Below are positions 1-64,000 of a stretch of 64,000 nt of DNA, one piece after another. The DNA is taken from positions 1-64,000 of the forward strand of contig NZ_JAIULG010000015.1 in NCBI RefSeq assembly GCF_020169415.1, in the 5' to 3' direction. Below the pieces are notes generated by a model. That model was not told the origin of the DNA, did no database searches, and saw nothing but the letters and a program-made list of their open reading frames with translations. Each line of letters opens with the position of its first letter. Within the stretch, counting starts at the first letter, position 1. Both the position numbers and the translations under genes were made by a program. The DNA comes from Tsukamurella sp. M9C. GTDB taxonomy: Bacteria > Actinomycetota > Actinomycetes > Mycobacteriales > Mycobacteriaceae.

Positions 1-2
1 CC

Positions 3-473
3 CACGCCGTCCTCATCCCCGAAGTGCCCTTCGACGTCGAAGAACTGTGCACCATGATCAAACGCCGCTTCCAACGCGGCCACGCCAGCTTCATCGTCGT
101 CGTCGCCGAAGGCGCCAAACCCGCCGAAGGCACCATGGAACTGCGGGTCGGCGGCACCGACGAATTCGGCCACGAACGGTTCACCGGCGTCGCCCACCAG
201 TTGGGCGTCGAGATCGAGAAACGCATCAGCAAAGAGGTCCGCACCACCGTCCTCGGCCACGTCCAACGCGGCGGCACCCCGACCCCGGCAGACCGGGTCC
301 TCGCCACCCGGTTCGGTGTCAACGCCGCCGACGCCGCCCACGCGGGAAAGTTCGGACAGATGGTCTCGTTGCGGGGCGCTCAGATCGGCCTCGTTCCCCT
401 CGCCGAGGCGGTGAAGCAGCTCAAACGGGTCCCGCAGGAGCGCTACGACGACGCCGCCGAATTCTTCGGCTGA
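3..473 (+). CDS. pfkA: 6-phosphofructokinase, C-terminal part (5' end outside window)
   Basis: Phosphorylates fructose 6-phosphate to fructose 1,6-bisphosphate in glycolysis. The frame is open from base 3, so the true start lies upstream; about 156 C-terminal residues are visible. The phosphofructokinase signature is clear: an Arg, then GHVQRGG, then a spaced DR (GHVQRGGTPTPADR), the fructose-6-phosphate binding segment. The C-terminus matches actinobacterial group III PFKs of about 343 residues. Whether the donor is ATP or pyrophosphate is decided by residues in the missing N-terminal half. In mycobacteria pfkA lies between gatA and gatB, and gatB follows here after one extra gene. Confidence 0.93.
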   Translation, partial: HAVLIPEVPFDVEELCTMIKRRFQRGHASFIVVVAEGAKPAEGTMELRVGGTDEFGHERFTGVAHQLGVEIEKRISKEVRTTVLGHVQRGGTPTPADRVLATRFGVNAADAAHAGKFGQMVSLRGAQIGLVPLAEAVKQLKRVPQERYDDAAEFFG

Positions 474-542
474 CCGACGAACCGTGTACAGGATTGGCCA
501 CCCTGAAGCGATCCTTAAGAGGCGTCGGACAGGATTCCCGGT

Positions 543-1763
543 ATGAATCCGAATCCTCCCTCGAACCCGGGCGGCTACCCGGGCCAGGATCCGTCGAACC
601 CGAACGAGCAGACCCAGCTGCGCCCCACCTGGCAGCCGGACGCTCCGATCGGCGGCGCGCCGTCGTACCCGCAGCAGGGCGGCGCACCGTCGTACCCCCA
701 GTACCCGGCGGCGCAGGGCTTCCCCGCCCCCGGCTCGCAGGGTGGCGTGCCCCCGTTCCCGCCGGCACCCGGAGCGCCCGGCGGGCCCAAGAAGCCGCGC
801 CCGGCCTGGCTGATCCCCGCCCTCATCGGTGGCGGCGCCATCGCCCTGGTGATCGTGTTGATCGCGGGCATCGCCATCGCCAAGAGCGTCAGCGGCGGTG
901 GCGACACCGGCTCGCCCGGCGGCACCGTCAAGGCCTACTTCGCAGCCCTGCAGGCGGGCGACGCCAAGAAGGCGCTGAGCTACGGCAAGGAGGCACCCGC
1001 TTCCACCGAGCTGCTCACCGACGACATGCTGCGCAAGCAGCGCGAACTCGCGCCGATCAAGGACGTGAAGATCGTCAGCGAGACCGACGGTTTCATGGGT
1101 TCCGTCCACCTGACGGTGACCATCGGCGAAGTGTCCTACGACGAGAACCTCACCCTCGAGAAGGTCGGCGACGACTGGAAGCTGCAGACTGCGGCGGTCC
1201 AGCTCAAGCCCTACTCGTCGTACGACTCGGACAAGAAGAACGTCACCATTCTCGGCAAGCCCCTGCCCGCCTCGGGCGTCGTCTACGTCTTCCCCGGCGC
1301 GCTGGACCTCGGCTCCGCCAACAAGAACCTGGTGCCGCAGCAGGAGAAGATCAGCGTCGGCGACAACAAGGGGCAGGCCCCGGTCGACGGCCTGTCGCGC
1401 TACAGCGTGGGCAGCACGTTCAGCATCGCCTTCGGCCTGAGCGACGCCGCCAAGACCTCCGCGCGCGAGCAGATCGCGGCGAAGTACTCCGCCTGCGCCG
1501 CCTCGAAGGACCGGTACCCGTCCGGTTGCCCGCAGTCCGACTTCTCCGGCGAGAACGGCACCTACACCTGGACCGCGCCGAACGTCCAGGACATCGACCT
1601 CGGCGACACCGTCCGCGACGGGGAGGTCTCTTTCCGCGACAACCGTCCGTGGACCTTCACGGCGACCGGGCGCGACGGTGCGCCGCTCAGGGGATCCGAT
1701 TCGGGCTACGTCTCGGGCACCGTCACTGTGACCGCCGACGCGGTGGCCGTCTCGGTCCGCTGA
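543..1763 (+). CDS. Proline-rich, single-pass membrane protein with extracytoplasmic domain
   Basis: Not recognised as a named gene. The 406-residue product has a Pro/Gly/Tyr/Gln-rich, probably disordered cytoplasmic N-terminus (about residues 1-85, with PSYPQQGG-type repeats), one strong transmembrane helix at about 90-120, a Ser/Gly linker, then an extracytoplasmic domain beginning VKAYFAALQAGDAKKAL. That opening resembles the DUF4878/NTF2-like fold common behind a membrane anchor in mycolata. Two cysteine-containing stretches near residues 320-330 could form a disulfide. It lies 70 bp after pfkA and 24 bp before gatB on the same strand. No enzyme motif is visible; a cell-envelope role is a guess. 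Confidence 0.8.
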   Translation: MNPNPPSNPGGYPGQDPSNPNEQTQLRPTWQPDAPIGGAPSYPQQGGAPSYPQYPAAQGFPAPGSQGGVPPFPPAPGAPGGPKKPRPAWLIPALIGGGAIALVIVLIAGIAIAKSVSGGGDTGSPGGTVKAYFAALQAGDAKKALSYGKEAPASTELLTDDMLRKQRELAPIKDVKIVSETDGFMGSVHLTVTIGEVSYDENLTLEKVGDDWKLQTAAVQLKPYSSYDSDKKNVTILGKPLPASGVVYVFPGALDLGSANKNLVPQQEKISVGDNKGQAPVDGLSRYSVGSTFSIAFGLSDAAKTSAREQIAAKYSACAASKDRYPSGCPQSDFSGENGTYTWTAPNVQDIDLGDTVRDGEVSFRDNRPWTFTATGRDGAPLRGSDSGYVSGTVTVTADAVAVSVR

Positions 1764-1774
1764 CCGGCGCCCAT

Positions 1775-1780
1775 TAGGCT
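1775..1780 (+). promoter_or_regulatory. -10 element of gatB (leaderless type)
   Basis: TAGGCT followed by GGGGGC and then the ATG at 1787, so transcription should begin at or next to the start codon. The G-run could alternatively act as a ribosome binding site on a longer transcript from upstream. Confidence 0.5.
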
Positions 1781-1786
1781 GGGGGC

Positions 1787-3298
1787 ATGAGTGCCGAGCT
1801 TGCCGATATCGACCTTCCCGAGTACGCGGACGTCGTCGCCCGCTACGAGCCCGTCATGGGCATGGAGGTCCACGTCGAGCTCGGCACGGCCACCAAGATG
1901 TTCTGCGGCTGCCGCACCGAGTTCGGCGCGGAGCCGAACACCCAGGTGTGCCCCACGTGCCTCGGCATGCCGGGCGCGCTGCCCGTGGTCAACAGCGAGG
2001 CGGTGCGCTCGGCCATCCGCATCGGCCTGGCCCTGAACTGCTCGATCCGGCCGAGCTCGGTGTTCGCGCGGAAGAACTACTTCTACCCGGACCAGCCGAA
2101 GAACTACCAGATCAGCCAGTACGAGGACCCGATCGCGTACGACGGCCACCTCGACGTCCCGCTGGAGGACGGCACCGTCTGGCGCGTGGAGATCGAGCGC
2201 GCGCACATGGAGGAGGACACCGGCAAGTCGACGCACATCGGGTCCGCGACCGGCCGGATCCACGGCGCCTCGCACTCGCTCCTCGACTTCAACCGGGCCG
2301 GCGTTCCGCTGGTGGAGATCGTCTCGCGCCCCATCGAGGGCGCGGGGGAGCGCGCGCCGGAGATCGCGCGGGCCTACGTGAGCGCGCTGCGCGACCTGCT
2401 CGCCTCGCTCGACGTCTCCGACGTCCGCATGGATCAGGGCTCCATGCGCTGCGATTCGAACGTCTCGCTCAAGCCCGTCGGTGCCACGGAGTTCGGCACC
2501 CGCACCGAGACCAAGAACGTCAACTCGCTGCGCTCGGTGGAGGTGGCCGTGCGCTACGAGATGCGGCGCCAGGCCGCGGTGCTCGACGCCGGGGGCACCG
2601 TCGTCCTCGAGACGCGGCACTTCCAGGAGGGCGACGGCACCACCACCGCCGGCCGGCCCAAGGAGACCGCTGACGACTACCGGTACTTCCCGGATCCGGA
2701 CCTCGGCCCCGTCGCGCCGCCGGCGGAGCTCGTCGAGGAACTGCGGGCGACGATCCCCGAGCTGCCGTGGCTGCGCCGCGCCCGGATCCAGTCCGATTGG
2801 GGCCTGTCCGACGAGGTCATGCGCGACCTGGTCAACCTCGGCGCCATCGACAAGATCATCGCCACCGTCGATGCCGGGGCCACCCCCGACGCGGCGCGGT
2901 CGTGGTGGGGCAGCTTCCTGCCGCAGCAGGCCAACACCCGCGACGTCGAGCTGGAGGCGCTGGCGATCTCGCCCGCGCAGGTCGCCCGCGTGATCGCGCT
3001 CGTCGACGAGGGCAAGCTCACCAGCAAGCTGGCGCAGCAGGTCATCGTCGGCGTGCTCGACGGCGAGGGCGAGCCCGACGAGGTCGTCGCCGCCCGCGGG
3101 CTCGAGGTGGTCCGCGACGACGGCGCGCTGCAGAAGGCCGTCGACGAGGCGCTCGCCGCCAACCCCGACATCGTCGACAAGATCAAGGCCGGCAAGGTCC
3201 AGGCCGCCGGCAAGATCGTCGGCGACGTCATGAAGGCGACCCGCGGCCAGGCCGACGCCGCCCGCGTCCGGGAGCTAGTCCTCGCCGCCTGCGAGTGA
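1787..3298 (+). CDS. gatB: Aspartyl/glutamyl-tRNA amidotransferase subunit B
   Basis: Subunit B of the GatCAB complex, which converts Glu-tRNA(Gln) (and Asp-tRNA(Asn)) to the amidated form in organisms lacking glutaminyl-tRNA synthetase. The 503-residue length is standard. Visible features are the MGMEVHVEL start of the cradle domain, the zinc-type cysteines in MFCGC and CPTCLG (about residues 40-65), the kinase-like [16 protein letters not shown] segment, and a C-terminal tail/YqeY-like domain with [17 protein letters not shown]. It fits functionally with gltX and tRNA-Gln(CUG) at the far end of the window, since a non-discriminating GltX supplies its substrate. The 3' end overlaps the convergent diguanylate cyclase gene by 24 bp. 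Confidence 0.97.
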
Positions 3299-4480
3299 CG
3301 TCGAACCGATTCGCCGTATCGCGCCGGCGTCGCTGATCACGACGCCCCGGTCGATCGCGCGCTTCGCCGTGTACATCGCCCCGTCCGCCCGGGCGAGCAG
3401 CACGTCGACCGCGGTGCGGTCGTGGGCCGTCACCGTCGCGGTGGCGACGCCGATGCTCGCGGTCACGACGGCGCCCCCGGTGACGGGTATCGCCTCGATC
3501 GCGCGCCGGAAGCGGTCCGCCGTCGCGCGGTGCTCGGGGGCCGTCCCGCCCACCACCGCGACGGCGAACTCGTCGCCGCCGATCCGGGCGACGACCGCAC
3601 CGTCGGACACAGTGCGCAGGACGTCGGCGACGCGGACGAGGACGGCGTCGCCGGTGTCGTGACCGAGCTCGTCGTTGACCACCTTGAACTCGTCCACATC
3701 GATCAGCATGACGGCGATCGGGACGGGGCCGCGTCCCGTCGCGTGGTCGACGACGCGCCGCCGGCTCGCGCGGCCGAAACCCCGCCGGTTCAGTGCACCC
3801 GTCAGAGGGTCGGTGTCCGAATCGGCGGCGTCCTGGGACAGGAAAGCGATGCCGATCTGCACGCAGGCGGGCACCCAGACGGTGACGACCGCGAGCATCA
3901 CCGCCTTGACCACGGCCATCACCCAGCCGTACTCGGCGACGATCGGCGGCACGAACAGCGCTATCGCCGCGGCGGACACGATCGAGTGGGCGACGAAGTG
4001 CCCGGGCGAGAGCATGAACGCTGTGAACACGGCGACCAGGACGATGGCGCTGAGCCCGGCCGCGCCCGCCATGGTCTCGGCATCGGTCCAGGAGACGGCG
4101 GCGATCGAGATCGTGGAACTGAGCACGAAGGCGAGTGCGGCATTCTCGCTCGGCGCTGCGCCGAGCTGCCAGCGGACGGCCCAGTACAGGCCCAGGACCG
4201 CGCCGGTCACGAGGATGGCCGCCGGTGCCGCGGGAAAGGCAGCGAACTCCCGGGTCTGGTCGTTGAGGAGGAGGGCGGCGGAGATCGATCCGAGCAGCGC
4301 GGCGCACACACTGACGACCACGCGGAAGCCGCGGAGCAGGCTTCGACTGGCGAAGTAGTCGATCCGGTCGTCGTAGTCGGGCCCGGAGCGCCACCACGTC
4401 GCGCGGACGTACGCGATCCACCGGGCCAGATCCCGCACGGCGACAGCCGTGCGCACCCCGCGGGGCGGCGATGTCTTCAC
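3275..4480 (-). CDS. Membrane-bound GGDEF diguanylate cyclase
   Basis: Predicted to make cyclic di-GMP from two GTP. The first about 215 of 401 residues contain several hydrophobic helices (roughly 50-72, 84-104, 113-133, 140-160, 165-185, 188-212), a membrane sensor of the MASE kind without a recognised ligand motif. The GGDEF domain follows, with [11 protein letters not shown] near 224, the metal-binding DVDEFK near 261 and an intact GGDEF at 301-305. The usual RxxD inhibitory site five residues before GGDEF is absent ([11 protein letters not shown] stands there), so classical product feedback is doubtful. There is no EAL domain. The gene runs convergent to gatB and overlaps its 3' end. Confidence 0.92.
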
Positions 4481-4570
4481 CCAGTGCTCCTGCCGACCGA
4501 ACGATCGATACCGAAGGGGTGATCGCGGAACAGGGGTTTTCGTTACCGGACGTTCGCGGCGCTCAGGGAC

Positions 4571-5692
4571 TCAGTCGTCGGTGGTGGTCGACTCGCCGTT
4601 CGGCATCGGGATCAGCACGACCCGGTCGTCGGTGGGAGCCTGCGGCTGCGGCTTATTGGTCGTCACGCCCTGCGGCGCGTCCTTCGGGCCGATCGCGAGA
4701 CGCCCGAAGACGCCGTACTTCGCGCGGTCCAGGACCTGGACCGGCTCGCCGTCGGCGCTGGTCGATCCCTCGGGGAGCTTGACCATCTCGACCTTGCCGG
4801 CACGTGACTCGCTGACGAAGACGCCGCCGGGAACCACGGCGCACCCGGCGAGGCCGGGACGATCGGGCCAGCTCCACACCACGGACGCCGGCGAGTTCGG
4901 GGTGAGGACGCGGAGGCGGTCCTGGGTGAGCCCCTGGTCGGCGATGAAGAGCGGCCCTCCGGGGGCGCCGCACAGCGACTGCCGGACGCCGCCGTCAGTG
5001 GCCAGCACTTTGGGCCGGACCGGCGAGACGGTGCCGGGCGACGGCAGCAGCAGAACCTTCCCGGCGAGCGAACCCGGGTCGCGTGCGGCGTTCGCATCGC
5101 CCGCGTTGCCGGTGGCCACGAGGAGATCGCGGCCGGAGAACAGCAGCGAGCCGGCGTTGCCCGTGGGGCCCTTGGGGATGCCGGAGAGGATCACCTTCGG
5201 GTCGTCACCGGGCGTCACCCGCACCACGCGGTTGTCGGTGGGGGTGCTCACGTAGGCGTAGAACAACCGGTCCTGGTTGTACGACGGTGACAGCGCGATC
5301 GCCGTGAGGCCGCCGTCGCCCGAGGCGTCCACGCCGAGTCGCACGACCTCGCGGTTCGGCAGGTCCGTGGTGGTGTACATGATCGCGCCGCCGCGCTCCG
5401 CGACGTAGGCGTGCTCGAATTCGTCGGTGGGGATCAGGTCGGTGGGCTCGGTGAGGCACGTGGCGAGCACGTTCGCGTCCTGGTCGATGCACGGGCCCGG
5501 GGCCTTCGGCGCCGCGCTCGGCCGGGCGGGGCCGGTGGGCTTGGTCGTCGTGACCTGGCCCGTGGGCGGGCCGGTGAAGGGCGCGGCCTCGCTGCCGGAG
5601 AAGTCGGCGCACCCCGCCAGCAGCGCCGCCGCGGTCGCGACCACGACGGCGCGACGCGCGCCGGAACGCGCGCGCCAGGTCCCCACACTCAT
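4571..5692 (-). CDS. LppZ-like lipoprotein with glucose/sorbosone dehydrogenase-type beta-propeller
   Basis: Secreted, lipid-anchored 373-residue protein. The N-terminus has an Arg-rich n-region, a hydrophobic stretch and a lipobox LLAGC, so Cys28 should be lipidated; a Pro/Thr-rich linker follows. The remainder looks like the soluble PQQ-sugar-dehydrogenase (GSDH) propeller, with blade-like segments such as GGLTAIALSPSYNQDRLFYA and GNAGSLLFSG. The catalytic His and PQQ-binding residues cannot be assigned confidently, so dehydrogenase activity is unproven. Position opposite a DoxX gene and near gatB matches LppZ (Rv3006) in M. tuberculosis. Start chosen at the ATG preceded by TAGGGT and 6 nt. 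Confidence 0.82.
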   Translation of the reverse strand: MSVGTWRARSGARRAVVVATAAALLAGCADFSGSEAAPFTGPPTGQVTTTKPTGPARPSAAPKAPGPCIDQDANVLATCLTEPTDLIPTDEFEHAYVAERGGAIMYTTTDLPNREVVRLGVDASGDGGLTAIALSPSYNQDRLFYAYVSTPTDNRVVRVTPGDDPKVILSGIPKGPTGNAGSLLFSGRDLLVATGNAGDANAARDPGSLAGKVLLLPSPGTVSPVRPKVLATDGGVRQSLCGAPGGPLFIADQGLTQDRLRVLTPNSPASVVWSWPDRPGLAGCAVVPGGVFVSESRAGKVEMVKLPEGSTSADGEPVQVLDRAKYGVFGRLAIGPKDAPQGVTTNKPQPQAPTDDRVVLIPMPNGESTTTDD

Positions 5693-5769
5693 GCCGCCAC
5701 CCTACCGATCGGGCCCCGGACGCGGTTCGCTCCCGGCCCGCGGCGCGTTCGCACTCTAGGGTGGTTTCC
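5693..5769. promoter_or_regulatory. Divergent leaderless promoters of lipoprotein and DoxX genes
   Basis: Two facing TAGGGT -10 hexamers: 5699-5704 on the minus strand, 6 nt before the lipoprotein ATG, and 5757-5762 on the plus strand, 7 nt before the DoxX GTG at 5770. Both spacings put the transcription start at the start codon. No clear -35 boxes are seen, as is common for actinobacterial promoters. Confidence 0.6.
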
Positions 5770-6924
5770 GTGAGTGACAAGGACGGAACCGAGAACGCGA
5801 CCAGCGAGGGTGCGGGCGAATCCCCTTTCGACTTCCGGCCGACGGGCGAGCTGCCCCGGTTCGGTGAGAAGCACCCCACAGGAGGGTTCATCCTGGACCC
5901 CCACGACGATTCGGACACGGGCATCGGGCCGGTGCTGCCGCGCTACCGCGACGAGCCGGCGGGCGCGACGCCCGCCTCCGAGCCCGCGGAGGCCCCGGCC
6001 GCCGCGGCGAGTGCGCCCACCGCGGCGGTGACCCCGGCACCGTCGGGCGCCGACGAGCCCACCACCTCCGTGCCGGACACCAGCGATCTCGCGGCCGCGA
6101 TCGCCGCCGCGAACGCGGCCACCGCGGCGATCTCCACGTCCGGGACCCCGGACGCGGCGACGGAGCGCGCCGACCTCTCGAGCGACGAGCGGGACGAGTT
6201 CGGCAAGCGCTACAACCGCCGACGGGGCCGCGAGCGCGCCGCGCAGGCACGCGCGGAGGCCGAGGGCATCCCGATCGAGGCCGCGGCCACCGAGGAGATC
6301 GCGCCGCCGCCCGGCCGCCGGTTCGGCAAGCCCGTCACCGACGTTCCCGCAGAGCTGGAGGAGGCGCGCAAGGCCGCGCGCCGCGGCACCACCGACCTCG
6401 GGCTGCTCGTGCTGCGCGTGGCCGTCGGCGCGATCCTCGTCGCGCACGGCATCCAGAAGCTCTTCGGGATCTGGGGTGGCCCCGGCATCGACGGTTTCGC
6501 CGCCTACCTGCAGAACGGCAGCGATCCGTCGCTCGGCTTCGAGCGGTTCACCAAGATCATCGCCATCGCGACGGGCGTCGTCGAGCTCGGCGGCGGCGCG
6601 ATGCTGATCCTCGGCCTGCTGACCCCGATCGCCGCGGCGGGCGCGGTGGGCGTGATGCTGTCGGCCACGCTGTTCAAGCTGACAACCGCGGGCAACGGCT
6701 TCGTCTTCTTCGCCCAGGACAAGGGCGTCGAGTTCGAGCTGCTGCTCCTGTTCGCGTCGGTGGCGATCATCCTCACCGGGCCGGGCAAGCTCTCGCTGGA
6801 CTTCAACCGGGGCTGGGCGCGACGCCCGCACATCGGCTCGGTCGTGTGGCTGATCATCGCGGTCGCCGCCGCGATCACCGTATGGATCCTGCTCAACGGC
6901 GCGAACCCGCTGGTCAAGCAGTAG
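5770..6924 (+). CDS. DoxX family membrane protein with long disordered N-terminus
   Basis: The C-terminal part (about residues 210-384) is a DoxX domain: a first helix starting TDLGLLVLRVAVGAILVAHG, then three more hydrophobic helices and a basic segment, with a final helix near the C-terminus. In M. tuberculosis the positional counterpart Rv3005c is reported in a membrane oxidoreductase complex with SodA and SseA, so a role in redox or thiol stress is plausible. Unusual is the N-terminal about 200 residues, low in complexity, acidic then Ala/Pro-rich, without membrane segments. Start set to GTG 5770 because TAGGGT lies 7 nt upstream; GTG 5761 is in frame but overlaps that box. Confidence 0.85.
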   Translation: MSDKDGTENATSEGAGESPFDFRPTGELPRFGEKHPTGGFILDPHDDSDTGIGPVLPRYRDEPAGATPASEPAEAPAAAASAPTAAVTPAPSGADEPTTSVPDTSDLAAAIAAANAATAAISTSGTPDAATERADLSSDERDEFGKRYNRRRGRERAAQARAEAEGIPIEAAATEEIAPPPGRRFGKPVTDVPAELEEARKAARRGTTDLGLLVLRVAVGAILVAHGIQKLFGIWGGPGIDGFAAYLQNGSDPSLGFERFTKIIAIATGVVELGGGAMLILGLLTPIAAAGAVGVMLSATLFKLTTAGNGFVFFAQDKGVEFELLLLFASVAIILTGPGKLSLDFNRGWARRPHIGSVVWLIIAVAAAITVWILLNGANPLVKQ

Positions 6925-6930
6925 TCGCAG

Positions 6931-6977
6931 ACGACGAACGCCCGGCCTCCCGTGAGGGAGTGCCGGGCGTTCGTCGT
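6931..6977. terminator. Bidirectional terminator between DoxX gene and ilvD
   Basis: Perfect 16-bp inverted repeat (6931-6946 ACGACGAACGCCCGGC with 6962-6977), whose loop contains a further CTCCC/GGGAG stem, giving about 21 bp with one bulged T. The two flanking genes converge on it. The flanks are not T-rich, so it is a strong hairpin without a long U-tract in either direction. Confidence 0.8.
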
Positions 6978-6990
6978 TCGACGGTGCTCC

Positions 6991-8832
6991 TTACGGCACG
7001 TACCGGACCGCGCCCTTGTCGGCCGAGGTCGCCAGCGCGGCATAGGCGCGCAGGGCCGTAGTGACGGTGCGCTGCCGGTCCACGGGCTGCCACGGGCGCT
7101 CCGAGGCGTCCATCTTCGCGCGACGACGCGCCAGTTCCTCGTCGTCGACGAGCAGCTCGAGGGCGCGCGTGTGCACGTCGATGCGGATCCGGTCGCCGTC
7201 CTCGATCAGGCCGATGGCGCCGCCGGCCGCGGCCTCGGGGGAGATGTGGCCGATGGACAGGCCCGAGGTGCCGCCGGAGAACCGGCCGTCGGTGATCAGG
7301 GCGCACACCTTGCCCAGGCCGCGGCCCTTGAGGAACGAGGTGGGATGCAGCATCTCCTGCATGCCCGGCCCGCCCTTGGGGCCCTCGTAGCGGATGACGA
7401 CCACGTCGCCGGCCTTGATCTGCTTGCCCAGGATCTTCGAGACCGCGTCCTCCTGGGACTCGACCACCACGGCCGGGCCCTCGAAGGTGAACAGTTCCTC
7501 GTCGATGCCCGCGGTCTTGAGGATCGCGCCGTCGACGGCGATGTTCCCGCGCAGCACGCAGAGCCCGCCCTCCACGGTGTAGGCGTGCTCGATGTCGCGG
7601 ATGCAGCCGCCCGCCTGGTCGGTGTCGAGGCTCTCCCACTGGTTCTTGGTGGAGAAGGGCTCCGTGGTACGGACGCCGCCGGGGGCCGCGTGGAAGAGCT
7701 CGAGCGCCTCGTCGGTGGCCTTGCCGGAGCGGATGTCCCAGTCGTCGAGCCACTTGTCGAAGGACTGCTCGTGCACGGTGTGCACGTCGGATTCCAGCAG
7801 GCCGCCGCGGCGCAGCTCGCCCAGGATGGCGGGGATTCCGCCGGCCCGGTGCACGTCCTCCATGTGGTAGTCGCTGTTCGGCGACACCTTGGACAGGCAG
7901 GGCACCTTGCGGCTGATCGCGTCGATGGTGGACAGGTCGAAGTCGACCTCGCCCTCCTGCGCGGCGGCCAGCGTGTGCAGCACGGTGTTCGTGGAGCCGC
8001 CCATGGCCACGTCGAGCGCCATGGCGTTGCGGAACGCGGCGGGGGTGGCGACGTTGCGGGGGAGCACCGACTCGTCGCCGTCGCGGTAGTACCGCAGCGC
8101 GGCCTCGACCACGACGGTGCCGGCCCGCTCGAAGAGCGCGCGGCGCGCCGCGTGGGTCGCCAGCGTCGAGCCGTTGCCCGGCAGCGCGAGGCCCAGGGCC
8201 TCGGTCAGGCAGTTCATGGAGTTGGCGGTGAACATGCCGGAACAGGAGCCGCAGGTGGGGCACGCGGAGCGCTCGACCTCGCTGAGGCCGGCCTCGTCGA
8301 TCGCGTCGTTCGCGGACGCCGAGATCGCGGTGATGAGGTCGGTCGGGGCCTTGGCGATCCCGTCGACGATGACGGCCTTGCCGGCCTCCATCGGGCCGCC
8401 GGAGACGAACACCGTCGGGATGTTCAGGCGCATCGCGGCGTTGAGCATGCCGGGCGTGATCTTGTCGCAGTTGGAGATGCACACCAGCGCGTCGGCGGTG
8501 TGGGCGTTCGCCATGTACTCCACGGAGTCGGCGATGATCTCGCGGCTGGGCAGGCTGTAGAGCATGCCGCCGTGGCCCATGGCGATGCCGTCGTCGACGG
8601 CGATGGTGTGGAACTCGCGGGCGACGCCGCCGGCGGCGCGCACGGACTCGGCCACGATCTCGCCCATGTCCTTGAGGTGCACGTGGCCGGGCACGAACTG
8701 CGTGTAGGAGTTGGCGATGGCCACGATCGGCTTGCCGAAGTCGCTGTCCGTGAGGCCGGTGGCGCGCCAGAGCGAGCGGGCGCCTGCGGCGTTACGGCCG
8801 ACGGTGGTGGTGCGTGAGCGGAGCGGTGGCAT
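6991..8832 (-). CDS. ilvD: Dihydroxy-acid dehydratase
   Basis: Dehydrates 2,3-dihydroxy-isovalerate and dihydroxy-methylvalerate to the 2-keto acids, the step before transamination to valine and isoleucine. The 613-residue product has the iron-sulfur cysteines in [12 protein letters not shown] and [12 protein letters not shown] and the enterobacterial-type N-terminus [20 protein letters not shown], unlike the M. tuberculosis IlvD N-terminus as I recall it. Start chosen at ATG 8832, where family similarity begins and AGAAG lies just upstream; an in-frame ATG at 8880 after GGGGAG would add 16 residues. It stands opposite ilvBNC, behind the PH-domain gene on the same strand, so pathway genes are split across two transcripts. 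Confidence 0.97.
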
Positions 8833-8917
8833 GAGCTTCTCGCCTCGGATCTTCGTATCGTGCGGGCTGGTGGGAGACATGCTCCCCGTGAACAGGAAAA
8901 GGCCTGTCCGGCGGGTT

Positions 8918-9433
8918 TTATTCCGCCGTGACGTCGGGGATCCGGCCGCCGGAGGCGACTGCGACGCGGGGGAGCTGGCTGATGGTGACGGCGGGTAGTC
9001 GCACCTCGGAACCGTCGGTGCGGACTGCGTACACCGCACCGTTGCGTCCGATTCTAATGCCTGCCAGTTCGTCCCAGCGGATCGTGGTGGCACTGAGGAC
9101 CCGCACGGAGCGCACGCCGTCGGGTCCGATGACGGTGCGCACGCGCAGGATCCACAGCGCGAGCAGGATCGGGACGATCAACAGTAGCCAGCCGAGGATC
9201 GCGGCGCCGGTGCCGGCGGTGCTGCCGTCGATGGAGCGGCCCACGGTCCAGGGGCCGACGATGGGGGCGAGGCACACGGCGAACAGGGCGACGCCGAGCA
9301 GCGCGATGCGGGGATGCTTGAAGACGACCCGGTCGCCGGCGTCGATCGGCACGGCGGTGTCCGAGGTGTGGTCGGTGGTCACGGTGCGGGTCGTGCCCGT
9401 CGTGCTCGGCTGCTTCGCAGGGCTCTCGCTCAT
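8918..9433 (-). CDS. PH-domain membrane protein (Cfp6-like)
   Basis: 171-residue protein with a polar, Thr-rich N-terminus, two adjacent hydrophobic helices (about residues 45-65 and 75-97), then a small beta-rich domain containing [20 protein letters not shown] and the [21 protein letters not shown] segment typical of bacterial PH-like (bPH) domains. It occupies the position of Rv3004 (Cfp6), opposite ilvB. Function is unknown; in this family the cytoplasmic PH domain follows a membrane hairpin. Start ATG 9433 (MSESPAK) preferred; ATG 9442 in frame is possible. Confidence 0.8.
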
Positions 9434-9494
9434 AACACGCATTGTCGCACGCGGCAGCAGAATCCCATCCTGTGAGACGGCGGTGCTCACTGGT

Positions 9495-9524
9495 TTGACG
9501 CGAATGCACACCGGGGCCTAGTTT
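9495..9524 (+). promoter_or_regulatory. ilvBNC promoter
   Basis: -35 TTGACG (9495-9500), 18-bp spacer, -10 TAGTTT (9519-9524). The expected transcription start is at about 9531-9532, exactly the GTG of the leader peptide, so the leader is probably translated without a 5' untranslated region. Confidence 0.72.
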
Positions 9525-9531
9525 CACTGGT

Positions 9532-9582
9532 GTGAAACACAGCAACCAGCTTCTCGTAATCGGTCGGCGCGTCAACGCCTGA
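9532..9582 (+). CDS. ilvB leader peptide (branched-chain amino acid attenuator)
   Basis: Sixteen codons starting GTG and ending TGA: MKHSNQLLVIGRRVNA. The run Leu-Leu-Val-Ile is encoded CTT CTC GTA ATC, covering all three branched-chain amino acids, and CTT and GTA are low-usage codons in such a GC-rich genome, which would sharpen ribosome stalling. It lies between the promoter and a T-run terminator upstream of ilvB. C. glutamicum ilvBNC has an analogous short leader peptide and attenuation, which supports the reading. Stalling here when charged tRNA is scarce should favour read-through into ilvBNC. Confidence 0.85.
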   Translation: MKHSNQLLVIGRRVNA

Positions 9583-9620
9583 ACCGGTTATCACCGTTTC
9601 GCACCAGCATCGACGCGCTA

Positions 9621-9653
9621 CCCTCGCTCAGCTACCGCTGACGGGGGTTTTTT
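9621..9653 (+). terminator. ilvB attenuator terminator
   Basis: Hairpin made by CCCTCGCTCAGC (9621-9632) and GCTGACGGGGG (9637-9647), with two bulged bases, followed directly by six T. It sits 38 nt after the leader stop codon and 84 nt before the ilvB GTG, the classic attenuator arrangement. The intervening 9583-9620 should hold the competing antiterminator strand; CGCGTC inside the leader (9568-9573) can pair with GACGCG (9612-9617). Confidence 0.8.
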
Positions 9654-9737
9654 GTTGCCCGGATAGTCTTCGGACGACGTACGCACGTCGATATGTCCAT
9701 TGAGTAGAGCACCGCTAGAGCACGAGAAGGTCACGTC

Positions 9738-11686
9738 GTGAGCGCACCTACAGCCCGGCCCCACCCGGGGCAGAAGCCCGGGGCCCGCAAGCCCGGCGCC
9801 GGCATCCCCGGCCCGCATTCCGCCGCATCGAAGCAGCACGTCGCCGACGTCGCGCACAGCGCCCTCGAGGGCGCCCGCGTCGTGGCCCCCGAGCGGGTCA
9901 CCGGCGCGCAGTCGGTGGTCCGGTCGCTCGAGGAGATCGGTGTGGACACGGTCTTCGGCATTCCCGGCGGTTGCATCCTCCCGGTCTACGACCCGCTCCT
10001 CGACTCCAAGAAGGTGCGCCACGTCCTGGTGCGCCACGAGCAGGGTGCCGGCCACGCCGCCACCGGCTACGCCCAGGCCACCGGCAAGGTCGGCGTGTGC
10101 ATGGCGACGTCGGGCCCGGGCGCGACCAACCTGGTCACGCCCCTGGCCGACGCGCAGATGGACTCCGTCCCGATCGTCGCGATCACCGGCCAGGTCGGCC
10201 GCCCGCTGATCGGCACCGACGCCTTCCAGGAGGCCGACATCTCGGGCATCACGATGCCAGTGACCAAGCACAACTTCCTCGTCTACGACGCCGCCGACAT
10301 CCCGCGCGTCATCGCCGAGGCCTTCTACCTGGCCCAGAGCGGCCGCCCGGGCGCCGTCCTCGTCGACATCCCCAAGGACGTGCTGCAGGAGGACACCGTC
10401 TTCTCCTGGCCGCCGCAGATCGACCTGCCCGGCTACCGCCCCGTCACCAAGCCGCACGGCAAGCAGATCCGCGAGGCGGCCCGGCTCATCGCCGCGGCGT
10501 CCTCACCCGTGCTCTACGTCGGCGGCGGCGTGCTCAAGGCCGAGGCCTCGGAGGAGCTGCTCAAGCTGGCCGAGCTGACCGGGATCCCCGTCGTCACCAC
10601 CCTGATGGCGCGCGGCGTCTTCCCCGACAGCCACCAGCAGCACATGGGCATGCCCGGCATGCACGGCACCGTCGGCGCCGTCGCCGCGCTGCAGCGCTCC
10701 GACCTGCTCGTGACCCTGGGTGCGCGGTTCGACGACCGCGTGACCGGCAAGCTGGACTCCTTCGCGCCCGACGCGAAGGTCATCCACGCCGACATCGACC
10801 CGGCGGAGATCGGCAAGAACCGGTTCGCGGACGTCCCGATCGTGGGCGACTGCAAGGAGGTCATCGCCGAGCTCATCGCCGCGATCTCCGAGGACCGCGC
10901 CACCATCGCCGCCCCGGACCTCACCACGTGGTGGGAGTACCTGAACGGCATCCGCGCGACCTACCCGCTGGCCTACAACACCCCGTCCGACGGTGCGCTG
11001 AGCCCGGAGTACGTGATCGAGCGCCTCGGCGTCGCCGCGGGCCCGGACGCGGTCTACTGCGCGGGCGTCGGCCAGCACCAGATGTGGGCCGCGCAGTTCG
11101 TCAAGTACGAGAAGCCGCGCACCTGGCTGAACTCGGGCGGTCTCGGCACGATGGGCTACGCGGTCCCCGCGGCCCTCGGCGCCAAGATGGGCGCGCCCGA
11201 GAAGGAGGTCTGGGCGATCGACGGCGACGGCTGCTTCCAGATGACCAATCAGGAGCTCGCCACCGCCGCGATCGAGGGCGCGCCGATCAAGGTCGCCATC
11301 ATCAACAACGGCAACCTGGGCATGGTCCGCCAGTGGCAGACGCTGTTCTACGACCAGCGCTACTCCAGCACCGACCTGTCCACGCACTCGATGCGGATCC
11401 CGGACTTCGTCAAGCTCGGTGAGGCGATGGGCTGCGTGTCCTTCCGCTGCGAGCGCGCCGAGGACGTCGACGCGATCATCGCGCAGGCGCGGGAGATCAA
11501 CGACCGTCCGGTGGTCATCGACTTCATCGTGGGCGCCGACGCCCAGGTGTGGCCGATGGTGGCCGCCGGCACCAGCAACGACGAGATCATGGCGGCGCGG
11601 GACATCCGTCCGCTGTTCGACGAGGACGACGCGGCCGACGAGCCGGCCGTCATCCACGCCGCGATGGAGCGTTCGGAGGAGCAGAA

Positions 11687-11690
<4 letters not shown>
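9738..11690 (+). CDS. ilvB: Acetolactate synthase large subunit
   Basis: Thiamine-diphosphate enzyme that condenses pyruvate with pyruvate or 2-ketobutyrate, the first common step to valine, leucine and isoleucine. At 650 residues it has the catalytic Glu near residue 101 ([15 protein letters not shown]), the FAD/regulatory middle domain, and the ThDP motif [15 protein letters not shown] with [13 protein letters not shown]. The first about 50 residues are a Pro/Ala-rich extension before [13 protein letters not shown], as in mycobacterial IlvB1. GTG 9738 has GAGAAGG 8 nt upstream. The stop overlaps the ilvN start, so the subunits are translationally coupled. Expression depends on the leader-peptide attenuator. 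Confidence 0.97.
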
Positions 11691-13245
<1,555 letters not shown>

Positions 13246-13265
13246 GTCTCACCCGCGTCACGTCG

Positions 13266-13302
13266 AGAGCCCCGTCGGACCCCGAGTCCGACGGGGCTCT
13301 TG
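13266..13302 (+). terminator. Terminator of ilvBNC operon
   Basis: Perfect 14-bp inverted repeat AGAGCCCCGTCGGA (13266-13279) / 13287-13300 with a 7-nt loop, followed by TTG. It lies 20 nt after the ilvC stop. Confidence 0.85.
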
Positions 13303-13330
13303 CATGTCCGGAGGTCCCGCGTTACGCTTC

Positions 13331-13355
13331 TGAACATGTTCAATGAACACGTTCA
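13331..13355. promoter_or_regulatory. Tandem palindromic operator over TetR gene start
   Basis: Two 12-bp palindromes, TGAACATGTTCA (13331-13342) and TGAACACGTTCA (13344-13355), one base apart. The second is perfect except at its central CG step, which is itself self-complementary. A -10 box TACGCT (13323-13328) sits just upstream and the ATG at 13336 lies inside the first palindrome. A dimer on either copy would cover the transcription start and the start codon, as expected for autorepression. Confidence 0.75.
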
Positions 13356-13935
13356 GCCGAGGGCGGAGGCGAAGGCCGGCACCCGGGCGCGGGTGCTCGC
13401 CGCCGCCGATCGTTCGTTCCGCGCGCACGGCTTCGCGGGCACGACGGTGCGCGGCATCGCCGCCGATGCCGGCGTGAGCGTCGGGACCGTGATGGGGGTG
13501 GGCGACAAGGACGCGCTGCTCATAGCCATCGTCGACGACTGGATCGCGGCCGTGCACGCCGACCGTGAGCCGGCGGCGGAGCTGCCGCCGCTGACGCCGG
13601 GGGAGGCGACGGTGCGCCTCGTCGAGGTCGTCCGGCCGTTCGTCACCTACTTCAACGCCGACGGTGACCTCTCCCGCGAGTACGCCGCCGTCCTCGCGCG
13701 GGGCAAGCACCGCTCCCGCACCTTCGGCGACCTCGGCGACGAACTGCAGGCCGACTTCGAGCAGGTCTTCGCGGCGACGGGGTGTTCCGACCCCGCCGCG
13801 GCGGCCCGCTCCCTCTACTTCGTCTACATCGGCCTGCTGTTCGCCACCTCGGGTGGCGCGGTCACGCGGGAGGCCGCGGCGGAGCGCCTCGTCGAGGCGA
13901 TCGGACAGATCCTGGGAGAAGGAGTACCGCAATGA
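13336..13935 (+). CDS. TetR family transcriptional regulator
   Basis: 199-residue TetR-type repressor. The helix-turn-helix covers about residues 15-60 (RVLAAADRSFRAHGFAGTT, then GIAADAGVSVGTVMGVGDKD). The ligand-binding C-terminal domain is not assigned to a subfamily. The start is ATG 13336, 8 nt after TACGCT, giving a leaderless mRNA; the palindromes above overlap this start. The stop overlaps the next gene by 4 bp (ATGA), so it is co-transcribed with the small membrane protein and probably controls it. The ligand is unknown. Confidence 0.88.
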   Translation: MFNEHVQPRAEAKAGTRARVLAAADRSFRAHGFAGTTVRGIAADAGVSVGTVMGVGDKDALLIAIVDDWIAAVHADREPAAELPPLTPGEATVRLVEVVRPFVTYFNADGDLSREYAAVLARGKHRSRTFGDLGDELQADFEQVFAATGCSDPAAAARSLYFVYIGLLFATSGGAVTREAAAERLVEAIGQILGEGVPQ

Positions 13936-14300
13936 CCACCGGTTTCATCGATACCCCGCACTGGCCGTGGCTCACCGTCGCGCTCGCCGTTGTGCTGCTC
14001 GGCGACGCGCTGATGTCCCTGCGTCCGCCCGCCTTCATCCGCGACTGCCTCGACGGTGTCCGGTTCCCGCGGGACTGGTGGTGGACCCTCGTCGTGATCA
14101 AGCTGGTCGCGGTCGGAGGACTGGTCGCCGGCCTGTCCTACCCGGGCGTCGGGGTCGCCGCCAACGCCGGCGTGGTCGTCTACTTCGTGTGCGCCGCGGT
14201 CGCGCACGTGAAGGCGGGATTCCTCGGCTCCACCTTCTGGGTGAACTGCCTCGGCATGCTCGCCTTCTCGACGGGCGTGCTGATCCTGTCCTACGCCTAG
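13932..14300 (+). CDS. Small four-helix membrane protein, DoxX-like
   Basis: 122-residue protein with four hydrophobic segments (about residues 12-28, 48-68, 72-92, 98-120) and little else. The pattern, including GDALMSLRPPAFIRDCLDGV and AAVAHVKAGF, resembles the DoxX-like family of small actinobacterial membrane proteins; Rv3000, a transmembrane protein, occupies a nearby position in M. tuberculosis. Translationally coupled to the TetR gene upstream. Function unknown. Confidence 0.72.
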   Translation: MTTGFIDTPHWPWLTVALAVVLLGDALMSLRPPAFIRDCLDGVRFPRDWWWTLVVIKLVAVGGLVAGLSYPGVGVAANAGVVVYFVCAAVAHVKAGFLGSTFWVNCLGMLAFSTGVLILSYA

Positions 14301-14371
14301 TTCGTCGCCGAAGAAACCAGCACTGCTGATTGATAGTGATAGGGTGGACCCGAACGGCTATCACGAAGGCG

Positions 14372-15406
14372 ATGGCTGCGGATGGAAGTGAGACGTGGAT
14401 GCGACTGGCCCTCACGCACATGGGACGCACGCAGGGGGATCCGTTCCCCGGCCAGGCCGAGTACGAGCAGGCGCTGACGGACCTCTCCGAGGCGTCGGTG
14501 CGCCGGAACTTCGACCCGTACCTCGACATCGACTGGGACGCGCCGGAGCTGGCGATCGTTCCGGATGATCCGCGGTGGGTCTGCGACTCCCGCTTCGATC
14601 CGATCGGCCGTCACCCCTGGTATCAGGCGCAGCCGCTGGCGAAGCAGATCGAGATCGGCATGTGGCGCCAGGCGAATGTCGCGAAGGTGGGCCTGCAGTT
14701 CGAGTCCATGCTGATCCGCGGCATCATGCAGTACACGGCGGCCCTGCCGAACAACTCGCCGGAGTTCCGCTACGCCACGCACGAGGCGAAGGAGGAATGT
14801 CAGCACACGCTGATGTTCCAGGAGTTCGTCAACCGCGTGGGCATGGACGTGCCCGGCGGAAGCTGGTTCCTGCGCCGCATCTCGCCGATCGTGCCGCTCT
14901 TCGCGACCATGACACCGCTGTACTTCTACATGATGGTGCTCGGCGGCGAGGAGCCGATCGATCACCTGCAGAAGCAGTTCCTGCGCTCGGGCTCCGAGCA
15001 GCACCCGGCGATGAGCTCGATCATGCAGATCCACGTGGCCGAGGAGGCCCGGCACATCGGCTTCGCGCACCAGCTGCTCGAGCACCGCATCCCCACCCGG
15101 GGCGCCTTCCCGCGGCTCGTGCTCTCGCTCATGCTGCCGATCACCATGCGCGTGATGGTCACGATGATCATGATGCCGCCCAAGGAGTTCTGGGAGACCT
15201 TCGACGTGCCGCGGTCCGTGAAGAAGGACATCTTCTGGCGCTCGGACGAGTCGCAGCAGATGAAGCGCGACGTCTTCGGCGACGTGCGGATGATGGCCGA
15301 GAAGTGCGGCCTCATGAACCCGCTGAGCAAGCTCATGTGGCGGATCTGCGGCATCGACGGCCGCATCTCTCGGTTCCGCAGCGAGCCGGCCTACGCCGCG
15401 CAGTAG
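14372..15406 (+). CDS. AurF-like diiron oxygenase / ferritin-like protein
   Basis: About 344-residue all-helical protein. Diiron ligand motifs are visible: E in LQFESML, then EAKEECQHTLMF, and later HVAEEARHIGF, the E..ExxH..E..ExxH-type pattern of the p-aminobenzoate N-oxygenase (AurF) family. Members oxidise amines or lipids, but no substrate can be named here. Start uncertain: ATG 14372 is used; ATG 14399, with GGAAG 10 nt upstream, would give 335 residues, and TTG 14330 is in frame but coincides with promoter-like sequence (TAGGGT 14340-14345). It follows the TetR pair by about 70 bp and might be under the same control. It converges with the small protein gene at 15425. Confidence 0.8.
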   Translation: MAADGSETWMRLALTHMGRTQGDPFPGQAEYEQALTDLSEASVRRNFDPYLDIDWDAPELAIVPDDPRWVCDSRFDPIGRHPWYQAQPLAKQIEIGMWRQANVAKVGLQFESMLIRGIMQYTAALPNNSPEFRYATHEAKEECQHTLMFQEFVNRVGMDVPGGSWFLRRISPIVPLFATMTPLYFYMMVLGGEEPIDHLQKQFLRSGSEQHPAMSSIMQIHVAEEARHIGFAHQLLEHRIPTRGAFPRLVLSLMLPITMRVMVTMIMMPPKEFWETFDVPRSVKKDIFWRSDESQQMKRDVFGDVRMMAEKCGLMNPLSKLMWRICGIDGRISRFRSEPAYAAQ

Positions 15407-15424
15407 GCCGGTCGCCGGGGAGCG

Positions 15425-15748
15425 CTACACCGGGCGGTAGAACAGGATCTCGGGCCGCGCGATGGTCCGGCTCATGTCGAGCGTGCCGTCGGTGAGGGCC
15501 GCGCCGAGCGCGGCCGCCGCGGCCGCGGGATCGTCGGTCTCGATGCGGTACTCGGCCAGGTAGGCGACGGGGAGCATGTCCGCCGGCGCGAGCTGCGCGT
15601 CGGCGAGGCGGTAGCGCCGCGCGGACAGGACGCCCGGTACGCGCTCGAGGATCTGGGGTACGTGCACCTCGTCGTACCAGGCGTTGTACTCGTCCTCCAC
15701 CTCGGGCGACGCGGCGGCGGACCGCACCAGCAGCAGGATCTCGGTCAT
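15425..15748 (-). CDS. Small dimeric alpha-beta-barrel (EthD/DUF4286-like) protein
   Basis: 107-residue protein with the pattern of a ferredoxin-like dimeric barrel: LLLVRSAAASPEVEDEYNAWYDEVHVPQIL, in which the W-Y-x-x-x-H-V-P segment resembles EthD/DUF4286-type proteins, then VPGVLSARRYRL. Such proteins often accompany oxidative degradation enzymes as isomerases, monooxygenases or helpers. It is the last gene of a minus-strand operon with the FAD oxidoreductase (52 bp upstream), the DUF3556-like protein and the acyl-CoA ligase. Confidence 0.78.
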   Translation of the reverse strand: MTEILLLVRSAAASPEVEDEYNAWYDEVHVPQILERVPGVLSARRYRLADAQLAPADMLPVAYLAEYRIETDDPAAAAAALGAALTDGTLDMSRTIARPEILFYRPV

Positions 15749-15800
15749 GTGATCTCCGTTCCGGGGCGACGGTGCCCCGATCGTTGGGACTTCGGGACGC

Positions 15801-17213
15801 TCACCGGCCCAGCCGGTCGAGCGCTCGCGTCGCGGCGTGGAATCCGCACATGCCGTGCGCGGCGGGTCCGGGCGGCGTTGCGGCGGAGCAGATGTACATA
15901 CCGGGCACGCCGAGGTCGTAGGGCTGCAGGGTGATCCGCGGCCCGAACATCAGCTGGAGCGGATCCTTCGATCCGGTGTTGATGTCGCCACCGACGAAGT
16001 TGGCGTTGTAGCGCGACATCTCCGTGGTGGAGCAGACGGCGGTGCCGACGATGCGGTCGCGGAAGCCGGGGGCGAACCGCTCGATCTGCGCGATGATCGC
16101 CTCGGTGGCGTCGCCGGCGTAGCCGCTCGGCACGTGCGCGTAGGACCAGACGGGGTGGACGTCGCCGACGCTCCGCGAGGGGTCCGCGAGGTACTGCTGG
16201 CCGACGAGGACGAAGGGCCGCTCGGGCATACGTCCCGCCTTGATGGCCTTCTCCGTGGCCGCGATCTCGGCGAACTCGCCGCCCAGGTGGACGGTGCTGG
16301 AGCGGCGAGCGTCCGGGTTGGTCCACGGCACGCCGCCCTCGACGGCGAAGTCCACCTTGAATGCGCCCGGCCCGTACCGGAAACGCCCGAAGGCGCGGCG
16401 CACCCGAGTCGGGAGCCGGTCGCCGAGGACCGCCGCCACCTGGCGCGGATCGAGGTCGAACAGCGTGACGTCGGCGGCGGGGAGGTTCGCCGTGGTCACC
16501 CGCACCCCGGTCTCCACGCGCCCGCCCAGGTCCTCGAACTCGGCGAGCAGGGCGGCGGCGATCGCTCCGGAGCCGCCCTCGGCCACCTGCCAGCCGAAGG
16601 CGTGGCCGGCCGTGAGCATGCCCTTCCCGATCGCCGAGCTCATCGGCTCGTGCAGGGGCCGGAAGGCGTGCGCGGCCACGCCGCCCCACAGCCCCCGCGC
16701 CTGCGGGGTGCGGAAGGCGCGGGCGAGCGCCGCGGCAGGCAGGGGAGTGGGCGCACCGAATCCGGCCAGCGCCACCGGGTGCCGCGGCACCCGCAGCAGC
16801 GGCCCCAGCATCGACGGGCCGATCTTGTCGAAGTTCCGCACCGGCCGGCCGAACAGGGCCCGCCAGGCGGCACCGTCGGGCCCCAAACCTTCGGCCGTGT
16901 CCCCGACGGTGCGCCGCAGCACCCCCGCCGTCCCGTCGTCGAGCGGGTGCACGCACTCGAGTTCGGCGGAGCGCCAGCGCAGCCCGCGCCGGGCGAGGTC
17001 GATCGTGGCGAGGAAGGGGGAGCCGACGGCCATGGGGTGGATCGCCGCGCAGTGGTCGTGGATCAGGCCGGGCACGATCGCCTCGAAGGATCGCAGGCCG
17101 CCGCCGACGGTGTCGGCGGCCTCCAGCAGGGTCGTCTCGACGCCCGCGCGGGCGAGGGTGATCGCGGCGGCGAGCCCGTTGGGCCCGCCGCCGACGACGG
17201 TGCCGGTGGTCAT
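15801..17213 (-). CDS. NAD(P)/FAD-dependent oxidoreductase (CrtI/PYROXD2-like)
   Basis: 470-residue flavoprotein of the phytoene-desaturase/amine-oxidase superfamily. The N-terminus has the dinucleotide motif VVGGGPNGLAAAITLARAG and an acidic ribose-binding position in LLEAADTVGGGLRS; the C-terminal FAD segment GMYICSAATPPGPAAHGMCG is present. Members desaturate or oxidise hydrophobic substrates. The ATG at 17213 overlaps the stop of the DUF3556-like gene by 4 bp, so the two are coupled; in-frame sequence further upstream falls inside that gene and lacks similarity. Substrate unknown, but the link to an acyl-CoA ligase suggests a lipid. Confidence 0.87.
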   Translation of the reverse strand: MTTGTVVGGGPNGLAAAITLARAGVETTLLEAADTVGGGLRSFEAIVPGLIHDHCAAIHPMAVGSPFLATIDLARRGLRWRSAELECVHPLDDGTAGVLRRTVGDTAEGLGPDGAAWRALFGRPVRNFDKIGPSMLGPLLRVPRHPVALAGFGAPTPLPAAALARAFRTPQARGLWGGVAAHAFRPLHEPMSSAIGKGMLTAGHAFGWQVAEGGSGAIAAALLAEFEDLGGRVETGVRVTTANLPAADVTLFDLDPRQVAAVLGDRLPTRVRRAFGRFRYGPGAFKVDFAVEGGVPWTNPDARRSSTVHLGGEFAEIAATEKAIKAGRMPERPFVLVGQQYLADPSRSVGDVHPVWSYAHVPSGYAGDATEAIIAQIERFAPGFRDRIVGTAVCSTTEMSRYNANFVGGDINTGSKDPLQLMFGPRITLQPYDLGVPGMYICSAATPPGPAAHGMCGFHAATRALDRLGR

Positions 17214-18994
17214 GCCCGCGAGCCTAGCCCGGTGCCGAGCGGGAAGCGGGCGTGGTCTGCTGACCAGGTGATATCGCACGCGACGGGGCCGTCCGGCAGC
17301 CACGGCTGCGTCGTCACGCACTCCGTGACGCTCCACCGGCCGCGCGCCACCACGCCCAGGGCCGCGTCGATGATCTTGAAGTCCTGGCTGAACCGGGTGA
17401 CCGGTTGCGACTCGGCCCAGACCACGATCAGCTCGCCGGGCTCGAACCCCGCCTGCTCCTGCACCGCGGCGATGAGAGTCTCATCGTGCAGGTGGCCGTC
17501 GCCGAAGTTGAAGCCGATCATGGTGTTGCACACCAGCTCGCCCTCGCGGAGGGTGCGCTGCTCGACATCGGGCACGTGGCTCAACAGGGTCGAGAACAGG
17601 CCGCGGCCGTTGCTGTGCAACGCCCGCCAACCGAGGCCCATGTTCATGAGCGTCTCGGCCCACTCGCGGGAGACGCCGGTGGCGACGAACTGGTCGACGG
17701 TGTTCGTCGTCTGCCGCTGCACCCGGTTCAGCTTCTCCTCGGCGCCGGGCGCGAAAGCCCACATGCCGGTCGCCCAGTTGCCGGCGTACTGGCGCAGCGA
17801 CGGCAGGAAGGAGACCTTGTCGGGCCGGATGTTGCCCAGCACGGGGAAGAAGAGGAGTGCGGCGAGCACGACCAGGATCAGCCACGACGGAGACATGTCG
17901 AGCACCGAATAGCCGTCCTGCGCGGGGAACCCGACGAACAGGAACAACGCGGTGTACGCGAACAGCAGGTTCCACTCCAGGGGGACCGCCAGCGGGAACG
18001 TGGAGATGATGAAGAGGTGGTAGCACACCATGAAAACGGCGCACACCACGGTGACGGTCCGGTTCATGGAGAACAGCAGGATGAGGGGCGCGACGATCTC
18101 CACGAACGTGCCCAACCCCTCGGCCATGAACCGGGCGAGGCGCGACGGCAGCAGGTCGTGCGGGGCGTTGCGGTAGTGGGCGCGCCGGAGGCCCTTGAAG
18201 GGCATGCACGGCGAGTTGGACACCATCACGGGGATGACGTTGATGAAGTGCTTGCCGATCTTCGACATGCCGGCGCCAACCCAGACAACCACGATGAGCA
18301 GCTTGAGCCCGACGATCATCGTGGCGAAGGACAGGAGCGGCAGCAGCCCGAACATGATCAGTGCGGGCATGTACTGCTCGCCGCGCGCGGCCAGGAAGAT
18401 CGTCTTGTCCCGCAGGCCGATCAGGACCAGCAGGGCGACGGGGGCGATCATCAGCCAGGGCGCCACCAGCTCGTACGGCGACGAGTCGGTCACGATCACG
18501 CCGGGGAGCGCGATGCCCAGCACCAGCGAGGCGAGCAGCAGCCAGTACAGGCCGACGTCGAGCGCGGTGCGCCGCGTCCCGGTGGTGCCCGGGACCCAGG
18601 TGTAGGGGCGCAGCCGGATCGTTCCGGTGCGGGCCCAGAACCGGATTCCACCGGTCATCGGCTTGATCTTGAAGGTCAGCGGGCCCCACGCGCCGGCGAC
18701 GCCGATGGCCTCGAGCAGGGTGGTCCACAGCACCAGCTTCTGGTACACGATGGGCTGGTTCCACCAGGTCGAGACCTCCCAGAAGTGCAGGCCCGAGGTG
18801 GCGGTGGCGAAGAGCACGCCGCCGAAGGCGTACAGCACCAGCAGCTTCACGACGTAGATGACGAAGGCGACCTTCTGGGTGCCGAAGCCGTGGTCCACCC
18901 AGCGCTGGGTGGCGAAGCGGAGGCGGTCCTGGAGCGGGCGGGTGATGAACTCCGCCGGATCGACCTCGGGGAGGTCGGGTTTCATGAATCCCAT
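17210..18994 (-). CDS. DUF3556-like polytopic membrane protein
   Basis: 594-residue protein with about ten hydrophobic helices between residues 40 and 430 and a soluble C-terminal part of about 160 residues. Length and layout match DUF3556 (family size about 580-590), an uncharacterised actinobacterial membrane family; the family name is from memory. Notable are conserved-looking SKIGKHFINVIPVMVSNSP and PFKGLRRAHYRNAPHDLLPS loops and a C-terminal MGLGWRALHSNGRG segment. The preceding RBS is GGAAGG. Placed between an acyl-CoA ligase and a CrtI-like oxidoreductase, it may handle a membrane lipid or act as a membrane-bound enzyme; no catalytic motif is recognised. Confidence 0.72.
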   Translation of the reverse strand: MGFMKPDLPEVDPAEFITRPLQDRLRFATQRWVDHGFGTQKVAFVIYVVKLLVLYAFGGVLFATATSGLHFWEVSTWWNQPIVYQKLVLWTTLLEAIGVAGAWGPLTFKIKPMTGGIRFWARTGTIRLRPYTWVPGTTGTRRTALDVGLYWLLLASLVLGIALPGVIVTDSSPYELVAPWLMIAPVALLVLIGLRDKTIFLAARGEQYMPALIMFGLLPLLSFATMIVGLKLLIVVVWVGAGMSKIGKHFINVIPVMVSNSPCMPFKGLRRAHYRNAPHDLLPSRLARFMAEGLGTFVEIVAPLILLFSMNRTVTVVCAVFMVCYHLFIISTFPLAVPLEWNLLFAYTALFLFVGFPAQDGYSVLDMSPSWLILVVLAALLFFPVLGNIRPDKVSFLPSLRQYAGNWATGMWAFAPGAEEKLNRVQRQTTNTVDQFVATGVSREWAETLMNMGLGWRALHSNGRGLFSTLLSHVPDVEQRTLREGELVCNTMIGFNFGDGHLHDETLIAAVQEQAGFEPGELIVVWAESQPVTRFSQDFKIIDAALGVVARGRWSVTECVTTQPWLPDGPVACDITWSADHARFPLGTGLGSRA

Positions 18995-19021
18995 GAGAGA
19001 AGTCCTTCCGGGGGAATCGGA

Positions 19022-20494
19022 TCAGGCGGTGGGGGCGGCGGCGTCGAGGCGACGCAGGGCGGGCTTGTCGATCTTGCCGACGGGGTTCTTCGGCAGCGCG
19101 TCGAGCACGGTGATCGCGACGGGCTGCTTGTACTTCGCGAGCTGCTCGCGGGCGTGCGCGGCGAGGGCGTCGACGTCGAGCCGCACGCCCGGCGCGGCCG
19201 AGACGTAGAGCACGGGCAGCTCGCCGTACTTGGCGTCCGGCCGGCCGATCACCGCGGCCTCGGCGACTCCGGTCACGCCGTACACCGCGGTCTCGATCTC
19301 CTTGGGGTAGATGTTCTCCCCGCCGCGGATGATCATGTCCTTCGCGCGGTCCACGAGACGGAGGTAGCCGTCCTCGTCGAGGATGCCCACGTCGCCGGTG
19401 TGCAGCCACCCGTCGACGATCGTCTTCGCGGTCTCCTCGGGCCGGCCGAGGTAGCCGCGCATGATGTTCGGTCCCGCGAGCAGCACCTCGCCCGGCTCGC
19501 CGACGGGGACGTCGGCACCGTCGGGCCCGGCGATCCGGACCCGCTGGCCGGGCAGCGCCACCCCCACGCTGCCCACCTTGCGCACCCCGTCGAGCGGGTT
19601 GCACGTCGCGGCGCAGGTGCACTCGGACAGGCCGTAGCCCTCGATCAGGGGGAAGGCGAAGCGGGCCTCGAAGCCCTCCAACAGTTCCCGGCTCGCGGGC
19701 GCGGCCCCGCACACGCCGAAGCGCACCTTTGACAGGTCGGGCCGCACCTCGGGCGGCAGTCCCGCCAGCATCGTGTAGATCGTGGGAACCGCGGAGAAGT
19801 ACGTCGCGCCGGTCTCCTCGAGAACCTGGAAGAAGGTGCGCGGGTCGAATCGGCCCGCGATGGTCACGCGGCCGCCGCCGCGTAGGGGATTGAGCGTCGA
19901 GACCACGATGGCGTTGACGTGGAACAGCGGCAGGATCAGCAGGCTGTGATCGTCGGCGTCGAAGTCGAAGGCCGCGGAGGACATCTCGCTCATCGCGACC
20001 AGGTTCGCGTGGTCGAGCATCACGCCCTTCGGGCGCCCCGTGGTGCCGGAGGTGTAGATCAGCAGCGCGAGGTCCGACGGTGCCGCGACCGGCTCCGCAG
20101 TGTCGGGCGCGTGTCCGAGCAACGCGTCCGCGGCGATCACCGTGACCCCCGCCGGCGCGCCGGCCTCGGTGACCAGGACCGCCGCGCCCGCATCCTGCAC
20201 CTGGTACTCCACCTCGGGCTGTGCGAGGTACGGATTGATCGGGGTCGCGGCCGCGCCCAGGTGCCAGGACGCGAACAGGGTGACCACGAGCAGTGCCGTG
20301 TTCGGCAACTTCACCGCGACCACGTCCCCGGGGCCGACGCCCGCCGCGCGCAGGGCGGCGGCGGCGCTGCGCACGGCACCGTCGAAGGCGGCGTTGTCGA
20401 GGTCGACGGCGTCGTCGGCGACCGCGGGCGCGTGCGGGGCCGCGGCGGCACGCGCCGCGGGCAGGTGGGCGAAGGTGGTGAAGTCGTACGTCAC
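19022..20494 (-). CDS. Acyl-CoA synthetase / AMP-dependent ligase
   Basis: 490-residue ANL-superfamily enzyme that activates a carboxylic acid as acyl-AMP and then acyl-CoA. Core motifs: A3 LLIYTSGTTGRPKGVM (about residue 155), A5 YGLSECTCA, A8 YLRLVDRAKDMIIRGGENIYP, and the C-terminal catalytic lysine in NPVGKIDKPAL. Start set at GTG 20494, preceded by AGGAG with 5-nt spacing; ATG 20524 is in frame but lacks an RBS. First gene of the four-gene minus-strand operon and divergent from a PucR-type regulator across a 148-bp region rich in inverted repeats. Chain length of the substrate cannot be told. Confidence 0.9.
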   Translation of the reverse strand: MTYDFTTFAHLPAARAAAAPHAPAVADDAVDLDNAAFDGAVRSAAAALRAAGVGPGDVVAVKLPNTALLVVTLFASWHLGAAATPINPYLAQPEVEYQVQDAGAAVLVTEAGAPAGVTVIAADALLGHAPDTAEPVAAPSDLALLIYTSGTTGRPKGVMLDHANLVAMSEMSSAAFDFDADDHSLLILPLFHVNAIVVSTLNPLRGGGRVTIAGRFDPRTFFQVLEETGATYFSAVPTIYTMLAGLPPEVRPDLSKVRFGVCGAAPASRELLEGFEARFAFPLIEGYGLSECTCAATCNPLDGVRKVGSVGVALPGQRVRIAGPDGADVPVGEPGEVLLAGPNIMRGYLGRPEETAKTIVDGWLHTGDVGILDEDGYLRLVDRAKDMIIRGGENIYPKEIETAVYGVTGVAEAAVIGRPDAKYGELPVLYVSAAPGVRLDVDALAAHAREQLAKYKQPVAITVLDALPKNPVGKIDKPALRRLDAAAPTA

Positions 20495-20544
20495 GGTGGC
20501 TCCTAGTCCGGTGGGTGCATCCACGGTAGGTCGCCCGTGACCGG

Positions 20545-20602
20545 GGTCACATCGTCCACCGGCGACGAGATGTGACCTCGCATTCGTCCTCGCAGGACGA
20601 AT
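20545..20602. promoter_or_regulatory. Two inverted repeats in ligase/PucR divergent region
   Basis: First repeat: GGTCACATC (20545-20553) and its exact complement GATGTGACC (20569-20577), 15-nt spacer; the left arm also belongs to a smaller palindrome GTGACC-GG-GGTCAC (20537-20550). Second: ATTCGTCCT (20582-20590), CGC, AGGACGAAT (20594-20602), perfect over 9 bp. Both lie between the ligase GTG and the PucR start and are candidate binding sites for that regulator or another dimeric factor. Confidence 0.6.
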
Positions 20603-20642
20603 TCGTCGATGATCGGGCCGGAATCGTCGCTAAGATTTGGTG

Positions 20643-21863
20643 ATGGAACCCGACGCGCCGCGCAGGCTGATCGCCCGGCTACTGAGCGCGGCGTCCCGGC
20701 GCGCGGTGTCGGACGCCATGACCGAGCGGATCGCCGCGGACCTCCCCGACCTGCGAGCCGACGACGCGATCCTCGGCGCGTTGGCCGCGAGCGTCGAGGC
20801 CAACGTCGAGAACGTGACCCACGCCATCGTGCTCGACGTCCCGGTGGAGCGGGTCGAGGTCCCGCTGGCCGCGCTCGAGTACCCGCGCCGCGTGGCGCAG
20901 CGCGGCATGGCCGCGACGTCTCTCGTCCGCGCCTACTACCTGGGCCAGCAGACGATGATCGCCCTCATCGGCGACGCCGTCGACGCGGAGGCCGGGGTGG
21001 AGCAGGACCTGCGTGAGGCCGCGATGCGCTGGCTGGTGGGCTGGTCCTTCGACTACAACGACGTCGTCACCCGCCGCGTCCTCGACGAGTACGAGACCGA
21101 GCGCGCGGCGTGGGTGGACGCCCGCAGCGGCGCGCGGACGGTGCGCGTCCTCGAGGTTCTCGACGGCGAGGTGCCGAGCGTGGCCGCGGCGTCCGCGAGC
21201 ATCCGGTACCCCCTGCGCGCCACCCACATCGGGATGGTCGTCTGGTACGCCGAGGGCGTCGACGAGGTCGAGCGGATCGAGCGCTTCCTCCGCGAGCTCG
21301 GGGCGGCGGCGGGCGCCGCCGCGCCGCCGCTCACGGTCGCGGTCGACCGGCTCACCGCGTGGGCGTGGCTGCCGGTCGCGGACGGGGACGCGGCGGTCGC
21401 GGACGCGCGGGAATTCGCCGCCGCCGACTCGGAGGCGCCGCGGGTGGTGTTCGGGCCGCCGCGGGACGGACTGGAGGGCTTCCGCGCGACGAACCGGGCG
21501 GCCCGTGAGGTGCGGCGGGTGGCGGATGCGACGGACGCGCGGCTGCTGGTCGCGACGGATCCCGGGGTGGGCCTGGCGGCCCTCGTCGCGCACGACGTCG
21601 CCGCGGCGCGGGCCTGGGCCGACGGGGTGCTCGGGGAGCTGACCGGGGTGTCCGCCGCCGACGAGCGGCTGCGCAGCACGCTCGAGATCTTCCTGCGCAC
21701 CGGCGGCAGTTTCAAGGCCACCGCAGAACAGCAGCTCCTGCACGCCAACTCGGTGAAGTACCGGGTGCGCCGCGCGGTGGCGCGGCGGGGCCGCGAGATC
21801 GGCGACGACCGGCTCGACGTCGAGGTGGCGCTCGCGGTGCGCCGGATCTTCGGAGCGGGCTAG
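20643..21863 (+). CDS. PucR/CdaR-type transcriptional regulator
   Basis: 406-residue activator-type protein. The C-terminal PucR helix-turn-helix (HTH_30) is clear: STLEIFLRTGGSFKATAEQ then LHANSVKYRVRRAVARRG. The middle has a degenerate GGDEF-like/CdaR region, and the N-terminus is helical with a RsbT-like sensing layout. Start ATG 20643, 6 nt after TAAGAT, fits a leaderless transcript; GTG 20640 and TTG 20637 are alternatives. Divergent from the acyl-CoA ligase operon, its likely target. Its stop codon overlaps that of the convergent LLM monooxygenase in a shared CTAG. Confidence 0.87.
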   Translation: MEPDAPRRLIARLLSAASRRAVSDAMTERIAADLPDLRADDAILGALAASVEANVENVTHAIVLDVPVERVEVPLAALEYPRRVAQRGMAATSLVRAYYLGQQTMIALIGDAVDAEAGVEQDLREAAMRWLVGWSFDYNDVVTRRVLDEYETERAAWVDARSGARTVRVLEVLDGEVPSVAAASASIRYPLRATHIGMVVWYAEGVDEVERIERFLRELGAAAGAAAPPLTVAVDRLTAWAWLPVADGDAAVADAREFAAADSEAPRVVFGPPRDGLEGFRATNRAAREVRRVADATDARLLVATDPGVGLAALVAHDVAAARAWADGVLGELTGVSAADERLRSTLEIFLRTGGSFKATAEQQLLHANSVKYRVRRAVARRGREIGDDRLDVEVALAVRRIFGAG

Positions 21864-23224
21864 GTGCGCGCCTGCACTCGGCGGTGCGGCACCGGGAGCC
21901 CCAGGTTGTCGCGCAGCGTGCTCGCCTCGGCGTAGTCGGCCCGCAGGACCCCGCGGTCCTGCAGCAGCGGCACGACGCGATCGACGAACTCGTCGAGCCC
22001 GGTCGGCACCAGGTGCGAGCCGAGGATGAAGCCGTCGGACCCGTCCTGCTGGACGAAATCGTCGATCTGCGCGGCGACCTGCTCCGGCGTGCCGATCAGC
22101 GGCCCGCGCTCGAACTGGTCGATCACCACCTCGCGCAGCGACAGCTTCTTCGCCTCGCCGACCTCGCGCAGCCGCTGCGCGGTCGCGAACCGGTCCTGGT
22201 GCACGAAGGCGCGCCCCTGGATGATCGGCGGCGCCTCCGGGTCGGGATCGATGGCGGGGACCGGGCCGTCGGGGTCGACGTCCGACAGGTCGCGGTTCCA
22301 GATCTGCTCCAACAGGATCAGGGCCGTCTGCCCGGTCACCTGACCGTGCACCACCTCGCGGTGCTTCTCGGCGGCGTCCGCCGGGGTGTCGCCGAGGACG
22401 AAGCTCGCGGACGGCAGGATCTTGATGTCGTCGGCGCCGCGGCCCGCGGCCACCGCGCGGGACTTGATGTCGCGGTAGAAGTCCGCGGCCTCGGGGAGCT
22501 TGCCGTAGGGGGAGAAGATCGCGTCGGCGTTCGCGGCGGCGAACTGCCGGCCCTGCGGCGAGACGCCCGCCTGCAGGACCACCGGGCGGCCCTGCGGGCT
22601 GCGCGGCACGGTGAACGTGCCCTCGATGTCGAACTGCTCGCCGCGGATGCCGAAGTCGCCGGTGCCCGGATCGGCGACGAAGCGGCCGCCGGTCTTGTCC
22701 GCCAGGGGCTCGGCCTCGCCCCAGCTGTCCCACAGCGCCCGGACCGCCTCGAGGGTCTCCTCGGCGCGCACGTACCGGTCGGCCGGGTCCAGGTAGCCGC
22801 CGCGCCGGAAGTTCTGGCCGGTGAATGCGTCGAAGGAGGTCACCACGTTCCACGCGGCGCGGTCGCCGGAGAGCTGGTCCAGGCTCGCGAACCGGCGCGC
22901 CAGCTCGTAGGGCTCGTTGAACGTCGCGTTGACGGTGCCGGCGAGGCCCAGGTGCTGCGTGACGGCGGCCAGCGACGCCAGCACGGTGAAGGTGTCGGGG
23001 CGTCCGATGATGTCCTGGTCGAAGACCTGCCCGGCGCGCTCGCGCAGGATCAGGCCCTCGGCGAGGAAGAAGAAGTCGAACCGGCCCCGCTCGGCGGTGC
23101 GCGCCGTGTGTTCGAAGCTGCTGAAGTCGATCTGGCTTCCCGCGTCCGGGTGCCACCACGCCGTGTGGTGGTTCACCCCGCCCAGGTAGGCGCCCAGGAT
23201 GGCCTGCTTCTTGTTCTCGCTCAT
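21860..23224 (-). CDS. NtaA/SnaA/DszA-type FMN-dependent monooxygenase
   Basis: 454-residue luciferase-like flavin monooxygenase using FMNH2 from a separate reductase. Typical features: YLGGVNHHTAWWHP at the start, RFDFFFLAEGLILRERAG, the GDRAAWNVVTSF loop, and a C-terminal barrel segment PTGLDEFVDRVVPLLQDRG. Members act on nitrilotriacetate, pristinamycin, dibenzothiophene sulfone and sulfonates; the substrate is not deducible. It follows the second LLM gene by 9 bp on the same strand, so both should be co-transcribed. The stop shares CTAG with the PucR gene. Confidence 0.9.
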   Translation of the reverse strand: MSENKKQAILGAYLGGVNHHTAWWHPDAGSQIDFSSFEHTARTAERGRFDFFFLAEGLILRERAGQVFDQDIIGRPDTFTVLASLAAVTQHLGLAGTVNATFNEPYELARRFASLDQLSGDRAAWNVVTSFDAFTGQNFRRGGYLDPADRYVRAEETLEAVRALWDSWGEAEPLADKTGGRFVADPGTGDFGIRGEQFDIEGTFTVPRSPQGRPVVLQAGVSPQGRQFAAANADAIFSPYGKLPEAADFYRDIKSRAVAAGRGADDIKILPSASFVLGDTPADAAEKHREVVHGQVTGQTALILLEQIWNRDLSDVDPDGPVPAIDPDPEAPPIIQGRAFVHQDRFATAQRLREVGEAKKLSLREVVIDQFERGPLIGTPEQVAAQIDDFVQQDGSDGFILGSHLVPTGLDEFVDRVVPLLQDRGVLRADYAEASTLRDNLGLPVPHRRVQART

Positions 23225-23233
23225 GGCGTCTCC

Positions 23234-24454
23234 TCAGACGGTCGCGTAGCGGTTGGGGACGGTCGACGGCAGGCCCAGCAGGGCGCGGAGCGGACCGTCG
23301 GGGTACTCCGTGCGGAATCGGCCGCGGGCCTGCAGCGCGGGGACCAGGCGGCGGGTGATCGCGGTGAGGTCGTCGGGCAGCGCGCCGGGGCGCAGGCGCA
23401 CCCCGTCAACGCCGGCGTCCGACCAGTCGAGGAGCAGGTCGGCGAGGTCGTCCGCGGAGCCGGCGAAGATCGCGGCGTCGGAGGTGAACGGGGATCCGGC
23501 GGCCGCGTCGAGCCGGGCCAGGCGCTCGGTGCCGGATTCGGTTCCGCTGTCGAGGAACACGACCACATCGGCGTACACCCGCAGCCGCTCCCCGTCGCGC
23601 CCCACGCGCCGGGCGGCCTCGTCGACCAGGGCGAGGACGGGGGCGGGCCCGTCCGCGAGGGTGGGGGTCACGAACAGTAGATCGGCGGCGCGGGCGGCGA
23701 ACTCGTACGGAACCGGAGCGTGTCCCAGCGCCGCCACCACCGGCTGCCCCTGGGGCGGTCGCGGCGTGATCGACGGCCCGCGGACCGAGAAGAAGCGCCC
23801 GGAGAAGTCCGCGCGGTGCAGCTTGTCCCGGTCGATGAAGCGGCGCGTCGCGACGTCGCGGATCTCCGCGTCGTCCTCCCAGCTGTCCCAGAGACGGCGG
23901 GCGACCTCGACGGCGTCGGCGGCCTCGTCGAACAGGTCGAGGAGGGCCTGCGACGGCTGCGATCCGGCGAGTTCGGCGGGCGTCGGGTCCGCGATGGTCC
24001 GGCGCCCGAAATGCGCCGCCTCGGCCGCGGTCGGCGAGATGCGCGGCTGCCAGCCCGCGCGGCCGCGCGAGGTGTAGTCGAGGGTCGCGATCGCGGTGGA
24101 GACGTGGAAGGGCTCGGTGTGCGTGGTCGTCACAGTCGGTATCAGGCCGATGTGGGAGGTCGACGGGGCGATCAGCGCGGCGATGAGGTGCGCGTCGACA
24201 CGGCTGCGGACCCGGCCGACGTCGTGCGACGGCACGCGCAGGGCGTCCTCGATCGAGACGAAGTCGAGCAGCCCGGTCTCGGCGTCGCTCGCGAGGTCGG
24301 TCCAGTACCCCGCCGAGCCGAGTTCCCGCGGCCGCGCGGCGGGTTCGCGCCAGGCCGCCGGGTGCCATCCGGCGCCGTCCAGCGCGACGCCGAGATGCAG
24401 CTCCGGCGCCCCTCCCGTCGGCCGGTCCGCGGAGGAGGATGCGTTCTGCGCCAT
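23234..24454 (-). CDS. Second LLM-class flavin monooxygenase
   Basis: 406-residue paralogue-type member of the luciferase-like family, more diverged: SIEDALRVPSHDVGRVRSRVDAHLIAAL, GLIPTVTTTHTEPFHVS and SRGRAGWQPRISPTAAEAAHFG are recognisable LLM segments. The start is ATG 24454 (MAQNASSS) with GGGAACC upstream. First of the two-gene minus-strand operon, divergent from the exporter at 24608. Together with its neighbour it may form a two-step oxidation of an organosulfur or nitrogen compound, but no reductase gene is present nearby. Confidence 0.83.
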   Translation of the reverse strand: MAQNASSSADRPTGGAPELHLGVALDGAGWHPAAWREPAARPRELGSAGYWTDLASDAETGLLDFVSIEDALRVPSHDVGRVRSRVDAHLIAALIAPSTSHIGLIPTVTTTHTEPFHVSTAIATLDYTSRGRAGWQPRISPTAAEAAHFGRRTIADPTPAELAGSQPSQALLDLFDEAADAVEVARRLWDSWEDDAEIRDVATRRFIDRDKLHRADFSGRFFSVRGPSITPRPPQGQPVVAALGHAPVPYEFAARAADLLFVTPTLADGPAPVLALVDEAARRVGRDGERLRVYADVVVFLDSGTESGTERLARLDAAAGSPFTSDAAIFAGSADDLADLLLDWSDAGVDGVRLRPGALPDDLTAITRRLVPALQARGRFRTEYPDGPLRALLGLPSTVPNRYATV

Positions 24455-24607
24455 GTGGTTCCCGTCTCGTGGTGATCGGATCTGGACACTCACGTTCGTC
24501 CCGTGCCCGTCCGGCGTCAACGATTCGGATCATCCCGATCCGGGGGAAATGTCCACGGCCACCACGGGTTTGCATCCGTCGTGGAGACGTTGCGAAACGG
24601 GGGATCC

Positions 24608-26044
24608 GTGCGGGCGAGGCCGCGGGGCCGCTCCCGGTGGGAGGTACTGGTGTGCTGCCTCGCGGGGTTCGCGACGCTGCTCGATTCGGGTGCGGTGGCG
24701 GTCTCCCTCCCCGCGCTGCGCGCGCAGCTCGACGCCACCCCCGGGCAGACCCAATGGGTGCTCGCCGCCTACTCCTTGGGTTTCGGGCTGGCACTGGTTC
24801 CTGCGGGCCGGCTCGGCGACGTGCTGGGCCGGCGCAGGCTGTTCCTGGGCGGGGTCGCGGTGTTCTCGTCGTCGGCGCTGGTCTCCGCTCTCGCGGACGG
24901 GGCCTGGCAGGTCGTGGCCGCGCGCCTGCTGCAGGGCATCGCCGCGGGCGTCATCAGCTCGCAGGTGCTGGGCATCATCGCCGATCGGTTCACCGGGGTG
25001 CTCCGGGCCCGCGCGCTCGCCGCCTATGGCGTGGCGATCGGGCTGGCGGGCGTGGCCGGGCCGGTGACCGGGGGCCTGGTGCTCGGCCTGGCGGGGGAGG
25101 AGGCCGGCTGGCGGTGGGCGCTCGCGCTCAACGTCCCGTTCGGGGTGCTCGCGCTGGTGGGTGCCGCGGTGTTCCTGCGGCGCGACGGTGCGCCGCGCGG
25201 CGCGGCCCGGTTCGACCTCGTCGGGCTCGCGCTGCTGGCCGCCGCGGTGCTGCTGGTGCTGATCCCGCTCGTCGCCCGCCTCGGAGCGGCCGGAACGGGC
25301 GCCTGCGTCGTCGCGGCCGGAGCGGTCGTCGTGCTCCTCGTGCGCTGGGAGCGCGGCTACGCGCGCCGCGGCGGTACCCCGGTGCTCGTCCCCGAGCTGC
25401 TGGCCGCGCGCGGCTTCACCCTCGGTGCCGGTGTGGCGACCTTCTACTTCGGTGCGGCGCTGTCCGCGAACACCGTCCTCACCATGTACCTCATCGAGCG
25501 CGAGGGGCTCAGCGCGCTGCAGGCGGCCCTGGTGCTGGTGGGAGGCGGTCTGGCCATGGCGGCGTCCTCCGGGATCGGGTGGCGGGTCGCCGCGCGGTTC
25601 GGCCGGGCGACGGTGGTCTGGGCGCTGGTCGCCGAGGCCGTGATCGTCGTCGCCTACGTGAGCGCCGTCGGCGTGCTCAGCGGCCCGGGCGTGCTGATCG
25701 TGGTCGCGGCCCTGTCGACCGCCTCGGGCGTGGCGTCGGGCCTCGTCGACGCCCCCAATCGGGCCCTGACGCTGGAGTACGCCCCGCCCGCGGCGAACGG
25801 CGTGGCGGCGGGCTTCCTCCAGCTGGTCCAGCGGCTGTCGGCGACGGTGGCCCTCACCGCGACGTCGGGCCTGTACCTGGCCCGCCCGCACGACGCGGGC
25901 GGACTGGTTCTCGCGCTGGCGTTGTGCCTCGCGATGTTCGTCGCGGGGCTGGGCTGCGCGGTGCTCGATGCGCGGCGCCGCGCGACCCGCCCGAGTTCCG
26001 CCGAGCACCAGGTCACTAAGCTGACGGTGCAACCGGCACCGTGA
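24608..26044 (+). CDS. MFS transporter, DHA2 (EmrB/QacA) type
   Basis: 478-residue multidrug-type proton antiporter with about 14 predicted helices. The motif A-like loop GRLGDVLGRRRLFLGG and the motif C-type segment AYGVAIGLAGVAGPVTGG are visible. GTG 24608 is used because GGGGGA lies just upstream and the hydrophobic part begins 15 residues later; GTG 24581 is possible, and longer in-frame starts overlap the divergent LLM promoter region. Likely exports a small hydrophobic molecule. It ends only 13 bp before serA, but the functions are unrelated. Confidence 0.85.
   Translation: MRARPRGRSRWEVLVCCLAGFATLLDSGAVAVSLPALRAQLDATPGQTQWVLAAYSLGFGLALVPAGRLGDVLGRRRLFLGGVAVFSSSALVSALADGAWQVVAARLLQGIAAGVISSQVLGIIADRFTGVLRARALAAYGVAIGLAGVAGPVTGGLVLGLAGEEAGWRWALALNVPFGVLALVGAAVFLRRDGAPRGAARFDLVGLALLAAAVLLVLIPLVARLGAAGTGACVVAAGAVVVLLVRWERGYARRGGTPVLVPELLAARGFTLGAGVATFYFGAALSANTVLTMYLIEREGLSALQAALVLVGGGLAMAASSGIGWRVAARFGRATVVWALVAEAVIVVAYVSAVGVLSGPGVLIVVAALSTASGVASGLVDAPNRALTLEYAPPAANGVAAGFLQLVQRLSATVALTATSGLYLARPHDAGGLVLALALCLAMFVAGLGCAVLDARRRATRPSSAEHQVTKLTVQPAP
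26017..26022 (+). promoter_or_regulatory. Possible -10 of serA inside the MFS gene end
   Basis: TAAGCT, about 35 nt before the serA GTG. It gives a short leader with GAGGAG as ribosome binding site. No good -35 is seen. Confidence 0.35.
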
Positions 26045-26057
26045 ATGAGGAGCGCAA

Positions 26058-27644
26058 GTGACCCGTCCCGTGGTATTGATCGCCGACAAGCTGGCACCGT
26101 CGACAGTGGAGGCGCTCGGTGACGACGTCGAGGTGAAGTGGGTCGACGGCCCCGACCGCCCCGCGCTGCTCGCCGCGGTCCCCGAGGCCGACGCGCTGCT
26201 CGTGCGCTCCGCGACCACCGTCGACGCGGAGGTCCTCGCCGCCGCCACCAAGCTCAAGATCGTCGCCCGCGCGGGCGTCGGTCTCGACAACGTGGACGTG
26301 CCCGCCGCCACCGAGCGCGGCGTCCTCGTGGTCAACGCGCCCACGTCGAACATCCACACCGCGGCCGAGCACGCCGTCGCGCTGATGCTCGCCACCGCCC
26401 GCCAGATCCCCGCCGCGGACAAGACCCTGCGCGAGCACACCTGGAAGCGCAGCGCCTTCAACGGCGTCGAGATCCTCGGCAAGACCGTCGGCGTCGTCGG
26501 CATGGGCCGCATCGGCCAGCTCGTCGCGCAGCGCCTCGCCGCCTTCGAGACCAAGATCGTGGCGTACGACCCCTACGTCAGCCCGGCCCGCGCCGCGCAG
26601 CTCGGCATCGAGCTGCTCACCCTCGACGAGCTGCTCGAGCGCGCCGACTTCATCTCGGTGCACCTCCCGAAGACCCCCGAGACCAAGGGCCTGATCGGCC
26701 GTGAGGCGCTCGCCCGCACCAAGAAGGGCGTCGTCATCGTCAACGCCGCCCGCGGCGGCCTCATCGACGAGCAGGCCCTCGCGGACGCCATCACCTCGGG
26801 TCACGTCTTCGGCGCCGGCCTCGACGTCTTCGAGACCGAGCCCTGCACCGACAGCCCGCTGTTCGAGCTGCCGCAGGTCGTCGTGACCCCGCACCTCGGC
26901 GCCTCGACCTCGGAGGCCCAGGACCGCGCCGGCACCGACGTCGCCAAGAGCGTCCGCCTGGCCCTGGCCGGCGAGTTCGTCCCGGACGCCGTCAACGTCA
27001 AGGGCGGCGCCGTCGACGAGGAGGTCGCGCCCTGGCTCGAGCTCACCCGCAAGCTGGGCGTGCTGCTGGGCGGCCTGCCCGGGCAGCTGCCGGAGAAGAT
27101 CGGCGTCACCGTCCGCGGCGAGCTGGCCAGCGAGAACGTCGACATCCTGCAGCTCTCGGCGCTGCGCGGCCTGTTCTCGGCCGTCATCGAGGACGCCGTC
27201 ACCTTCGTCAACGCCCCCGCCCTCGCGGAGGAGCGCGGCGTCACCGTCGAGCTGGAGAAGGTCTCGGAGAGCCCCAACCACCGCAGCCTGGTCGACGTGC
27301 GCGCCGTCTACGGCGACGGCACCGTCCAGAACGTCGCGGGCACGCTCTCGGGCCTGAGCCGCGTCGAGAAGGTCACCAACATCAACGGCCGCAACTTCGA
27401 CCTGCGCGCCGAGGGCCTGAACCTGTTCATCGCCTACGGCGATCAGCCGGGCTCGCTGGGCAAGATCGGCACGCTGCTCGGCGACGCCGGCATCGACATC
27501 CAGGCCGCGGCGCTGAGCCAGGACGCCGAGGGTGCGGGCGCGACGGTGCTGCTGCGCGTCAGTCAGCCCGTCTCGGCCGAGGTGCAGCAGGCCATCGGCG
27601 ACGCGGTCGCCGCCACCACCATCGCGCAGGTGGACCTGTCGTGA
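26058..27644 (+). CDS. serA: D-3-phosphoglycerate dehydrogenase
   Basis: Oxidises 3-phosphoglycerate to phosphohydroxypyruvate with NAD, the first step of serine synthesis. At 528 residues it is the long, mycobacterial-type form: substrate domain, NAD domain with [16 protein letters not shown] (about 145-160), catalytic residues around [13 protein letters not shown] and TPHLGAST, then an intervening (ASB) domain and a C-terminal ACT domain ([20 protein letters not shown]) that binds serine as feedback inhibitor. Overlaps leuB by 4 bp (GTGA), matching the serA1-leuB pair of mycobacteria. GTG start with GAGGAG upstream. Confidence 0.97.
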
Positions 27645-28660
27645 AGCTCGCGGTGATCGGCGGGGACGGCATCGGCCCCGAGGTGACGGCGGAGGCGCTC
27701 AAGGTGCTGCGCGCGGTGGTCGGCGAGATCGAGACCACCGACTACGACCTGGGCGCGCGCCGCTACGAGCGCAACGGCGAGCTGCTCACCGACGAGGACC
27801 TGGCGTCGCTGCGCGAGCACGACGCGATCCTGCTCGGCGCCATCGGCGACCCGCGCAAGGTCCCGCCGGGCGTGCTCGAGCGCGGCCTGCTGCTGAAGAT
27901 GCGGTTCGCGCTGGATCACCACGTGAACCTGCGCCCGTCGAAGCTCTTCCCGGGCGTCGAGTCGCCGCTGAAGAACCCGGGCGAGATCGACTTCGTCGTG
28001 GTCCGCGAAGGCACCGAGGGCGCGTACACCGGTAACGGCGGCGCGATCCGCGTCGGCACCCCGCAGGAGGTCGCCAACGAGACCTCGGTCAACACCCGGT
28101 TCGGCGCGGAGCGCGTGGTGCGCTTCGCCTTCGAGCTGGCGCGCACCCGGCGGAAGAAGCTGACGCTGGTGCACAAGACCAACGTGCTCGTCTTCGGCGG
28201 CTCGCTGTGGCAGCGCACCGTCGACGAGGTGGCGACCGAGTTCCCCGACGTCGCCGTGGATTACAGCCACATCGACGCCGCCACGATCTACCTGGTCACG
28301 GACCCGTCGCGGTTCGACGTCATCGTCACCGACAACCTCTTCGGCGACATCCTCACCGACGAGGCCGGCGCGATCTCCGGCGGTATCGGCCTGGCGGCGT
28401 CGGGCAACGTCGACGCGACGGGCACCAACCCGTCGATGTTCGAGCCCGTGCACGGCAGCGCCCCGGACATCGTCGGCCAGGGCGTCGCGGATCCCACCGC
28501 GGCCATCCTGTCGGCCGCGATGCTCCTGCGGCACCTCGGGAACGAGGACGGCGCGCAGCGCATCGAGGCCGCCGTGACGGCCGACCTCGCCGCCCGCGGC
28601 GACGCCCCGATCCGCACCGTCGAGGTCGGCGACCGCATCGCCGCCGCCCTCAGCACGTAA
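27641..28660 (+). CDS. leuB: 3-isopropylmalate dehydrogenase
   Basis: Oxidatively decarboxylates 3-isopropylmalate to 2-ketoisocaproate in leucine synthesis. 339 residues, the short actinobacterial form. Visible: GGDGIGPEV at the N-terminus, the arginines in [20 protein letters not shown], metal ligands in [14 protein letters not shown], and the NAD motif [17 protein letters not shown]. Translationally coupled to serA. The rest of the leucine pathway (leuA, leuCD) is not in this window. Confidence 0.97.
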
Positions 28661-28702
28661 CCCGTCGCCCGCCCTCTGTCGGGGCACCGTCGGGCCCATC
28701 CC

Positions 28703-28767
28703 TGACTTAACAGCGTTAGCAGCAGGCGTTCCCCCAGGAAGCGCCCTGGGCTAACGCTGTTAAGTCA
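28703..28767. repeat. 18-bp perfect inverted repeat between leuB and MFS gene
   Basis: Arms TGACTTAACAGCGTTAGC (28703-28720) and its exact complement (28750-28767), separated by 29 nt that contain a second hairpin (CCCAGG / CCTGGG). It can act as a bidirectional terminator for the convergent genes. Two points are odd: the arms are AT-richer than the surroundings, and each arm contains a TAAC-AGC-GTTA palindrome like a TetR operator. The right arm includes the MFS stop codon. Confidence 0.75.
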
Positions 28768-29994
28768 TTTCAGGGGTAGCGACGGTGCCGCGTCCGCACT
28801 CTCCGGCTGGTCCGCGCGCTTCGCGTCGGAGGGGACGAGCGGGTAGGCGAGCAGAGGGGCCAGGGCCACGAGGGCGAAGGCGGCGCCGAAGCTCGTCGCG
28901 TGGATGAGGGCGCCCAGGATCGGCCCGGCCGCGGTCGTGGCGACGAACTGCCCGGTGTTCTGGATCCCGAGGGCGCGCCCGCTGTAGAACGGTCCCGCCT
29001 TCTCGGCGATCGCGGTGAAGGCGAGGCCGTTGTCGGCGACGGTGACCACCGAGGCGACGAGCAGGACGACGACCGCGACGGGCGAGCCGATCGCGGCGAG
29101 CGCGCCGAGCCCGGCCATCGACGCCGCGGCGGCGAGGGCGATCCACTTGATCGGCGCGGTCCGCGAGCCCAGCCGGTCCGACCACGCGCCCGCCAGGATC
29201 CGCCCGCCCGCACCGAGCAGCTGGCTCGCGGAGATCAGGAGACCCGCGGTCGCCGGCGCCCAGTGCAGGCCGACGATCAGCCACGTGATGCCCCAGGTCC
29301 AGATCGCGCCCTGCGGCAGCACCAGTAGCAGCGAGACCGCGTGGATGCGGACGAGGAAGGAGTCCTCGCGGTAGGGGTTCGACCGGGCGTCCGCGGCCGC
29401 GGGGCCGGTCTCGGGCCGGGGCGGATCGACGATGAACGCCCACACCAGCACCACGGAGACCACCGCGATGACGAGCGGGACGAGCATCGCGGCGGTGATT
29501 CCGGCACGGCTCGCCAGCAGTGGCATCGTCAGCGACAGCAGCGCGATGCCCAGGGGCTGCGAGGTCTGCCGGATCCCCATGGCGGTGCCTCGGCTGGACG
29601 CCGGGAACCAGCCGACGACGATGCGGCCGCTCGCTCCGTTGCCGCTCGCCGCCATGGCGGAGGCGCCGAAGAGCGCGACGGCCGCGACGTACAACGGGGC
29701 GTGCGCCGCGAACGCCGCGACGGCCGCCGCCAGGCCGACCACGGCTCCGGCCATGCTGATCAGCAGGACGCGGCGCTCGCCGTAGCGGTCGATCATGACG
29801 CCCCACAGGATCGTGGTGAGCAGCAGGCCGGCGGGCGCGGCGGCCGCGAACAGCCCGGCGCGCTGCGGGCTCAGGCCGCCCTGGATGAGCTGGGGGAGGA
29901 GGAACGCGGTGCAGTTCACGGCGGCGGTGGTGGTGATCGCGGCGGTCATCGAGACCACCAGGATCCACCAGCGGCGGGCGGCGGACATCTCCAT
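28765..29994 (-). CDS. MFS transporter (12-helix)
   Basis: 409-residue major-facilitator protein with about 12 hydrophobic helices; motif A-type loop WGVMIDRYGERRVLL between helices 2 and 3 and a related loop AGAWSDRLGSRTAPI between helices 8 and 9. The antisense position between leuB and the FAH gene equals that of Rv2994. ATG 29994 has GGGAG 5-6 nt upstream; TTG 30006 in frame is less likely. Substrate unknown; the family includes exporters and carboxylate importers. Confidence 0.87.
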   Translation of the reverse strand: MEMSAARRWWILVVSMTAAITTTAAVNCTAFLLPQLIQGGLSPQRAGLFAAAAPAGLLLTTILWGVMIDRYGERRVLLISMAGAVVGLAAAVAAFAAHAPLYVAAVALFGASAMAASGNGASGRIVVGWFPASSRGTAMGIRQTSQPLGIALLSLTMPLLASRAGITAAMLVPLVIAVVSVVLVWAFIVDPPRPETGPAAADARSNPYREDSFLVRIHAVSLLLVLPQGAIWTWGITWLIVGLHWAPATAGLLISASQLLGAGGRILAGAWSDRLGSRTAPIKWIALAAAASMAGLGALAAIGSPVAVVVLLVASVVTVADNGLAFTAIAEKAGPFYSGRALGIQNTGQFVATTAAGPILGALIHATSFGAAFALVALAPLLAYPLVPSDAKRADQPESADAAPSLPLK

Positions 29995-30010
29995 CGCTAC
30001 TCCCAACTAG

Positions 30011-30039
30011 TGAGACGACATGCTTACTATTTGAGACGA
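30011..30039. promoter_or_regulatory. Direct repeats upstream of MFS gene
   Basis: TGAGACGA occurs at 30011-30018 and again at 30032-30039, 21 bp apart (two helical turns, same face), flanked outside by ACTAGT (30006-30011) and CCTAGT (30042-30047). The segment lies between the divergent MFS start and the FAH promoter and may bind a regulator of one or both. Confidence 0.4.
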
Positions 30040-30072
30040 AGCCTAGTGGATCGAAGTATCGGAGTCGAACGG

Positions 30073-30078
30073 TAGGCT
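30073..30078 (+). promoter_or_regulatory. -10 of FAH-family gene (leaderless type)
   Basis: TAGGCT, then CGCGAC, then ATG 30085: the same hexamer and 6-nt spacing as in front of gatB. Confidence 0.55.
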
Positions 30079-30084
30079 CGCGAC

Positions 30085-30858
30085 ATGCGCCTTGCACGAA
30101 TCGCCAGCAGTGACGGGGTCGCGTTCGCGGCCATCGAGGGTGACCCGGAGGACGGTGCCCGGGCCCGCGAGATCTCCGAGCACCCTTTCGGCACACCGGA
30201 GTTCACCGGCCGCAGTTGGGCGCTCGACGACGTGCGCCTGCTGGCGCCGATCCTCGCCAGCAAGGTGGTCTGCATCGGCAAGAACTACGCGGCGCACGCG
30301 GCGGAGATGGGCGGCGAGGCGCCCAAGGATCCCGTGATCTTCATCAAGCCCAACACGTCGATCATCGGCCCGCTGGCGCCGATCAAGCTGCCGCGCAGCT
30401 CCGAGCAGGTGGACTACGAGGGCGAGTTGGCCGTGGTCATCGGCCAGCCCTGCCGCGACGTCCCCGCCGCCCGCGCGAAGGACGTCATCCTCGGCTACAC
30501 CGTGGCGAACGACGTGACCGCCCGCGATCAGCAACGCCACGACGGCCAGTGGACCCGCGGTAAGGGCTACGACACCTTCTGCCCGCTCGGCCCGTGGATC
30601 GAGACGGAGTTCGACCCGTCGGACGCGCGGATCTACACCGAGCTCGACGGCCAGATCAAGCAGGACTCGCGCACGTCGCTGATGATCCACTCCATCGGCG
30701 ACATCGTCGAGTGGATCTCGTCCGTGATGACTCTGCTGCCGGGCGACGTCATCCTCACCGGGACCCCGGAGGGCGTCGGCCCCATCACCGCCGGCCAGCA
30801 CGTCGCCGTCACCGTCGAGGGCATCGGCACGCTGACCAGCCTCGCCGAGGACCGCTGA
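30085..30858 (+). CDS. Fumarylacetoacetate hydrolase family protein
   Basis: 257-residue FAH-superfamily enzyme, whose members hydrolyse or isomerise beta-diketone-like acids or decarboxylate oxaloacetate. Core features: the lid/linker LLAPILASKVVCIGKNYAAHAAEMG, metal ligands in QVDYEGELAVVIG (E-x-E) and the matching Asp in VANDVTARDQQ, plus RGKGYDTFCPLGPWI and TGTPEGVGPI. It is the counterpart of Rv2993c, which in mycobacteria directly precedes gltX; here about 30 kb of cyclitol genes lie in between. True substrate unknown. Confidence 0.92.
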   Translation: MRLARIASSDGVAFAAIEGDPEDGARAREISEHPFGTPEFTGRSWALDDVRLLAPILASKVVCIGKNYAAHAAEMGGEAPKDPVIFIKPNTSIIGPLAPIKLPRSSEQVDYEGELAVVIGQPCRDVPAARAKDVILGYTVANDVTARDQQRHDGQWTRGKGYDTFCPLGPWIETEFDPSDARIYTELDGQIKQDSRTSLMIHSIGDIVEWISSVMTLLPGDVILTGTPEGVGPITAGQHVAVTVEGIGTLTSLAEDR

Positions 30859-30864
30859 CGCCGT

Positions 30865-30894
30865 TCAGTCGGCCTTGACTCAGTCGGCCTTGAC
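30865..30894. repeat. Tandem 15-bp duplication at usp 3' end
   Basis: TCAGTCGGCCTTGAC appears twice head to tail (30865-30879, 30880-30894). The second copy encodes the last residues and stop of the usp gene; the first is an outside duplicate. It looks like replication slippage. Confidence 0.8.
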
Positions 30895-31233
30895 GGCGAG
30901 CACGGGGATCGGCGAGTTCAGGATCAGCCGCTGACTGACGCTGCCGAGAACAGCCTTGCTCACCAGCGATCGGCGGCGGACCGCGATCACGAGGCGGGTC
31001 GCGCCGCGCTCGTCGATCTCGTCGAGCACGGCGTCGACGGGGTCGCGGTCGCCGCGCCCCGTCCGCTCCACGACGGTGATGGCGACGTCCCCGTCGACGT
31101 CCGAGACGTCGAGCTTGGCGATGCCGAGGTTGACGGCCACGAGATCGGTGCCGAGGGACCTCGCCTCCTCGATGCCGGCGCGCAGGGCGACGGGGCCTTC
31201 GGTGGTGCCGGGGACCGCGACGATGATGGTCAT
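30880..31233 (-). CDS. Universal stress protein (UspA) family
   Basis: 117-residue single-domain Usp, shorter than the usual about 140. The beta-alpha pattern MTIIVAVPGTTEGPVALRAGIEEAR and the C-terminal LGSVSQRLILNSPIPVLAVK are typical, but the ATP-binding G-2x-G-9x-G(S/T) motif is degenerate (AVRRRSLVSKAVLGS), so nucleotide binding is doubtful. It follows the MFS sugar transporter by 28 bp on the same strand with GAGGAG as RBS, an arrangement often seen for Usp genes beside permeases. Confidence 0.85.
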   Translation of the reverse strand: MTIIVAVPGTTEGPVALRAGIEEARSLGTDLVAVNLGIAKLDVSDVDGDVAITVVERTGRGDRDPVDAVLDEIDERGATRLVIAVRRRSLVSKAVLGSVSQRLILNSPIPVLAVKAD

Positions 31234-31261
31234 GATGCTCCTCGTGTCGAGAACGATCCGG

Positions 31262-32716
31262 TCAGCGGAAGTCGCCGCGGGAGAAGGACTCCTCCAAGTC
31301 CTCCAGTGAGCGGCCGCTGGTGTTGGGCAGGGTCTTGTAGATCAGGACGCCGAAGAGGGCGCACACCACGAAGAACGTGCCGTACGTACCGACGATGCCA
31401 CCGACCTTGATCAGGGTGGGGAAGAGTTGCCCGACGAGGGCGTTCGTCAGCCACAGGACCAGCACCGACAGCCCCATGCCGAAACCGCGCAGCCGCAGCG
31501 GGAAGAGCTCGGACAGGCACACCCACACGGGCACGTTGAGCGCGGTCTGCATGGCGAGCACGAACAGGGCGACGAAGATCAGGACGGCGTAGGCCTGCAC
31601 CTTGCCCTCGGGCAGGATCAGCGCCGACAGCACGGTGAGGCCGTGGCAGACGGTCACGCCGATCATGCCCGCGATGATGAGCGTGCGACGGGGGACGCGG
31701 TCGATGAGGAAGAACAGGCAGACCGCGCTGCCGACGACCGCGGAGACGCCCATGAAGATGTTCGCGATCGGCGCCGCGCTGTCGCTGAAGCCGGCGGTCT
31801 TGAGCATCTCGGTCCCGTAGTACATCACCGAGTTGATGCCGGTGAGCTGCTGGGCGATCGCGAGGATCACGGCGGCGAGCATGATGCGGCGGACCCACGG
31901 GATCGCCAGGTCGGCCCAGCCGCCGGTCTGCGCGGCCTCCTCCTCGCGGGCGAGCTCCTCGACCTCCGCCATCTCGGCCCGCGCGCGGTCCTCGGTGCGG
32001 ACCTGCATGAGCACGGCGAGCGCCTCGTCGTCGCGGCCCTTCGAGATGTACCAGCGGGGCGATTCCGGCATCCGCAGCATGCCGAGGAACAGGAAGACGG
32101 CGGGCACGGCGCACACCGCGAGCATGATCCGCCACACCCCGGGATGTCCGTCGGGGTTGGCGTCGGTGAGCGGGGGCCACACGCGGGCGATGATCGCGTT
32201 GATCACGAAGGCCAGCAGCTGGCCGATCACGATGGCCAGCTCGTTGCGGCCGCCGAGGGTGCCGCGTCGCTCCGTGGGCGCCAGTTCCGACAGGTAGACG
32301 GGGACGACGACCGAGGCGCCGCCGACCGCGAGGCCGAGGACGAACCGGGCCGGCAGCATCACCGCCAGGTCGTTCGCGAAGACGGCGCCGAGCGTGCCGA
32401 CGAAGAAGACCACCGCGAGGATGATCATGGTCTTCCTGCGCCCGATGGCGTCGGCGAGCCGGCCGCAGACCAGCGCCCCGACGGCGGCCCCGATGAGCAG
32501 GGTGCTGACCACCAGGCCCTCGGTCGTCGTGGTCAGCCCCAGGTCGTGCTTCATCGGCTCCAGCGCGCCGTTGAGCACGCCGGTGTCGTAGCCGAAGAGC
32601 AGCCCGCCGAAGGTCGCGACGACCGCGACCAGGTCCATCCGCCGCTGGTGGGGGCCGGGTCTGAGGGCCGGCAGGGCTGTTCGGCCCTCCGGCGTGCTGG
32701 TGCGTCCGTCCGTCAT
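31262..32716 (-). CDS. iolT: MFS sugar porter, probable myo-inositol importer
   Basis: 484-residue sugar-porter-family symporter with 12 helices. Signature loops are present: GRLADAIGRRKTMI after helix 2, PVYLSELAPTERRG after helix 4, PESPRWYISKGR after helix 6, LTGINSVMYYGTEM in helix 7, and the IDRVPRRTL loop. Inositol uptake is inferred from the location at the edge of the iol island and from the IolR-type palindrome in its promoter region; hexose transport is an alternative. ATG 32716 with GGAAGGACTCC upstream is preferred to ATG 32779, which overlaps the operator region. Divergent from an oxidoreductase gene. Confidence 0.87.
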   Translation of the reverse strand: MTDGRTSTPEGRTALPALRPGPHQRRMDLVAVVATFGGLLFGYDTGVLNGALEPMKHDLGLTTTTEGLVVSTLLIGAAVGALVCGRLADAIGRRKTMIILAVVFFVGTLGAVFANDLAVMLPARFVLGLAVGGASVVVPVYLSELAPTERRGTLGGRNELAIVIGQLLAFVINAIIARVWPPLTDANPDGHPGVWRIMLAVCAVPAVFLFLGMLRMPESPRWYISKGRDDEALAVLMQVRTEDRARAEMAEVEELAREEEAAQTGGWADLAIPWVRRIMLAAVILAIAQQLTGINSVMYYGTEMLKTAGFSDSAAPIANIFMGVSAVVGSAVCLFFLIDRVPRRTLIIAGMIGVTVCHGLTVLSALILPEGKVQAYAVLIFVALFVLAMQTALNVPVWVCLSELFPLRLRGFGMGLSVLVLWLTNALVGQLFPTLIKVGGIVGTYGTFFVVCALFGVLIYKTLPNTSGRSLEDLEESFSRGDFR

Positions 32717-32801
32717 TCTGGAGTCCTTCCCGCTGTCCGCGTGAGGAACATCACAGCAGACCTCGAGCGTGTTTGACAAGTCGTTCGACGAGATTGAAAG
32801 A

Positions 32802-32813
32802 ATGTCATGACAT
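32802..32813. promoter_or_regulatory. Palindromic IolR-type operator between iolT and oxidoreductase
   Basis: ATGTCATGACAT, a perfect 12-bp palindrome in the divergent region. Its core TGTCATGACA fits the TGT-N4-ACA element found in front of the LacI, ABC, GntR and iolC genes, and the KGWCHTRACA motif reported for C. glutamicum IolR (from memory). The region also holds direct repeats TCGAGCGTGT (32763-32772, 32819-32828). Confidence 0.6.
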
Positions 32814-32877
32814 GACTATCGAGCGTGTGGCATCCTGAAACCGTTCGCACGGCTGGAAACGACGGAGGTGGCACACG

Positions 32878-34053
32878 ATGCACGACGGTACGCAGCAGGA
32901 TCCGACCCCGGTGCGGGTGGCCGTGATCGGCATGGGCTGGATGGGCCGGGTGCACGCCCAGGCGTACGCCCGTGTGCCGCACCACTACCCGGACGGCGTC
33001 GCGGTGCCCGTCCTGGCCGCGGTGGCGGACGACGTCCCCGGGCGCGCGGAGACCTTCGCCGCCCGGTTCGGGGCGGCCTCCGCGTACACCGACTGGCGCG
33101 ACGTCCTCGGCGATCCGTCGATCGACGCCGTCTCGGTGACGGTGCCCAACTTCCTCCACCGCGAGATCGGCGTCGCGGTGCTCGACGCCGGCAAGCATCT
33201 GTGGATCGAGAAGCCCGTGGGCCTGACCGAGGCCGACGCGGCCGCGGTCGCGGAGGCCGCCGCTCGCAATGATCGCCGCACCGCCGTCGGCTTCAACTAC
33301 CGCAACGCCCCCGCGGTGCAGGCGGCCCGGGCCATGGTCGCCGACGGCCGGCTCGGTACCGTCACGCACGCGCGGTTCCGGTTGTTCAGCGACTACGCCG
33401 CCCATCCCGACGGTGCCCTCACGTGGCGCTACCAGCGGGACCGCGGCGGCAACGGCGTCCTCGGCGACCTCGGCTCGCACGGCGTGGACCTGGTCTCCTA
33501 CCTGCTCGGCGACATCGACGCGCTGGTCGCCGACACCGCGATCTTCATCCCCGAGCGGTCGGAGCCGACGGGTGCCACGTCGGGACACCAGCTCGCCACC
33601 TCGGGCGTGCGGGGCCCCGTCGAGAACGAGGACTACCTGTCGGCGCAGCTGCGCCTGACGTCCGGGGCGCGCTGCGTTCTCGAGGCGAGCCGGGTCGCGG
33701 TGGGGGAGCAGAACTCCTACGGCTTCGAGATCCACGGCACGTCCGGCATGGTGCGCTGGGACTACCGGCGCATGGGCGAACTCGAGGCGTCGCTCGGCGA
33801 TTCCTTCCAGGACCAGCCGGTTTCGACGGTGCACGTCGGGCCCGGCAGCGGCGACTACGCCGCCTTCCAGCCCGGCGCGGCGAATCCCATGGGCTACGAC
33901 GACCTCAAGGTGATCGAGGCCCAGCACTTCCTGCGTTCCATCGTCACCGGCGTCCCGGAGGGTGCGACGGCCCTGGACGCCGTGCGCAGCGCCCGAGCGC
34001 TGGACGCCATGACCCGTTCGGTCGACGAGGGGCGCTGGGTGACGCTCGCGTGA
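32878..34053 (+). CDS. Gfo/Idh/MocA family oxidoreductase
   Basis: 391-residue NAD(P)-dependent dehydrogenase. Rossmann motif VIGMGWMGRVHAQAY; nicotinamide-pocket lysine in WIEKPVG (about residue 108); second-domain segment NGVLGDLGSHGVDLVSYLLG with the Asp/His pair expected for sugar or cyclitol oxidation. It shares with the product of 35165-36379 a longer insertion (about 225-250) and a VENED or VENDD segment, so the two are probably paralogues. Start ATG 32878 after GGAGGTGG. Divergent from iolT, with a shared operator. Probable role: oxidation of an inositol isomer or derivative. Confidence 0.9.
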   Translation: MHDGTQQDPTPVRVAVIGMGWMGRVHAQAYARVPHHYPDGVAVPVLAAVADDVPGRAETFAARFGAASAYTDWRDVLGDPSIDAVSVTVPNFLHREIGVAVLDAGKHLWIEKPVGLTEADAAAVAEAAARNDRRTAVGFNYRNAPAVQAARAMVADGRLGTVTHARFRLFSDYAAHPDGALTWRYQRDRGGNGVLGDLGSHGVDLVSYLLGDIDALVADTAIFIPERSEPTGATSGHQLATSGVRGPVENEDYLSAQLRLTSGARCVLEASRVAVGEQNSYGFEIHGTSGMVRWDYRRMGELEASLGDSFQDQPVSTVHVGPGSGDYAAFQPGAANPMGYDDLKVIEAQHFLRSIVTGVPEGATALDAVRSARALDAMTRSVDEGRWVTLA

Positions 34054-34066
34054 ACCCGCGCGGGGA

Positions 34067-34095
34067 GACGGTGCCGGCGGACCGCCGGCACCGTC
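34067..34095. terminator. Bidirectional terminator
   Basis: 12-bp stem GACGGTGCCGGC (34067-34078) / GCCGGCACCGTC (34084-34095), 5-nt loop, between two convergent genes. Confidence 0.8.
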
Positions 34096-34100
34096 GTCCG

Positions 34101-35129
34101 TCATGCGTTCGCGGACTCCGCGAGCAAGGACTCGGTCAGGGCCGCGTCGGCGGCGAGCAGGACCTCCGCCGCGACGGCGACGCCCTCCTCCCGTCCCAGC
34201 TCGGTGTCCTCGTGCTCGATGTTGACGAGCATGTCGGGATCCACGTCGTGCAGGGCGCGCAGGAACTCGGTCCAGTACGCGACGTCGTGGCCCTTGCCCA
34301 GCGCGACGAAGTCCCAGGCGGACTCCGTCGGCCACTCGTTGGCCCACTCGTCGCCGCCGAGGTTGGTGCGGGCCTCGTCGGGGCCCAGGCGGCGGAACGA
34401 GTTGTCCAGAACCCCGTTCAGCGCCGCGTACTCCGGGTTGATGCGGACGTCCTTGGCTGCGGCGTGCACCACCAGGTCGCCGAGGTGCCGGACCACCGCC
34501 ACCGGGTCCATCTGCTGCCAGAACAGGTGCGAGGCGTCGAGCTCCACGCCGAGGTGTGTCGAGCCGGTGCGCTCGACCAGCTCGTGCACGGTCGCGCTGT
34601 TGAAGACGATGTTCTGCGGGTGCAGCTCGAGCGCGACCTTGACGCCGTGGTCGCGGGCGATGCGGTCGGTCTCGCGCCAGAAGTCGGTGGCGATCTCCCA
34701 CTGGTGGTCCAGGACGTCGAGCGCGGCGGAGTTCCAGGCGTTGACCACCCAGTTCTGGTGCAGTGCACCGGGGTCACCGCCGGGCAGGCCCGACATGGTG
34801 ACGACGCGGTCCTGGCCCAGGCGGGCCGCGAGCCGGATCGAGCGGCGGACGTCGTCGGCGTGCTTGCCGCCGATCGCGCGGTTCGGATGCAGCGGGTTGC
34901 CGTTGCAGTTGAGGCCGGCGATGGCGACGCCGGTGCCTTCGAAGATCCCGAGGTAGTCGTCGCGGGCCGTGTCGCTGACGAGTATGTCGGCGATGTTCGG
35001 CACGTGCACCGGCGGCAGGAAGCCACCGGTGTTGAGCTCGATTCCGGTGAGGCCCACCGCGGCGATGGCGCGGAGCGCGTCGGGCAGGGGGCGGTCGTGG
35101 TAGATGGCGTTGTACAGACCGAGTTTCAT
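34101..35129 (-). CDS. TIM-barrel sugar phosphate isomerase/epimerase family protein
   Basis: 342-residue AP-endonuclease-2-like barrel (the IolE/IolH/IolI fold). Metal ligand positions can be followed: E in KVALELHPQN, D and H in VELDASHLFWQQMDP, the H in VVHAAAKD, and E in VNIEHED. It is a clear paralogue of the protein at 42893-43843 (shared GNPLHP, VVTMSGLPG, DxSHLxW, KD and IExED blocks). Start ATG 35129 with GGAG-like sequence upstream. It is co-transcribed with the oxidoreductase upstream (35 bp gap), so it likely isomerises, epimerises or eliminates on the keto product made by it. Confidence 0.88.
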   Translation of the reverse strand: MKLGLYNAIYHDRPLPDALRAIAAVGLTGIELNTGGFLPPVHVPNIADILVSDTARDDYLGIFEGTGVAIAGLNCNGNPLHPNRAIGGKHADDVRRSIRLAARLGQDRVVTMSGLPGGDPGALHQNWVVNAWNSAALDVLDHQWEIATDFWRETDRIARDHGVKVALELHPQNIVFNSATVHELVERTGSTHLGVELDASHLFWQQMDPVAVVRHLGDLVVHAAAKDVRINPEYAALNGVLDNSFRRLGPDEARTNLGGDEWANEWPTESAWDFVALGKGHDVAYWTEFLRALHDVDPDMLVNIEHEDTELGREEGVAVAAEVLLAADAALTESLLAESANA

Positions 35130-35164
35130 GGAGGCTCCGTCGGAGTTGGTCGGGACTGGGGTGA

Positions 35165-36379
35165 TCAGGACTGGGGGAGGAGGGACGGCACGTCGACCGG
35201 CGTGCCACCCGCCACGGCGGATCGGGCGACGGCGTCGATGAGTTCCATGTTGTGCAGCCCGTCGACGAAGTCGGCGTTCCGCGGCAGCGATTCGTCCACA
35301 GGTAGGCCCGCGACCTCCTCGAGCATCGCGCGGGCCTGGAAGACGAAGCCGTCGTTCTGGCCGATCCCCACGCCGGGCGCGTCCATCGCGAGGCCGCCTC
35401 GCCAGTACGGGTGGTCGGGGCCGAGCGTCACCGTGCGCGGGCCGCCGAGCGCATGGCCCTCGTCGGTGAACAGGACCTGGACCCGGCCCGGGTTGCGGAA
35501 GTCGAACGCCGCCGATCCGCGCTCGCAGAAGACCTCGAACTTCAGGGTGTTGGGGTGCCCCGCGGCGACGCGGGAGACCTGCAGCGCCCCGGTCCCGCCG
35601 CCGGCGAATTCGACGAAGAAGCCCGCCACGTCGTCGTTCTCGACGGTGTCGCGCTCGTCGCTGACGGCGCCGTGCTCGTGACCGATCACGCGGCCCAACG
35701 GCTTCGGCCGCGTCGGGAACGCGGTGTGCAGCGTCGCGCCGCGCACGGTGGCGACGGGGCCGCCGAAGAGCTCGGCGATGTAGGTGAGGTGGCTGCCGAC
35801 GTCGGCGAGCGCGCCCGAACCCGCGGGGCCCTTGAAGCGCCAACTGATGGGACCGTCGGGGTCGCAGGCGTAGTCGGTCCAGTACGCGCCGTCGAAGTTG
35901 ATGAGCCGGCCGAGGCGGCCGCTGCGCACCAGGTCGCCGAGCAGGGCGATCCCGGGGGAGCGGAGGTAGGTGAGGCCGATCCGGCCCAGGACGCCGCGCT
36001 CGGCCGCCGTGTCCGCGGCGGACACCATGGCGCGCGCGTCGTCGATGGTGTCGGACAGCGGCTTCTCGCAGATCACGTGCTTGCCCGCGGCCAGAAGGGA
36101 TTCGACGATCTCGCGGTGCAGCGCGTTGGCCACGACGACGCTCACCACGTCGATGTCGGCGGCGGCGACGATCGCCTGCCAGGAGGTGTCGTGCCGCACG
36201 AAGCCGAACCGGCGAGCGGTGTCGTGCGCCAGCGGCTCGTACGCGTCGGCGATGGAGACCAGCCGCACGTCCGGCAGTCCGGGGCCGTAGACGGCGGTGG
36301 CGGCTCGATAGCCCGCGGCGTGCGCCTTGCCCGCCATGCCGGCGCCGATCACGGCGACGCCGATGCTGTTCCCGCTCAT
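35165..36379 (-). CDS. Gfo/Idh/MocA family oxidoreductase
   Basis: 404-residue NAD(P)-dependent dehydrogenase. GAGMAGKAHAAGY Rossmann motif, CEKPLSD lysine site (about residue 98), and GSGALADVGSHLTYIAELFGG in the substrate domain. A GHEHGAVSDERDTVENDD insertion resembles the paralogue at 32878. The RBS is a perfect AAGGAGGG. It starts the two-gene operon with the TIM-barrel gene and is divergent from a LacI regulator; the intergenic region has a LacI-type palindrome and an IolR-like site. Likely substrates are cyclitols or keto-sugars. Confidence 0.9.
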   Translation of the reverse strand: MSGNSIGVAVIGAGMAGKAHAAGYRAATAVYGPGLPDVRLVSIADAYEPLAHDTARRFGFVRHDTSWQAIVAAADIDVVSVVVANALHREIVESLLAAGKHVICEKPLSDTIDDARAMVSAADTAAERGVLGRIGLTYLRSPGIALLGDLVRSGRLGRLINFDGAYWTDYACDPDGPISWRFKGPAGSGALADVGSHLTYIAELFGGPVATVRGATLHTAFPTRPKPLGRVIGHEHGAVSDERDTVENDDVAGFFVEFAGGGTGALQVSRVAAGHPNTLKFEVFCERGSAAFDFRNPGRVQVLFTDEGHALGGPRTVTLGPDHPYWRGGLAMDAPGVGIGQNDGFVFQARAMLEEVAGLPVDESLPRNADFVDGLHNMELIDAVARSAVAGGTPVDVPSLLPQS

Positions 36380-36432
36380 GTTCCCTCCTTCAGGTTGCTG
36401 TGCGCTCCATCTCGACCTAGTGTCGATATGAA

Positions 36433-36446
36433 TTGGAGCGCTCCAA
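36433..36446. promoter_or_regulatory. LacI-type operator
   Basis: TTGGAGCGCTCCAA, a perfect 14-bp palindrome with the central CG step usual for LacI-family sites, 44 bp before the LacI ATG and 54 bp before the divergent oxidoreductase. Its AGCGCT core recurs in the ABC promoter at 37557-37562. Confidence 0.75.
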
Positions 36447-36460
36447 CAAGCATGAGCAAT

Positions 36461-36478
36461 GTTCGTATGTCCTGTCAA
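36461..36478. promoter_or_regulatory. IolR-like site in LacI/oxidoreductase region
   Basis: On the minus strand this reads TTGACAGGACATACGAAC, 16 of 18 positions identical to the element at the iolC start site (51428-51445). It contains the TGACAGGACA form of the TGT-N4-ACA motif (36468-36477). The TTGACA could also be a -35 for the minus-strand gene. Confidence 0.6.
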
Positions 36479-36489
36479 GAGGGTGGCGC

Positions 36490-37509
36490 ATGGAAGGTAA
36501 GCGACCGACGATCTACGACGTCGCGAGGCGGGCGGGGGTGTCGAAATCCCTGGTATCACTGGTCCTGCAGGGATCCCCGCGGGTCGGCGAGGCGTCTCGC
36601 CGGGCGGTGGAGGAGGCGATCGCGGACCTCGGGTACCGCCCCAGCCGGGCGGCGGCGAACCTCGCCGCGCGGCGCACGCGCACCGTCGGGGTGCTGATCG
36701 ACGACTACACGAACCTGTGGTTCGTCGACCTCGTGCGCGGCCTGCACGCCGCGCTCGGCCCGGCCGGCTACCGGCTGGCGGTCGTGGACGTCGCGACCGC
36801 GGATCAGGCTGAGGATCCGGTCGAGTCCATGCTCGCCATGCGGGTCGACGGGCTCGTGCTCGGCATGGATCCACCGCAATCGCTGCTGGCCCGAGACGGT
36901 GCCGCGCTGCCGCCGGTCGTGGTCGCGGGCACGCGGGCGGCGCACGACGCGCGGTTCGACGCGGTCGCCAACGACGACGCCGAGGGGGCGCGCCTCGCCG
37001 CCCGGCACCTCGTCGAACTGGGGCATCGCACCCTCGGTCAGGTGTGCGCCGGCGGCGGCGCGGGTGAGGTGCGGCGCGCGGCGTTCTCCGTCGAGGCCTC
37101 GCGCCTCGGCGCGACCGTGGTGGACGCCTCCTGGCGCGGCGAGGCGTCGGACGAGGCCGGGTTCCGCGCCGCCGCCGAGCTGTTCGCCGCCGATCCCGGG
37201 GTCACCGCGGTGTTCGCGGCGAACGACGTGATGGCCGTCGGCGTGCTCGGAGCGGCGCGCGAACACGGGCGGGACGTTCCGCGCGATCTCTCCGTCGTCG
37301 GCTACGACGACACCTCGCTGGCGTCGACCCGGTTGGTGGGGCTGACGACGGTCGACGACCGCAGCTTCGACGTGGGGAACCGGGCGGGTGCGCTCCTGCG
37401 CGACCGGATGGGGGCGGACGGCGGCGCATCGTCGTCGGCGCGCGACAGCGAGAGGGATGTTCTCGCACCGCGACTGGTCGTCCGGGGGACCACGGGAGCA
37501 CCCAGTTGA
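36490..37509 (+). CDS. LacI family transcriptional regulator (ABC-cluster)
   Basis: 339-residue LacI/GalR repressor. N-terminal helix-turn-helix PTIYDVARRAGVSKSLVSLVL and hinge region around GYRPSRAAANLAARRTRTVG, then a periplasmic-binding-protein-like sensor domain (VLIDDYTNLWFVDLVRGLH, VAGTRAAHDARFDAVANDD, VVGYDDTSLASTRL). Start ATG 36490 after AAGAGGGTG; the longer open frame begins inside the operator. It lies directly before the ABC importer and opposite an oxidoreductase operon, so it probably controls both through the TTGGAGCGCTCCAA site. The effector is likely the imported cyclitol or sugar. Confidence 0.92.
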   Translation: MEGKRPTIYDVARRAGVSKSLVSLVLQGSPRVGEASRRAVEEAIADLGYRPSRAAANLAARRTRTVGVLIDDYTNLWFVDLVRGLHAALGPAGYRLAVVDVATADQAEDPVESMLAMRVDGLVLGMDPPQSLLARDGAALPPVVVAGTRAAHDARFDAVANDDAEGARLAARHLVELGHRTLGQVCAGGGAGEVRRAAFSVEASRLGATVVDASWRGEASDEAGFRAAAELFAADPGVTAVFAANDVMAVGVLGAAREHGRDVPRDLSVVGYDDTSLASTRLVGLTTVDDRSFDVGNRAGALLRDRMGADGGASSSARDSERDVLAPRLVVRGTTGAPS

Positions 37510-37533
37510 GCCACAAGATCGCGGCAATGTGCG

Positions 37534-37579
37534 TATGTCTGAACAAACACTAGGCAAGCGCTGTGATCTGTACTACATT
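37534..37579 (+). promoter_or_regulatory. ABC importer promoter with two operator-like elements
   Basis: TATGTCTGAACAAA (37534-37547, core TGTCTGAACA) is an IolR-like palindrome; CAAGCGCTGTG carries the AGCGCT core (37557-37562) of the LacI site; TACATT (37574-37579) is the best -10. The AGCGCT core would fall in the -35/-10 spacer. The layout suggests dual control by the GntR and LacI proteins. Confidence 0.5.
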
Positions 37580-37628
37580 CAGCTCAGCGAGTGGGTCGTC
37601 TCACTCGGTGAGGTCGAAGGGACACAGC

Positions 37629-38651
37629 ATGAAGAAGACCACGCAGCGGCCGCGAAGGCTCCGTACCCTGCTCGCCGCGACCGCGGCCGGCACGGCGGCG
37701 CTCATCACGGTGGTGGGTTGCTCGAGCACGGGCGGCGCTCCGCGCGACACCGGGGACGGTGGTGCCGGCGTCGGCTCGGCGGGCACGAAGCGCCTGACCA
37801 TCGCCATGGTCACGCACCAGCAGCCCGGCGACACCTTCTGGGATCTCATCCGCAAGGGCGCGGAGATGGCGGCGAAGAAGGACAACGTCACCCTCCGGTA
37901 CTCCAACGACCCGCAGGCGCCCAACCAGGCGAACCTGGTGCAGGCCGCGATCGACAGCAAGGTCGACGGGATCGCGCTCACGCTGTCCACACCCAATGCC
38001 TTCCAGGCCGTGGTGCAGAACGCGCAGAAGGCGGGGATCCCGGTCTCCGCGTTCAACGCCGGCTACAACGACTACGCGCGCATGGGGATCCAGCAGTACT
38101 TCGGCCAGGACGAGACCACCGCGGGCGTCGCGGTGGGCGAGCGCCTCTCCAAGGAGGGCGCGAAGAAGGCCATCTGCATCATCCAGCAGCAGGGCCAGGT
38201 CCAGCTCGAGTCGCGATGCGCGGGGGTCCGGACCGGCCTTGCGGGCGGCACCGTCGAGAACCTCAACGTCAACGGCGAGGACATGACCGATGTGCAGTCC
38301 AAGGTCAACGCCAAGCTGCAGCAGGATCCGAGCATCGACACCGTCGTGGCTCTGGGTGCGCCGTTCGCGCTGACGGCGAGCAAGGCCCTGGAGGGCTCCG
38401 CGAGCAAACCCCGCATCGTCACCTTCGACACCAACGCGGCACTGGTCGGCGCGATCCAGAACGGGAAGGTCGCGTGGGCCGTCGACCAGCAGCCTTACCT
38501 CCAGGGCTACCTCGCCATCGACTCGCTCTGGCTGCAGATCATCAACGGCAACACCATCGGCGGCGGCCAGGCCGTGTTCACCGGTCCGGCGTTCATCGAC
38601 AAGACCAACGTCGACAAGGTCGCCGAGCTCGCCAAGGGCGGGACCCGCTGA
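37629..38651 (+). CDS. ABC transporter sugar/cyclitol-binding lipoprotein
   Basis: 340-residue extracytoplasmic binding protein. Twin basic n-region, hydrophobic helix and lipobox VVGCSS (lipidated Cys near residue 31), then a Peripla_BP_4 (ribose/inositol-type) fold: IAMVTHQQPGDTFWDLIRKGAEMAA, DGIALTLSTPNAFQAVV, and VALGAPFALTASKALEG. Start ATG 37629 after GAAGGGAC. First gene of a three-gene CUT2-type importer, its stop overlapping the permease start by one base. Ligand likely an inositol isomer or sugar, inferred only from context. Confidence 0.92.
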   Translation: MKKTTQRPRRLRTLLAATAAGTAALITVVGCSSTGGAPRDTGDGGAGVGSAGTKRLTIAMVTHQQPGDTFWDLIRKGAEMAAKKDNVTLRYSNDPQAPNQANLVQAAIDSKVDGIALTLSTPNAFQAVVQNAQKAGIPVSAFNAGYNDYARMGIQQYFGQDETTAGVAVGERLSKEGAKKAICIIQQQGQVQLESRCAGVRTGLAGGTVENLNVNGEDMTDVQSKVNAKLQQDPSIDTVVALGAPFALTASKALEGSASKPRIVTFDTNAALVGAIQNGKVAWAVDQQPYLQGYLAIDSLWLQIINGNTIGGGQAVFTGPAFIDKTNVDKVAELAKGGTR

Positions 38652-39709
38652 TGACCACCGACGAGGCCCTCGACCTGAGTACGCACACGCCCGTCACCGA
38701 CGAGCGGGTCAAGAAGCAGAAGCCCCTGCAGCGGTTGATCCTGCGCCCCGAGATGGGTGCGTTGATCGGCGCGATCGCGATCCTGATCTTCTTCCTGATC
38801 GTGGCGCCGCCCTTCCGCAGCCCGGAGGCCTTCGCCACCGTGCTGTACGCCAGCTCTACGATCGGCATCATGGCCTGCGGCGTCGCCGTGCTCATGATCG
38901 GCGGCGAGTTCGACCTGTCGACCGGTGTGGCCGTGACCTTCTCGTCGCTCGCGGCGTCGATGCTCGCCTACAACCTGCACCTGAACACGTGGGTGGGATC
39001 CCTGCTCGCCCTGGGGCTGTCGCTCGTGGTGGGCGCCTTCAACGGCTACATGGTGATGCGCACCAAGATCCCCAGCTTCCTCATCACGCTGGCCACGTTC
39101 CTCATGCTCACCGGCATCAACCTCGCGGTCACCAAGATGGTCACCGGTCAGGTCGCCACCCCCACGATCGCGGACATGGAGGGCTTCCCGTCGGCGCAGG
39201 CCGTCTTCTCCTCGACGATCCACATCTTCGGCGTCGGCCTCAAGGTGACGGTCCTGTGGTGGATCCTGTTCACCGCGGTCGCCACGTACGTCCTCATGCG
39301 CACCCGCGTCGGCAACTGGATCTTCGCCGTCGGCGGCAACCAGGATTCAGCACGCGCCGTGGGCGTCCCGGTCACCAAGGTCAAGATCGGCCTGTTCATG
39401 TTCGTGGCCTTCTGCGCCTGGTTCGTCGGCCAGCACCTGCTGTACGCCTACGACACCGTCCAGTCCGGGCAAGGCGTCGGCAACGAGTTCCTGTACATCA
39501 TCGGCGCCGTCATCGGCGGCTGCCTCCTCACGGGCGGCTACGGCACCGCGGTCGGGGCCATGATCGGCGCCTTCATCTTCGGCATGGTCAACCAGTGCAT
39601 CGTCTACGCCGGCTGGAACCCCGACTGGTTCAAGTTCTTCCTCGGCATCATGCTGCTGTTCGCCGTGATCGCCAACAACGCATTCCGCAACTTCGCCGCG
39701 AAGAGGTGA
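38651..39709 (+). CDS. ABC sugar transporter permease (CUT2/RbsC type)
   Basis: 352-residue polytopic permease of the ribose/xylose family with about 9-10 helices. Visible: GGEFDLSTGVAVTFSSLAA (the conserved GGIDLS-like stretch), KIPSFLITLATFLMLTG, and the EAA-like cytoplasmic loop NWIFAVGGNQDSARAVGVPV. Start ATG 38651 is part of TGATG with the binding-protein stop. One permease gene implies a homodimeric channel. Confidence 0.93.
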   Translation: MTTDEALDLSTHTPVTDERVKKQKPLQRLILRPEMGALIGAIAILIFFLIVAPPFRSPEAFATVLYASSTIGIMACGVAVLMIGGEFDLSTGVAVTFSSLAASMLAYNLHLNTWVGSLLALGLSLVVGAFNGYMVMRTKIPSFLITLATFLMLTGINLAVTKMVTGQVATPTIADMEGFPSAQAVFSSTIHIFGVGLKVTVLWWILFTAVATYVLMRTRVGNWIFAVGGNQDSARAVGVPVTKVKIGLFMFVAFCAWFVGQHLLYAYDTVQSGQGVGNEFLYIIGAVIGGCLLTGGYGTAVGAMIGAFIFGMVNQCIVYAGWNPDWFKFFLGIMLLFAVIANNAFRNFAAKR

Positions 39710-39713
39710 CCCG

Positions 39714-40526
39714 ATGACCACGGACGATATTCAGGCCGAGACGCCCGACACCGGCGACGACAAGGTCGCGCTGATCGAGTTCAAGGACGTCGGCAAGCAG
39801 TACGGCAACATCATCGCGCTCCAGGGGATCAACCTCCGCGTGTTCCCCGGCGAGGTCACCTGCGTGCTCGGCGACAACGGCGCGGGCAAGTCGACGCTGA
39901 TCAAGACGATGGCGGGGCTGCACAAGCCCAGCGAGGGCGAGGTCCTCGTCGACGGCGAGGTCACCACCCTCGACTCGCCCAAGGACGCGCTCGAGAAGGG
40001 CGTCGCCACCGTCTACCAGGACCTCGCGGTCGTGGGGCTGATGCCGGTGTGGCGCAACTTCTTCCTCGGGCAGGAGCTGCGCTCGGGCTTCCTCAAGAGC
40101 CTCGACGTGCAGACCATGCGCGCCACGACGAAGGAGGAGCTGTTCAAGATGGGCATCGACCTCCCGGACGTGGACGCCCCGATCAGCTCGTTGTCGGGCG
40201 GCCAGCGGCAGTGCGTCGCGATCGCCCGGGCGATCTACTTCGGGGCGCGCGTGCTGATCCTCGACGAGCCGACGGCCGCGCTGGGCGTCAAGCAGTCCGG
40301 CATGGTGCTGCGGTACATCACCGCGGCCCGGGACCAGGGCTTCGGCGTCGTCTTCATCACGCACAACCCGCACCACGCGTACATGGTCGGCGATCACTTC
40401 GTGCTGCTCAATCGCGGCCGGCAGAAGCTGGACTGCACGTACGACGAGATCAGCCTGGAGGAGCTGACCTCGCAGATGGCGGGCGGCGACGAGCTCGAGA
40501 CCCTCAGCCACGAACTGCGCAGGTGA
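39714..40526 (+). CDS. ABC transporter ATP-binding protein (single domain)
   Basis: 270-residue ATPase driving the importer. Walker A GDNGAGKST, Q-loop VYQDLAVV, signature LSGGQRQ, Walker B VLILDEPTAAL and H-loop FITHNPHH are all intact. Unlike RbsA or XylG (about 500 residues, two ABC domains) it has one domain, as in the FrcA type, so it should dimerise. It begins 4 bp after the permease stop and is followed after 4 bp by an oxidoreductase gene, so transport and catabolic genes form one operon. Confidence 0.94.
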   Translation: MTTDDIQAETPDTGDDKVALIEFKDVGKQYGNIIALQGINLRVFPGEVTCVLGDNGAGKSTLIKTMAGLHKPSEGEVLVDGEVTTLDSPKDALEKGVATVYQDLAVVGLMPVWRNFFLGQELRSGFLKSLDVQTMRATTKEELFKMGIDLPDVDAPISSLSGGQRQCVAIARAIYFGARVLILDEPTAALGVKQSGMVLRYITAARDQGFGVVFITHNPHHAYMVGDHFVLLNRGRQKLDCTYDEISLEELTSQMAGGDELETLSHELRR

Positions 40527-40530
40527 TCCG

Positions 40531-41688
40531 GTGGCGGCGACGCTCCTCGAACGCTTCCGGCGCCGGCTGCGGGTCGCGATGGTCGGCGGTGGGATCGGCA
40601 GCTACATCGGCGAGACCCACGCCATCGCGCTCCGCACCGACGGTCTGTGGGACCTCGTGGCGGGAGCCTTCTCCCGCACGCCGGCGACGAACGCGGCCAC
40701 CGGGCGGTCGTGGCTCGTGCCACCGGACCGCACCTACGCGGATCACCGCGCGCTCATCGCTGGGGAGTCCGCGCGGGCGGACCCCGTCGACGCGGTGATC
40801 GTCGCGACCCGGCCGTCGAGCCACGCCGAGATCGCCTGCGACCTCCTCGCAGCCGGTTTCCACGTGATCTGCGAGAAGCCGCTCACCGATACCGCCGCCG
40901 ACGCCCGCCGGGTCGCGGCGGCGGTGGCCGGATCGGGCCGGCGGCTCATGCTGACCCACTGTTACAGCGGCTATCCCATGGTGCGCCAGGCGCGGGAGAT
41001 GGTCGCCCGGGGCGACCTCGGGCGGATCACCCTGGTCGAGAGCAGGTTCGCGGGCGGGATGTACGCGGCGAACACACCGCCCGGCTCGTGGCGCGTGGAC
41101 GGCACGGAGGGCGGCGTGACCGCGCTGATCGCCGATCTCGGCACGCACGCGCTGCACCTCGCGGAGTTCGTCGGCGGCAGGCGGATCACGACGGTCGCCG
41201 CGGACCTCGCACGGGTCGCCCCCGAGCACGTGGCCTTCGACAACGCCTACCTCGGCCTCGGATTCGAGGGCGGTGCCCGCGGCCGCTGCTGGAGCACGTC
41301 CCAGGCCGCCGGGGCCACGCACGGCCTCGCGGTCACCGTCTACGGCGACCGCGGCAGCGTGGCCTGGGACCACGACACCCCGGAGACGCTGTGGTGGCGT
41401 GCGGACGGCGAGCCCGATCGTCTGCTCACCAAGGCCGGACCCGCGGCGACACCGGCAGCGATCGCCGCGTCCCGGTTCACCGCCGGCCACCCCGACGGGT
41501 ACGCCCTCGCCTTCGCGAACCTCTACCGCGACTTCGCTCGTGCGCTGCTCGCCGATGCGTTGGGCGAGGACCCCGTTCCGTACCTGGTTGATCTCCCCGA
41601 CGTCGCCGACGGCGTCCGCACCCTCGCCGTCGTCGAGGCCGCCGTCCGGTCCGACGAGGCCGGTCGCCCCGTCTCCGTCGACACCTGA
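40531..41688 (+). CDS. Gfo/Idh/MocA family oxidoreductase
   Basis: 385-residue NAD(P)-dependent dehydrogenase. A basic N-terminal extension precedes VAMVGGGIGSYIGETHAIAL, a Rossmann motif with the GGxGS form; ICEKPLTD carries the active-site Lys (about residue 113); GVTALIADLGTHALHLAEFVGG is the substrate-domain helix with Asp and His. The EADHRAL-free insert YADHRALIAGESARADP is typical for subfamily members near ABC cyclitol importers. GTG start with only 4 bp after the ATPase gene. Probably the first oxidation of the imported compound. Confidence 0.9.
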   Translation: MAATLLERFRRRLRVAMVGGGIGSYIGETHAIALRTDGLWDLVAGAFSRTPATNAATGRSWLVPPDRTYADHRALIAGESARADPVDAVIVATRPSSHAEIACDLLAAGFHVICEKPLTDTAADARRVAAAVAGSGRRLMLTHCYSGYPMVRQAREMVARGDLGRITLVESRFAGGMYAANTPPGSWRVDGTEGGVTALIADLGTHALHLAEFVGGRRITTVAADLARVAPEHVAFDNAYLGLGFEGGARGRCWSTSQAAGATHGLAVTVYGDRGSVAWDHDTPETLWWRADGEPDRLLTKAGPAATPAAIAASRFTAGHPDGYALAFANLYRDFARALLADALGEDPVPYLVDLPDVADGVRTLAVVEAAVRSDEAGRPVSVDT

Positions 41689-41715
41689 CCACCACCGACC
41701 CGAATCGAGCACCGC

Positions 41716-42891
41716 ATGACCGAGCCGATCCGCGTGGCCCTCGTGGGCTGCGGCAACATCGCCCTGGGTTTCCACATCCCCGCCTACCTCGCCGCGGACG
41801 ACCGGTTCCGCATCGTCGGCATCGCCGATCCGACACCGGAACGGCTCGAGCTGGGGCGCGTCGCGGCCGGGCTCACGCCGGAGCAGGTACATGCGGACGT
41901 TGCCGACCTGCTGGCGCGCGACGACGTCGACGCGCTCGACTTGTGCACCCCGCAGCACCTGCATCGCGACGTCGCGATCGCCGCGGCCCGCGCCGGCAAG
42001 CACGTGCTGTGCGAGAAGCCGATCGCCGCCGTCCCCGCGGACGCCGAGGCCATGCGCGTCGCGGCCGAGGAGGCGGGAACCGTCCTCGCCGTGGTCGCCA
42101 ACTACCTGTTCTTCCCGGAGGTGGTGGCGCTCACGGCGATCATCGACTCGGGCGAGCTCGGCGAGATCCGCACGGCGCGCGTCGACATGCTGGGTGTCCT
42201 GGACCTGCCGGGCGCGGCGGGCTATCGGCCCACGTGGCGGCACGATCCCGCGCAGGCGGGCGGGGGCGTCCTGGTCGACATGCTGCACGGGGTGTATCTC
42301 GCCGAGGCCCTCCTCGGCGCCCGCGCGGAGCGGGTCTCCGCGTTCGTGGACAGCGCGAGCGACGGCGACGCCGTCGACGGAATCGCATTGTGCCGCCTCG
42401 AGGCCGGCCGCCGCGTCGCGATGGTGAACATCGCGTGGGGCATGGGCCAGGGCGGTGTCGCGGTCGAGGGGGACCGGGGCCGCGCCGTCGCGCACTACCG
42501 CGCGGACGGGACGATGCCGTGGGCGCCGTTCGAATCCCTCACCGTCACCACGGAGTCCGGGACGCGCACCGTCGACCTCCCGGCGGGCGCCGAACTGGAG
42601 TCCCTCATCGCCGCGTCGATGCGCGACACGGTGCTCGACTTCGCCGATGCGATCGGCGGCGGCCGTGCGCCCGCCGTCGATGCCGCGACGGCCCGGCACA
42701 TCCTCGAGATCACCGTGGCCGCGTACGCGTCGGGCGCCCTCGGCGCGACAGTGCCGCTCCCACTCGACGGCGCTCTGTTCACCTCCGGGGTCGCCGGTCT
42801 CGCGGAGATCGGCGTGCCCGACGACTCCTTCGTCCGTCGTCGTGGGCTGTTCGGTCTGACGGTGCCTGCGGCGTCCGGGATCGAGGGCTGA
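41716..42891 (+). CDS. Gfo/Idh/MocA family oxidoreductase
   Basis: 391-residue NAD(P)-dependent dehydrogenase. VALVGCGNIALGFHIPAYL Rossmann motif, LCEKPIA lysine (about residue 98), and GGGVLVDMLHGVYLAEALLG, where the expected DxxxH is replaced by DMLHG, so the catalytic pair differs from classic IolG. It has its own C-terminal tail rich in hydrophobic residues. Start ATG 41716, 27 bp after the previous gene; the next gene begins one base after its stop. Role probably a second redox step on the same compound. Confidence 0.88.
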   Translation: MTEPIRVALVGCGNIALGFHIPAYLAADDRFRIVGIADPTPERLELGRVAAGLTPEQVHADVADLLARDDVDALDLCTPQHLHRDVAIAAARAGKHVLCEKPIAAVPADAEAMRVAAEEAGTVLAVVANYLFFPEVVALTAIIDSGELGEIRTARVDMLGVLDLPGAAGYRPTWRHDPAQAGGGVLVDMLHGVYLAEALLGARAERVSAFVDSASDGDAVDGIALCRLEAGRRVAMVNIAWGMGQGGVAVEGDRGRAVAHYRADGTMPWAPFESLTVTTESGTRTVDLPAGAELESLIAASMRDTVLDFADAIGGGRAPAVDAATARHILEITVAAYASGALGATVPLPLDGALFTSGVAGLAEIGVPDDSFVRRRGLFGLTVPAASGIEG

Positions 42892-42892
42892 C

Positions 42893-43843
42893 GTGCAGAT
42901 CGGACTGCTCACCGACAGCCTCTCCGAGCTCACCCGCGCCGAGGCCCTCGACACGGCCGTGGACCTCGGCGTCGAGACCGTCGAGATCGGCCTGGGCGGT
43001 GTGCACGGCGGGTGGTCGCCCGCCCCGCACGCCGATCTGGCGGAACTGCTGGACGACGGTGCCGCCCGGGCCGCGCTGGCCCGGGACATCGGATCGCGCG
43101 GGCTGCGGCTCGAGGCCTTCAACGCCGCCGGGAATCCGCTCCATCCCCGGCACGGGGAGCGCGACGCCGCGGTCCTGCGCGGCGCGCTGCGGCTCGCGGA
43201 GGATTTCGAGATCGGCACGGTCGTCACCATGTCCGGCCTTCCCGGCTATCCGGGCGATACCGTGCCCCCGTGGATCACGACGGTCTGGCCGCCCGAGAAC
43301 CTGGAGCTCCTGGATTACCAGTGGGAACGGGCCATCGGCTGGTGGGGGCCGATCGCGGACGAGGCTCGCGCTCGCGGCGTACGGATCGCCGTCGAGATGC
43401 ACGCCAACCAGCTCGTCTACAACGTGCCCGGTCTCCTGCGGCTGCGCGCCACCGTGGGTGATGTGGTGGGCGCGAACTTCGATCCCAGCCACCTCATCTG
43501 GATGGGCGCCGACCCGCTCGCCGCGATCCGCGCCCTGGACGGCGCGATCCATCACGTGCACGCCAAGGACACCCGCATCGAGGACCGGGCGGCGGTCGCC
43601 TCGCGGCTCGAGACCGTCCCGAATCCGCGTACCGGCGAGCGGGCGTGGAACTACGTCGCGGTCGGCACCGGCCACCCGGACGGGGTCGACTTCTGGGTGC
43701 GGTTCATCGCCGCGCTCCGGCACGCCGGGTACGACGGCCCGCTGTCCATCGAGAACGAGGACTACACGCTCGGCCAGCGCGAATCCGTCGCCCCGGCCGT
43801 CGAGACGCTGCGCGCCGCGCAGAACCTGGAGGAGGTGCGATGA
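42893..43843 (+). CDS. TIM-barrel sugar phosphate isomerase/epimerase family protein
   Basis: 316-residue AP-endonuclease-2-like barrel, paralogous to the protein at 34101-35129. Metal-site residues: E in RIAVEMHANQ, D and H in FDPSHLIWMGADP, H in HHVHAKD, and E in SIENEDY. GTG 42893 directly follows the stop of the upstream oxidoreductase (one base gap) and its own stop overlaps the next gene (ATGA). The 3-keto-sugar or inosose made by the flanking oxidoreductases would be a natural substrate for isomerisation or elimination. Confidence 0.88.
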   Translation: MQIGLLTDSLSELTRAEALDTAVDLGVETVEIGLGGVHGGWSPAPHADLAELLDDGAARAALARDIGSRGLRLEAFNAAGNPLHPRHGERDAAVLRGALRLAEDFEIGTVVTMSGLPGYPGDTVPPWITTVWPPENLELLDYQWERAIGWWGPIADEARARGVRIAVEMHANQLVYNVPGLLRLRATVGDVVGANFDPSHLIWMGADPLAAIRALDGAIHHVHAKDTRIEDRAAVASRLETVPNPRTGERAWNYVAVGTGHPDGVDFWVRFIAALRHAGYDGPLSIENEDYTLGQRESVAPAVETLRAAQNLEEVR

Positions 43844-44841
43844 GCAGGATCAGGATCGCGGTGCTGGGTTGCGGCCGGATCGGGCGCGTGCACGCCGATT
43901 CGGTCGCGGTGAGCGAGCGCGCCGAGCTGGCATGGGTCTTCGACCCGATCGAGGCGGCGGCGTCGGAGGTCGGCGAGCGCTTCGGCGCCGCATGGACGAC
44001 CGACGTCGAGGAGGTCCTCGAGGCCCGTGACGTGGACGCCGTCGTGGTCGCCTCGCCGACGCCGACGCACGTCGATCTGCTCACCCGCGCCGTGCGAACG
44101 GGACGGACCGTGCTGTGTGAGAAGCCCATCGACCTCGACATCGCCCGGGTCGACGCCTGCCGCGCCGATCTGGGCGACCTCACCGACAGGGTGATGCTCG
44201 GCTTCAACCGCCGGTTCGACTCCTCCTTCGCCGAGGTCCGCCGTCGCGTCGACGCGGGCGAGATCGGCCCGCTGGAGCAGCTGACCATCGTCAGCCGCGA
44301 TCCCGCGCCGCCGCCGGCGGACTACGTCGCCTCTTCGGGCGGGCTGTTCCGGGACATGATGATCCACGATCTCGATCTCGCCCGGTTCTTCCTCGGCGAG
44401 GTGGTGGCGGTGTCGGCGCTGGGATCGAACCTGGTCTCCGCGGAGATCCGCGCGGCCGGCGACATCGACGGCGCCATGGTCGTGCTGCGCGGCGCCGGCG
44501 GGCAGCTGGCGACCATCACCAACTCCCGGCGCTGCGCCTACGGTTACGACCAGCGGCTCGAGGCCTTCGGCGCGTTGGGTTCGCTCACCGCCGCCAACCA
44601 GCACGCGACGTCGGTGGCCTTCTCGGGCGCGGCTCACACCGGCGCCGCGGGGCCGGTCCTGAACTTCTTCCTGGATCGGTACACCCCGGCCTATCGCGCC
44701 GAGCTCGACGCCTTCGTGACGATGACGGAGACCGGCGGCGCGGCATCGCCCGGGTTCGTCGACGGCCGCGCGGCCCTGGTGCTCGCCGACGCCGCCGCCG
44801 AGTCCCTCCGCACCGGAGCCGTGGTCGAGGTCCGGGCGTGA
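43840..44841 (+). CDS. Inositol 2-dehydrogenase-like oxidoreductase (second IolG)
   Basis: 333-residue Gfo/Idh/MocA enzyme closest in pattern to canonical inositol 2-dehydrogenase, which oxidises myo-inositol to scyllo-inosose: IAVLGCGRIGRVHADSV, LCEKPID (Lys about residue 95), MLGFNRRFDSSFAEVR, and GGLFRDMMIHDLDLARFFLG with the catalytic Asp/His. It is a second copy besides the gene at 58916, so it may serve another stereoisomer (for example scyllo- or D-chiro-inositol). ATG 43840 follows GGAGG and overlaps the previous stop by 4 bp. Confidence 0.9.
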   Translation: MSRIRIAVLGCGRIGRVHADSVAVSERAELAWVFDPIEAAASEVGERFGAAWTTDVEEVLEARDVDAVVVASPTPTHVDLLTRAVRTGRTVLCEKPIDLDIARVDACRADLGDLTDRVMLGFNRRFDSSFAEVRRRVDAGEIGPLEQLTIVSRDPAPPPADYVASSGGLFRDMMIHDLDLARFFLGEVVAVSALGSNLVSAEIRAAGDIDGAMVVLRGAGGQLATITNSRRCAYGYDQRLEAFGALGSLTAANQHATSVAFSGAAHTGAAGPVLNFFLDRYTPAYRAELDAFVTMTETGGAASPGFVDGRAALVLADAAAESLRTGAVVEVRA

Positions 44842-45854
44842 CGGTGCGTTGGGGCCTACTCGCCACCTCGGGGATCGGTCGCGTCGCCGCCCGCGCGATC
44901 GCCGCCGCCGGCGGCGCCGAGCTCGCCGCCGTCGCGGGTCGTGACACGGGGCGCGCCGCCGCCTACGCGGCCGAGGTGGGATCGCCCGCCGCGTACGGGA
45001 GTTACGAGGAGCTGCTCGCCGACAGCGGCATCGACGCGGTCTACGTGCCGCTGCCGATCACGCTCCACGGTGAGTGGGCGATCCGGGCGCTGGAGGCGGG
45101 GAAGCACGTGCTGTGCGAGAAGCCGCTCACCCTGGACCCGGACGAGGCGACGGCCGTCTTCGACGCCGCGGAGCGCGCGGGGCGGCACGCGATCGAGGGC
45201 TTCATGTGGCGGCTGCACCCGCAGACGCTGCTGGTCCGTCGACTGCTTGCGGAGGGCGCGATCGGTGAGCTCGCGCTCGTCCGCGCCGCGCTCAGCGTGA
45301 GCGCCCCCGCCGGCGACATCCGGCGCACGACCGATCTCGGCGGCGGCGCGTTGGCGGACCTCGGCGGGTACTGCGTCAGCGCGGTGCGGCTGTTCGGCGG
45401 CGAACCGGCGACGGTGCGCGCCGTGCGGGTCGCGGATCCGGCCGGTACCGGCGCGGGCCACGATCTGCGTGCCTCCGCGGTCCTCGAACTGGAGGGCGGC
45501 GTCCTCGGGCTGATCGACGTCGGACTGGACCTGGACCGGCGCGACCAGCTCGAGCTCGTCGGTACGGAGGGACGGATCGTCGTCGACGATCCGTGGCTGT
45601 GCCGGTTCGGCGCCGTCGAGCTGATCCGCGGGGAACGGGCGGAGCGGTTGCCGGCGGATCCGGGCGGCGCCTTCGGCCTGACGCCACCCGGGCCCGACAA
45701 CGAGGACGCCTACCGGATCGAGTTCGAGGCGGCGAGCGCCGCCTTCGCCGGCGGGGCGGAGCCGGCCTTCGGCCGGAACGACGCGATCGCGCAGGCCCGT
45801 GCCCTCGCCGCCGCGCGGCGGTCCGCCGCGGAGGGCGTCACGATAGTCCTGTAG
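44838..45854 (+). CDS. Gfo/Idh/MocA oxidoreductase, xylose/dihydrodiol dehydrogenase-like
   Basis: 338-residue NAD(P)-dependent dehydrogenase. The start VRWGLLATSGIGRVAARAIA, the YVPLPITLHGEWAIRALEAGKH stretch, LCEKPLTL lysine site and EGFMWRLHPQ are characteristic of the D-xylose 1-dehydrogenase (NADP)/trans-dihydrodiol dehydrogenase branch. Substrate domain: GGGALADLGGYCVSAVRLFGG, with Tyr where others have His. GTG start overlapping the upstream gene by 4 bp. Last gene of the operon; a strong hairpin follows. Confidence 0.9.
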   Translation: MTVRWGLLATSGIGRVAARAIAAAGGAELAAVAGRDTGRAAAYAAEVGSPAAYGSYEELLADSGIDAVYVPLPITLHGEWAIRALEAGKHVLCEKPLTLDPDEATAVFDAAERAGRHAIEGFMWRLHPQTLLVRRLLAEGAIGELALVRAALSVSAPAGDIRRTTDLGGGALADLGGYCVSAVRLFGGEPATVRAVRVADPAGTGAGHDLRASAVLELEGGVLGLIDVGLDLDRRDQLELVGTEGRIVVDDPWLCRFGAVELIRGERAERLPADPGGAFGLTPPGPDNEDAYRIEFEAASAAFAGGAEPAFGRNDAIAQARALAAARRSAAEGVTIVL

Positions 45855-45870
45855 CCGCCTCCGATACCAC

Positions 45871-45901
45871 CCGCCCGACGGTGCCCGTCACCGTCGGGCG
45901 G
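45871..45901. terminator. Bidirectional terminator
   Basis: Perfect 13-bp stem CCGCCCGACGGTG (45871-45883) / CACCGTCGGGCGG (45889-45901), 5-nt loop, between convergent genes; the right arm contains the MFS stop codon. Confidence 0.82.
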
Positions 45902-47300
45902 TGGCGTGTCCGCCGGCGTTCGCCGGGAGGCGCAGCGCTCCGAGGAGGGGGAGCAGGAGCAGCGCGGCGAAGGGGACGAACGCGACCCGGTAGCCCAGTT
46001 CGACCGGATCCGGCCCGGCCCATGACGTGCCGAGGCTCGCGGCTGCGGCGGCCGCTGCGATGCCGAGGGCGGTGCCCACCTGCTGCAGGGTGGCGGACAG
46101 ACCGTTCGCGGCGGGGAGCAGGTCGCGGGGGACATCGGCGAACATGACGGTGTTGTAGGCGCTGAAGCCGATGGACCGGACCACCCCGGAGAACACCAGG
46201 AGCGCGGCGATCACCGGCGCGGGCGTCGACGCGTGCACCCACCCGAAGGCGAGCAGCGTCGCCGCGCCCGCGACGATCGACCAGACGAGGGTGCGTCGGA
46301 ACCCGAGCACCCGGATGATCGGGGAGGTCAGCGGTTTGATCGCGAGGTTGCCGACGAAGACCGCCGTCACCATCGCGCCCGCCGCGGCCGCGCTCCATCC
46401 GAACCCGGCCTGGAAGAGCAGCACGAAGAGGAAGGGCGCGCCCGTGATCACGAGGCGGTAGATCGATCCGCTCACGTTGCCCACGCGGAAGGTCTGGATG
46501 CGCATGACCGCCGGATCGAACAGCGGGTGGGGGCGATGCGCCATCCCTCGTGCGGCCACCCAGGCGAGGAGCGTTGCAGCTACCAGCAGCGCGGCCACGA
46601 CCCACGGCCGTCCGCCCCGCAGCAGTTCCACGCCGCCCGTGAGGCAGACGACCGCACCCGCGGTGAGCAGATAGCCCCAGCGGTCGAGCGGCGTTCGGAA
46701 GCTCGTGTCGTTCCGCGGGATCAGGAGTGCCCCGCCGATCGCCAGTGCGACGCCGATCGGAACGTTGAGCACGAAGATCCACCGCCACCCCGCGACGTCG
46801 GTGATGACGCCGCCGAGGAACGGAGCGACCACCGGCGCGACGAGGGACGGCCAGGTCAGGTAGGCCATCGCCGCGAGGAGGTCGACCGGCCGCACCGAGC
46901 GCAGCACAGCGATCCGTCCCACCGGGATCATCATGGCTCCGGCGGCGCCCTGGACGATGCGGAAGAGGCACAGCCACAGGAGGTCCGGTGCCAGCGCGCA
47001 CGCGGCCGACGCCATCGTGAAACCGGCGACCGCCCACAGGAAGACGCGTCGCGTGCCGTACCGCTCCGCGACCCAGCCCGCGACGGGGACGGCCACCGCC
47101 ACCGCGAGGAGGTAGCCGACGATGGCCGGACTCACGGCCGCCGGGGCGACCCCGAAGTCGCGGGCCACCGCCGGCGCTGCCGTCTGCAGCACCGCACCGT
47201 CGAGGTTCTCGAGGAACAGTGCTCCCGCGACGAGGAGCGCGAGCGGTCGGCTGAAGCTCGCGGCCTCGCGCCTGCGGATCAGCGCAGCGATGCGCGACAT
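45888..47300 (-). CDS. MFS transporter, multidrug (DHA2) type
   Basis: 470-residue MFS protein with about 13-14 helices. GWVAERYGTRRVFLWAV is the motif A loop, and the segment AYLTWPSLVAPVVAPFLGG is the motif C-like region of drug/proton antiporters. The start is ATG 47300; the longer frame overlaps the upstream SDR gene. It lies 40 bp after the SDR and PhyH genes on the same strand, so it may export a product or intermediate of those enzymes; import is less likely for this subfamily. Confidence 0.86.
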   Translation of the reverse strand: MSRIAALIRRREAASFSRPLALLVAGALFLENLDGAVLQTAAPAVARDFGVAPAAVSPAIVGYLLAVAVAVPVAGWVAERYGTRRVFLWAVAGFTMASAACALAPDLLWLCLFRIVQGAAGAMMIPVGRIAVLRSVRPVDLLAAMAYLTWPSLVAPVVAPFLGGVITDVAGWRWIFVLNVPIGVALAIGGALLIPRNDTSFRTPLDRWGYLLTAGAVVCLTGGVELLRGGRPWVVAALLVAATLLAWVAARGMAHRPHPLFDPAVMRIQTFRVGNVSGSIYRLVITGAPFLFVLLFQAGFGWSAAAAGAMVTAVFVGNLAIKPLTSPIIRVLGFRRTLVWSIVAGAATLLAFGWVHASTPAPVIAALLVFSGVVRSIGFSAYNTVMFADVPRDLLPAANGLSATLQQVGTALGIAAAAAAASLGTSWAGPDPVELGYRVAFVPFAALLLLPLLGALRLPANAGGHATARR

Positions 47301-47340
47301 GTCATTATGTTCGGTCAAAATGGGCTCAGGGTGCAAGTCT

Positions 47341-48129
47341 TCAGTCGTAGGCGCCGCAGACCTGCTGGTCCCAGTCGATGATCGAGCCGGTGACCACACC
47401 ACTGCGATCCGACAGCAGGAACACCACCGCCGCAGCCGCGTCCGCAGCGGAGGCGAGGCGGCCCGCGGGCAGCTCGCGCCCGGCGCGCTCGGCCCAGTCG
47501 TCAGGGGCGTCGTGGAACCGCTTCTGCACCAGGGCCTCGCCCTCCGTCTCGGTCCAGCCGATGTTGAGGCCGTTGATCCGGATCCGGTCGAACCGGTGCG
47601 CGTGGGCCGCGTTCTTCGTGAGCCCGATCAGCCCGGCCTTCGCGGCGACGTACGGCGCCAGGTAGGGCTGTCCGCCGTGTGCCGACATCGAGATGATGTT
47701 GACGACGGTTCCGGGGGCACGCCGTGCGCGCATGTCACGCACCGCGGCGGCCATCGTGAAGAAGGGCGCCCGGAGATTGATCGCGACGTGCTCGTCGAAC
47801 AGCGCCGGTGTGGTCTCGGTGAGGGTGCCACGAGACGTGAGGCCCGCCGCGTTGCACAGGCAGTCGACCCGGCCGAGGGCCTCGACCACCGCCTCCACCG
47901 ACCCCGTCGCCTGCGCGGGATCGGCGACGTCGGCCCGAACGAACAGCGCCTCCGTCCCCTCCGCCGCCAGGGCGGACCGCAACGTCTCCCCGGCGGCGGC
48001 ATCCCGTCCGGAGAAGGCGACGCGGGCTCCGGCCGCGGCGGCCGCGCGGACGACGGCGGCGCCCACGCCCCGGCTGCCGCCCGACACGAACACGACCCTG
48101 TCCGCGAGATCGGCGGGCCGCCCGGTCAC
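47341..48129 (-). CDS. Short-chain dehydrogenase/reductase
   Basis: 262-residue classical SDR. Cofactor motif VSGGSRGVGAAVV (a GGxxxGxG variant), NAAG structural motif, catalytic Ser in ISMSAHG and Tyr-Lys in YVAAK. The C-terminus QQVCGAYD, with GSIIDWDQQV, is typical of short SDRs for sugars or polyols in catabolic clusters. GTG 48129 overlaps the upstream PhyH stop by 4 bp, so the oxygenase and this dehydrogenase are coupled and likely act in sequence. Confidence 0.9.
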   Translation of the reverse strand: MTGRPADLADRVVFVSGGSRGVGAAVVRAAAAAGARVAFSGRDAAAGETLRSALAAEGTEALFVRADVADPAQATGSVEAVVEALGRVDCLCNAAGLTSRGTLTETTPALFDEHVAINLRAPFFTMAAAVRDMRARRAPGTVVNIISMSAHGGQPYLAPYVAAKAGLIGLTKNAAHAHRFDRIRINGLNIGWTETEGEALVQKRFHDAPDDWAERAGRELPAGRLASAADAAAAVVFLLSDRSGVVTGSIIDWDQQVCGAYD

Positions 48130-49316
48130 GGGCGGTGCCGCTCGTCGAGGGCGGCCAGTTCGGCGGCGAAGGCCTCCGGAGCCAGGCCGGACGCGAGCGC
48201 GCGGCGCGTCAGGTCCGCCTGGGTCTCGCCGTGCATGCCGCCGAGCGGCTGGTCCCGGTCCAGGTTCGACGGGAACGCGTACCCCTCGGCCGAGGCGGCG
48301 ACGAGGTTCTCCACGGCGCGAGCGTCTCCGGCGGCGGCGAGCCCCTGCAGCTCGGGGTAGACGGCGCGGAGGATCGCGGACCGGTCCACCGCGTCCATCG
48401 CGCGTCCGAACGCCGAACTGATCTGCAGCAGGTTCGCCATCCGGCGGATGCCCGCCGATCGATTCGAGCCCGCGGCGTGGAACAGTGCCGGGTTGAAGAA
48501 GACGGCGTCTCCGGCGCGCAGCGGGAGCTGAACGTGGTTCGCCTCGAAGTAGTCCCGGAAGTCGGGGAGGTTGAAGGCGAGGTAGCCGGGCTCGTACCGC
48601 TGGGAGTACGGCAGGTACAGGGTGGGACCCGATGAGACGGGCATGTCGACCTGTGCGACGGCGCCCTGCAGCGTGAGCGCGGGGGAGAGCAGGTGCGTGT
48701 GCCGGGGGAAACGCTGCGCCGTCTCCGGCTCCATGAAGCCGAGGTGGTAGTCGCGGTGCGGGGACTGCGCCGTCCCGCCGGGGTTCACCACGTTGATCGC
48801 GGATGTCACCTGATACATCGGCCCCAGCCAGGCGGTCGCGACCAGCGCGAGCACGTCATTGGCGTAGTACCGGGCGAACGATGCCGGATCGCGCAGCGCG
48901 TGCTTGCTCAGGGCGTTCCAGATCCGGTCGTTCGCGCCCGGCGCGGCGAAGTGGTCGCCGCCGCCGGAGCCGTTCGCGCGCTGCTCGGCGATCATGGCGG
49001 TGAACAGCGCCGTCGACTCGTCGAGGCCGTGCCGGTCGTCGAAGGCACCGTCGAAGGCGACGATGCCCGGGCCGGTCAGGAGCGCCCGCGCCAGCTCGTC
49101 GGACAGCTGCCCGCGCCTGTCCGGATCGGCCGCGGCCTCCGTGGCCGCGGCGCCGTAGAACAGGACCCCGCGTACCGCCCGATCCGCGTAGGGGTACCTG
49201 GTCAGGTCGGTCTCGAACTCGAGCTGCGCCGTGAAGTCCTCGAGGCGGCAGTCGGCCTCGCTGATCCGGCCCGTGCGGTCCGGCGCCCCGGTCCGGGCCG
49301 AGAAGGTGGTGGGCAT
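48126..49316 (-). CDS. Phytanoyl-CoA dioxygenase (PhyH) family protein
   Basis: 396-residue Fe(II)/2-oxoglutarate oxygenase. The metal-binding HxD is in SPHRDYHLGF and the distal His in FFNPALFHAAGSNRS, followed by an Arg (IRRM) suited to bind 2-oxoglutarate. The beta-helix core AQVDMPVSSGPTLYLPYSQRYEPGY is characteristic. Members hydroxylate lipids, but PhyH-like enzymes in sugar clusters oxidise small polar compounds. First gene of the PhyH-SDR-MFS operon, divergent from a LacI regulator, so probably induced by that regulator's ligand. Confidence 0.88.
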   Translation of the reverse strand: MPTTFSARTGAPDRTGRISEADCRLEDFTAQLEFETDLTRYPYADRAVRGVLFYGAAATEAAADPDRRGQLSDELARALLTGPGIVAFDGAFDDRHGLDESTALFTAMIAEQRANGSGGGDHFAAPGANDRIWNALSKHALRDPASFARYYANDVLALVATAWLGPMYQVTSAINVVNPGGTAQSPHRDYHLGFMEPETAQRFPRHTHLLSPALTLQGAVAQVDMPVSSGPTLYLPYSQRYEPGYLAFNLPDFRDYFEANHVQLPLRAGDAVFFNPALFHAAGSNRSAGIRRMANLLQISSAFGRAMDAVDRSAILRAVYPELQGLAAAGDARAVENLVAASAEGYAFPSNLDRDQPLGGMHGETQADLTRRALASGLAPEAFAAELAALDERHRP

Positions 49317-49449
49317 ATCGCTTTCCTGACGTCGATGCGAAGCGGGAGTGGGGAATCGGTGTCCGTCCCCGCATTCATCGTGGCAAGCTGTCGAGGTCCC
49401 GGGTAGCCCGGAAAACCCTCAAGAATCCCTCAGCACGAGGAGGCCCGCG

Positions 49450-50478
49450 GTGGCGCACTCCCATCCGATCCGCGAGATCGCGCAGCAGGCGGGCGTCAGC
49501 GAGGCCACCGTCGACCGCGTGCTCCACGGCCGCGTCGGGGTGCGCGAGGGAACGGCGGCACAGGTCCGGCAGGCGATCGCCGATCTCGACCGGCAGCGCT
49601 CCCAACTGCGGCTGTCGGGTCGCCGGTTCATGGTCGATCTCGTCATGGAGACTCCGCGCCGCTTCTCGGACCTGACCCGGGCCGCGCTGGAGGCCGAGCT
49701 CCCCACTCTGCGCCCGGCGGTCTTCCGCGCGCGCTACCACGTGCGGGAGGCGTGGGAGCCGGAGGAACTGATCGCGGAGCTCGACGGCATCGCGCGCCGC
49801 GGTAGCCACGGCGTCGTCCTCAAGGCTCCGGATACGCCCGCAGTCGCGGCGGCGATCGCGCGCCTGACCGCGCGCCGCATCCCCGTCGTCACCGTGGTCA
49901 CCGACGTTCCGCAGAGCGCCCGGATCGCGTACGTGGGCATGGACAACCGCGCCGCGGGCGTGACCGCGGCGCACCTCGTCACCCAGTGGGTCAGTGAGTC
50001 GCGCGGAGCCCTGCTCGTCGTCACCAGCGGCCGGCTCTTCCGGGGCGAGGAGGAACGGGAGACGGGGTTCCGCAGCGAGATCCACCGGTCTGATCCGGCG
50101 CGGCGGATCGTCGGCGTCGCCGATACGGGTGGCCTCGACGCGGTGTGCCGCCGGGAGGTCGCCGCGGTGCTCGCGAGCGACCCGGACATCGCCGCGGTCT
50201 ACTCGCCGGGTGGCGGCAACCGGGGGATCATCGCGGCGTTCGACGAGGCGGGGAGGAGGTATCGCGGCTACATCGCACACGATCTCGCCGAATCGAACCG
50301 CGAACTGTTGCTGGCGGGTCGGATCTCGGCGGTGCTGCACCACGACCTGCGGGCGGATCTGCGCGGCGCCGCCCACGCGATCATGGCCTTCCACGGCGCG
50401 ATCGACGGTCCGCACCGGCCGCGGCCCACCGCGATCCAGATCGTGGTGCCGCCGAACCTGGCCGGGGTCGACAGCTAG
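49450..50478 (+). CDS. LacI family transcriptional regulator (PhyH/SDR-linked)
   Basis: 342-residue LacI-type repressor. Helix-turn-helix HPIREIAQQAGVSEATVDRVLHGR, then a Peripla_BP_4-like sensor (RIAYVGMDNRAAGVTAAHLV, DIAAVYSPGGGNRGIIAAFDEAG, GYIAHDLAESNRELL). This subtype senses sugars like a ribose-binding protein. GTG 49450 has GAGGAGG upstream; earlier in-frame residues belong to the intergenic region. Divergent from PhyH by 133 bp. Its stop overlaps that of the convergent GntR gene in a shared CTAG. Confidence 0.9.
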   Translation: MAHSHPIREIAQQAGVSEATVDRVLHGRVGVREGTAAQVRQAIADLDRQRSQLRLSGRRFMVDLVMETPRRFSDLTRAALEAELPTLRPAVFRARYHVREAWEPEELIAELDGIARRGSHGVVLKAPDTPAVAAAIARLTARRIPVVTVVTDVPQSARIAYVGMDNRAAGVTAAHLVTQWVSESRGALLVVTSGRLFRGEEERETGFRSEIHRSDPARRIVGVADTGGLDAVCRREVAAVLASDPDIAAVYSPGGGNRGIIAAFDEAGRRYRGYIAHDLAESNRELLLAGRISAVLHHDLRADLRGAAHAIMAFHGAIDGPHRPRPTAIQIVVPPNLAGVDS

Positions 50479-51215
50479 CGGCTGAACACCGAGACGTCGA
50501 AGAAGTACCGCGACGCCCGGTACACGTGGCGGCCCAGCTCGATCGCCGTGCCGGACTCGTTCAAGGCCACGCGCTGCATGGTGAGCACGGCGCCGCCCGC
50601 GGGCTCGTCGAGCAGCCGGGACTCCTCGTCGTCGGAGATGCGGGCGCCGATCCGCTGCTGCGCCTGGGCGATCGTGATGCCCCGCCCGCGCAGGCACTGG
50701 TACAGGCCCTTGCTCTGCAGCTCGTCGGGGGCGGGGGCGAGCTCGGCGGGGATGTAGTTGGTGAGGATCGCCAGCGGCACGTCGTCCGCGCTGCGCAGGC
50801 GCCGGATCGACACCACCTGGGCGTCGTGCTCGATGCCCAGCTCGTCCGCGATCTCCTCATCGGGCCGGCCGAGCCGGTAGTCGAGCAGCTCCGTCGACGG
50901 GGTCTGGCCCGCGGCGATCAGGTCCTCGTACAGGCTGGTGAGCTCGACCGCGCGGTGCACCTCGTTGCGCACCACCTGGGTGCCGACGCCGCGCTTGCGC
51001 ACCAGGAGGCCCTTGTCCACGAGCGCCTGGATCGCCTGCCGCGCAGTCGGACGAGACAGGGTGAGCCGCTTGGCGAGGTCGATCTCGTTCTCGATCCGGT
51101 CGCCGGGCACCAGCTCGCCGTTCAGGATGGAACGTTCGAGGGCCTGCGCCAGCTGGTAGTACAGCGGCACGGGGCTGGTGCGGTCCAGTTCGACCGAGAC
51201 CGGGGCGGGAGACAT
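50475..51215 (-). CDS. iolR: GntR family repressor of inositol genes (IolR-like)
   Basis: 246-residue GntR/HutC-type regulator. Winged helix: PLYYQLAQALERSILNGELVPGDRIENEIDLA with LSRPTARQAIQALVDKGLLVRKRGVG; UTRA effector domain from about residue 85 to the end (LLDYRLGRPDEEIADELGI, VPLAILTNYIPAE, ITIAQAQQRIGA). It is divergent from iolC, the arrangement of IolR in C. glutamicum. ATG 51215 lies 7 nt after TAGACT (51223-51228, minus strand), so a leaderless mRNA. Palindromes in its upstream region suggest autoregulation. Assignment as IolR rests on context. Confidence 0.85.
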   Translation of the reverse strand: MSPAPVSVELDRTSPVPLYYQLAQALERSILNGELVPGDRIENEIDLAKRLTLSRPTARQAIQALVDKGLLVRKRGVGTQVVRNEVHRAVELTSLYEDLIAAGQTPSTELLDYRLGRPDEEIADELGIEHDAQVVSIRRLRSADDVPLAILTNYIPAELAPAPDELQSKGLYQCLRGRGITIAQAQQRIGARISDDEESRLLDEPAGGAVLTMQRVALNESGTAIELGRHVYRASRYFFDVSVFSR

Positions 51216-51222
51216 GCGATGC

Positions 51223-51316
51223 AGTCTAGTGCACCGAAGCGGGAAATGCGGGCGCTGATCAGCGTTTGTTCGTACAATTGCCCCTTGCGGCGCGATCAGG
51301 TCTATGTCCGCACATA
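51223..51316. promoter_or_regulatory. iolR promoter with two TGT-N4-ACA palindromes
   Basis: -10 TAGACT on the minus strand at 51223-51228. Upstream are TTGTTCGTACAA (51266-51277) and TATGTCCGCACATA (51303-51316), two dyads with the same TGT-N4-ACA core, 38 bp centre to centre. They are candidate GntR (IolR) binding sites serving both directions. Confidence 0.6.
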
Positions 51317-51399
51317 CGGCGCCCATGTCAGCCGGTCGCCGACGGCTCTATCGGATCCGCGATGCTGCGATGGGGTGGATCTCTGCAGCTAGGAGCCTA

Positions 51400-51446
51400 T
51401 TGAAGAATGTCGCCTCCTTCTGTTAGATTGACAGGACAAACGAGCG
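51400..51446 (+). promoter_or_regulatory. iolC operon promoter and operator
   Basis: -35 TTGAAG (51400-51405), 18-bp spacer, -10 TAGATT (51424-51429), then TTGACAGGACAAACGAGC overlapping the expected start at about 51436. The latter matches the element at 36461-36478 at 16 of 18 positions and holds TGACAGGACA (51429-51438). Repressor bound here would block polymerase. The rest of 51216-51494 has no other gene. Confidence 0.65.
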
Positions 51447-51494
51447 GGAGTGATCCACGTCTCGTCCGGGACCAGGCTAAGGAGGGCCTCCCAC

Positions 51495-52472
51495 ATGACT
51501 GACGCCGGTACCCACGGTGCCCCGTTCGACCTGATCACCATCGGGCGGGTCGGGGTCGACATCTACCCCCTGCAGGACGGTGTCGGACTCGATCGCGTCG
51601 AGACCTTCGGCAAGTACCTCGGGGGCAGCGCGACCAACGTCGCCGTCGCCGCGGCCCGTCACGGCCGACGGTCCGCGGTCATCACGGCGACCGGCGCGGA
51701 TCCGTTCGGGCGCTTCGTTCATCAGGAGCTGGTGCGCCTCGGCGTCGACGACCGGTACGTGGGCGAGATCCGCGGCCTGAACACCCCCGTCACCTTCTGC
51801 GAGATCTTCCCGCCGGACGACTTCCCGCTCTACTTCTACCGCGACCCGATCGCGCCGGACCTCATGCTGGACGACGACGCGCTCGACCTCGACGCGATCC
51901 GCTCCGCGAAGATCTTCTGGGCCACCGTCACCGGGCTCTCCCGCGAGCCCAGCCGCTCCGCGCACCACACGGCGTGGAACGCCCGCGGCCGCGCCCCGCT
52001 GACCGTCCTCGACCTCGACTACCGGCCCATGTTCTGGGAGTCCGCCGAGGTCGCGAGCCAGGAGGTGGGCAAGGCCCTCGAGCACGTCACCGTCGCCATC
52101 GGCAACCGCGAGGAGTGCGAGGTCGCGGTCGGCGAGACCGAGCCCGGCCGCGCCGCCGACGCCCTGCTGGAGCGCGGCGTCGAGCTCGCCGTGGTGAAGC
52201 AGGGCCCCAAGGGCGTCCTCGCGAAGACCCGGGACGAGAGTGTCGAGGTCGCACCGCACTTCGTCGACGTGATCAACGGTCTCGGCGCCGGTGACGGCTT
52301 CGGCGGCGCCGTCTGCCACGGCCTGCTCGCGGGCTGGCCGCTCGAGCGGGTTCTGCGCTTCGCCAACGTCGCCGGGGCCATCGTCGCCTCGCGCCGCGAA
52401 TGCTCGACCGCCATGCCCACCACCGACGAGGTGGAGTCCGTCATCGAGGAACGGGACAACAACCATGTCTGA
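51495..52472 (+). CDS. iolC: 5-dehydro-2-deoxygluconokinase
   Basis: PfkB-family kinase that phosphorylates 5-dehydro-2-deoxy-D-gluconate (DKG) to its 6-phosphate with ATP. 325 residues. Substrate-binding GRVGVDIYPLQDG and KYLGGSATNVAVAAARHG at the N-terminus; ATP/anion hole NGLGAGDGFGGAVCHGLL with the catalytic Asp near residue 265; NREECEVAVGETE typical of IolC. ATG 51495 follows AAGGAGGG. First gene of the iol operon; its end overlaps the aldolase gene by 8 bp. Confidence 0.95.
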   Translation: MTDAGTHGAPFDLITIGRVGVDIYPLQDGVGLDRVETFGKYLGGSATNVAVAAARHGRRSAVITATGADPFGRFVHQELVRLGVDDRYVGEIRGLNTPVTFCEIFPPDDFPLYFYRDPIAPDLMLDDDALDLDAIRSAKIFWATVTGLSREPSRSAHHTAWNARGRAPLTVLDLDYRPMFWESAEVASQEVGKALEHVTVAIGNREECEVAVGETEPGRAADALLERGVELAVVKQGPKGVLAKTRDESVEVAPHFVDVINGLGAGDGFGGAVCHGLLAGWPLERVLRFANVAGAIVASRRECSTAMPTTDEVESVIEERDNNHV

Positions 52473-53376
52473 CATCGCCCGCACCACCGGCCCGCTCACG
52501 GCGGGCGATTTCGACCGGCTGCGCGCCGCCCGGCACGAGAACCCCGACGCCATCGCCGATGTGCTCGGCGCACGGATCCGCCGCCCCCTCGTCCGCGGCG
52601 ACCGCCGGCTGCTCATCGTGGCGGCGGACCACCCCGCCCGCGGCGCGCTCGGCGTCGGCTCCGACGCGATGGCCATGGCCGACCGGTACGACCTGCTGCA
52701 GCGGATGGCGCTCGCCCTCTCCCGCCCCGGGGTCGACGGGGTGCTCGGCACCCCCGACGTCGTCGAGGACCTCGCGCTGCTGGGCCTACTCGACGACAAG
52801 ATCGTGGTCGGCTCCATGAACCGCGGCGGCCTGCGCGGCGCGGCGTTCGAGATGGACGACCGGTACACCGCCTACGACGTTCCCTCGATGCGGCGCGGCG
52901 GCCTGGACTTCGGCAAGCTGCTCGTGCGCGTCGACCTCGAGGACCCCGGCACCGTCGTCACGCTCGAGGCCACGGCCCGCGCCGTCGACGCCGCGGCGGC
53001 CGCGAAGCTGCCGATCATGCTGGAGCCCTTTATGAGCCGCCGCACCGACGGGAGGATCGGCAACGACCTCTCGACGGAGGCCGTCATCAACTCGGTCGCC
53101 ATCGCCTCCGGCCTCGGCAACACCTCCGCCTACAGCTGGCTCAAACTCCCCGTCGTCGACGACATGGAACGCGTCATGGCGGCGACCACGCTGCCCACGC
53201 TGCTCCTCGGCGGCGACCCGGGCGGCGACCCCGCTGCCGTCTACGCCTCGTGGGCCAAGGCGCTCGCCCTGCCCGGCGTGCACGGCCTCGTCGTCGGCCG
53301 CACCCTGCTCTATCCCCGCGACGGCGACGTGACCGCCGCCGTCGACACCGCCGCCGGCCTCGTGCACGGCGCCTGA
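52465..53376 (+). CDS. Cgl0158-family (beta/alpha)8-barrel protein, probable DKGP aldolase
   Basis: 303-residue barrel of the class I aldolase-like Cgl0158 family (family name from memory). Features: RLLIVAADHPARGALG, the LPIMLEPFMSRR strand, YSWLKLPVV with a Lys that could form the Schiff base, and LLGGDPGGDP. Gene position directly behind iolC, where the step needed next is cleavage of 2-deoxy-5-keto-gluconate 6-phosphate to dihydroxyacetone phosphate and malonate semialdehyde; no IolJ-type class II aldolase is present in the window. The function is therefore inferred by exclusion and context. Confidence 0.8.
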   Translation: MSDIARTTGPLTAGDFDRLRAARHENPDAIADVLGARIRRPLVRGDRRLLIVAADHPARGALGVGSDAMAMADRYDLLQRMALALSRPGVDGVLGTPDVVEDLALLGLLDDKIVVGSMNRGGLRGAAFEMDDRYTAYDVPSMRRGGLDFGKLLVRVDLEDPGTVVTLEATARAVDAAAAAKLPIMLEPFMSRRTDGRIGNDLSTEAVINSVAIASGLGNTSAYSWLKLPVVDDMERVMAATTLPTLLLGGDPGGDPAAVYASWAKALALPGVHGLVVGRTLLYPRDGDVTAAVDTAAGLVHGA

Positions 53377-53410
53377 CCACCCGCATCCACCTCCGCGAAG
53401 GAGCCGCTCC

Positions 53411-54919
53411 ATGACCACCACCGAGACCCTCACCGTCGTCCCGCACTGGATCGACGGCGCCGAGTACCCGTCCACCAGCGGCCGCACCGCCGACGTCTAC
53501 GACCCCGCGCTCGGCGTCGTGACCAAGCGGGTCGCGCTCGCCGATCGCGCCGAGATCGACGCCGCCGTCGCCTCCGCCAAGAAGGCCTCGGACAACTGGG
53601 GGGAGCTCTCTCTCGCCAAGCGCCAGTCGGTGCTGTTCGCCTTCCGCGAGCTGCTCAACGCCCGCAAGGGTGAGCTCGCCGAGATCATCACCAGTGAGCA
53701 CGGCAAGGTCCTCTCCGACGCCCTCGGCGAGATCAGCCGCGGCCAGGAGGTCGTCGAATTCGCCTGCGGCATGGCGCATCACCTCAAGGGTGAGTACAGC
53801 GAGCAGGTCTCCTCGGGGATCGACGTATACTCCACCCGCCAGCCCCTCGGCGTGGTCGCGGTGATCAGCCCGTTCAACTTCCCCGCCATGGTGCCCGCCT
53901 GGTTCTTCCCGATCGCGATCGCCGCGGGCAACGCCGTGGTGCTCAAGCCCAGCGAGAAGGATCCGTCGGCCGCGATCTGGATGGCGGAGCTGTGGCGCGA
54001 GGCGGGCCTTCCCGAGGGCGTGTTCACCGTGCTCAACGGCGACAAGGAGGCCGTCGACGGCCTGCTGACTCATCCGGACGTCGCCGCCGTCTCCTTCGTC
54101 GGTTCGACGCCCATCGCGCGGTACGTCTACGAGACCGCCACCGCGCACGGCAAGCGGGTCCAGGCCCTCGGCGGCGCCAAGAACCACATGCTGGTGCTGC
54201 CCGACGCCGACCTCGCCCTGACGGCCGACGCCGCGATCAACGCCGGCTTCGGTTCGGCCGGCGAGCGGTGCATGGCCATCTCGGTCGTCGTCGCCGTCGA
54301 GCCCGTGGCGGACGCGCTGATCGCGGAGATCACCGATCGCATGGCCGGGCTGCGCATCGGCGACGGCCGCCGCGGCTGCGACATGGGGCCGCTCGTCACG
54401 CAGGCGCACCGGGACAAGGTCGCCTCCTACATCGACGTCGCCGTCGCGGACGGCGCGAGCGTGGTCGTCGACGGTCGCGACGTGACCCCGGACGGCGATG
54501 CGGCGGGCTTCTGGCTCGGTCCGACCCTGATCGACCGCGTGCCCACCACCTCCCGGGTGTACACCGAGGAGATCTTCGGCCCCGTGCTCGCGATCGTGCG
54601 CGTCGCCTCGTACGAGGAGGGGGTCGATCTCATCAACGCCGGCGCCTTCGGCAACGGCACCGCGATCTTCACCAACGACGGCGGCGCCGCACGCCGGTTC
54701 CAGAAGGACATCCGCGTGGGCATGGTCGGCATCAACGTGCCGATCCCGGTCCCCGTGGCCACCTTCAGCTTCGGCGGCTGGAAGGACTCGATGTTCGGCG
54801 ACACAAAGGCGCACGGCGCCGAGGGCGTGAAGTTCTTCACCCAGCTCAAGGCGATCACGAGCCGATGGCTCGACCCCAGCCACGGCGGCGTCGACCTGGG
54901 ATTCCCCCAGAACGACTGA
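53411..54919 (+). CDS. iolA: Methylmalonate/malonate-semialdehyde dehydrogenase (CoA-acylating)
   Basis: Converts malonate semialdehyde to acetyl-CoA and CO2 (and methylmalonate semialdehyde to propionyl-CoA) with NAD and CoA. 502 residues. Aldehyde dehydrogenase fold with SPFNFPAMVPAWFFPIAI, KPSEKDP, catalytic Cys in GSAGERCMAISV (about residue 290) and the MMSDH-type GINVPIPVPVATFSFGG near the C-terminus, which replaces the Glu-general-base motif of ordinary ALDHs. Fourth enzymatic step after IolC and the aldolase. GAAGGAG RBS. Confidence 0.95.
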   Translation: MTTTETLTVVPHWIDGAEYPSTSGRTADVYDPALGVVTKRVALADRAEIDAAVASAKKASDNWGELSLAKRQSVLFAFRELLNARKGELAEIITSEHGKVLSDALGEISRGQEVVEFACGMAHHLKGEYSEQVSSGIDVYSTRQPLGVVAVISPFNFPAMVPAWFFPIAIAAGNAVVLKPSEKDPSAAIWMAELWREAGLPEGVFTVLNGDKEAVDGLLTHPDVAAVSFVGSTPIARYVYETATAHGKRVQALGGAKNHMLVLPDADLALTADAAINAGFGSAGERCMAISVVVAVEPVADALIAEITDRMAGLRIGDGRRGCDMGPLVTQAHRDKVASYIDVAVADGASVVVDGRDVTPDGDAAGFWLGPTLIDRVPTTSRVYTEEIFGPVLAIVRVASYEEGVDLINAGAFGNGTAIFTNDGGAARRFQKDIRVGMVGINVPIPVPVATFSFGGWKDSMFGDTKAHGAEGVKFFTQLKAITSRWLDPSHGGVDLGFPQND

Positions 54920-54978
54920 CGCGGACTTCATTCCGGCAGCACCATCGTCCGCGAGGACGGAAACAGGAGAGGACGGCG

Positions 54979-55923
54979 ATGGCGACGACGCCCAACGAAT
55001 GGTTCCACGCCCGAGGCGCGCTGGCGCGCGACGGGTGGGAATCGGTGGTCGACGGCTCCCTGCCCGGCTGGGCGCACACCGGGATCCGCGTCGCGGACCT
55101 CGGCGACGCGCCGGTCGTGCTGCCCGGCGGTGACATCGAGCGCATCGTCGTGCCGCTCTCGGGCGGGTGCCACGTCGAGCTCGACGGCGCCGCCGCCGCG
55201 AGCTTCGACGGTGCGCCGTCCGTGGCCCTCGCGGGCCGCGCGTCGGTCTTCGACGGGCCCACCGACGTCCTGTACGTCGGCGCCGGTGGGGGATTCACCG
55301 TGCGCGGAACCGCGCGCATCGCCATCGCCGAGGCGCCCACGTCGCAGCGCCGCCCCACGCGGTACATCCCCGCCACGGAGGTCCCCGTCGAGGTGCGCGG
55401 CGCCGGCCGGGACACCCGGCAGGTGCACAACTTCGGCACGCCCGGCGCGCTCGACGCGGCCGCCCTCATCGTGTGCGAGGTGATCACCCCCGGCGGCAAC
55501 TGGAGCAGTCACCCCGCCCACAAGCACGACGAGCACATCGCCGGCCACGAATCCCGGCTCGAGGAGATCTACTACTTCGAGGCGGCGCCCGCCCGCGGCC
55601 TACCGGCAGGGACCGTGCCCGAGACGACCGACGCCTTCGGGAGTTTCGTCACCTACTCGTCCGCGGCGGGGGAGATCGACACCAACGCCCTCGTCCGCAC
55701 CGGCGACATCGCCCTCGTGCCCTTCGGCTACCACGGCCCCGCGATGGCCGCCCCCGAGTACGACCTCTACTACCTCAACGTCATGGCGGGCCCCGACCCC
55801 GAACGGGTCTGGCTGATCAGCGACGACCCGCGCCAGGCCTGGCTGCGGGACACCTGGCCCACGCAGGCCACCGACCCGCGGCTGCCCTACGCGGCCGCAC
55901 CGACCGAAGGAGACGAGCGATGA
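54979..55923 (+). CDS. iolB: 5-deoxy-glucuronate isomerase
   Basis: Isomerises 5-deoxy-glucuronate to 5-dehydro-2-deoxy-gluconate between IolD and IolC. 314-residue bicupin; the metal/active site block SSHPAHKHDEHIAGHESRLEEIYYF (split across residues about 175-205) has the characteristic HxxxxE-type ligands, and VPFGYHGPAMAAPEYDLYYLNVMAG is the second cupin strand. ATG 54979 follows AGGAGAGG. The stop overlaps the iolD start (ATGA). Confidence 0.94.
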   Translation: MATTPNEWFHARGALARDGWESVVDGSLPGWAHTGIRVADLGDAPVVLPGGDIERIVVPLSGGCHVELDGAAAASFDGAPSVALAGRASVFDGPTDVLYVGAGGGFTVRGTARIAIAEAPTSQRRPTRYIPATEVPVEVRGAGRDTRQVHNFGTPGALDAAALIVCEVITPGGNWSSHPAHKHDEHIAGHESRLEEIYYFEAAPARGLPAGTVPETTDAFGSFVTYSSAAGEIDTNALVRTGDIALVPFGYHGPAMAAPEYDLYYLNVMAGPDPERVWLISDDPRQAWLRDTWPTQATDPRLPYAAAPTEGDER

Positions 55924-57869
55924 GCACCCGGCGGATGACCGTGGGCCAGGCCCTCATCGAGTTCCTGGCGCACCAGTGGACCGTGGACGAGATCGTCCTC
56001 GCCGACGGCACGGTGAGCACCGTGCGCGAGCGCACCGTCCCCGCGACCTTCGGCATCTTCGGCCACGGCAACGTCGCCGGCGTGGGCCAGGCCCTGCTGC
56101 AGTACGCGGCGACCGATGCCGGGCTCATGCCCTACCACCAGGCCCGTAACGAGCAGGCCATGGTGCACCAGGCCGTCGGTTACGCCCGCATGCACCGCCG
56201 GCGCGGCACCTACGCGTGCACCGCCTCCGTGGGCCCGGGCGCCGCCAACATGCTGACGGGCGCCGCGCTCGCGACCGCCAACCGGCTGCCCGCGCTGCTC
56301 CTGGTCTCCGACACCTTCGCCACCCGCGTCGCGGATCCGGTGCTGCAGCAGCTCGAGCACCCGCACGACATCGGGCTGCAGGTCTCCGACGCCTTCCGGC
56401 CCCTCTCGAAGTTCTTCGACCGGGTGCAGCGGCCGGAGCAGCTGTTCTCCATCGCGCTGGCCGCGATGCGGGTGCTGACCGACCCGGCGGAGACCGGTGC
56501 CGTGACCATCGCGCTGCCCGAGGACGTCCAGGCCGAGGCCGTCGACGTCCCCGAGGAGTTCCTCGCGGACCGCGAGTGGCACCTCCGCCGGCCCCTGCCC
56601 GAGCGCGGCCCGCTGGCCCGCGCCGTCGCGGCGATCCGGGAGGCGAAGCGCCCCTTCATCGTCGCCGGCGGCGGCGTCCTCTACGCGGGCGCCGAGGACG
56701 AGCTGCGCCGGTTCGCGGAGGCCACGTCGATCCCCGTCGGCACCACGCAGGCGGGCGGCGGCGCGCTGGCCTGGGACCACCCGCTGAACCTCGGCGGCGT
56801 GGGCGCCACCGGCACCGCGGCGGCGAACGACATCGCCGCGCAGGCCGACGTGATCATCGGGATCGGCACCCGGTACAGCGATTTCACCACCGCCAGCCGC
56901 ACGGCCTTCCAGGACGCGGGCGTGCGCTTCGTGAACCTCAACGTCGCCTCGTTCGACGCCTACAAGCACGGCTCGCAGCTGCCGCTCATCGCCGACGCCC
57001 GCGAGGGCCTCGCCGCGCTGCGCGCGGAGCTCGCCGACCACCGCGTTCCGCCGGAGTCCGTCGCCGCGGCCGCTGCGGCCAAGGCGGACTGGGACGCGGT
57101 CGTCGACGTCGCCCTCGCGCCCACCGGGGCCGACCTGCCGGGCCAGCCCGAGGTGATCGGCGCGGTGCACGCCGCGATGGACCCGGCCGACGTGATCATC
57201 CAGGCCGCGGGCTCCCTCCCGGGCGACTTGCAGAAGCTGTGGCGCGTGCGGGACCCGCTCGGCTATCACGTGGAGTACGCCTTCTCCTGCATGGGATACG
57301 AGATCGCGGGCGGGCTCGGCGCGAAGCGCGGGCTGCTCGCCCTCGGCGACGACCGCGACGTCGTCGTCATGGTCGGCGACGGCTCCTACCTCATGCTCAA
57401 CAGCGAGCTCGTCACCGCCGTCGCCGAGGGGATCAAGCTCATCGTCGTCATCGTCGAGAACCAGGGCTACGCCTCGATCGGCCACCTCTCCGAGACCGTC
57501 GGCTCGCAGCGTTTCGGCACTCGGTACCGCACCGCGGACGAGTCGGGCGGCGTCCCCGCACCGGAACTCGATCGCGGCGCGTTCCTGCCCGTCGACCTGG
57601 CGGCCAACGCCCGCAGCTACGGCGCGCGGGTCATCGACATCGCGCCCGGACCGGGCTCCGTCGCGGAGCTCTCCGAGGCCGTCCGCGCCGCCAAGGCGGC
57701 GACCGGCCCCACCGTCATCCAGATCCACAACGACCCGTTGGTCTACGCCCCCGAGGGCAACGGCTGGTGGGACGTCCCGGTCGCCGCGGTGTCGACGATC
57801 GACAGCACCGTCACCGCGCGCGCCGAGTACCTCGACCAGCAGAAGGCGCAGCGGCCGCTCCTCGGCTGA
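55920..57869 (+). CDS. iolD: 3D-(3,5/4)-trihydroxycyclohexane-1,2-dione acylhydrolase
   Basis: ThDP-dependent enzyme that opens the ring of trihydroxycyclohexane-1,2-dione to 5-deoxy-glucuronate. 649 residues with the three-domain acetolactate-synthase fold: FGIFGHGNVAGVGQAL, then catalytic Glu in QARNEQAMVHQAVGYAR, and the ThDP motif MVGDGSYLMLNSELVTAV with NQGYASIGHL. Paralogous in fold to IlvB in this window but clearly distinct. ATG 55920 overlaps iolB, so translation is coupled. Confidence 0.95.
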   Translation: MSTRRMTVGQALIEFLAHQWTVDEIVLADGTVSTVRERTVPATFGIFGHGNVAGVGQALLQYAATDAGLMPYHQARNEQAMVHQAVGYARMHRRRGTYACTASVGPGAANMLTGAALATANRLPALLLVSDTFATRVADPVLQQLEHPHDIGLQVSDAFRPLSKFFDRVQRPEQLFSIALAAMRVLTDPAETGAVTIALPEDVQAEAVDVPEEFLADREWHLRRPLPERGPLARAVAAIREAKRPFIVAGGGVLYAGAEDELRRFAEATSIPVGTTQAGGGALAWDHPLNLGGVGATGTAAANDIAAQADVIIGIGTRYSDFTTASRTAFQDAGVRFVNLNVASFDAYKHGSQLPLIADAREGLAALRAELADHRVPPESVAAAAAAKADWDAVVDVALAPTGADLPGQPEVIGAVHAAMDPADVIIQAAGSLPGDLQKLWRVRDPLGYHVEYAFSCMGYEIAGGLGAKRGLLALGDDRDVVVMVGDGSYLMLNSELVTAVAEGIKLIVVIVENQGYASIGHLSETVGSQRFGTRYRTADESGGVPAPELDRGAFLPVDLAANARSYGARVIDIAPGPGSVAELSEAVRAAKAATGPTVIQIHNDPLVYAPEGNGWWDVPVAAVSTIDSTVTARAEYLDQQKAQRPLLG

Positions 57870-57914
57870 CCTCCGCCCCCATCACTTCCACGATCCGACG
57901 TAAGGACCACCGTC

Positions 57915-58859
57915 ATGACCGACACCCTGGGCACGACCGCCTCCACCGCCGCCCACACCGAGGGCCTGCGCATCGGCACCGCCCCCGACTCGTGGGGCGT
58001 CTGGTTCGCCGAGCACCCGCGCCAGACCCCGTGGGACCGCTTCCTCGACGAGGTGGCCGAAGCCGGCTACCACTACATCGAGCTCGGCCCCTACGGCTAC
58101 CTGCCGACCGACCCCGAACGCCTGCGCGACGAGCTCGCCGAGCGCGACCTCGAGCTGTCCGGCGGCACCATCTTCACCGGCTTCCACAAGGGCGCCGACC
58201 AGTGGGACCGCGCCTGGAAGCAGGTGAGCGACGTCGCCACCCTCGTCGGTGCCCTGGGCGCCGAGCACATCGTCGTCATCCCCGACCTGTGGCGCTCCGA
58301 TCTCACCGGCGAGGCCCTCGAGTCCCGCACCCTCGACGACGAGCAATGGAAGGCGCTCGCCGCCGGCCACGACCGGCTCGGCAAGGCGCTCGCGGAGGAG
58401 TACGGGATCAAGCAGCAGTTCCACTCCCACGCCGACAGCCACGTCGGCACCACCGGCGAGGTGGAGCGCCTCCTCGCCGAGACGGACCCGCGCTACGTCA
58501 ACCTGTGCCTCGACACCGGCCACTTCGCCTACTACGGCGGCGACAACGTGGCCCTCATGCAGCGCCACCCCGAGCGCATCGGCTACCTGCACCTCAAGCA
58601 GATCGACCCGGCCCTGATCTGGGAGGTGCTCAAGAACGACACCCCGTTCGCCGACGCCGCCTCCGCCATCATGGTCGAGCCACCCAACGGGATCCCGGAC
58701 TTCGCCCCCGTCATCGAGGCGGCGCTGCGCATCAACCCGGACCTGTTCGCCATCGTCGAGCAGGACATGCCCGGCTGCGACATCGACCTCCCCGCGGGCA
58801 TCGCCACCCGCACCCGGCAGCACATCTTCGGCTGCCACCCGCTCACCCGCACCCGCTGA
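57915..58859 (+). CDS. iolE: Myo-inosose-2 dehydratase
   Basis: Dehydrates scyllo-inosose (2-keto-myo-inositol) to trihydroxycyclohexane-1,2-dione. 314-residue TIM barrel of the AP-endonuclease-2 class: IGTAPDSWGVWFAEHPRQTPW is the IolE-type opening; metal ligands fall in QQFHSHADSHVG, LCLDTGHFAYYGG and LHLKQID; the last Glu in IVEQDMPG. Order between iolD and iolG fits. Start ATG 57915 after AAGGACC. Confidence 0.92.
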   Translation: MTDTLGTTASTAAHTEGLRIGTAPDSWGVWFAEHPRQTPWDRFLDEVAEAGYHYIELGPYGYLPTDPERLRDELAERDLELSGGTIFTGFHKGADQWDRAWKQVSDVATLVGALGAEHIVVIPDLWRSDLTGEALESRTLDDEQWKALAAGHDRLGKALAEEYGIKQQFHSHADSHVGTTGEVERLLAETDPRYVNLCLDTGHFAYYGGDNVALMQRHPERIGYLHLKQIDPALIWEVLKNDTPFADAASAIMVEPPNGIPDFAPVIEAALRINPDLFAIVEQDMPGCDIDLPAGIATRTRQHIFGCHPLTRTR

Positions 58860-58915
58860 TCCCGAACCCGGGCATCGAGCTCGGACCCCGAAGCCCCGCA
58901 AGGAGACACCCACAG

Positions 58916-59938
58916 ATGACCAACGACTTCCGCGTCGCCGTGGTCGGCGCCGGCATGATGGGCGCCGACCACGTGCAGCGCATCGCCACCACCACCGCGG
59001 GGGCGTCCGTCTCCGCGGTCGTCGAGCCCGACGAGGCCCGCCGGGCCGCCGCCCTCCGACTAGCGCCCGGCGCCGCCGGTTTCGCCGACCTCGACGCCGC
59101 GCTCGCCTCGGGCGTCGTCGACGGCGTGCTCGTCGCCACGCCCGGGCAGTTCCACGAGGACGCGCTGCTGAAGGTCCTCGCCGCAGGACTGCCCGTGCTC
59201 TGCGAGAAGCCGCTCACCCAGGATCCCGAGTCCTCCTGGCGCGTCGTCGAGGCCGAGATGGCCGGCGGCCGGCAGCTGATCCAGGTCGGGTTCATGCGCC
59301 GCTTCGATCGCGAGTACGAGGAGCTGCGGAAGGTGGTGGCCGCCAAACCCGCCGGCGAGCTCGTCATGCTGCACGCCCGCCACCGCAACGCCTCGGTGCC
59401 GGATAGCTACGTGCAGACGATGCTCATCAACGACTCCGTGGTGCACGAGTTCGACGTCGTGCCGTGGCTGGCGGGCGGAGTCGTCACTTCGGTCGAGGTG
59501 AAGTACCCGCGCCGCAATTCGCGGAGCCCGGAGCACCTGCGCGAGCCGATCCTCGTGCTGATGGAGCTCGACAACGGGGTGCTCGTCGACGTCGAGATGA
59601 ACGTCTCCATCGAGTTCGGCTACCAGGTCGAGACCGAGGCCGTCTTCGAGCAGGGCGTCGCCCGCATCGGCGAGCCCGCGGGCCTGCAGATGTGGCAGCA
59701 GGGCCGGTTCTCGGTCGCCGACCACGCCGACTTCACCACCCGGTTCCGGGACGCCTACGACCGCCAGGTGCAGGCCTGGGTCGACGCCGCGAAGGCGGGC
59801 GCCATCGCCGGACCGTCGGCCTTCGACGGCTACAAGGTGGCCGTGTGCTGCGCCGCCGGTGTCAAGGCACTGGAGACGACCGGCCCCGTGCCCGTCGAGC
59901 TCCCCGAGATGCCGGCGTTCTACGCCGAGCGCGCCTAG
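58916..59938 (+). CDS. iolG: Inositol 2-dehydrogenase
   Basis: NAD-dependent oxidation of myo-inositol to scyllo-inosose, the entry step. 340-residue Gfo/Idh/MocA protein: VAVVGAGMMGADHVQRI, LCEKPLTQ lysine site (about residue 97), QVGFMRRFDREYEELR, and INDSVVHEFDVVPWLAGG, with the Asp/His pair typical of IolG in actinobacterial iol operons. AAGGAG RBS before ATG 58916. It ends 8 bp before the next gene. A second IolG-like protein is encoded at 43840. Confidence 0.93.
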   Translation: MTNDFRVAVVGAGMMGADHVQRIATTTAGASVSAVVEPDEARRAAALRLAPGAAGFADLDAALASGVVDGVLVATPGQFHEDALLKVLAAGLPVLCEKPLTQDPESSWRVVEAEMAGGRQLIQVGFMRRFDREYEELRKVVAAKPAGELVMLHARHRNASVPDSYVQTMLINDSVVHEFDVVPWLAGGVVTSVEVKYPRRNSRSPEHLREPILVLMELDNGVLVDVEMNVSIEFGYQVETEAVFEQGVARIGEPAGLQMWQQGRFSVADHADFTTRFRDAYDRQVQAWVDAAKAGAIAGPSAFDGYKVAVCCAAGVKALETTGPVPVELPEMPAFYAERA

Positions 59939-59946
59939 GGGGCAGC

Positions 59947-60822
59947 GTGGTCCGCATCGCCCTCGATCCCACGCCGTACCACTCGACGCACGACTTCGAG
60001 GACTTCTTCGACGTGGCCGCCAAGGCCGGCTACGAGTGGATCCAGCTGACCCCGCACGCCGACTTCATCCCGTTCTTCGCGCACCCGCGCGTGGACCGGG
60101 CACAGCTCGCGCGCGTGCGTAAGCGCGCCGCCGACGCGGGCGTCGGGATCACGTCGCTGCTCCCGGTGCAGCGCATCTCGTGGCCCGACGAGCCGCAGCG
60201 CGAGGCGGCCGTGCGGAACTTCCGGCGCATCATCGCGATCGCCGCGGAGCTCGAAGTCCCGGTCATCAACACCGAGTTCAGCGGCCGGCCCGAGCGCGCC
60301 GAGGAGTCCGAGGCGGGCTTCTACCGCAGCATGGAGGAGCTCGTCCCGCTGCTCGAGGGGGAGGGGGTCACGCTCAACATCGACCCGCACCCCGACGACT
60401 TCGTCGAGGACGGGCTCGAGGCCTGGCGGATCATCCGCGGGCTGGACACCCCGGCCGTCGGCTTCGTGTACGTGGGCAGCCACACCTTCCACTACGGCGA
60501 CCGCGCGGCCGCGCTGATCCCGCAGCTGGGGGAGCGGCTCGGCGCCGTGTACGCCGCGGACAGCTTCGATCACCGCCGCTCGCACGGCCTGCGGTACATC
60601 ACCAACCCGCCCGGCAACGCGGTCCGCGTGCACCAGCACCTCGCGATCGGTGACGGCGATGTGGATTGGGACGAGTTGTTCAGCCACCTCGGCGCTTCCG
60701 GGTTCCTCGCCCGCGAGGACGCGATCATCTGCTCCAACGTCTTCGCCGAGGACGAGCGCGCCGACGAGGTCTCCGCGCTGCAACTCGAGAAGATCCGGTC
60801 GCTGGTCGCGGCGCACGCGTGA
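59947..60822 (+). CDS. iolH: IolH-like sugar phosphate isomerase/epimerase
   Basis: 291-residue AP-endonuclease-2-like TIM barrel, last gene of the iol operon as iolH is in C. glutamicum. Opening VRIALDPTPYHSTHDFEDFFDVAAKAGYEW (residues 2-31 region), metal-site blocks VINTEFSGRPERAEESE, LNIDPHPDDFVEDG, VGSHTFHYG and YAADSFDH. Proposed for the family: inosose isomerisation or processing of another inositol isomer; the exact reaction of IolH is unsettled. GTG 59947 chosen; GGGGG upstream is the only SD-like sequence. Longer open frame upstream is inside iolG. Confidence 0.88.
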   Translation: MVRIALDPTPYHSTHDFEDFFDVAAKAGYEWIQLTPHADFIPFFAHPRVDRAQLARVRKRAADAGVGITSLLPVQRISWPDEPQREAAVRNFRRIIAIAAELEVPVINTEFSGRPERAEESEAGFYRSMEELVPLLEGEGVTLNIDPHPDDFVEDGLEAWRIIRGLDTPAVGFVYVGSHTFHYGDRAAALIPQLGERLGAVYAADSFDHRRSHGLRYITNPPGNAVRVHQHLAIGDGDVDWDELFSHLGASGFLAREDAIICSNVFAEDERADEVSALQLEKIRSLVAAHA

Positions 60823-60845
60823 GCGGGCGTGCCGCGCGCGGCGAC

Positions 60846-60851
60846 TACCCT
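60846..60851 (+). promoter_or_regulatory. -10 of gltX (leaderless type)
   Basis: TACCCT, 7 nt before GTG 60859. Its spacing equals that of the other leaderless starts here and decides the gltX start against the longer ORF at 60829. Confidence 0.55.
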
Positions 60852-60858
60852 GGACGTC

Positions 60859-62385
60859 GTGACTGAGTCTTCCGCCGCACCGTCGAACGCCGCCGCTCCC
60901 GGGTCCGTCCGCGTGCGCTTCTGCCCGTCGCCCACCGGCACGCCGCACGTCGGCATGGTGCGCACCGCGCTGTTCAACTTCGCCCACGCGCGACACACCG
61001 GGGGCACCTTCGTCTTCCGGATCGAGGACACCGACGCCGCCCGCGACAGCGAGGAGAGCTACGCAGCGATCCTCGAGTCGCTGCGCTGGCTCGGACTCGA
61101 CTGGGACGAGGGGCCCGAGGTGGGCGGACCCTACGGCCCCTACCGCCAGTCCGAGCGCAAGGACCTGCACCTGGACGTCGTGCGGCGCCTCGTCGAGGGC
61201 GGCTACGCCTACGAGGCCTTCTCGACCCCGGAGGAGGTGGAGGCGCGGCACGTGGCCGCCGGCCGGAACCCGAAGCTGGGCTACGACAACTTCGACCGCG
61301 ACCTCACCGACGAGCAGAAGGCCGCGTACGTCGCCGAGGGTCGCAGCCCCGTCGTGCGGCTGAAGATGCCCGACCACGACTTCACCTGGAACGACATGGT
61401 GCGCGGCGAGACCACCTTCGCCGCGGGCAGCGTCCCCGACTTCGCCCTCACGCGCGCGAACGGCGACCCGCTGTACACCCTGGTCAACCCCGTCGACGAC
61501 GCGATGATGAAGATCACGCACGTCCTGCGCGGCGAGGACCTGCTCAGCTCCACCCCGCGGCAGATCGCGCTGTACGAAGCGCTGGAGGCGATCGGCGTCG
61601 CCGAGCGCACCCCCGAATTCGGACACCTGCCGTTCGTGATGGGGGAGGGCAACAAGAAGCTCTCCAAGCGCGACCCCGAGTCCAACCTCTTCCACCACCG
61701 CGACCGCGGCTTCATCCCGGAGGGGCTGCTCAACTACCTCGCGCTGCTCGGCTGGGGCATCTCGGCCGACAACGACGTCTTCAGCCTCGACGAGATGATC
61801 GCCGCCTTCGACGTGCACCGGGTCAACTCGAACCCCGCGCGCTTCGACCAGAAGAAGGCCGACGCGATCAACGCCGAGCACATCCGCCTCCTCGCCTCCG
61901 AGGACTTCGAGGCGCGCCTGCGGGCCTTCCTCGTCGACCGGGGCTTCGTCGACGGTGCGCGCCTCGGCGCGGAGTTCCCGACCGCCGCCGAGCTCGTGCA
62001 GACCCGCATCGTGGTCCTCTCGGACGCCTGGGATCTGCTGAAGTTCCTCTACGTCGACGAGGCCGACTTCGAAGTCGATCCCGCGGCCGCCGCGAAGAAC
62101 ATCAAGGCCGACGCCGGCCAGGTGCTCGACGAGAGCATCGCCGCGCTCGACGGGCTCTCGGACTGGACCGCCGACGCCATCGAGGGCGCTCTCAAGGGCC
62201 GGCTCATCGACGAGCTCGAGCTCAAGCCGCGCAAGGCCTACGCCCCGATCCGCGTGGGCGTCACGGGCTCGCCGATCAGCCCGCCGCTGTTCGAGTCGCT
62301 GGAGCTCCTCGGGCGGGAGCGGACGCTGAGCCGGCTCGTGGCCGCCCGCGCCCTGGTGCCCGCCGACGGTGCCGCCCCGCAGTAG
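60859..62385 (+). CDS. gltX: Glutamyl-tRNA synthetase (probably non-discriminating)
   Basis: Charges tRNA-Glu, and in organisms relying on GatCAB also tRNA-Gln, with glutamate. 508 residues. Class I motifs: HIGH-type [10 protein letters not shown] near the N-terminus and KMSKS-type [10 protein letters not shown]; anticodon-binding alpha-helical C-terminal domain from about residue 330. No glutaminyl-tRNA synthetase is seen and gatB is in the window, which favours the indirect Gln-tRNA route. In mycobacteria it follows the FAH gene directly; here it follows the iol island. Three cognate tRNA genes lie downstream. Confidence 0.96.
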
Positions 62386-62401
62386 GGGATGACCTGGCGA
62401 T

Positions 62402-62430
62402 TTGGCGTTCCCAGTGCGGCTGGGTAAGCT
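62402..62430 (+). promoter_or_regulatory. Promoter of tRNA-Gln
   Basis: TTGGCG (62402-62407), 17-bp spacer, TAAGCT (62425-62430), about 47 bp before the mature tRNA-Gln 5' end. Confidence 0.6.
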
Positions 62431-62477
62431 GGATCGCGGCTCAAAACGAGGTCGGAAACGACTTCGAACTGAGTCAG

Positions 62478-62549
62478 TGGCCTATGGTGTAATTGGCAAC
62501 ACGGCTGATTCTGGTTCAGTTGTTCTAGGTTCGAGTCCTGGTAGGCCAG
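62478..62549 (+). tRNA. tRNA-Gln (CUG)
   Basis: 72 nt. Acceptor arms TGGCCTA and TAGGCCA pair perfectly, discriminator G; anticodon stem GCTGA/TCAGT with loop TTCTGGT gives anticodon CTG; T-loop GTTCGAGTC present. CCA is not encoded. Confidence 0.96.
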
Positions 62550-62556
62550 CGTGACA

Positions 62557-62580
62557 GCGCCCTCCGCGTGCGGAGGGCGC
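62557..62580 (+). terminator. Hairpin between tRNA-Gln and tRNA-Glu
   Basis: GCGCCCTCCGC (62557-62567), GT, GCGGAGGGCGC (62570-62580): perfect inverted repeat directly after tRNA-Gln, without a T-run; terminator or processing structure. Confidence 0.6.
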
Positions 62581-62587
62581 AGTCCTA

Positions 62588-62660
62588 GCCCCCGTCGTCT
62601 AGCGGCCTAGGACGCCGCCCTCTCACGGCGGTAGCGTGGGTTCGAATCCCATCGGGGGTA
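62588..62660 (+). tRNA. tRNA-Glu (CUC), copy 1
   Basis: 73 nt. Acceptor GCCCCCG / CGGGGGT, discriminator A; anticodon stem CCGCC/GGCGG with loop CTCTCAC gives anticodon CTC; T-arm GGGTTCGAATCCC. CCA is not encoded. Identical to copy 2. Confidence 0.96.
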
Positions 62661-62729
62661 CGTTCGATGCAGGTGTGCTACCTTCATCGACATCGTCGAG
62701 GCGCCTCGTGCGCATCGGCAATAGTTCTG

Positions 62730-62802
62730 GCCCCCGTCGTCTAGCGGCCTAGGACGCCGCCCTCTCACGGCGGTAGCGTGGGTTCGAATCCCATCGGGGG
62801 TA
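62730..62802 (+). tRNA. tRNA-Glu (CUC), copy 2
   Basis: 73 nt, base-for-base identical to copy 1, 69 bp downstream. Flanking sequences differ on both sides beyond one shared base at the 3' side, so the duplicated unit is essentially the tRNA itself. Confidence 0.96.
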
Positions 62803-62807
62803 CAACG

Positions 62808-62840
62808 GAAGGCCCGGATCATGCGATCCGGGCCTTCGTC
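62808..62840. terminator. Terminator after tRNA cluster
   Basis: Perfect 13-bp stem GAAGGCCCGGATC (62808-62820) / GATCCGGGCCTTC (62825-62837), ATGC loop, followed by GTCGTTC. It separates the tRNA genes from the convergent membrane protein gene. Confidence 0.82.
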
Positions 62841-62854
62841 GTTCCTCCCCGGAG

Positions 62855-63253
62855 CTATCCCACCGGCACGGCGCGCGGCGCTGCGGTGCGGTTCTCCTCG
62901 GCCAGCCCCGACGGCGTGAACGCCGCGGCCAGCCCGATCCCCAGCAGGGACACCACGATGCCGCTGATCGCCGCCCACGTCGCGTCCGTGCCGATGCCGT
63001 AGCCCTGCAGCACGGCCTGGAGTGCCGCGGTGGTCAGATAGACGGCGTTGCGCCAGCGGGACTCGCAGTTGACCACCGCGATGAGCAGTGTGACGGCTGC
63101 GATCACCAGCGAGGTCCAGGCCGCGGCCTGGTTCCCCGGGATGAGGCCGCCCGCGGCCAACAGCGTGACGAGCGGGCCCGCGGTGGCGTACAGCGCGCGC
63201 CGGACCGATTCGGGGATCCTCCGCGGGAGGATCCGGCTCCTGTTCTCCTCCAT
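62855..63253 (-). CDS. Small membrane protein, holin-like
   Basis: 132-residue protein with a basic N-terminus (MEENRSRILPRRIPESVRR) and four hydrophobic segments (about residues 20-38, 45-64, 72-90, 97-118), including GNQAAAWTSLVIAAVTLLIAV. Start ATG 63253 after GGAG; the longer frame overlaps the neighbour gene. It lies 20 bp behind the amidase-like gene on the same strand, the usual endolysin-holin order, and shape and size fit a phage holin of actinobacteriophages. A host membrane protein cannot be excluded. Confidence 0.65.
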   Translation of the reverse strand: MEENRSRILPRRIPESVRRALYATAGPLVTLLAAGGLIPGNQAAAWTSLVIAAVTLLIAVVNCESRWRNAVYLTTAALQAVLQGYGIGTDATWAAISGIVVSLLGIGLAAAFTPSGLAEENRTAAPRAVPVG

Positions 63254-63273
63254 GATCTCCACCTCTTCCGGTG

Positions 63274-64000
63274 TCAGGCGGCCGGCGCCGCGCCGGCCGC
63301 ATCGGGTGCGCCGGCCGCGCCGACCACCGTGGTTCCGTCGGGCGACCAGTACAGCCGCCCGTGTTCGAAGTCCTGCCGCACGCCGCCGTCGGCGAGCCTC
63401 ATCTCCGACGAGACGGGCCACCCCAGCGGCCCCTTCTCGTAGCCGTCGCGGGCCCAGCGGGCGCCGATCGTGCCCGCCACGAAGAAGCCCTGTGCGGCGT
63501 CACGTCGCCGGTAGAGCACCCCGCGCTCGAAGGCCTCGACCTGCCCGTCCGGCAGCTCCGTGTGGTCCACCACCGGGTAGCCCAGGGGGCCGTTCTCCCG
63601 CTGGTAGGACGTGTAGGACTCCAGCAACCGGGTCGGCACGGCGTGCGCCCCGGTGAGGGCGGTCCAGTAGACGGTGCCGCCCCGGAAGGCCGCGAACCAG
63701 CCGCGCCCGTCGGGACAGGCGACCGCGACGAGGTCCTTCCGCGGGCCGAGCCAGTCGGCGGCCCGGGCCGCGACGGCGCCGATAGCGGCCTCCGCCTGTG
63801 CCGCGGCGTCGACCGGCGGGGGGACGGGCACCGGGCCCGCGGCGGCCGGCGCTGCGGCAGCGTCGGCCTTGGCGGCGTCCGCGGGAGCCGCCGCGCCGCT
63901 GAACACGGCGACGTCCGCGGCGAAGACGTCCCAGGGGAATCCGTCGCCCACGTCGGTGTGGTCGCCGATGCCCAGCGCGCGGGTGACGTACCGGTGGTCG
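63274..64000 (-). CDS. LGFP-repeat protein, probable endolysin amidase (5' end outside window)
   Basis: Open on the minus strand to the window edge, so the N-terminal part is missing. The visible 242 residues begin in a segment RALGIGDHTDVGDGFPWDVF, whose H-x-D-x-G-x-GFPWxxF shape resembles the end of a PGRP/amidase_2 peptidoglycan amidase domain (zinc ligand region). An Ala/Pro linker follows, then three LGFP-type repeats (NGPLGYPVVDHTEL, KGPLGWPVSSEMRL and a weaker one), a module that binds mycolata cell wall. Together with the holin-like gene this suggests a phage lysis enzyme; a secreted host cell-wall amidase is the alternative. Confidence 0.72.
   Translation of the reverse strand, partial: DHRYVTRALGIGDHTDVGDGFPWDVFAADVAVFSGAAAPADAAKADAAAAPAAAGPVPVPPPVDAAAQAEAAIGAVAARAADWLGPRKDLVAVACPDGRGWFAAFRGGTVYWTALTGAHAVPTRLLESYTSYQRENGPLGYPVVDHTELPDGQVEAFERGVLYRRRDAAQGFFVAGTIGARWARDGYEKGPLGWPVSSEMRLADGGVRQDFEHGRLYWSPDGTTVVGAAGAPDAAGAAPAA

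Follow-up and report, generated by a model that had tools for sequence, protein, structure and literature searches.

The island at 32878-45854 of the window (the whole stretch of DNA analysed, 64,000 nucleotides from Tsukamurella sp. M9C) probably belongs to an extended inositol regulon, in which importers, several Gfo dehydrogenases and two barrels acting on keto-cyclitols would feed iolE and iolD. This reading draws on which genes are present and how they are linked, and on the putative operator, the phylogeny, the motifs and the fold, all observed as described below. The features are as follows.

31262-32776, minus strand: sugar porter family MFS transporter, divergent from GfoA (TIGR00879, 328.8 bits, above the cutoff of 237.8)
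32878-34053, plus strand: GfoA, NAD-type oxidoreductase of the scyllo-inositol dehydrogenase clade (6a3f/5ya8 matches, tree, motifs)
34101-35129, minus strand: TIM34, PF01261 barrel with an altered metal site
35165-36379, minus strand: GfoB, oxidoreductase paired with TIM34, in its own clade beside LGDH and scyllo-IDH
36433-36446, no strand: putative operator TTGGAGCGCTCCAA (pattern from the window's own site)
36490-37509, plus strand: LacI36 regulator (339 aa; annotated homologue, 340 aa)
37629-38651, plus strand: ABC substrate-binding protein (SBP), inositol/rhizopine type (4ru1, 347.6 bits)
38651-39709, plus strand: ABC permease (BPD_transp_2)
39714-40526, plus strand: ABC ATPase, single domain
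40531-41688, plus strand: GfoC, nearest solved structure 3v5n, then 3dty and 7d5m/7d5n; NADP-type SR at position 35
41716-42891, plus strand: GfoD, unclassified; GxGxxG incomplete, D/H region shifted
42893-43843, plus strand: TIM42, PF01261 barrel with canonical metal ligands
43840-44841, plus strand: GfoE, OxiD-type inositol 2-dehydrogenase with the MI/DCI motif (TIGR04380, 381.2 bits, above the cutoff of 355; 3euw, 349.7 bits)
44838-45854, plus strand: GfoF, Tyr-type, NADP-type oxidoreductase/ketoreductase; nearest solved structure 4had, then the sugar 3-ketoreductase 3rbv
51450-60822, plus strand: core iol genes (iolC, aldolase-like, iolA, iolB, iolD, iolE, iolG and a last gene)

Island layout and linkage to the core iol genes

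According to the profile search, the 4.73 Mb genome contains eight PF01408 matches, and seven of the eight are located in the window. Six (GfoA-GfoF) are packed into the island and the seventh is the core iolG (58922-59938), which confirms the seven Gfo/Idh/MocA oxidoreductases, six beyond iolG, counted in an earlier note on this DNA. The barrels TIM34 and TIM42 are paralogues with 36% identity. TIM34 adjoins GfoB, TIM42 adjoins GfoD, and the LacI-SBP-permease-ATPase set (36490-40526) lies between both pairs; the two oxidoreductase-barrel pairs beside an ABC importer were thus correctly described. As had also been noticed, glycoside hydrolases are lacking: a Pfam scan of 20 proteins showed no such family. 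PhyH-SDR-MFS genes are also present; our literature search found nothing that ties phytanoyl-CoA dioxygenase to inositol and pinitol.

The nearest solved structure to the SBP is 4ru1, which is described in an excerpt of PMC10747050 as a verified myo-inositol transporter. Against NF052284 the SBP scores 197.7 bits, below the cutoff of 420. All island genes were recovered in the five congeners examined (5/5); one congener has additional genes inserted, and in another GfoD is split in two. An identical gene order is annotated in the Tsukamurella tyrosinosolvens record.

The core genes score low against the family models. The core iolE at 57915 reaches 137.4 bits against TIGR04379 (cutoff 290), and the core iolG at 58922 stays below both model cutoffs (295 of 540, and 163.8 of 355 for TIGR04380). 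The last gene of the core cluster (59941-60822), which we take to be iolH-like, has no NCBIfam match.

The barrels co-occur with inositol catabolism genes beyond this genome. Of the 28 barrel-bearing genomes, 27 carry iolD, compared with 161 of the 394 genomes sampled from the class, and according to the reported positions a barrel is located within 25 kb of iolD in 16/28. For a set of 12 barrel genomes that excludes the window's own, the corresponding numbers are 11/12 against 149/382, or 381 when counted exactly (Fisher p ~3e-4, with relatedness ignored and 7/12 genomes from the window's own family). Plasmids of Phaeobacter and Rhizobium indigoferae carry iol operons that include a TIM42-type barrel. 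The stretch has no core iol genes at 5 of the 19 non-congener TIM34 loci, and likewise at two TIM42-type loci. Some barrel relatives are located in sugar contexts (Pantoea, Acidisarcina and Haloterrigena).

Predicted specificities of the oxidoreductases

GfoE is the only one of the seven that passes the TIGR04380 cutoff of 355; the other five island enzymes and the core iolG score below it. Its nearest relative is OxiD (52% identity), and the Lys/Asp/His triad and the GFNRRFD and YGY motifs are all present in the alignment. The latter two motifs are tied to myo/D-chiro specificity (PMC9603128, in excerpt).

The tree of the Gfo enzymes was a quick one without bootstrap, for which 92 candidate rows were cut to 64 and 12 reference and window rows were then added. 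In this tree, GfoA is placed with the scyllo-inositol dehydrogenase 5YA8 at an SH-aLRT of 91, below the 95 mark, and the true LgdA is placed with 6A3F. The motif-V position of 5YA8 itself is Tyr in the alignment, and therefore the scyllo marker is not decisive. A levoglucosan-type anhydrosugar pathway, with the iol genes as mere neighbours, was weighed here. The LGDH model is the best-scoring one for both GfoA (280.1 bits) and GfoB (248.9 bits), and the parts list resembles lgdA-B1-B2-C. However, both scores are far below the NF052479 cutoff of 650, whereas LgdA of Paenarthrobacter histidinolovorans and of Arthrobacter sp. 9AX scores 750. Besides the position of GfoA with scyllo-IDH, TIM34 of P. 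histidinolovorans is located at an iol cluster and its LgdA on a different contig. On the scores and the tree position we rejected this pathway as highly improbable.

GfoD scores 84.4 bits against DgpA, equal to the level of 3v5n and 3q2k. The earlier note took placement of all proteins within known inositol clades as evidence against its reading. GfoC, GfoD, GfoF and the two barrels fall outside these clades, and its reading is therefore not refuted on this point.

The two barrels and the putative operator

In IolI-type (1i60-type) enzymes, the four metal ligands are Glu, Asp, His and Glu. All four are kept in TIM42, whereas TIM34 has Ala in place of the strand-7 His, and according to the alignment one canonical ligand is absent from the TIM34 clade. 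Simple duplication of iolE was rejected on score, as TIM34 (39.7 bits) and TIM42 (36.7 bits) miss the TIGR04379 cutoff of 290, which the core iolE misses too. For both barrels the nearest structure of named activity is AtHYD, although the identity is only 16-19%. AtHYD is nearer than IolI or IolE in fold and in sequence: IolI (1i60) stands below AtHYD in Foldseek, where IolI has rank 20 in one search and rank 13 in the other, and in the profile search the E-values are 2.3e-10 for AtHYD and 2.1e-5 for IolI. IolI is not among the 50 re-ranked Foldseek matches listed, which excludes nothing, as it is present in Foldseek's own list.

These results bear on two further explanations. If the dehydrogenases were simply redundant, the barrels would serve D-chiro-inositol as ordinary isomerases of the IolI type. 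An isomerase of this kind is required in C. glutamicum and was described in 2022 as not yet identified, and a putative isomerase gene lies within the oxiC-oxiE operon of that species (PMC9603128, in excerpt). No named inosose isomerase of C. glutamicum was found in our literature search. In a 2023 report, Cg0212 and Cg2312 are said to be inosose isomerases. The rank of AtHYD above IolI in both searches, the ligand lost from TIM34 and the retention of two dissimilar barrels argue against this explanation, and we consider it improbable. In the case of glycoside or ether cleavage, a Gfo enzyme would oxidize a substituted inositol (or its sugar), a barrel would beta-eliminate the O-substituent to give inositol or the IolD diketone directly, and GfoF would reduce the leftover 3-keto sugar. 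The proximity of both barrels to AtHYD at the fold level, and the GMC-type dehydrogenase set adjoining the Pantoea relative at the context level, are consistent with such cleavage. On the other side stand the low AtHYD identity, the missing ligand of the TIM34 clade, and the lack of an AtOGE-like second barrel next to either pair among the 20 Pfam-scanned proteins. The literature search returned nothing relevant on galactinol or cyclitol beta-elimination via a 3-keto intermediate and an inositol dehydrogenase. Cleavage is unlikely, though the least so of the alternatives.

The metal site may have moved in the TIM34 clade, with Ala in place of the strand-7 His and Glu in place of the strand-6 Asn. 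Together with its own LacI and GfoB, this barrel family would run an undescribed keto-cyclitol reaction, for example beta-elimination of an O-substituent that converts methylated or glycosylated inositols directly to the IolD substrate and bypasses iolE. We regard this as speculative and rather unlikely.

GfoB and TIM34 are less than 300 bp apart in 20 of 26 loci. A single copy of the putative operator core TGGAGCGCTCCA is present in the genome. In 16 genomes, which were picked for bearing GfoB or TIM34 and searched with the window's own site as the pattern, all 17 exact sites (17/17) fall at GfoB/LacI, TIM34 or SBP. In one genome 33 kb separate GfoB from TIM34, and the putative operator is present at both. 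A weaker LacI-type palindrome candidate with two mismatches is located at 37589, and a loose pattern match at 32834. The other three matches have three mismatches each, and matches of this kind are to be expected by chance.

Proposed pathway and comparison with known systems

We infer the substrates, the reaction and its direction from these observations. Cyclitols would be taken up by the inositol-type ABC importer and the MFS porter, and separate Gfo dehydrogenases would oxidize separate cyclitols: GfoE myo/D-chiro, GfoA scyllo-type and GfoB a related substrate. The barrels would then remove the alpha-proton of the resulting keto-cyclitol with the assistance of the metal, and either shift the carbonyl or epimerize, or eliminate water (or ROH). 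The product would be passed to iolE/iolD. GfoB-TIM34 would form a unit governed by a dedicated LacI regulator, and GfoC-GfoD-TIM42-GfoF as a second, optional unit. The cyclitol assignment and the pairing logic of the earlier note are supported by the linkage, shared operator, importer and phylogeny; of its two options, conversion of inositol isomers or derivatives upstream of the core pathway is a better fit than cleavage of galactinol-like glycosides. Under one putative operator, the GfoB-TIM34 pair forms a clean regulon that lends itself to testing, and it could supply the missing isomerase or derivative-entry step in actinobacterial inositol catabolism, and the island would tie this catabolism to 3-keto-glycoside chemistry.

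The comparisons with C. glutamicum, the levoglucosan pathway and A. tumefaciens draw on excerpts of the cited papers. Seven putative inositol dehydrogenases are described for C. glutamicum, along with the operon oxiC-cg3390 (putative isomerase)-oxiD-oxiE (PMC9603128). The island resembles its iol2 in the many Gfo enzymes of an inositol regulon and in the order Gfo-isomerase-like-OxiD-Gfo, with OxiC, Cg3390 and OxiE compared by description only; the ABC importer, GfoC and the LacI-GfoB-TIM34 unit are additional in Tsukamurella. Orthology of GfoD-TIM42 to the Gfo and second gene upstream of OxiD at two Arthrobacter-type loci was rejected, as that Gfo only weakly matches GfoA/GfoF and the second gene has no TIM42 match. 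The levoglucosan pathway lgdA-lgdB1-lgdB2-lgdC likewise combines Gfo, PF01261 barrels and an ABC importer, with oxidation followed by enolate chemistry (PMC7676230, PMC10066097), whereas the Tsukamurella dehydrogenases are not LGDH and the island is clustered with iol genes. The A. tumefaciens operon GlycDH-AtOGE-AtHYD-Gfo (PMC10628242) has the AtHYD-like fold in common with the barrels, at the low identity given above; neither a GMC dehydrogenase nor an AtOGE-like second barrel was found beside the Tsukamurella pairs. As these systems share the parts list, the statement of the earlier note that no such system is known in this layout is too strong. The iol operon of Phaeobacter inhibens pP24_b (NZ_CP010698.1) has a similar order, LacI-SBP-permease-ATPase-Gfo-TIM42-type barrel-TIM-iolG-iolC-iolD-iolE-iolB, but belongs to an alphaproteobacterium and has only a single barrel of the TIM42 type. 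The island represents an extension of a known pathway type rather than a wholly new pathway.

Oxidoreductases and gene content of the island

The many-Gfo island with two extra barrels claimed in the earlier note was recovered by Pfam and NCBIfam scans, which give six Gfo/Idh/MocA oxidoreductases (GfoA–GfoF) and two PF01261 barrels (TIM34 and TIM42). A LacI regulator and a CUT2-type binding protein, permease and ATPase were also identified in the island. According to the profile search, PF01408 has eight matches across the 4.73 Mb genome; seven are inside the window, and six of these are located at 32878–45854. The genes 3' of the island are iolC, an aldolase-like gene, iolA, iolB, iolD, iolE, iolG and one last gene. 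No NCBIfam match was detected for the last gene, and iolE and iolG score below their NCBIfam model cutoffs.

GfoE passes the inositol 2-dehydrogenase model (381.2 bits, cutoff 355), and its closest solved protein is Corynebacterium glutamicum OxiD (3EUW, 52% identity). The alignment shows GFNRRFD and YGY motifs in GfoE, which PMC9603128 assigns to NAD-dependent myo/D-chiro-inositol enzymes. For GfoA and GfoB the levoglucosan dehydrogenase model is top-scoring, yet with 280 and 249 against a cutoff of 650 bits. The oxidoreductases were placed in a quick tree of 76 rows with SH-aLRT support. GfoA clusters with the scyllo-inositol dehydrogenase 5YA8 (support 91), whereas GfoB forms its own clade adjoining the scyllo-inositol dehydrogenase and levoglucosan dehydrogenase (LgdA) groups, and GfoC and GfoD lie on long branches shared with congener rows only. 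In the same tree, 6A3F clusters with Paenarthrobacter LgdA (support 100), and GfoF is placed with weakly related rows. The motif-V residue is His in GfoB, Glu in GfoA and Tyr in 5YA8. His at this position is tied to scyllo preference in PMC9603128; since 5YA8 itself carries Tyr, this residue does not settle the preference within the branch. The NAD/NADP-discriminating position is Ser-Arg in GfoC and Gly-Arg in GfoF, and both are predicted to be NADP-type by the rule in that paper. The catalytic His is replaced by Tyr in GfoF, and GxGxxG is incomplete in the aligned GfoD.

Three genes, an MFS gene and the two listed here, lie at 45888–49316 between the island and iolC.

47341–48129, SDR
48126–49316, PhyH-family dioxygenase

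PhyH homologues recur in the iol loci L019, L022, L024, L026, L067 and L079, which suggests that cyclitols, O-methyl or other, undergo an Fe/2OG step.

The GfoB–TIM34 unit, its predicted operator and the second module

GfoB is located within 300 bp of the TIM34-type barrel in 20 of the 26 loci bearing such a barrel. The fetched stretch includes core iol genes in 14 of the 26 and importer genes likewise in 14. Seven of the 12 loci without core iol genes are congeners whose fetched stretch ends early; iolD lies about 18–24 kb off on the same contig in six of them, and on a different contig in the seventh (G569).

The palindrome TTGGAGCGCTCCAA is present at 36433–36446, between GfoB and the regulator gene LacI36. 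Among 15 loci examined, TGGNNCGNNCCA sites were found in the GfoB–LacI intergenic region of 14, the region of L100 being without one, and every intergenic site reads TGGARCGYTCCA. The exact 12-mer was sought across 16 whole genomes picked for carrying these genes. It gave 17 sites in 13 of the genomes, one apiece in all eight genomes of the genus; the reversed pattern gave two. Each of the 17 sites is found at GfoB/LacI or upstream of a gene for either TIM34 or a homologue of the binding protein (SBP). In Paeniglutamicibacter psychrophenolicus, GfoB and TIM34 are 33 kb apart, and a site is found at both. From this placement we conclude that LacI36 would control GfoB and TIM34 jointly via the predicted operator.

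The best solved relative of the SBP is 4ru1 (347.6 bits), which is termed a verified myo-inositol transporter in PMC10747050. The same paper reports that, in M. smegmatis, two proteins belonging to the ABC transporter of the inositol cluster are more abundant in inositol-containing DMEM.

In the congener G572 (L067), GfoE follows the ATPase without GfoC, GfoD and TIM42 in between; GfoF is also missing 3' of GfoE, with a 42% GfoF-like stretch elsewhere in the locus. All four genes are kept in five other fetched congeners. The four may thus be gained or lost as a block, a pattern seen in one fetched genome, G572. In congener G567 (completeness 83%), GfoD is split into two pieces (L068, 4253–5354), which may be decay or an assembly error. 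TIM42 orthologues (84–94% identity) were found in seven of 15 congeners searched, a TIM34-type barrel without TIM42 in two, and neither type in six. A Tsukamurella tyrosinosolvens record has identical gene order, with TIM34 at 95%.

Wider distribution of the barrels

Among 28 barrel-bearing genomes, 27 have iolD (exception G052); for comparison, it is present in 161 of 394 genomes of the class sample. By reported positions, the barrel is less than 25 kb from iolD in 16 of the 28, on a different contig in ten, and 590 kb away in one. With TIM34 as query, 172 plasmid records were matched, and 12 were inspected by annotation and tblastn. Linked iol genes were found in four (Tsukamurella, Phaeobacter, Rhizobium indigoferae and Arthrobacter sp. 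StoSoilB13). The barrel occurs in a LacI-ABC-Gfo-barrel set in Thioclava, with a GMC-dehydrogenase set in Pantoea, beside DUF1080 in Acidisarcina, and in a sugar cluster in Haloterrigena; the Acidiphilium barrel locus has a MocE-family ferredoxin and iolG-, iolE- and last-gene-like stretches. The unannotated Sinorhizobium mexicanum, R. leguminosarum and Paenibacillus records gave no strong core iol match. The wider barrel family therefore extends beyond inositol. The ten homologues outside Actinomycetota are nearer TIM42 (38–48%) than TIM34 by best match.

On Acidiphilium multivorum pACMV1 (L134), a desaturase-MocE ferredoxin-FAD oxidoreductase set, which we take to resemble rhizopine demethylation genes, adjoins a barrel of the TIM42 type along with three Gfo genes. 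On the Pantoea sp. BRR-3P plasmid (L132), cytochrome c, GMC oxidoreductase and gluconate 2-dehydrogenase subunit 3 adjoin a GfoC-like and TIM42-type pair, and these surroundings look like periplasmic glycoside oxidation. Tsukamurella tyrosinosolvens 'plasmid 9' (L126) carries ilvC, ilvN, serA and 3-isopropylmalate dehydrogenase, and therefore may be a chromosome fragment.

Proposed pathway and known systems

The island is rather likely to be an inositol/cyclitol regulon, with dehydrogenases supplying keto-cyclitols to barrels like AtHYD, the 2-hydroxy-3-keto-glucal hydratase of A. tumefaciens; cleavage of glycosides or ethers by the Gfo-barrel pairs seems unlikely. In the cyclitol regulon, dehydrogenases of differing specificity would oxidise cyclitols to keto-cyclitols, which the AtHYD-like barrels would isomerise or (de)hydrate towards the iolE/iolD route. 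Two features were least expected: the regulon with its single operator and, in the TIM34 clade, the altered metal site. The earlier claim that no such system is known in this layout goes too far: a precedent of type for the island layout exists in C. glutamicum.
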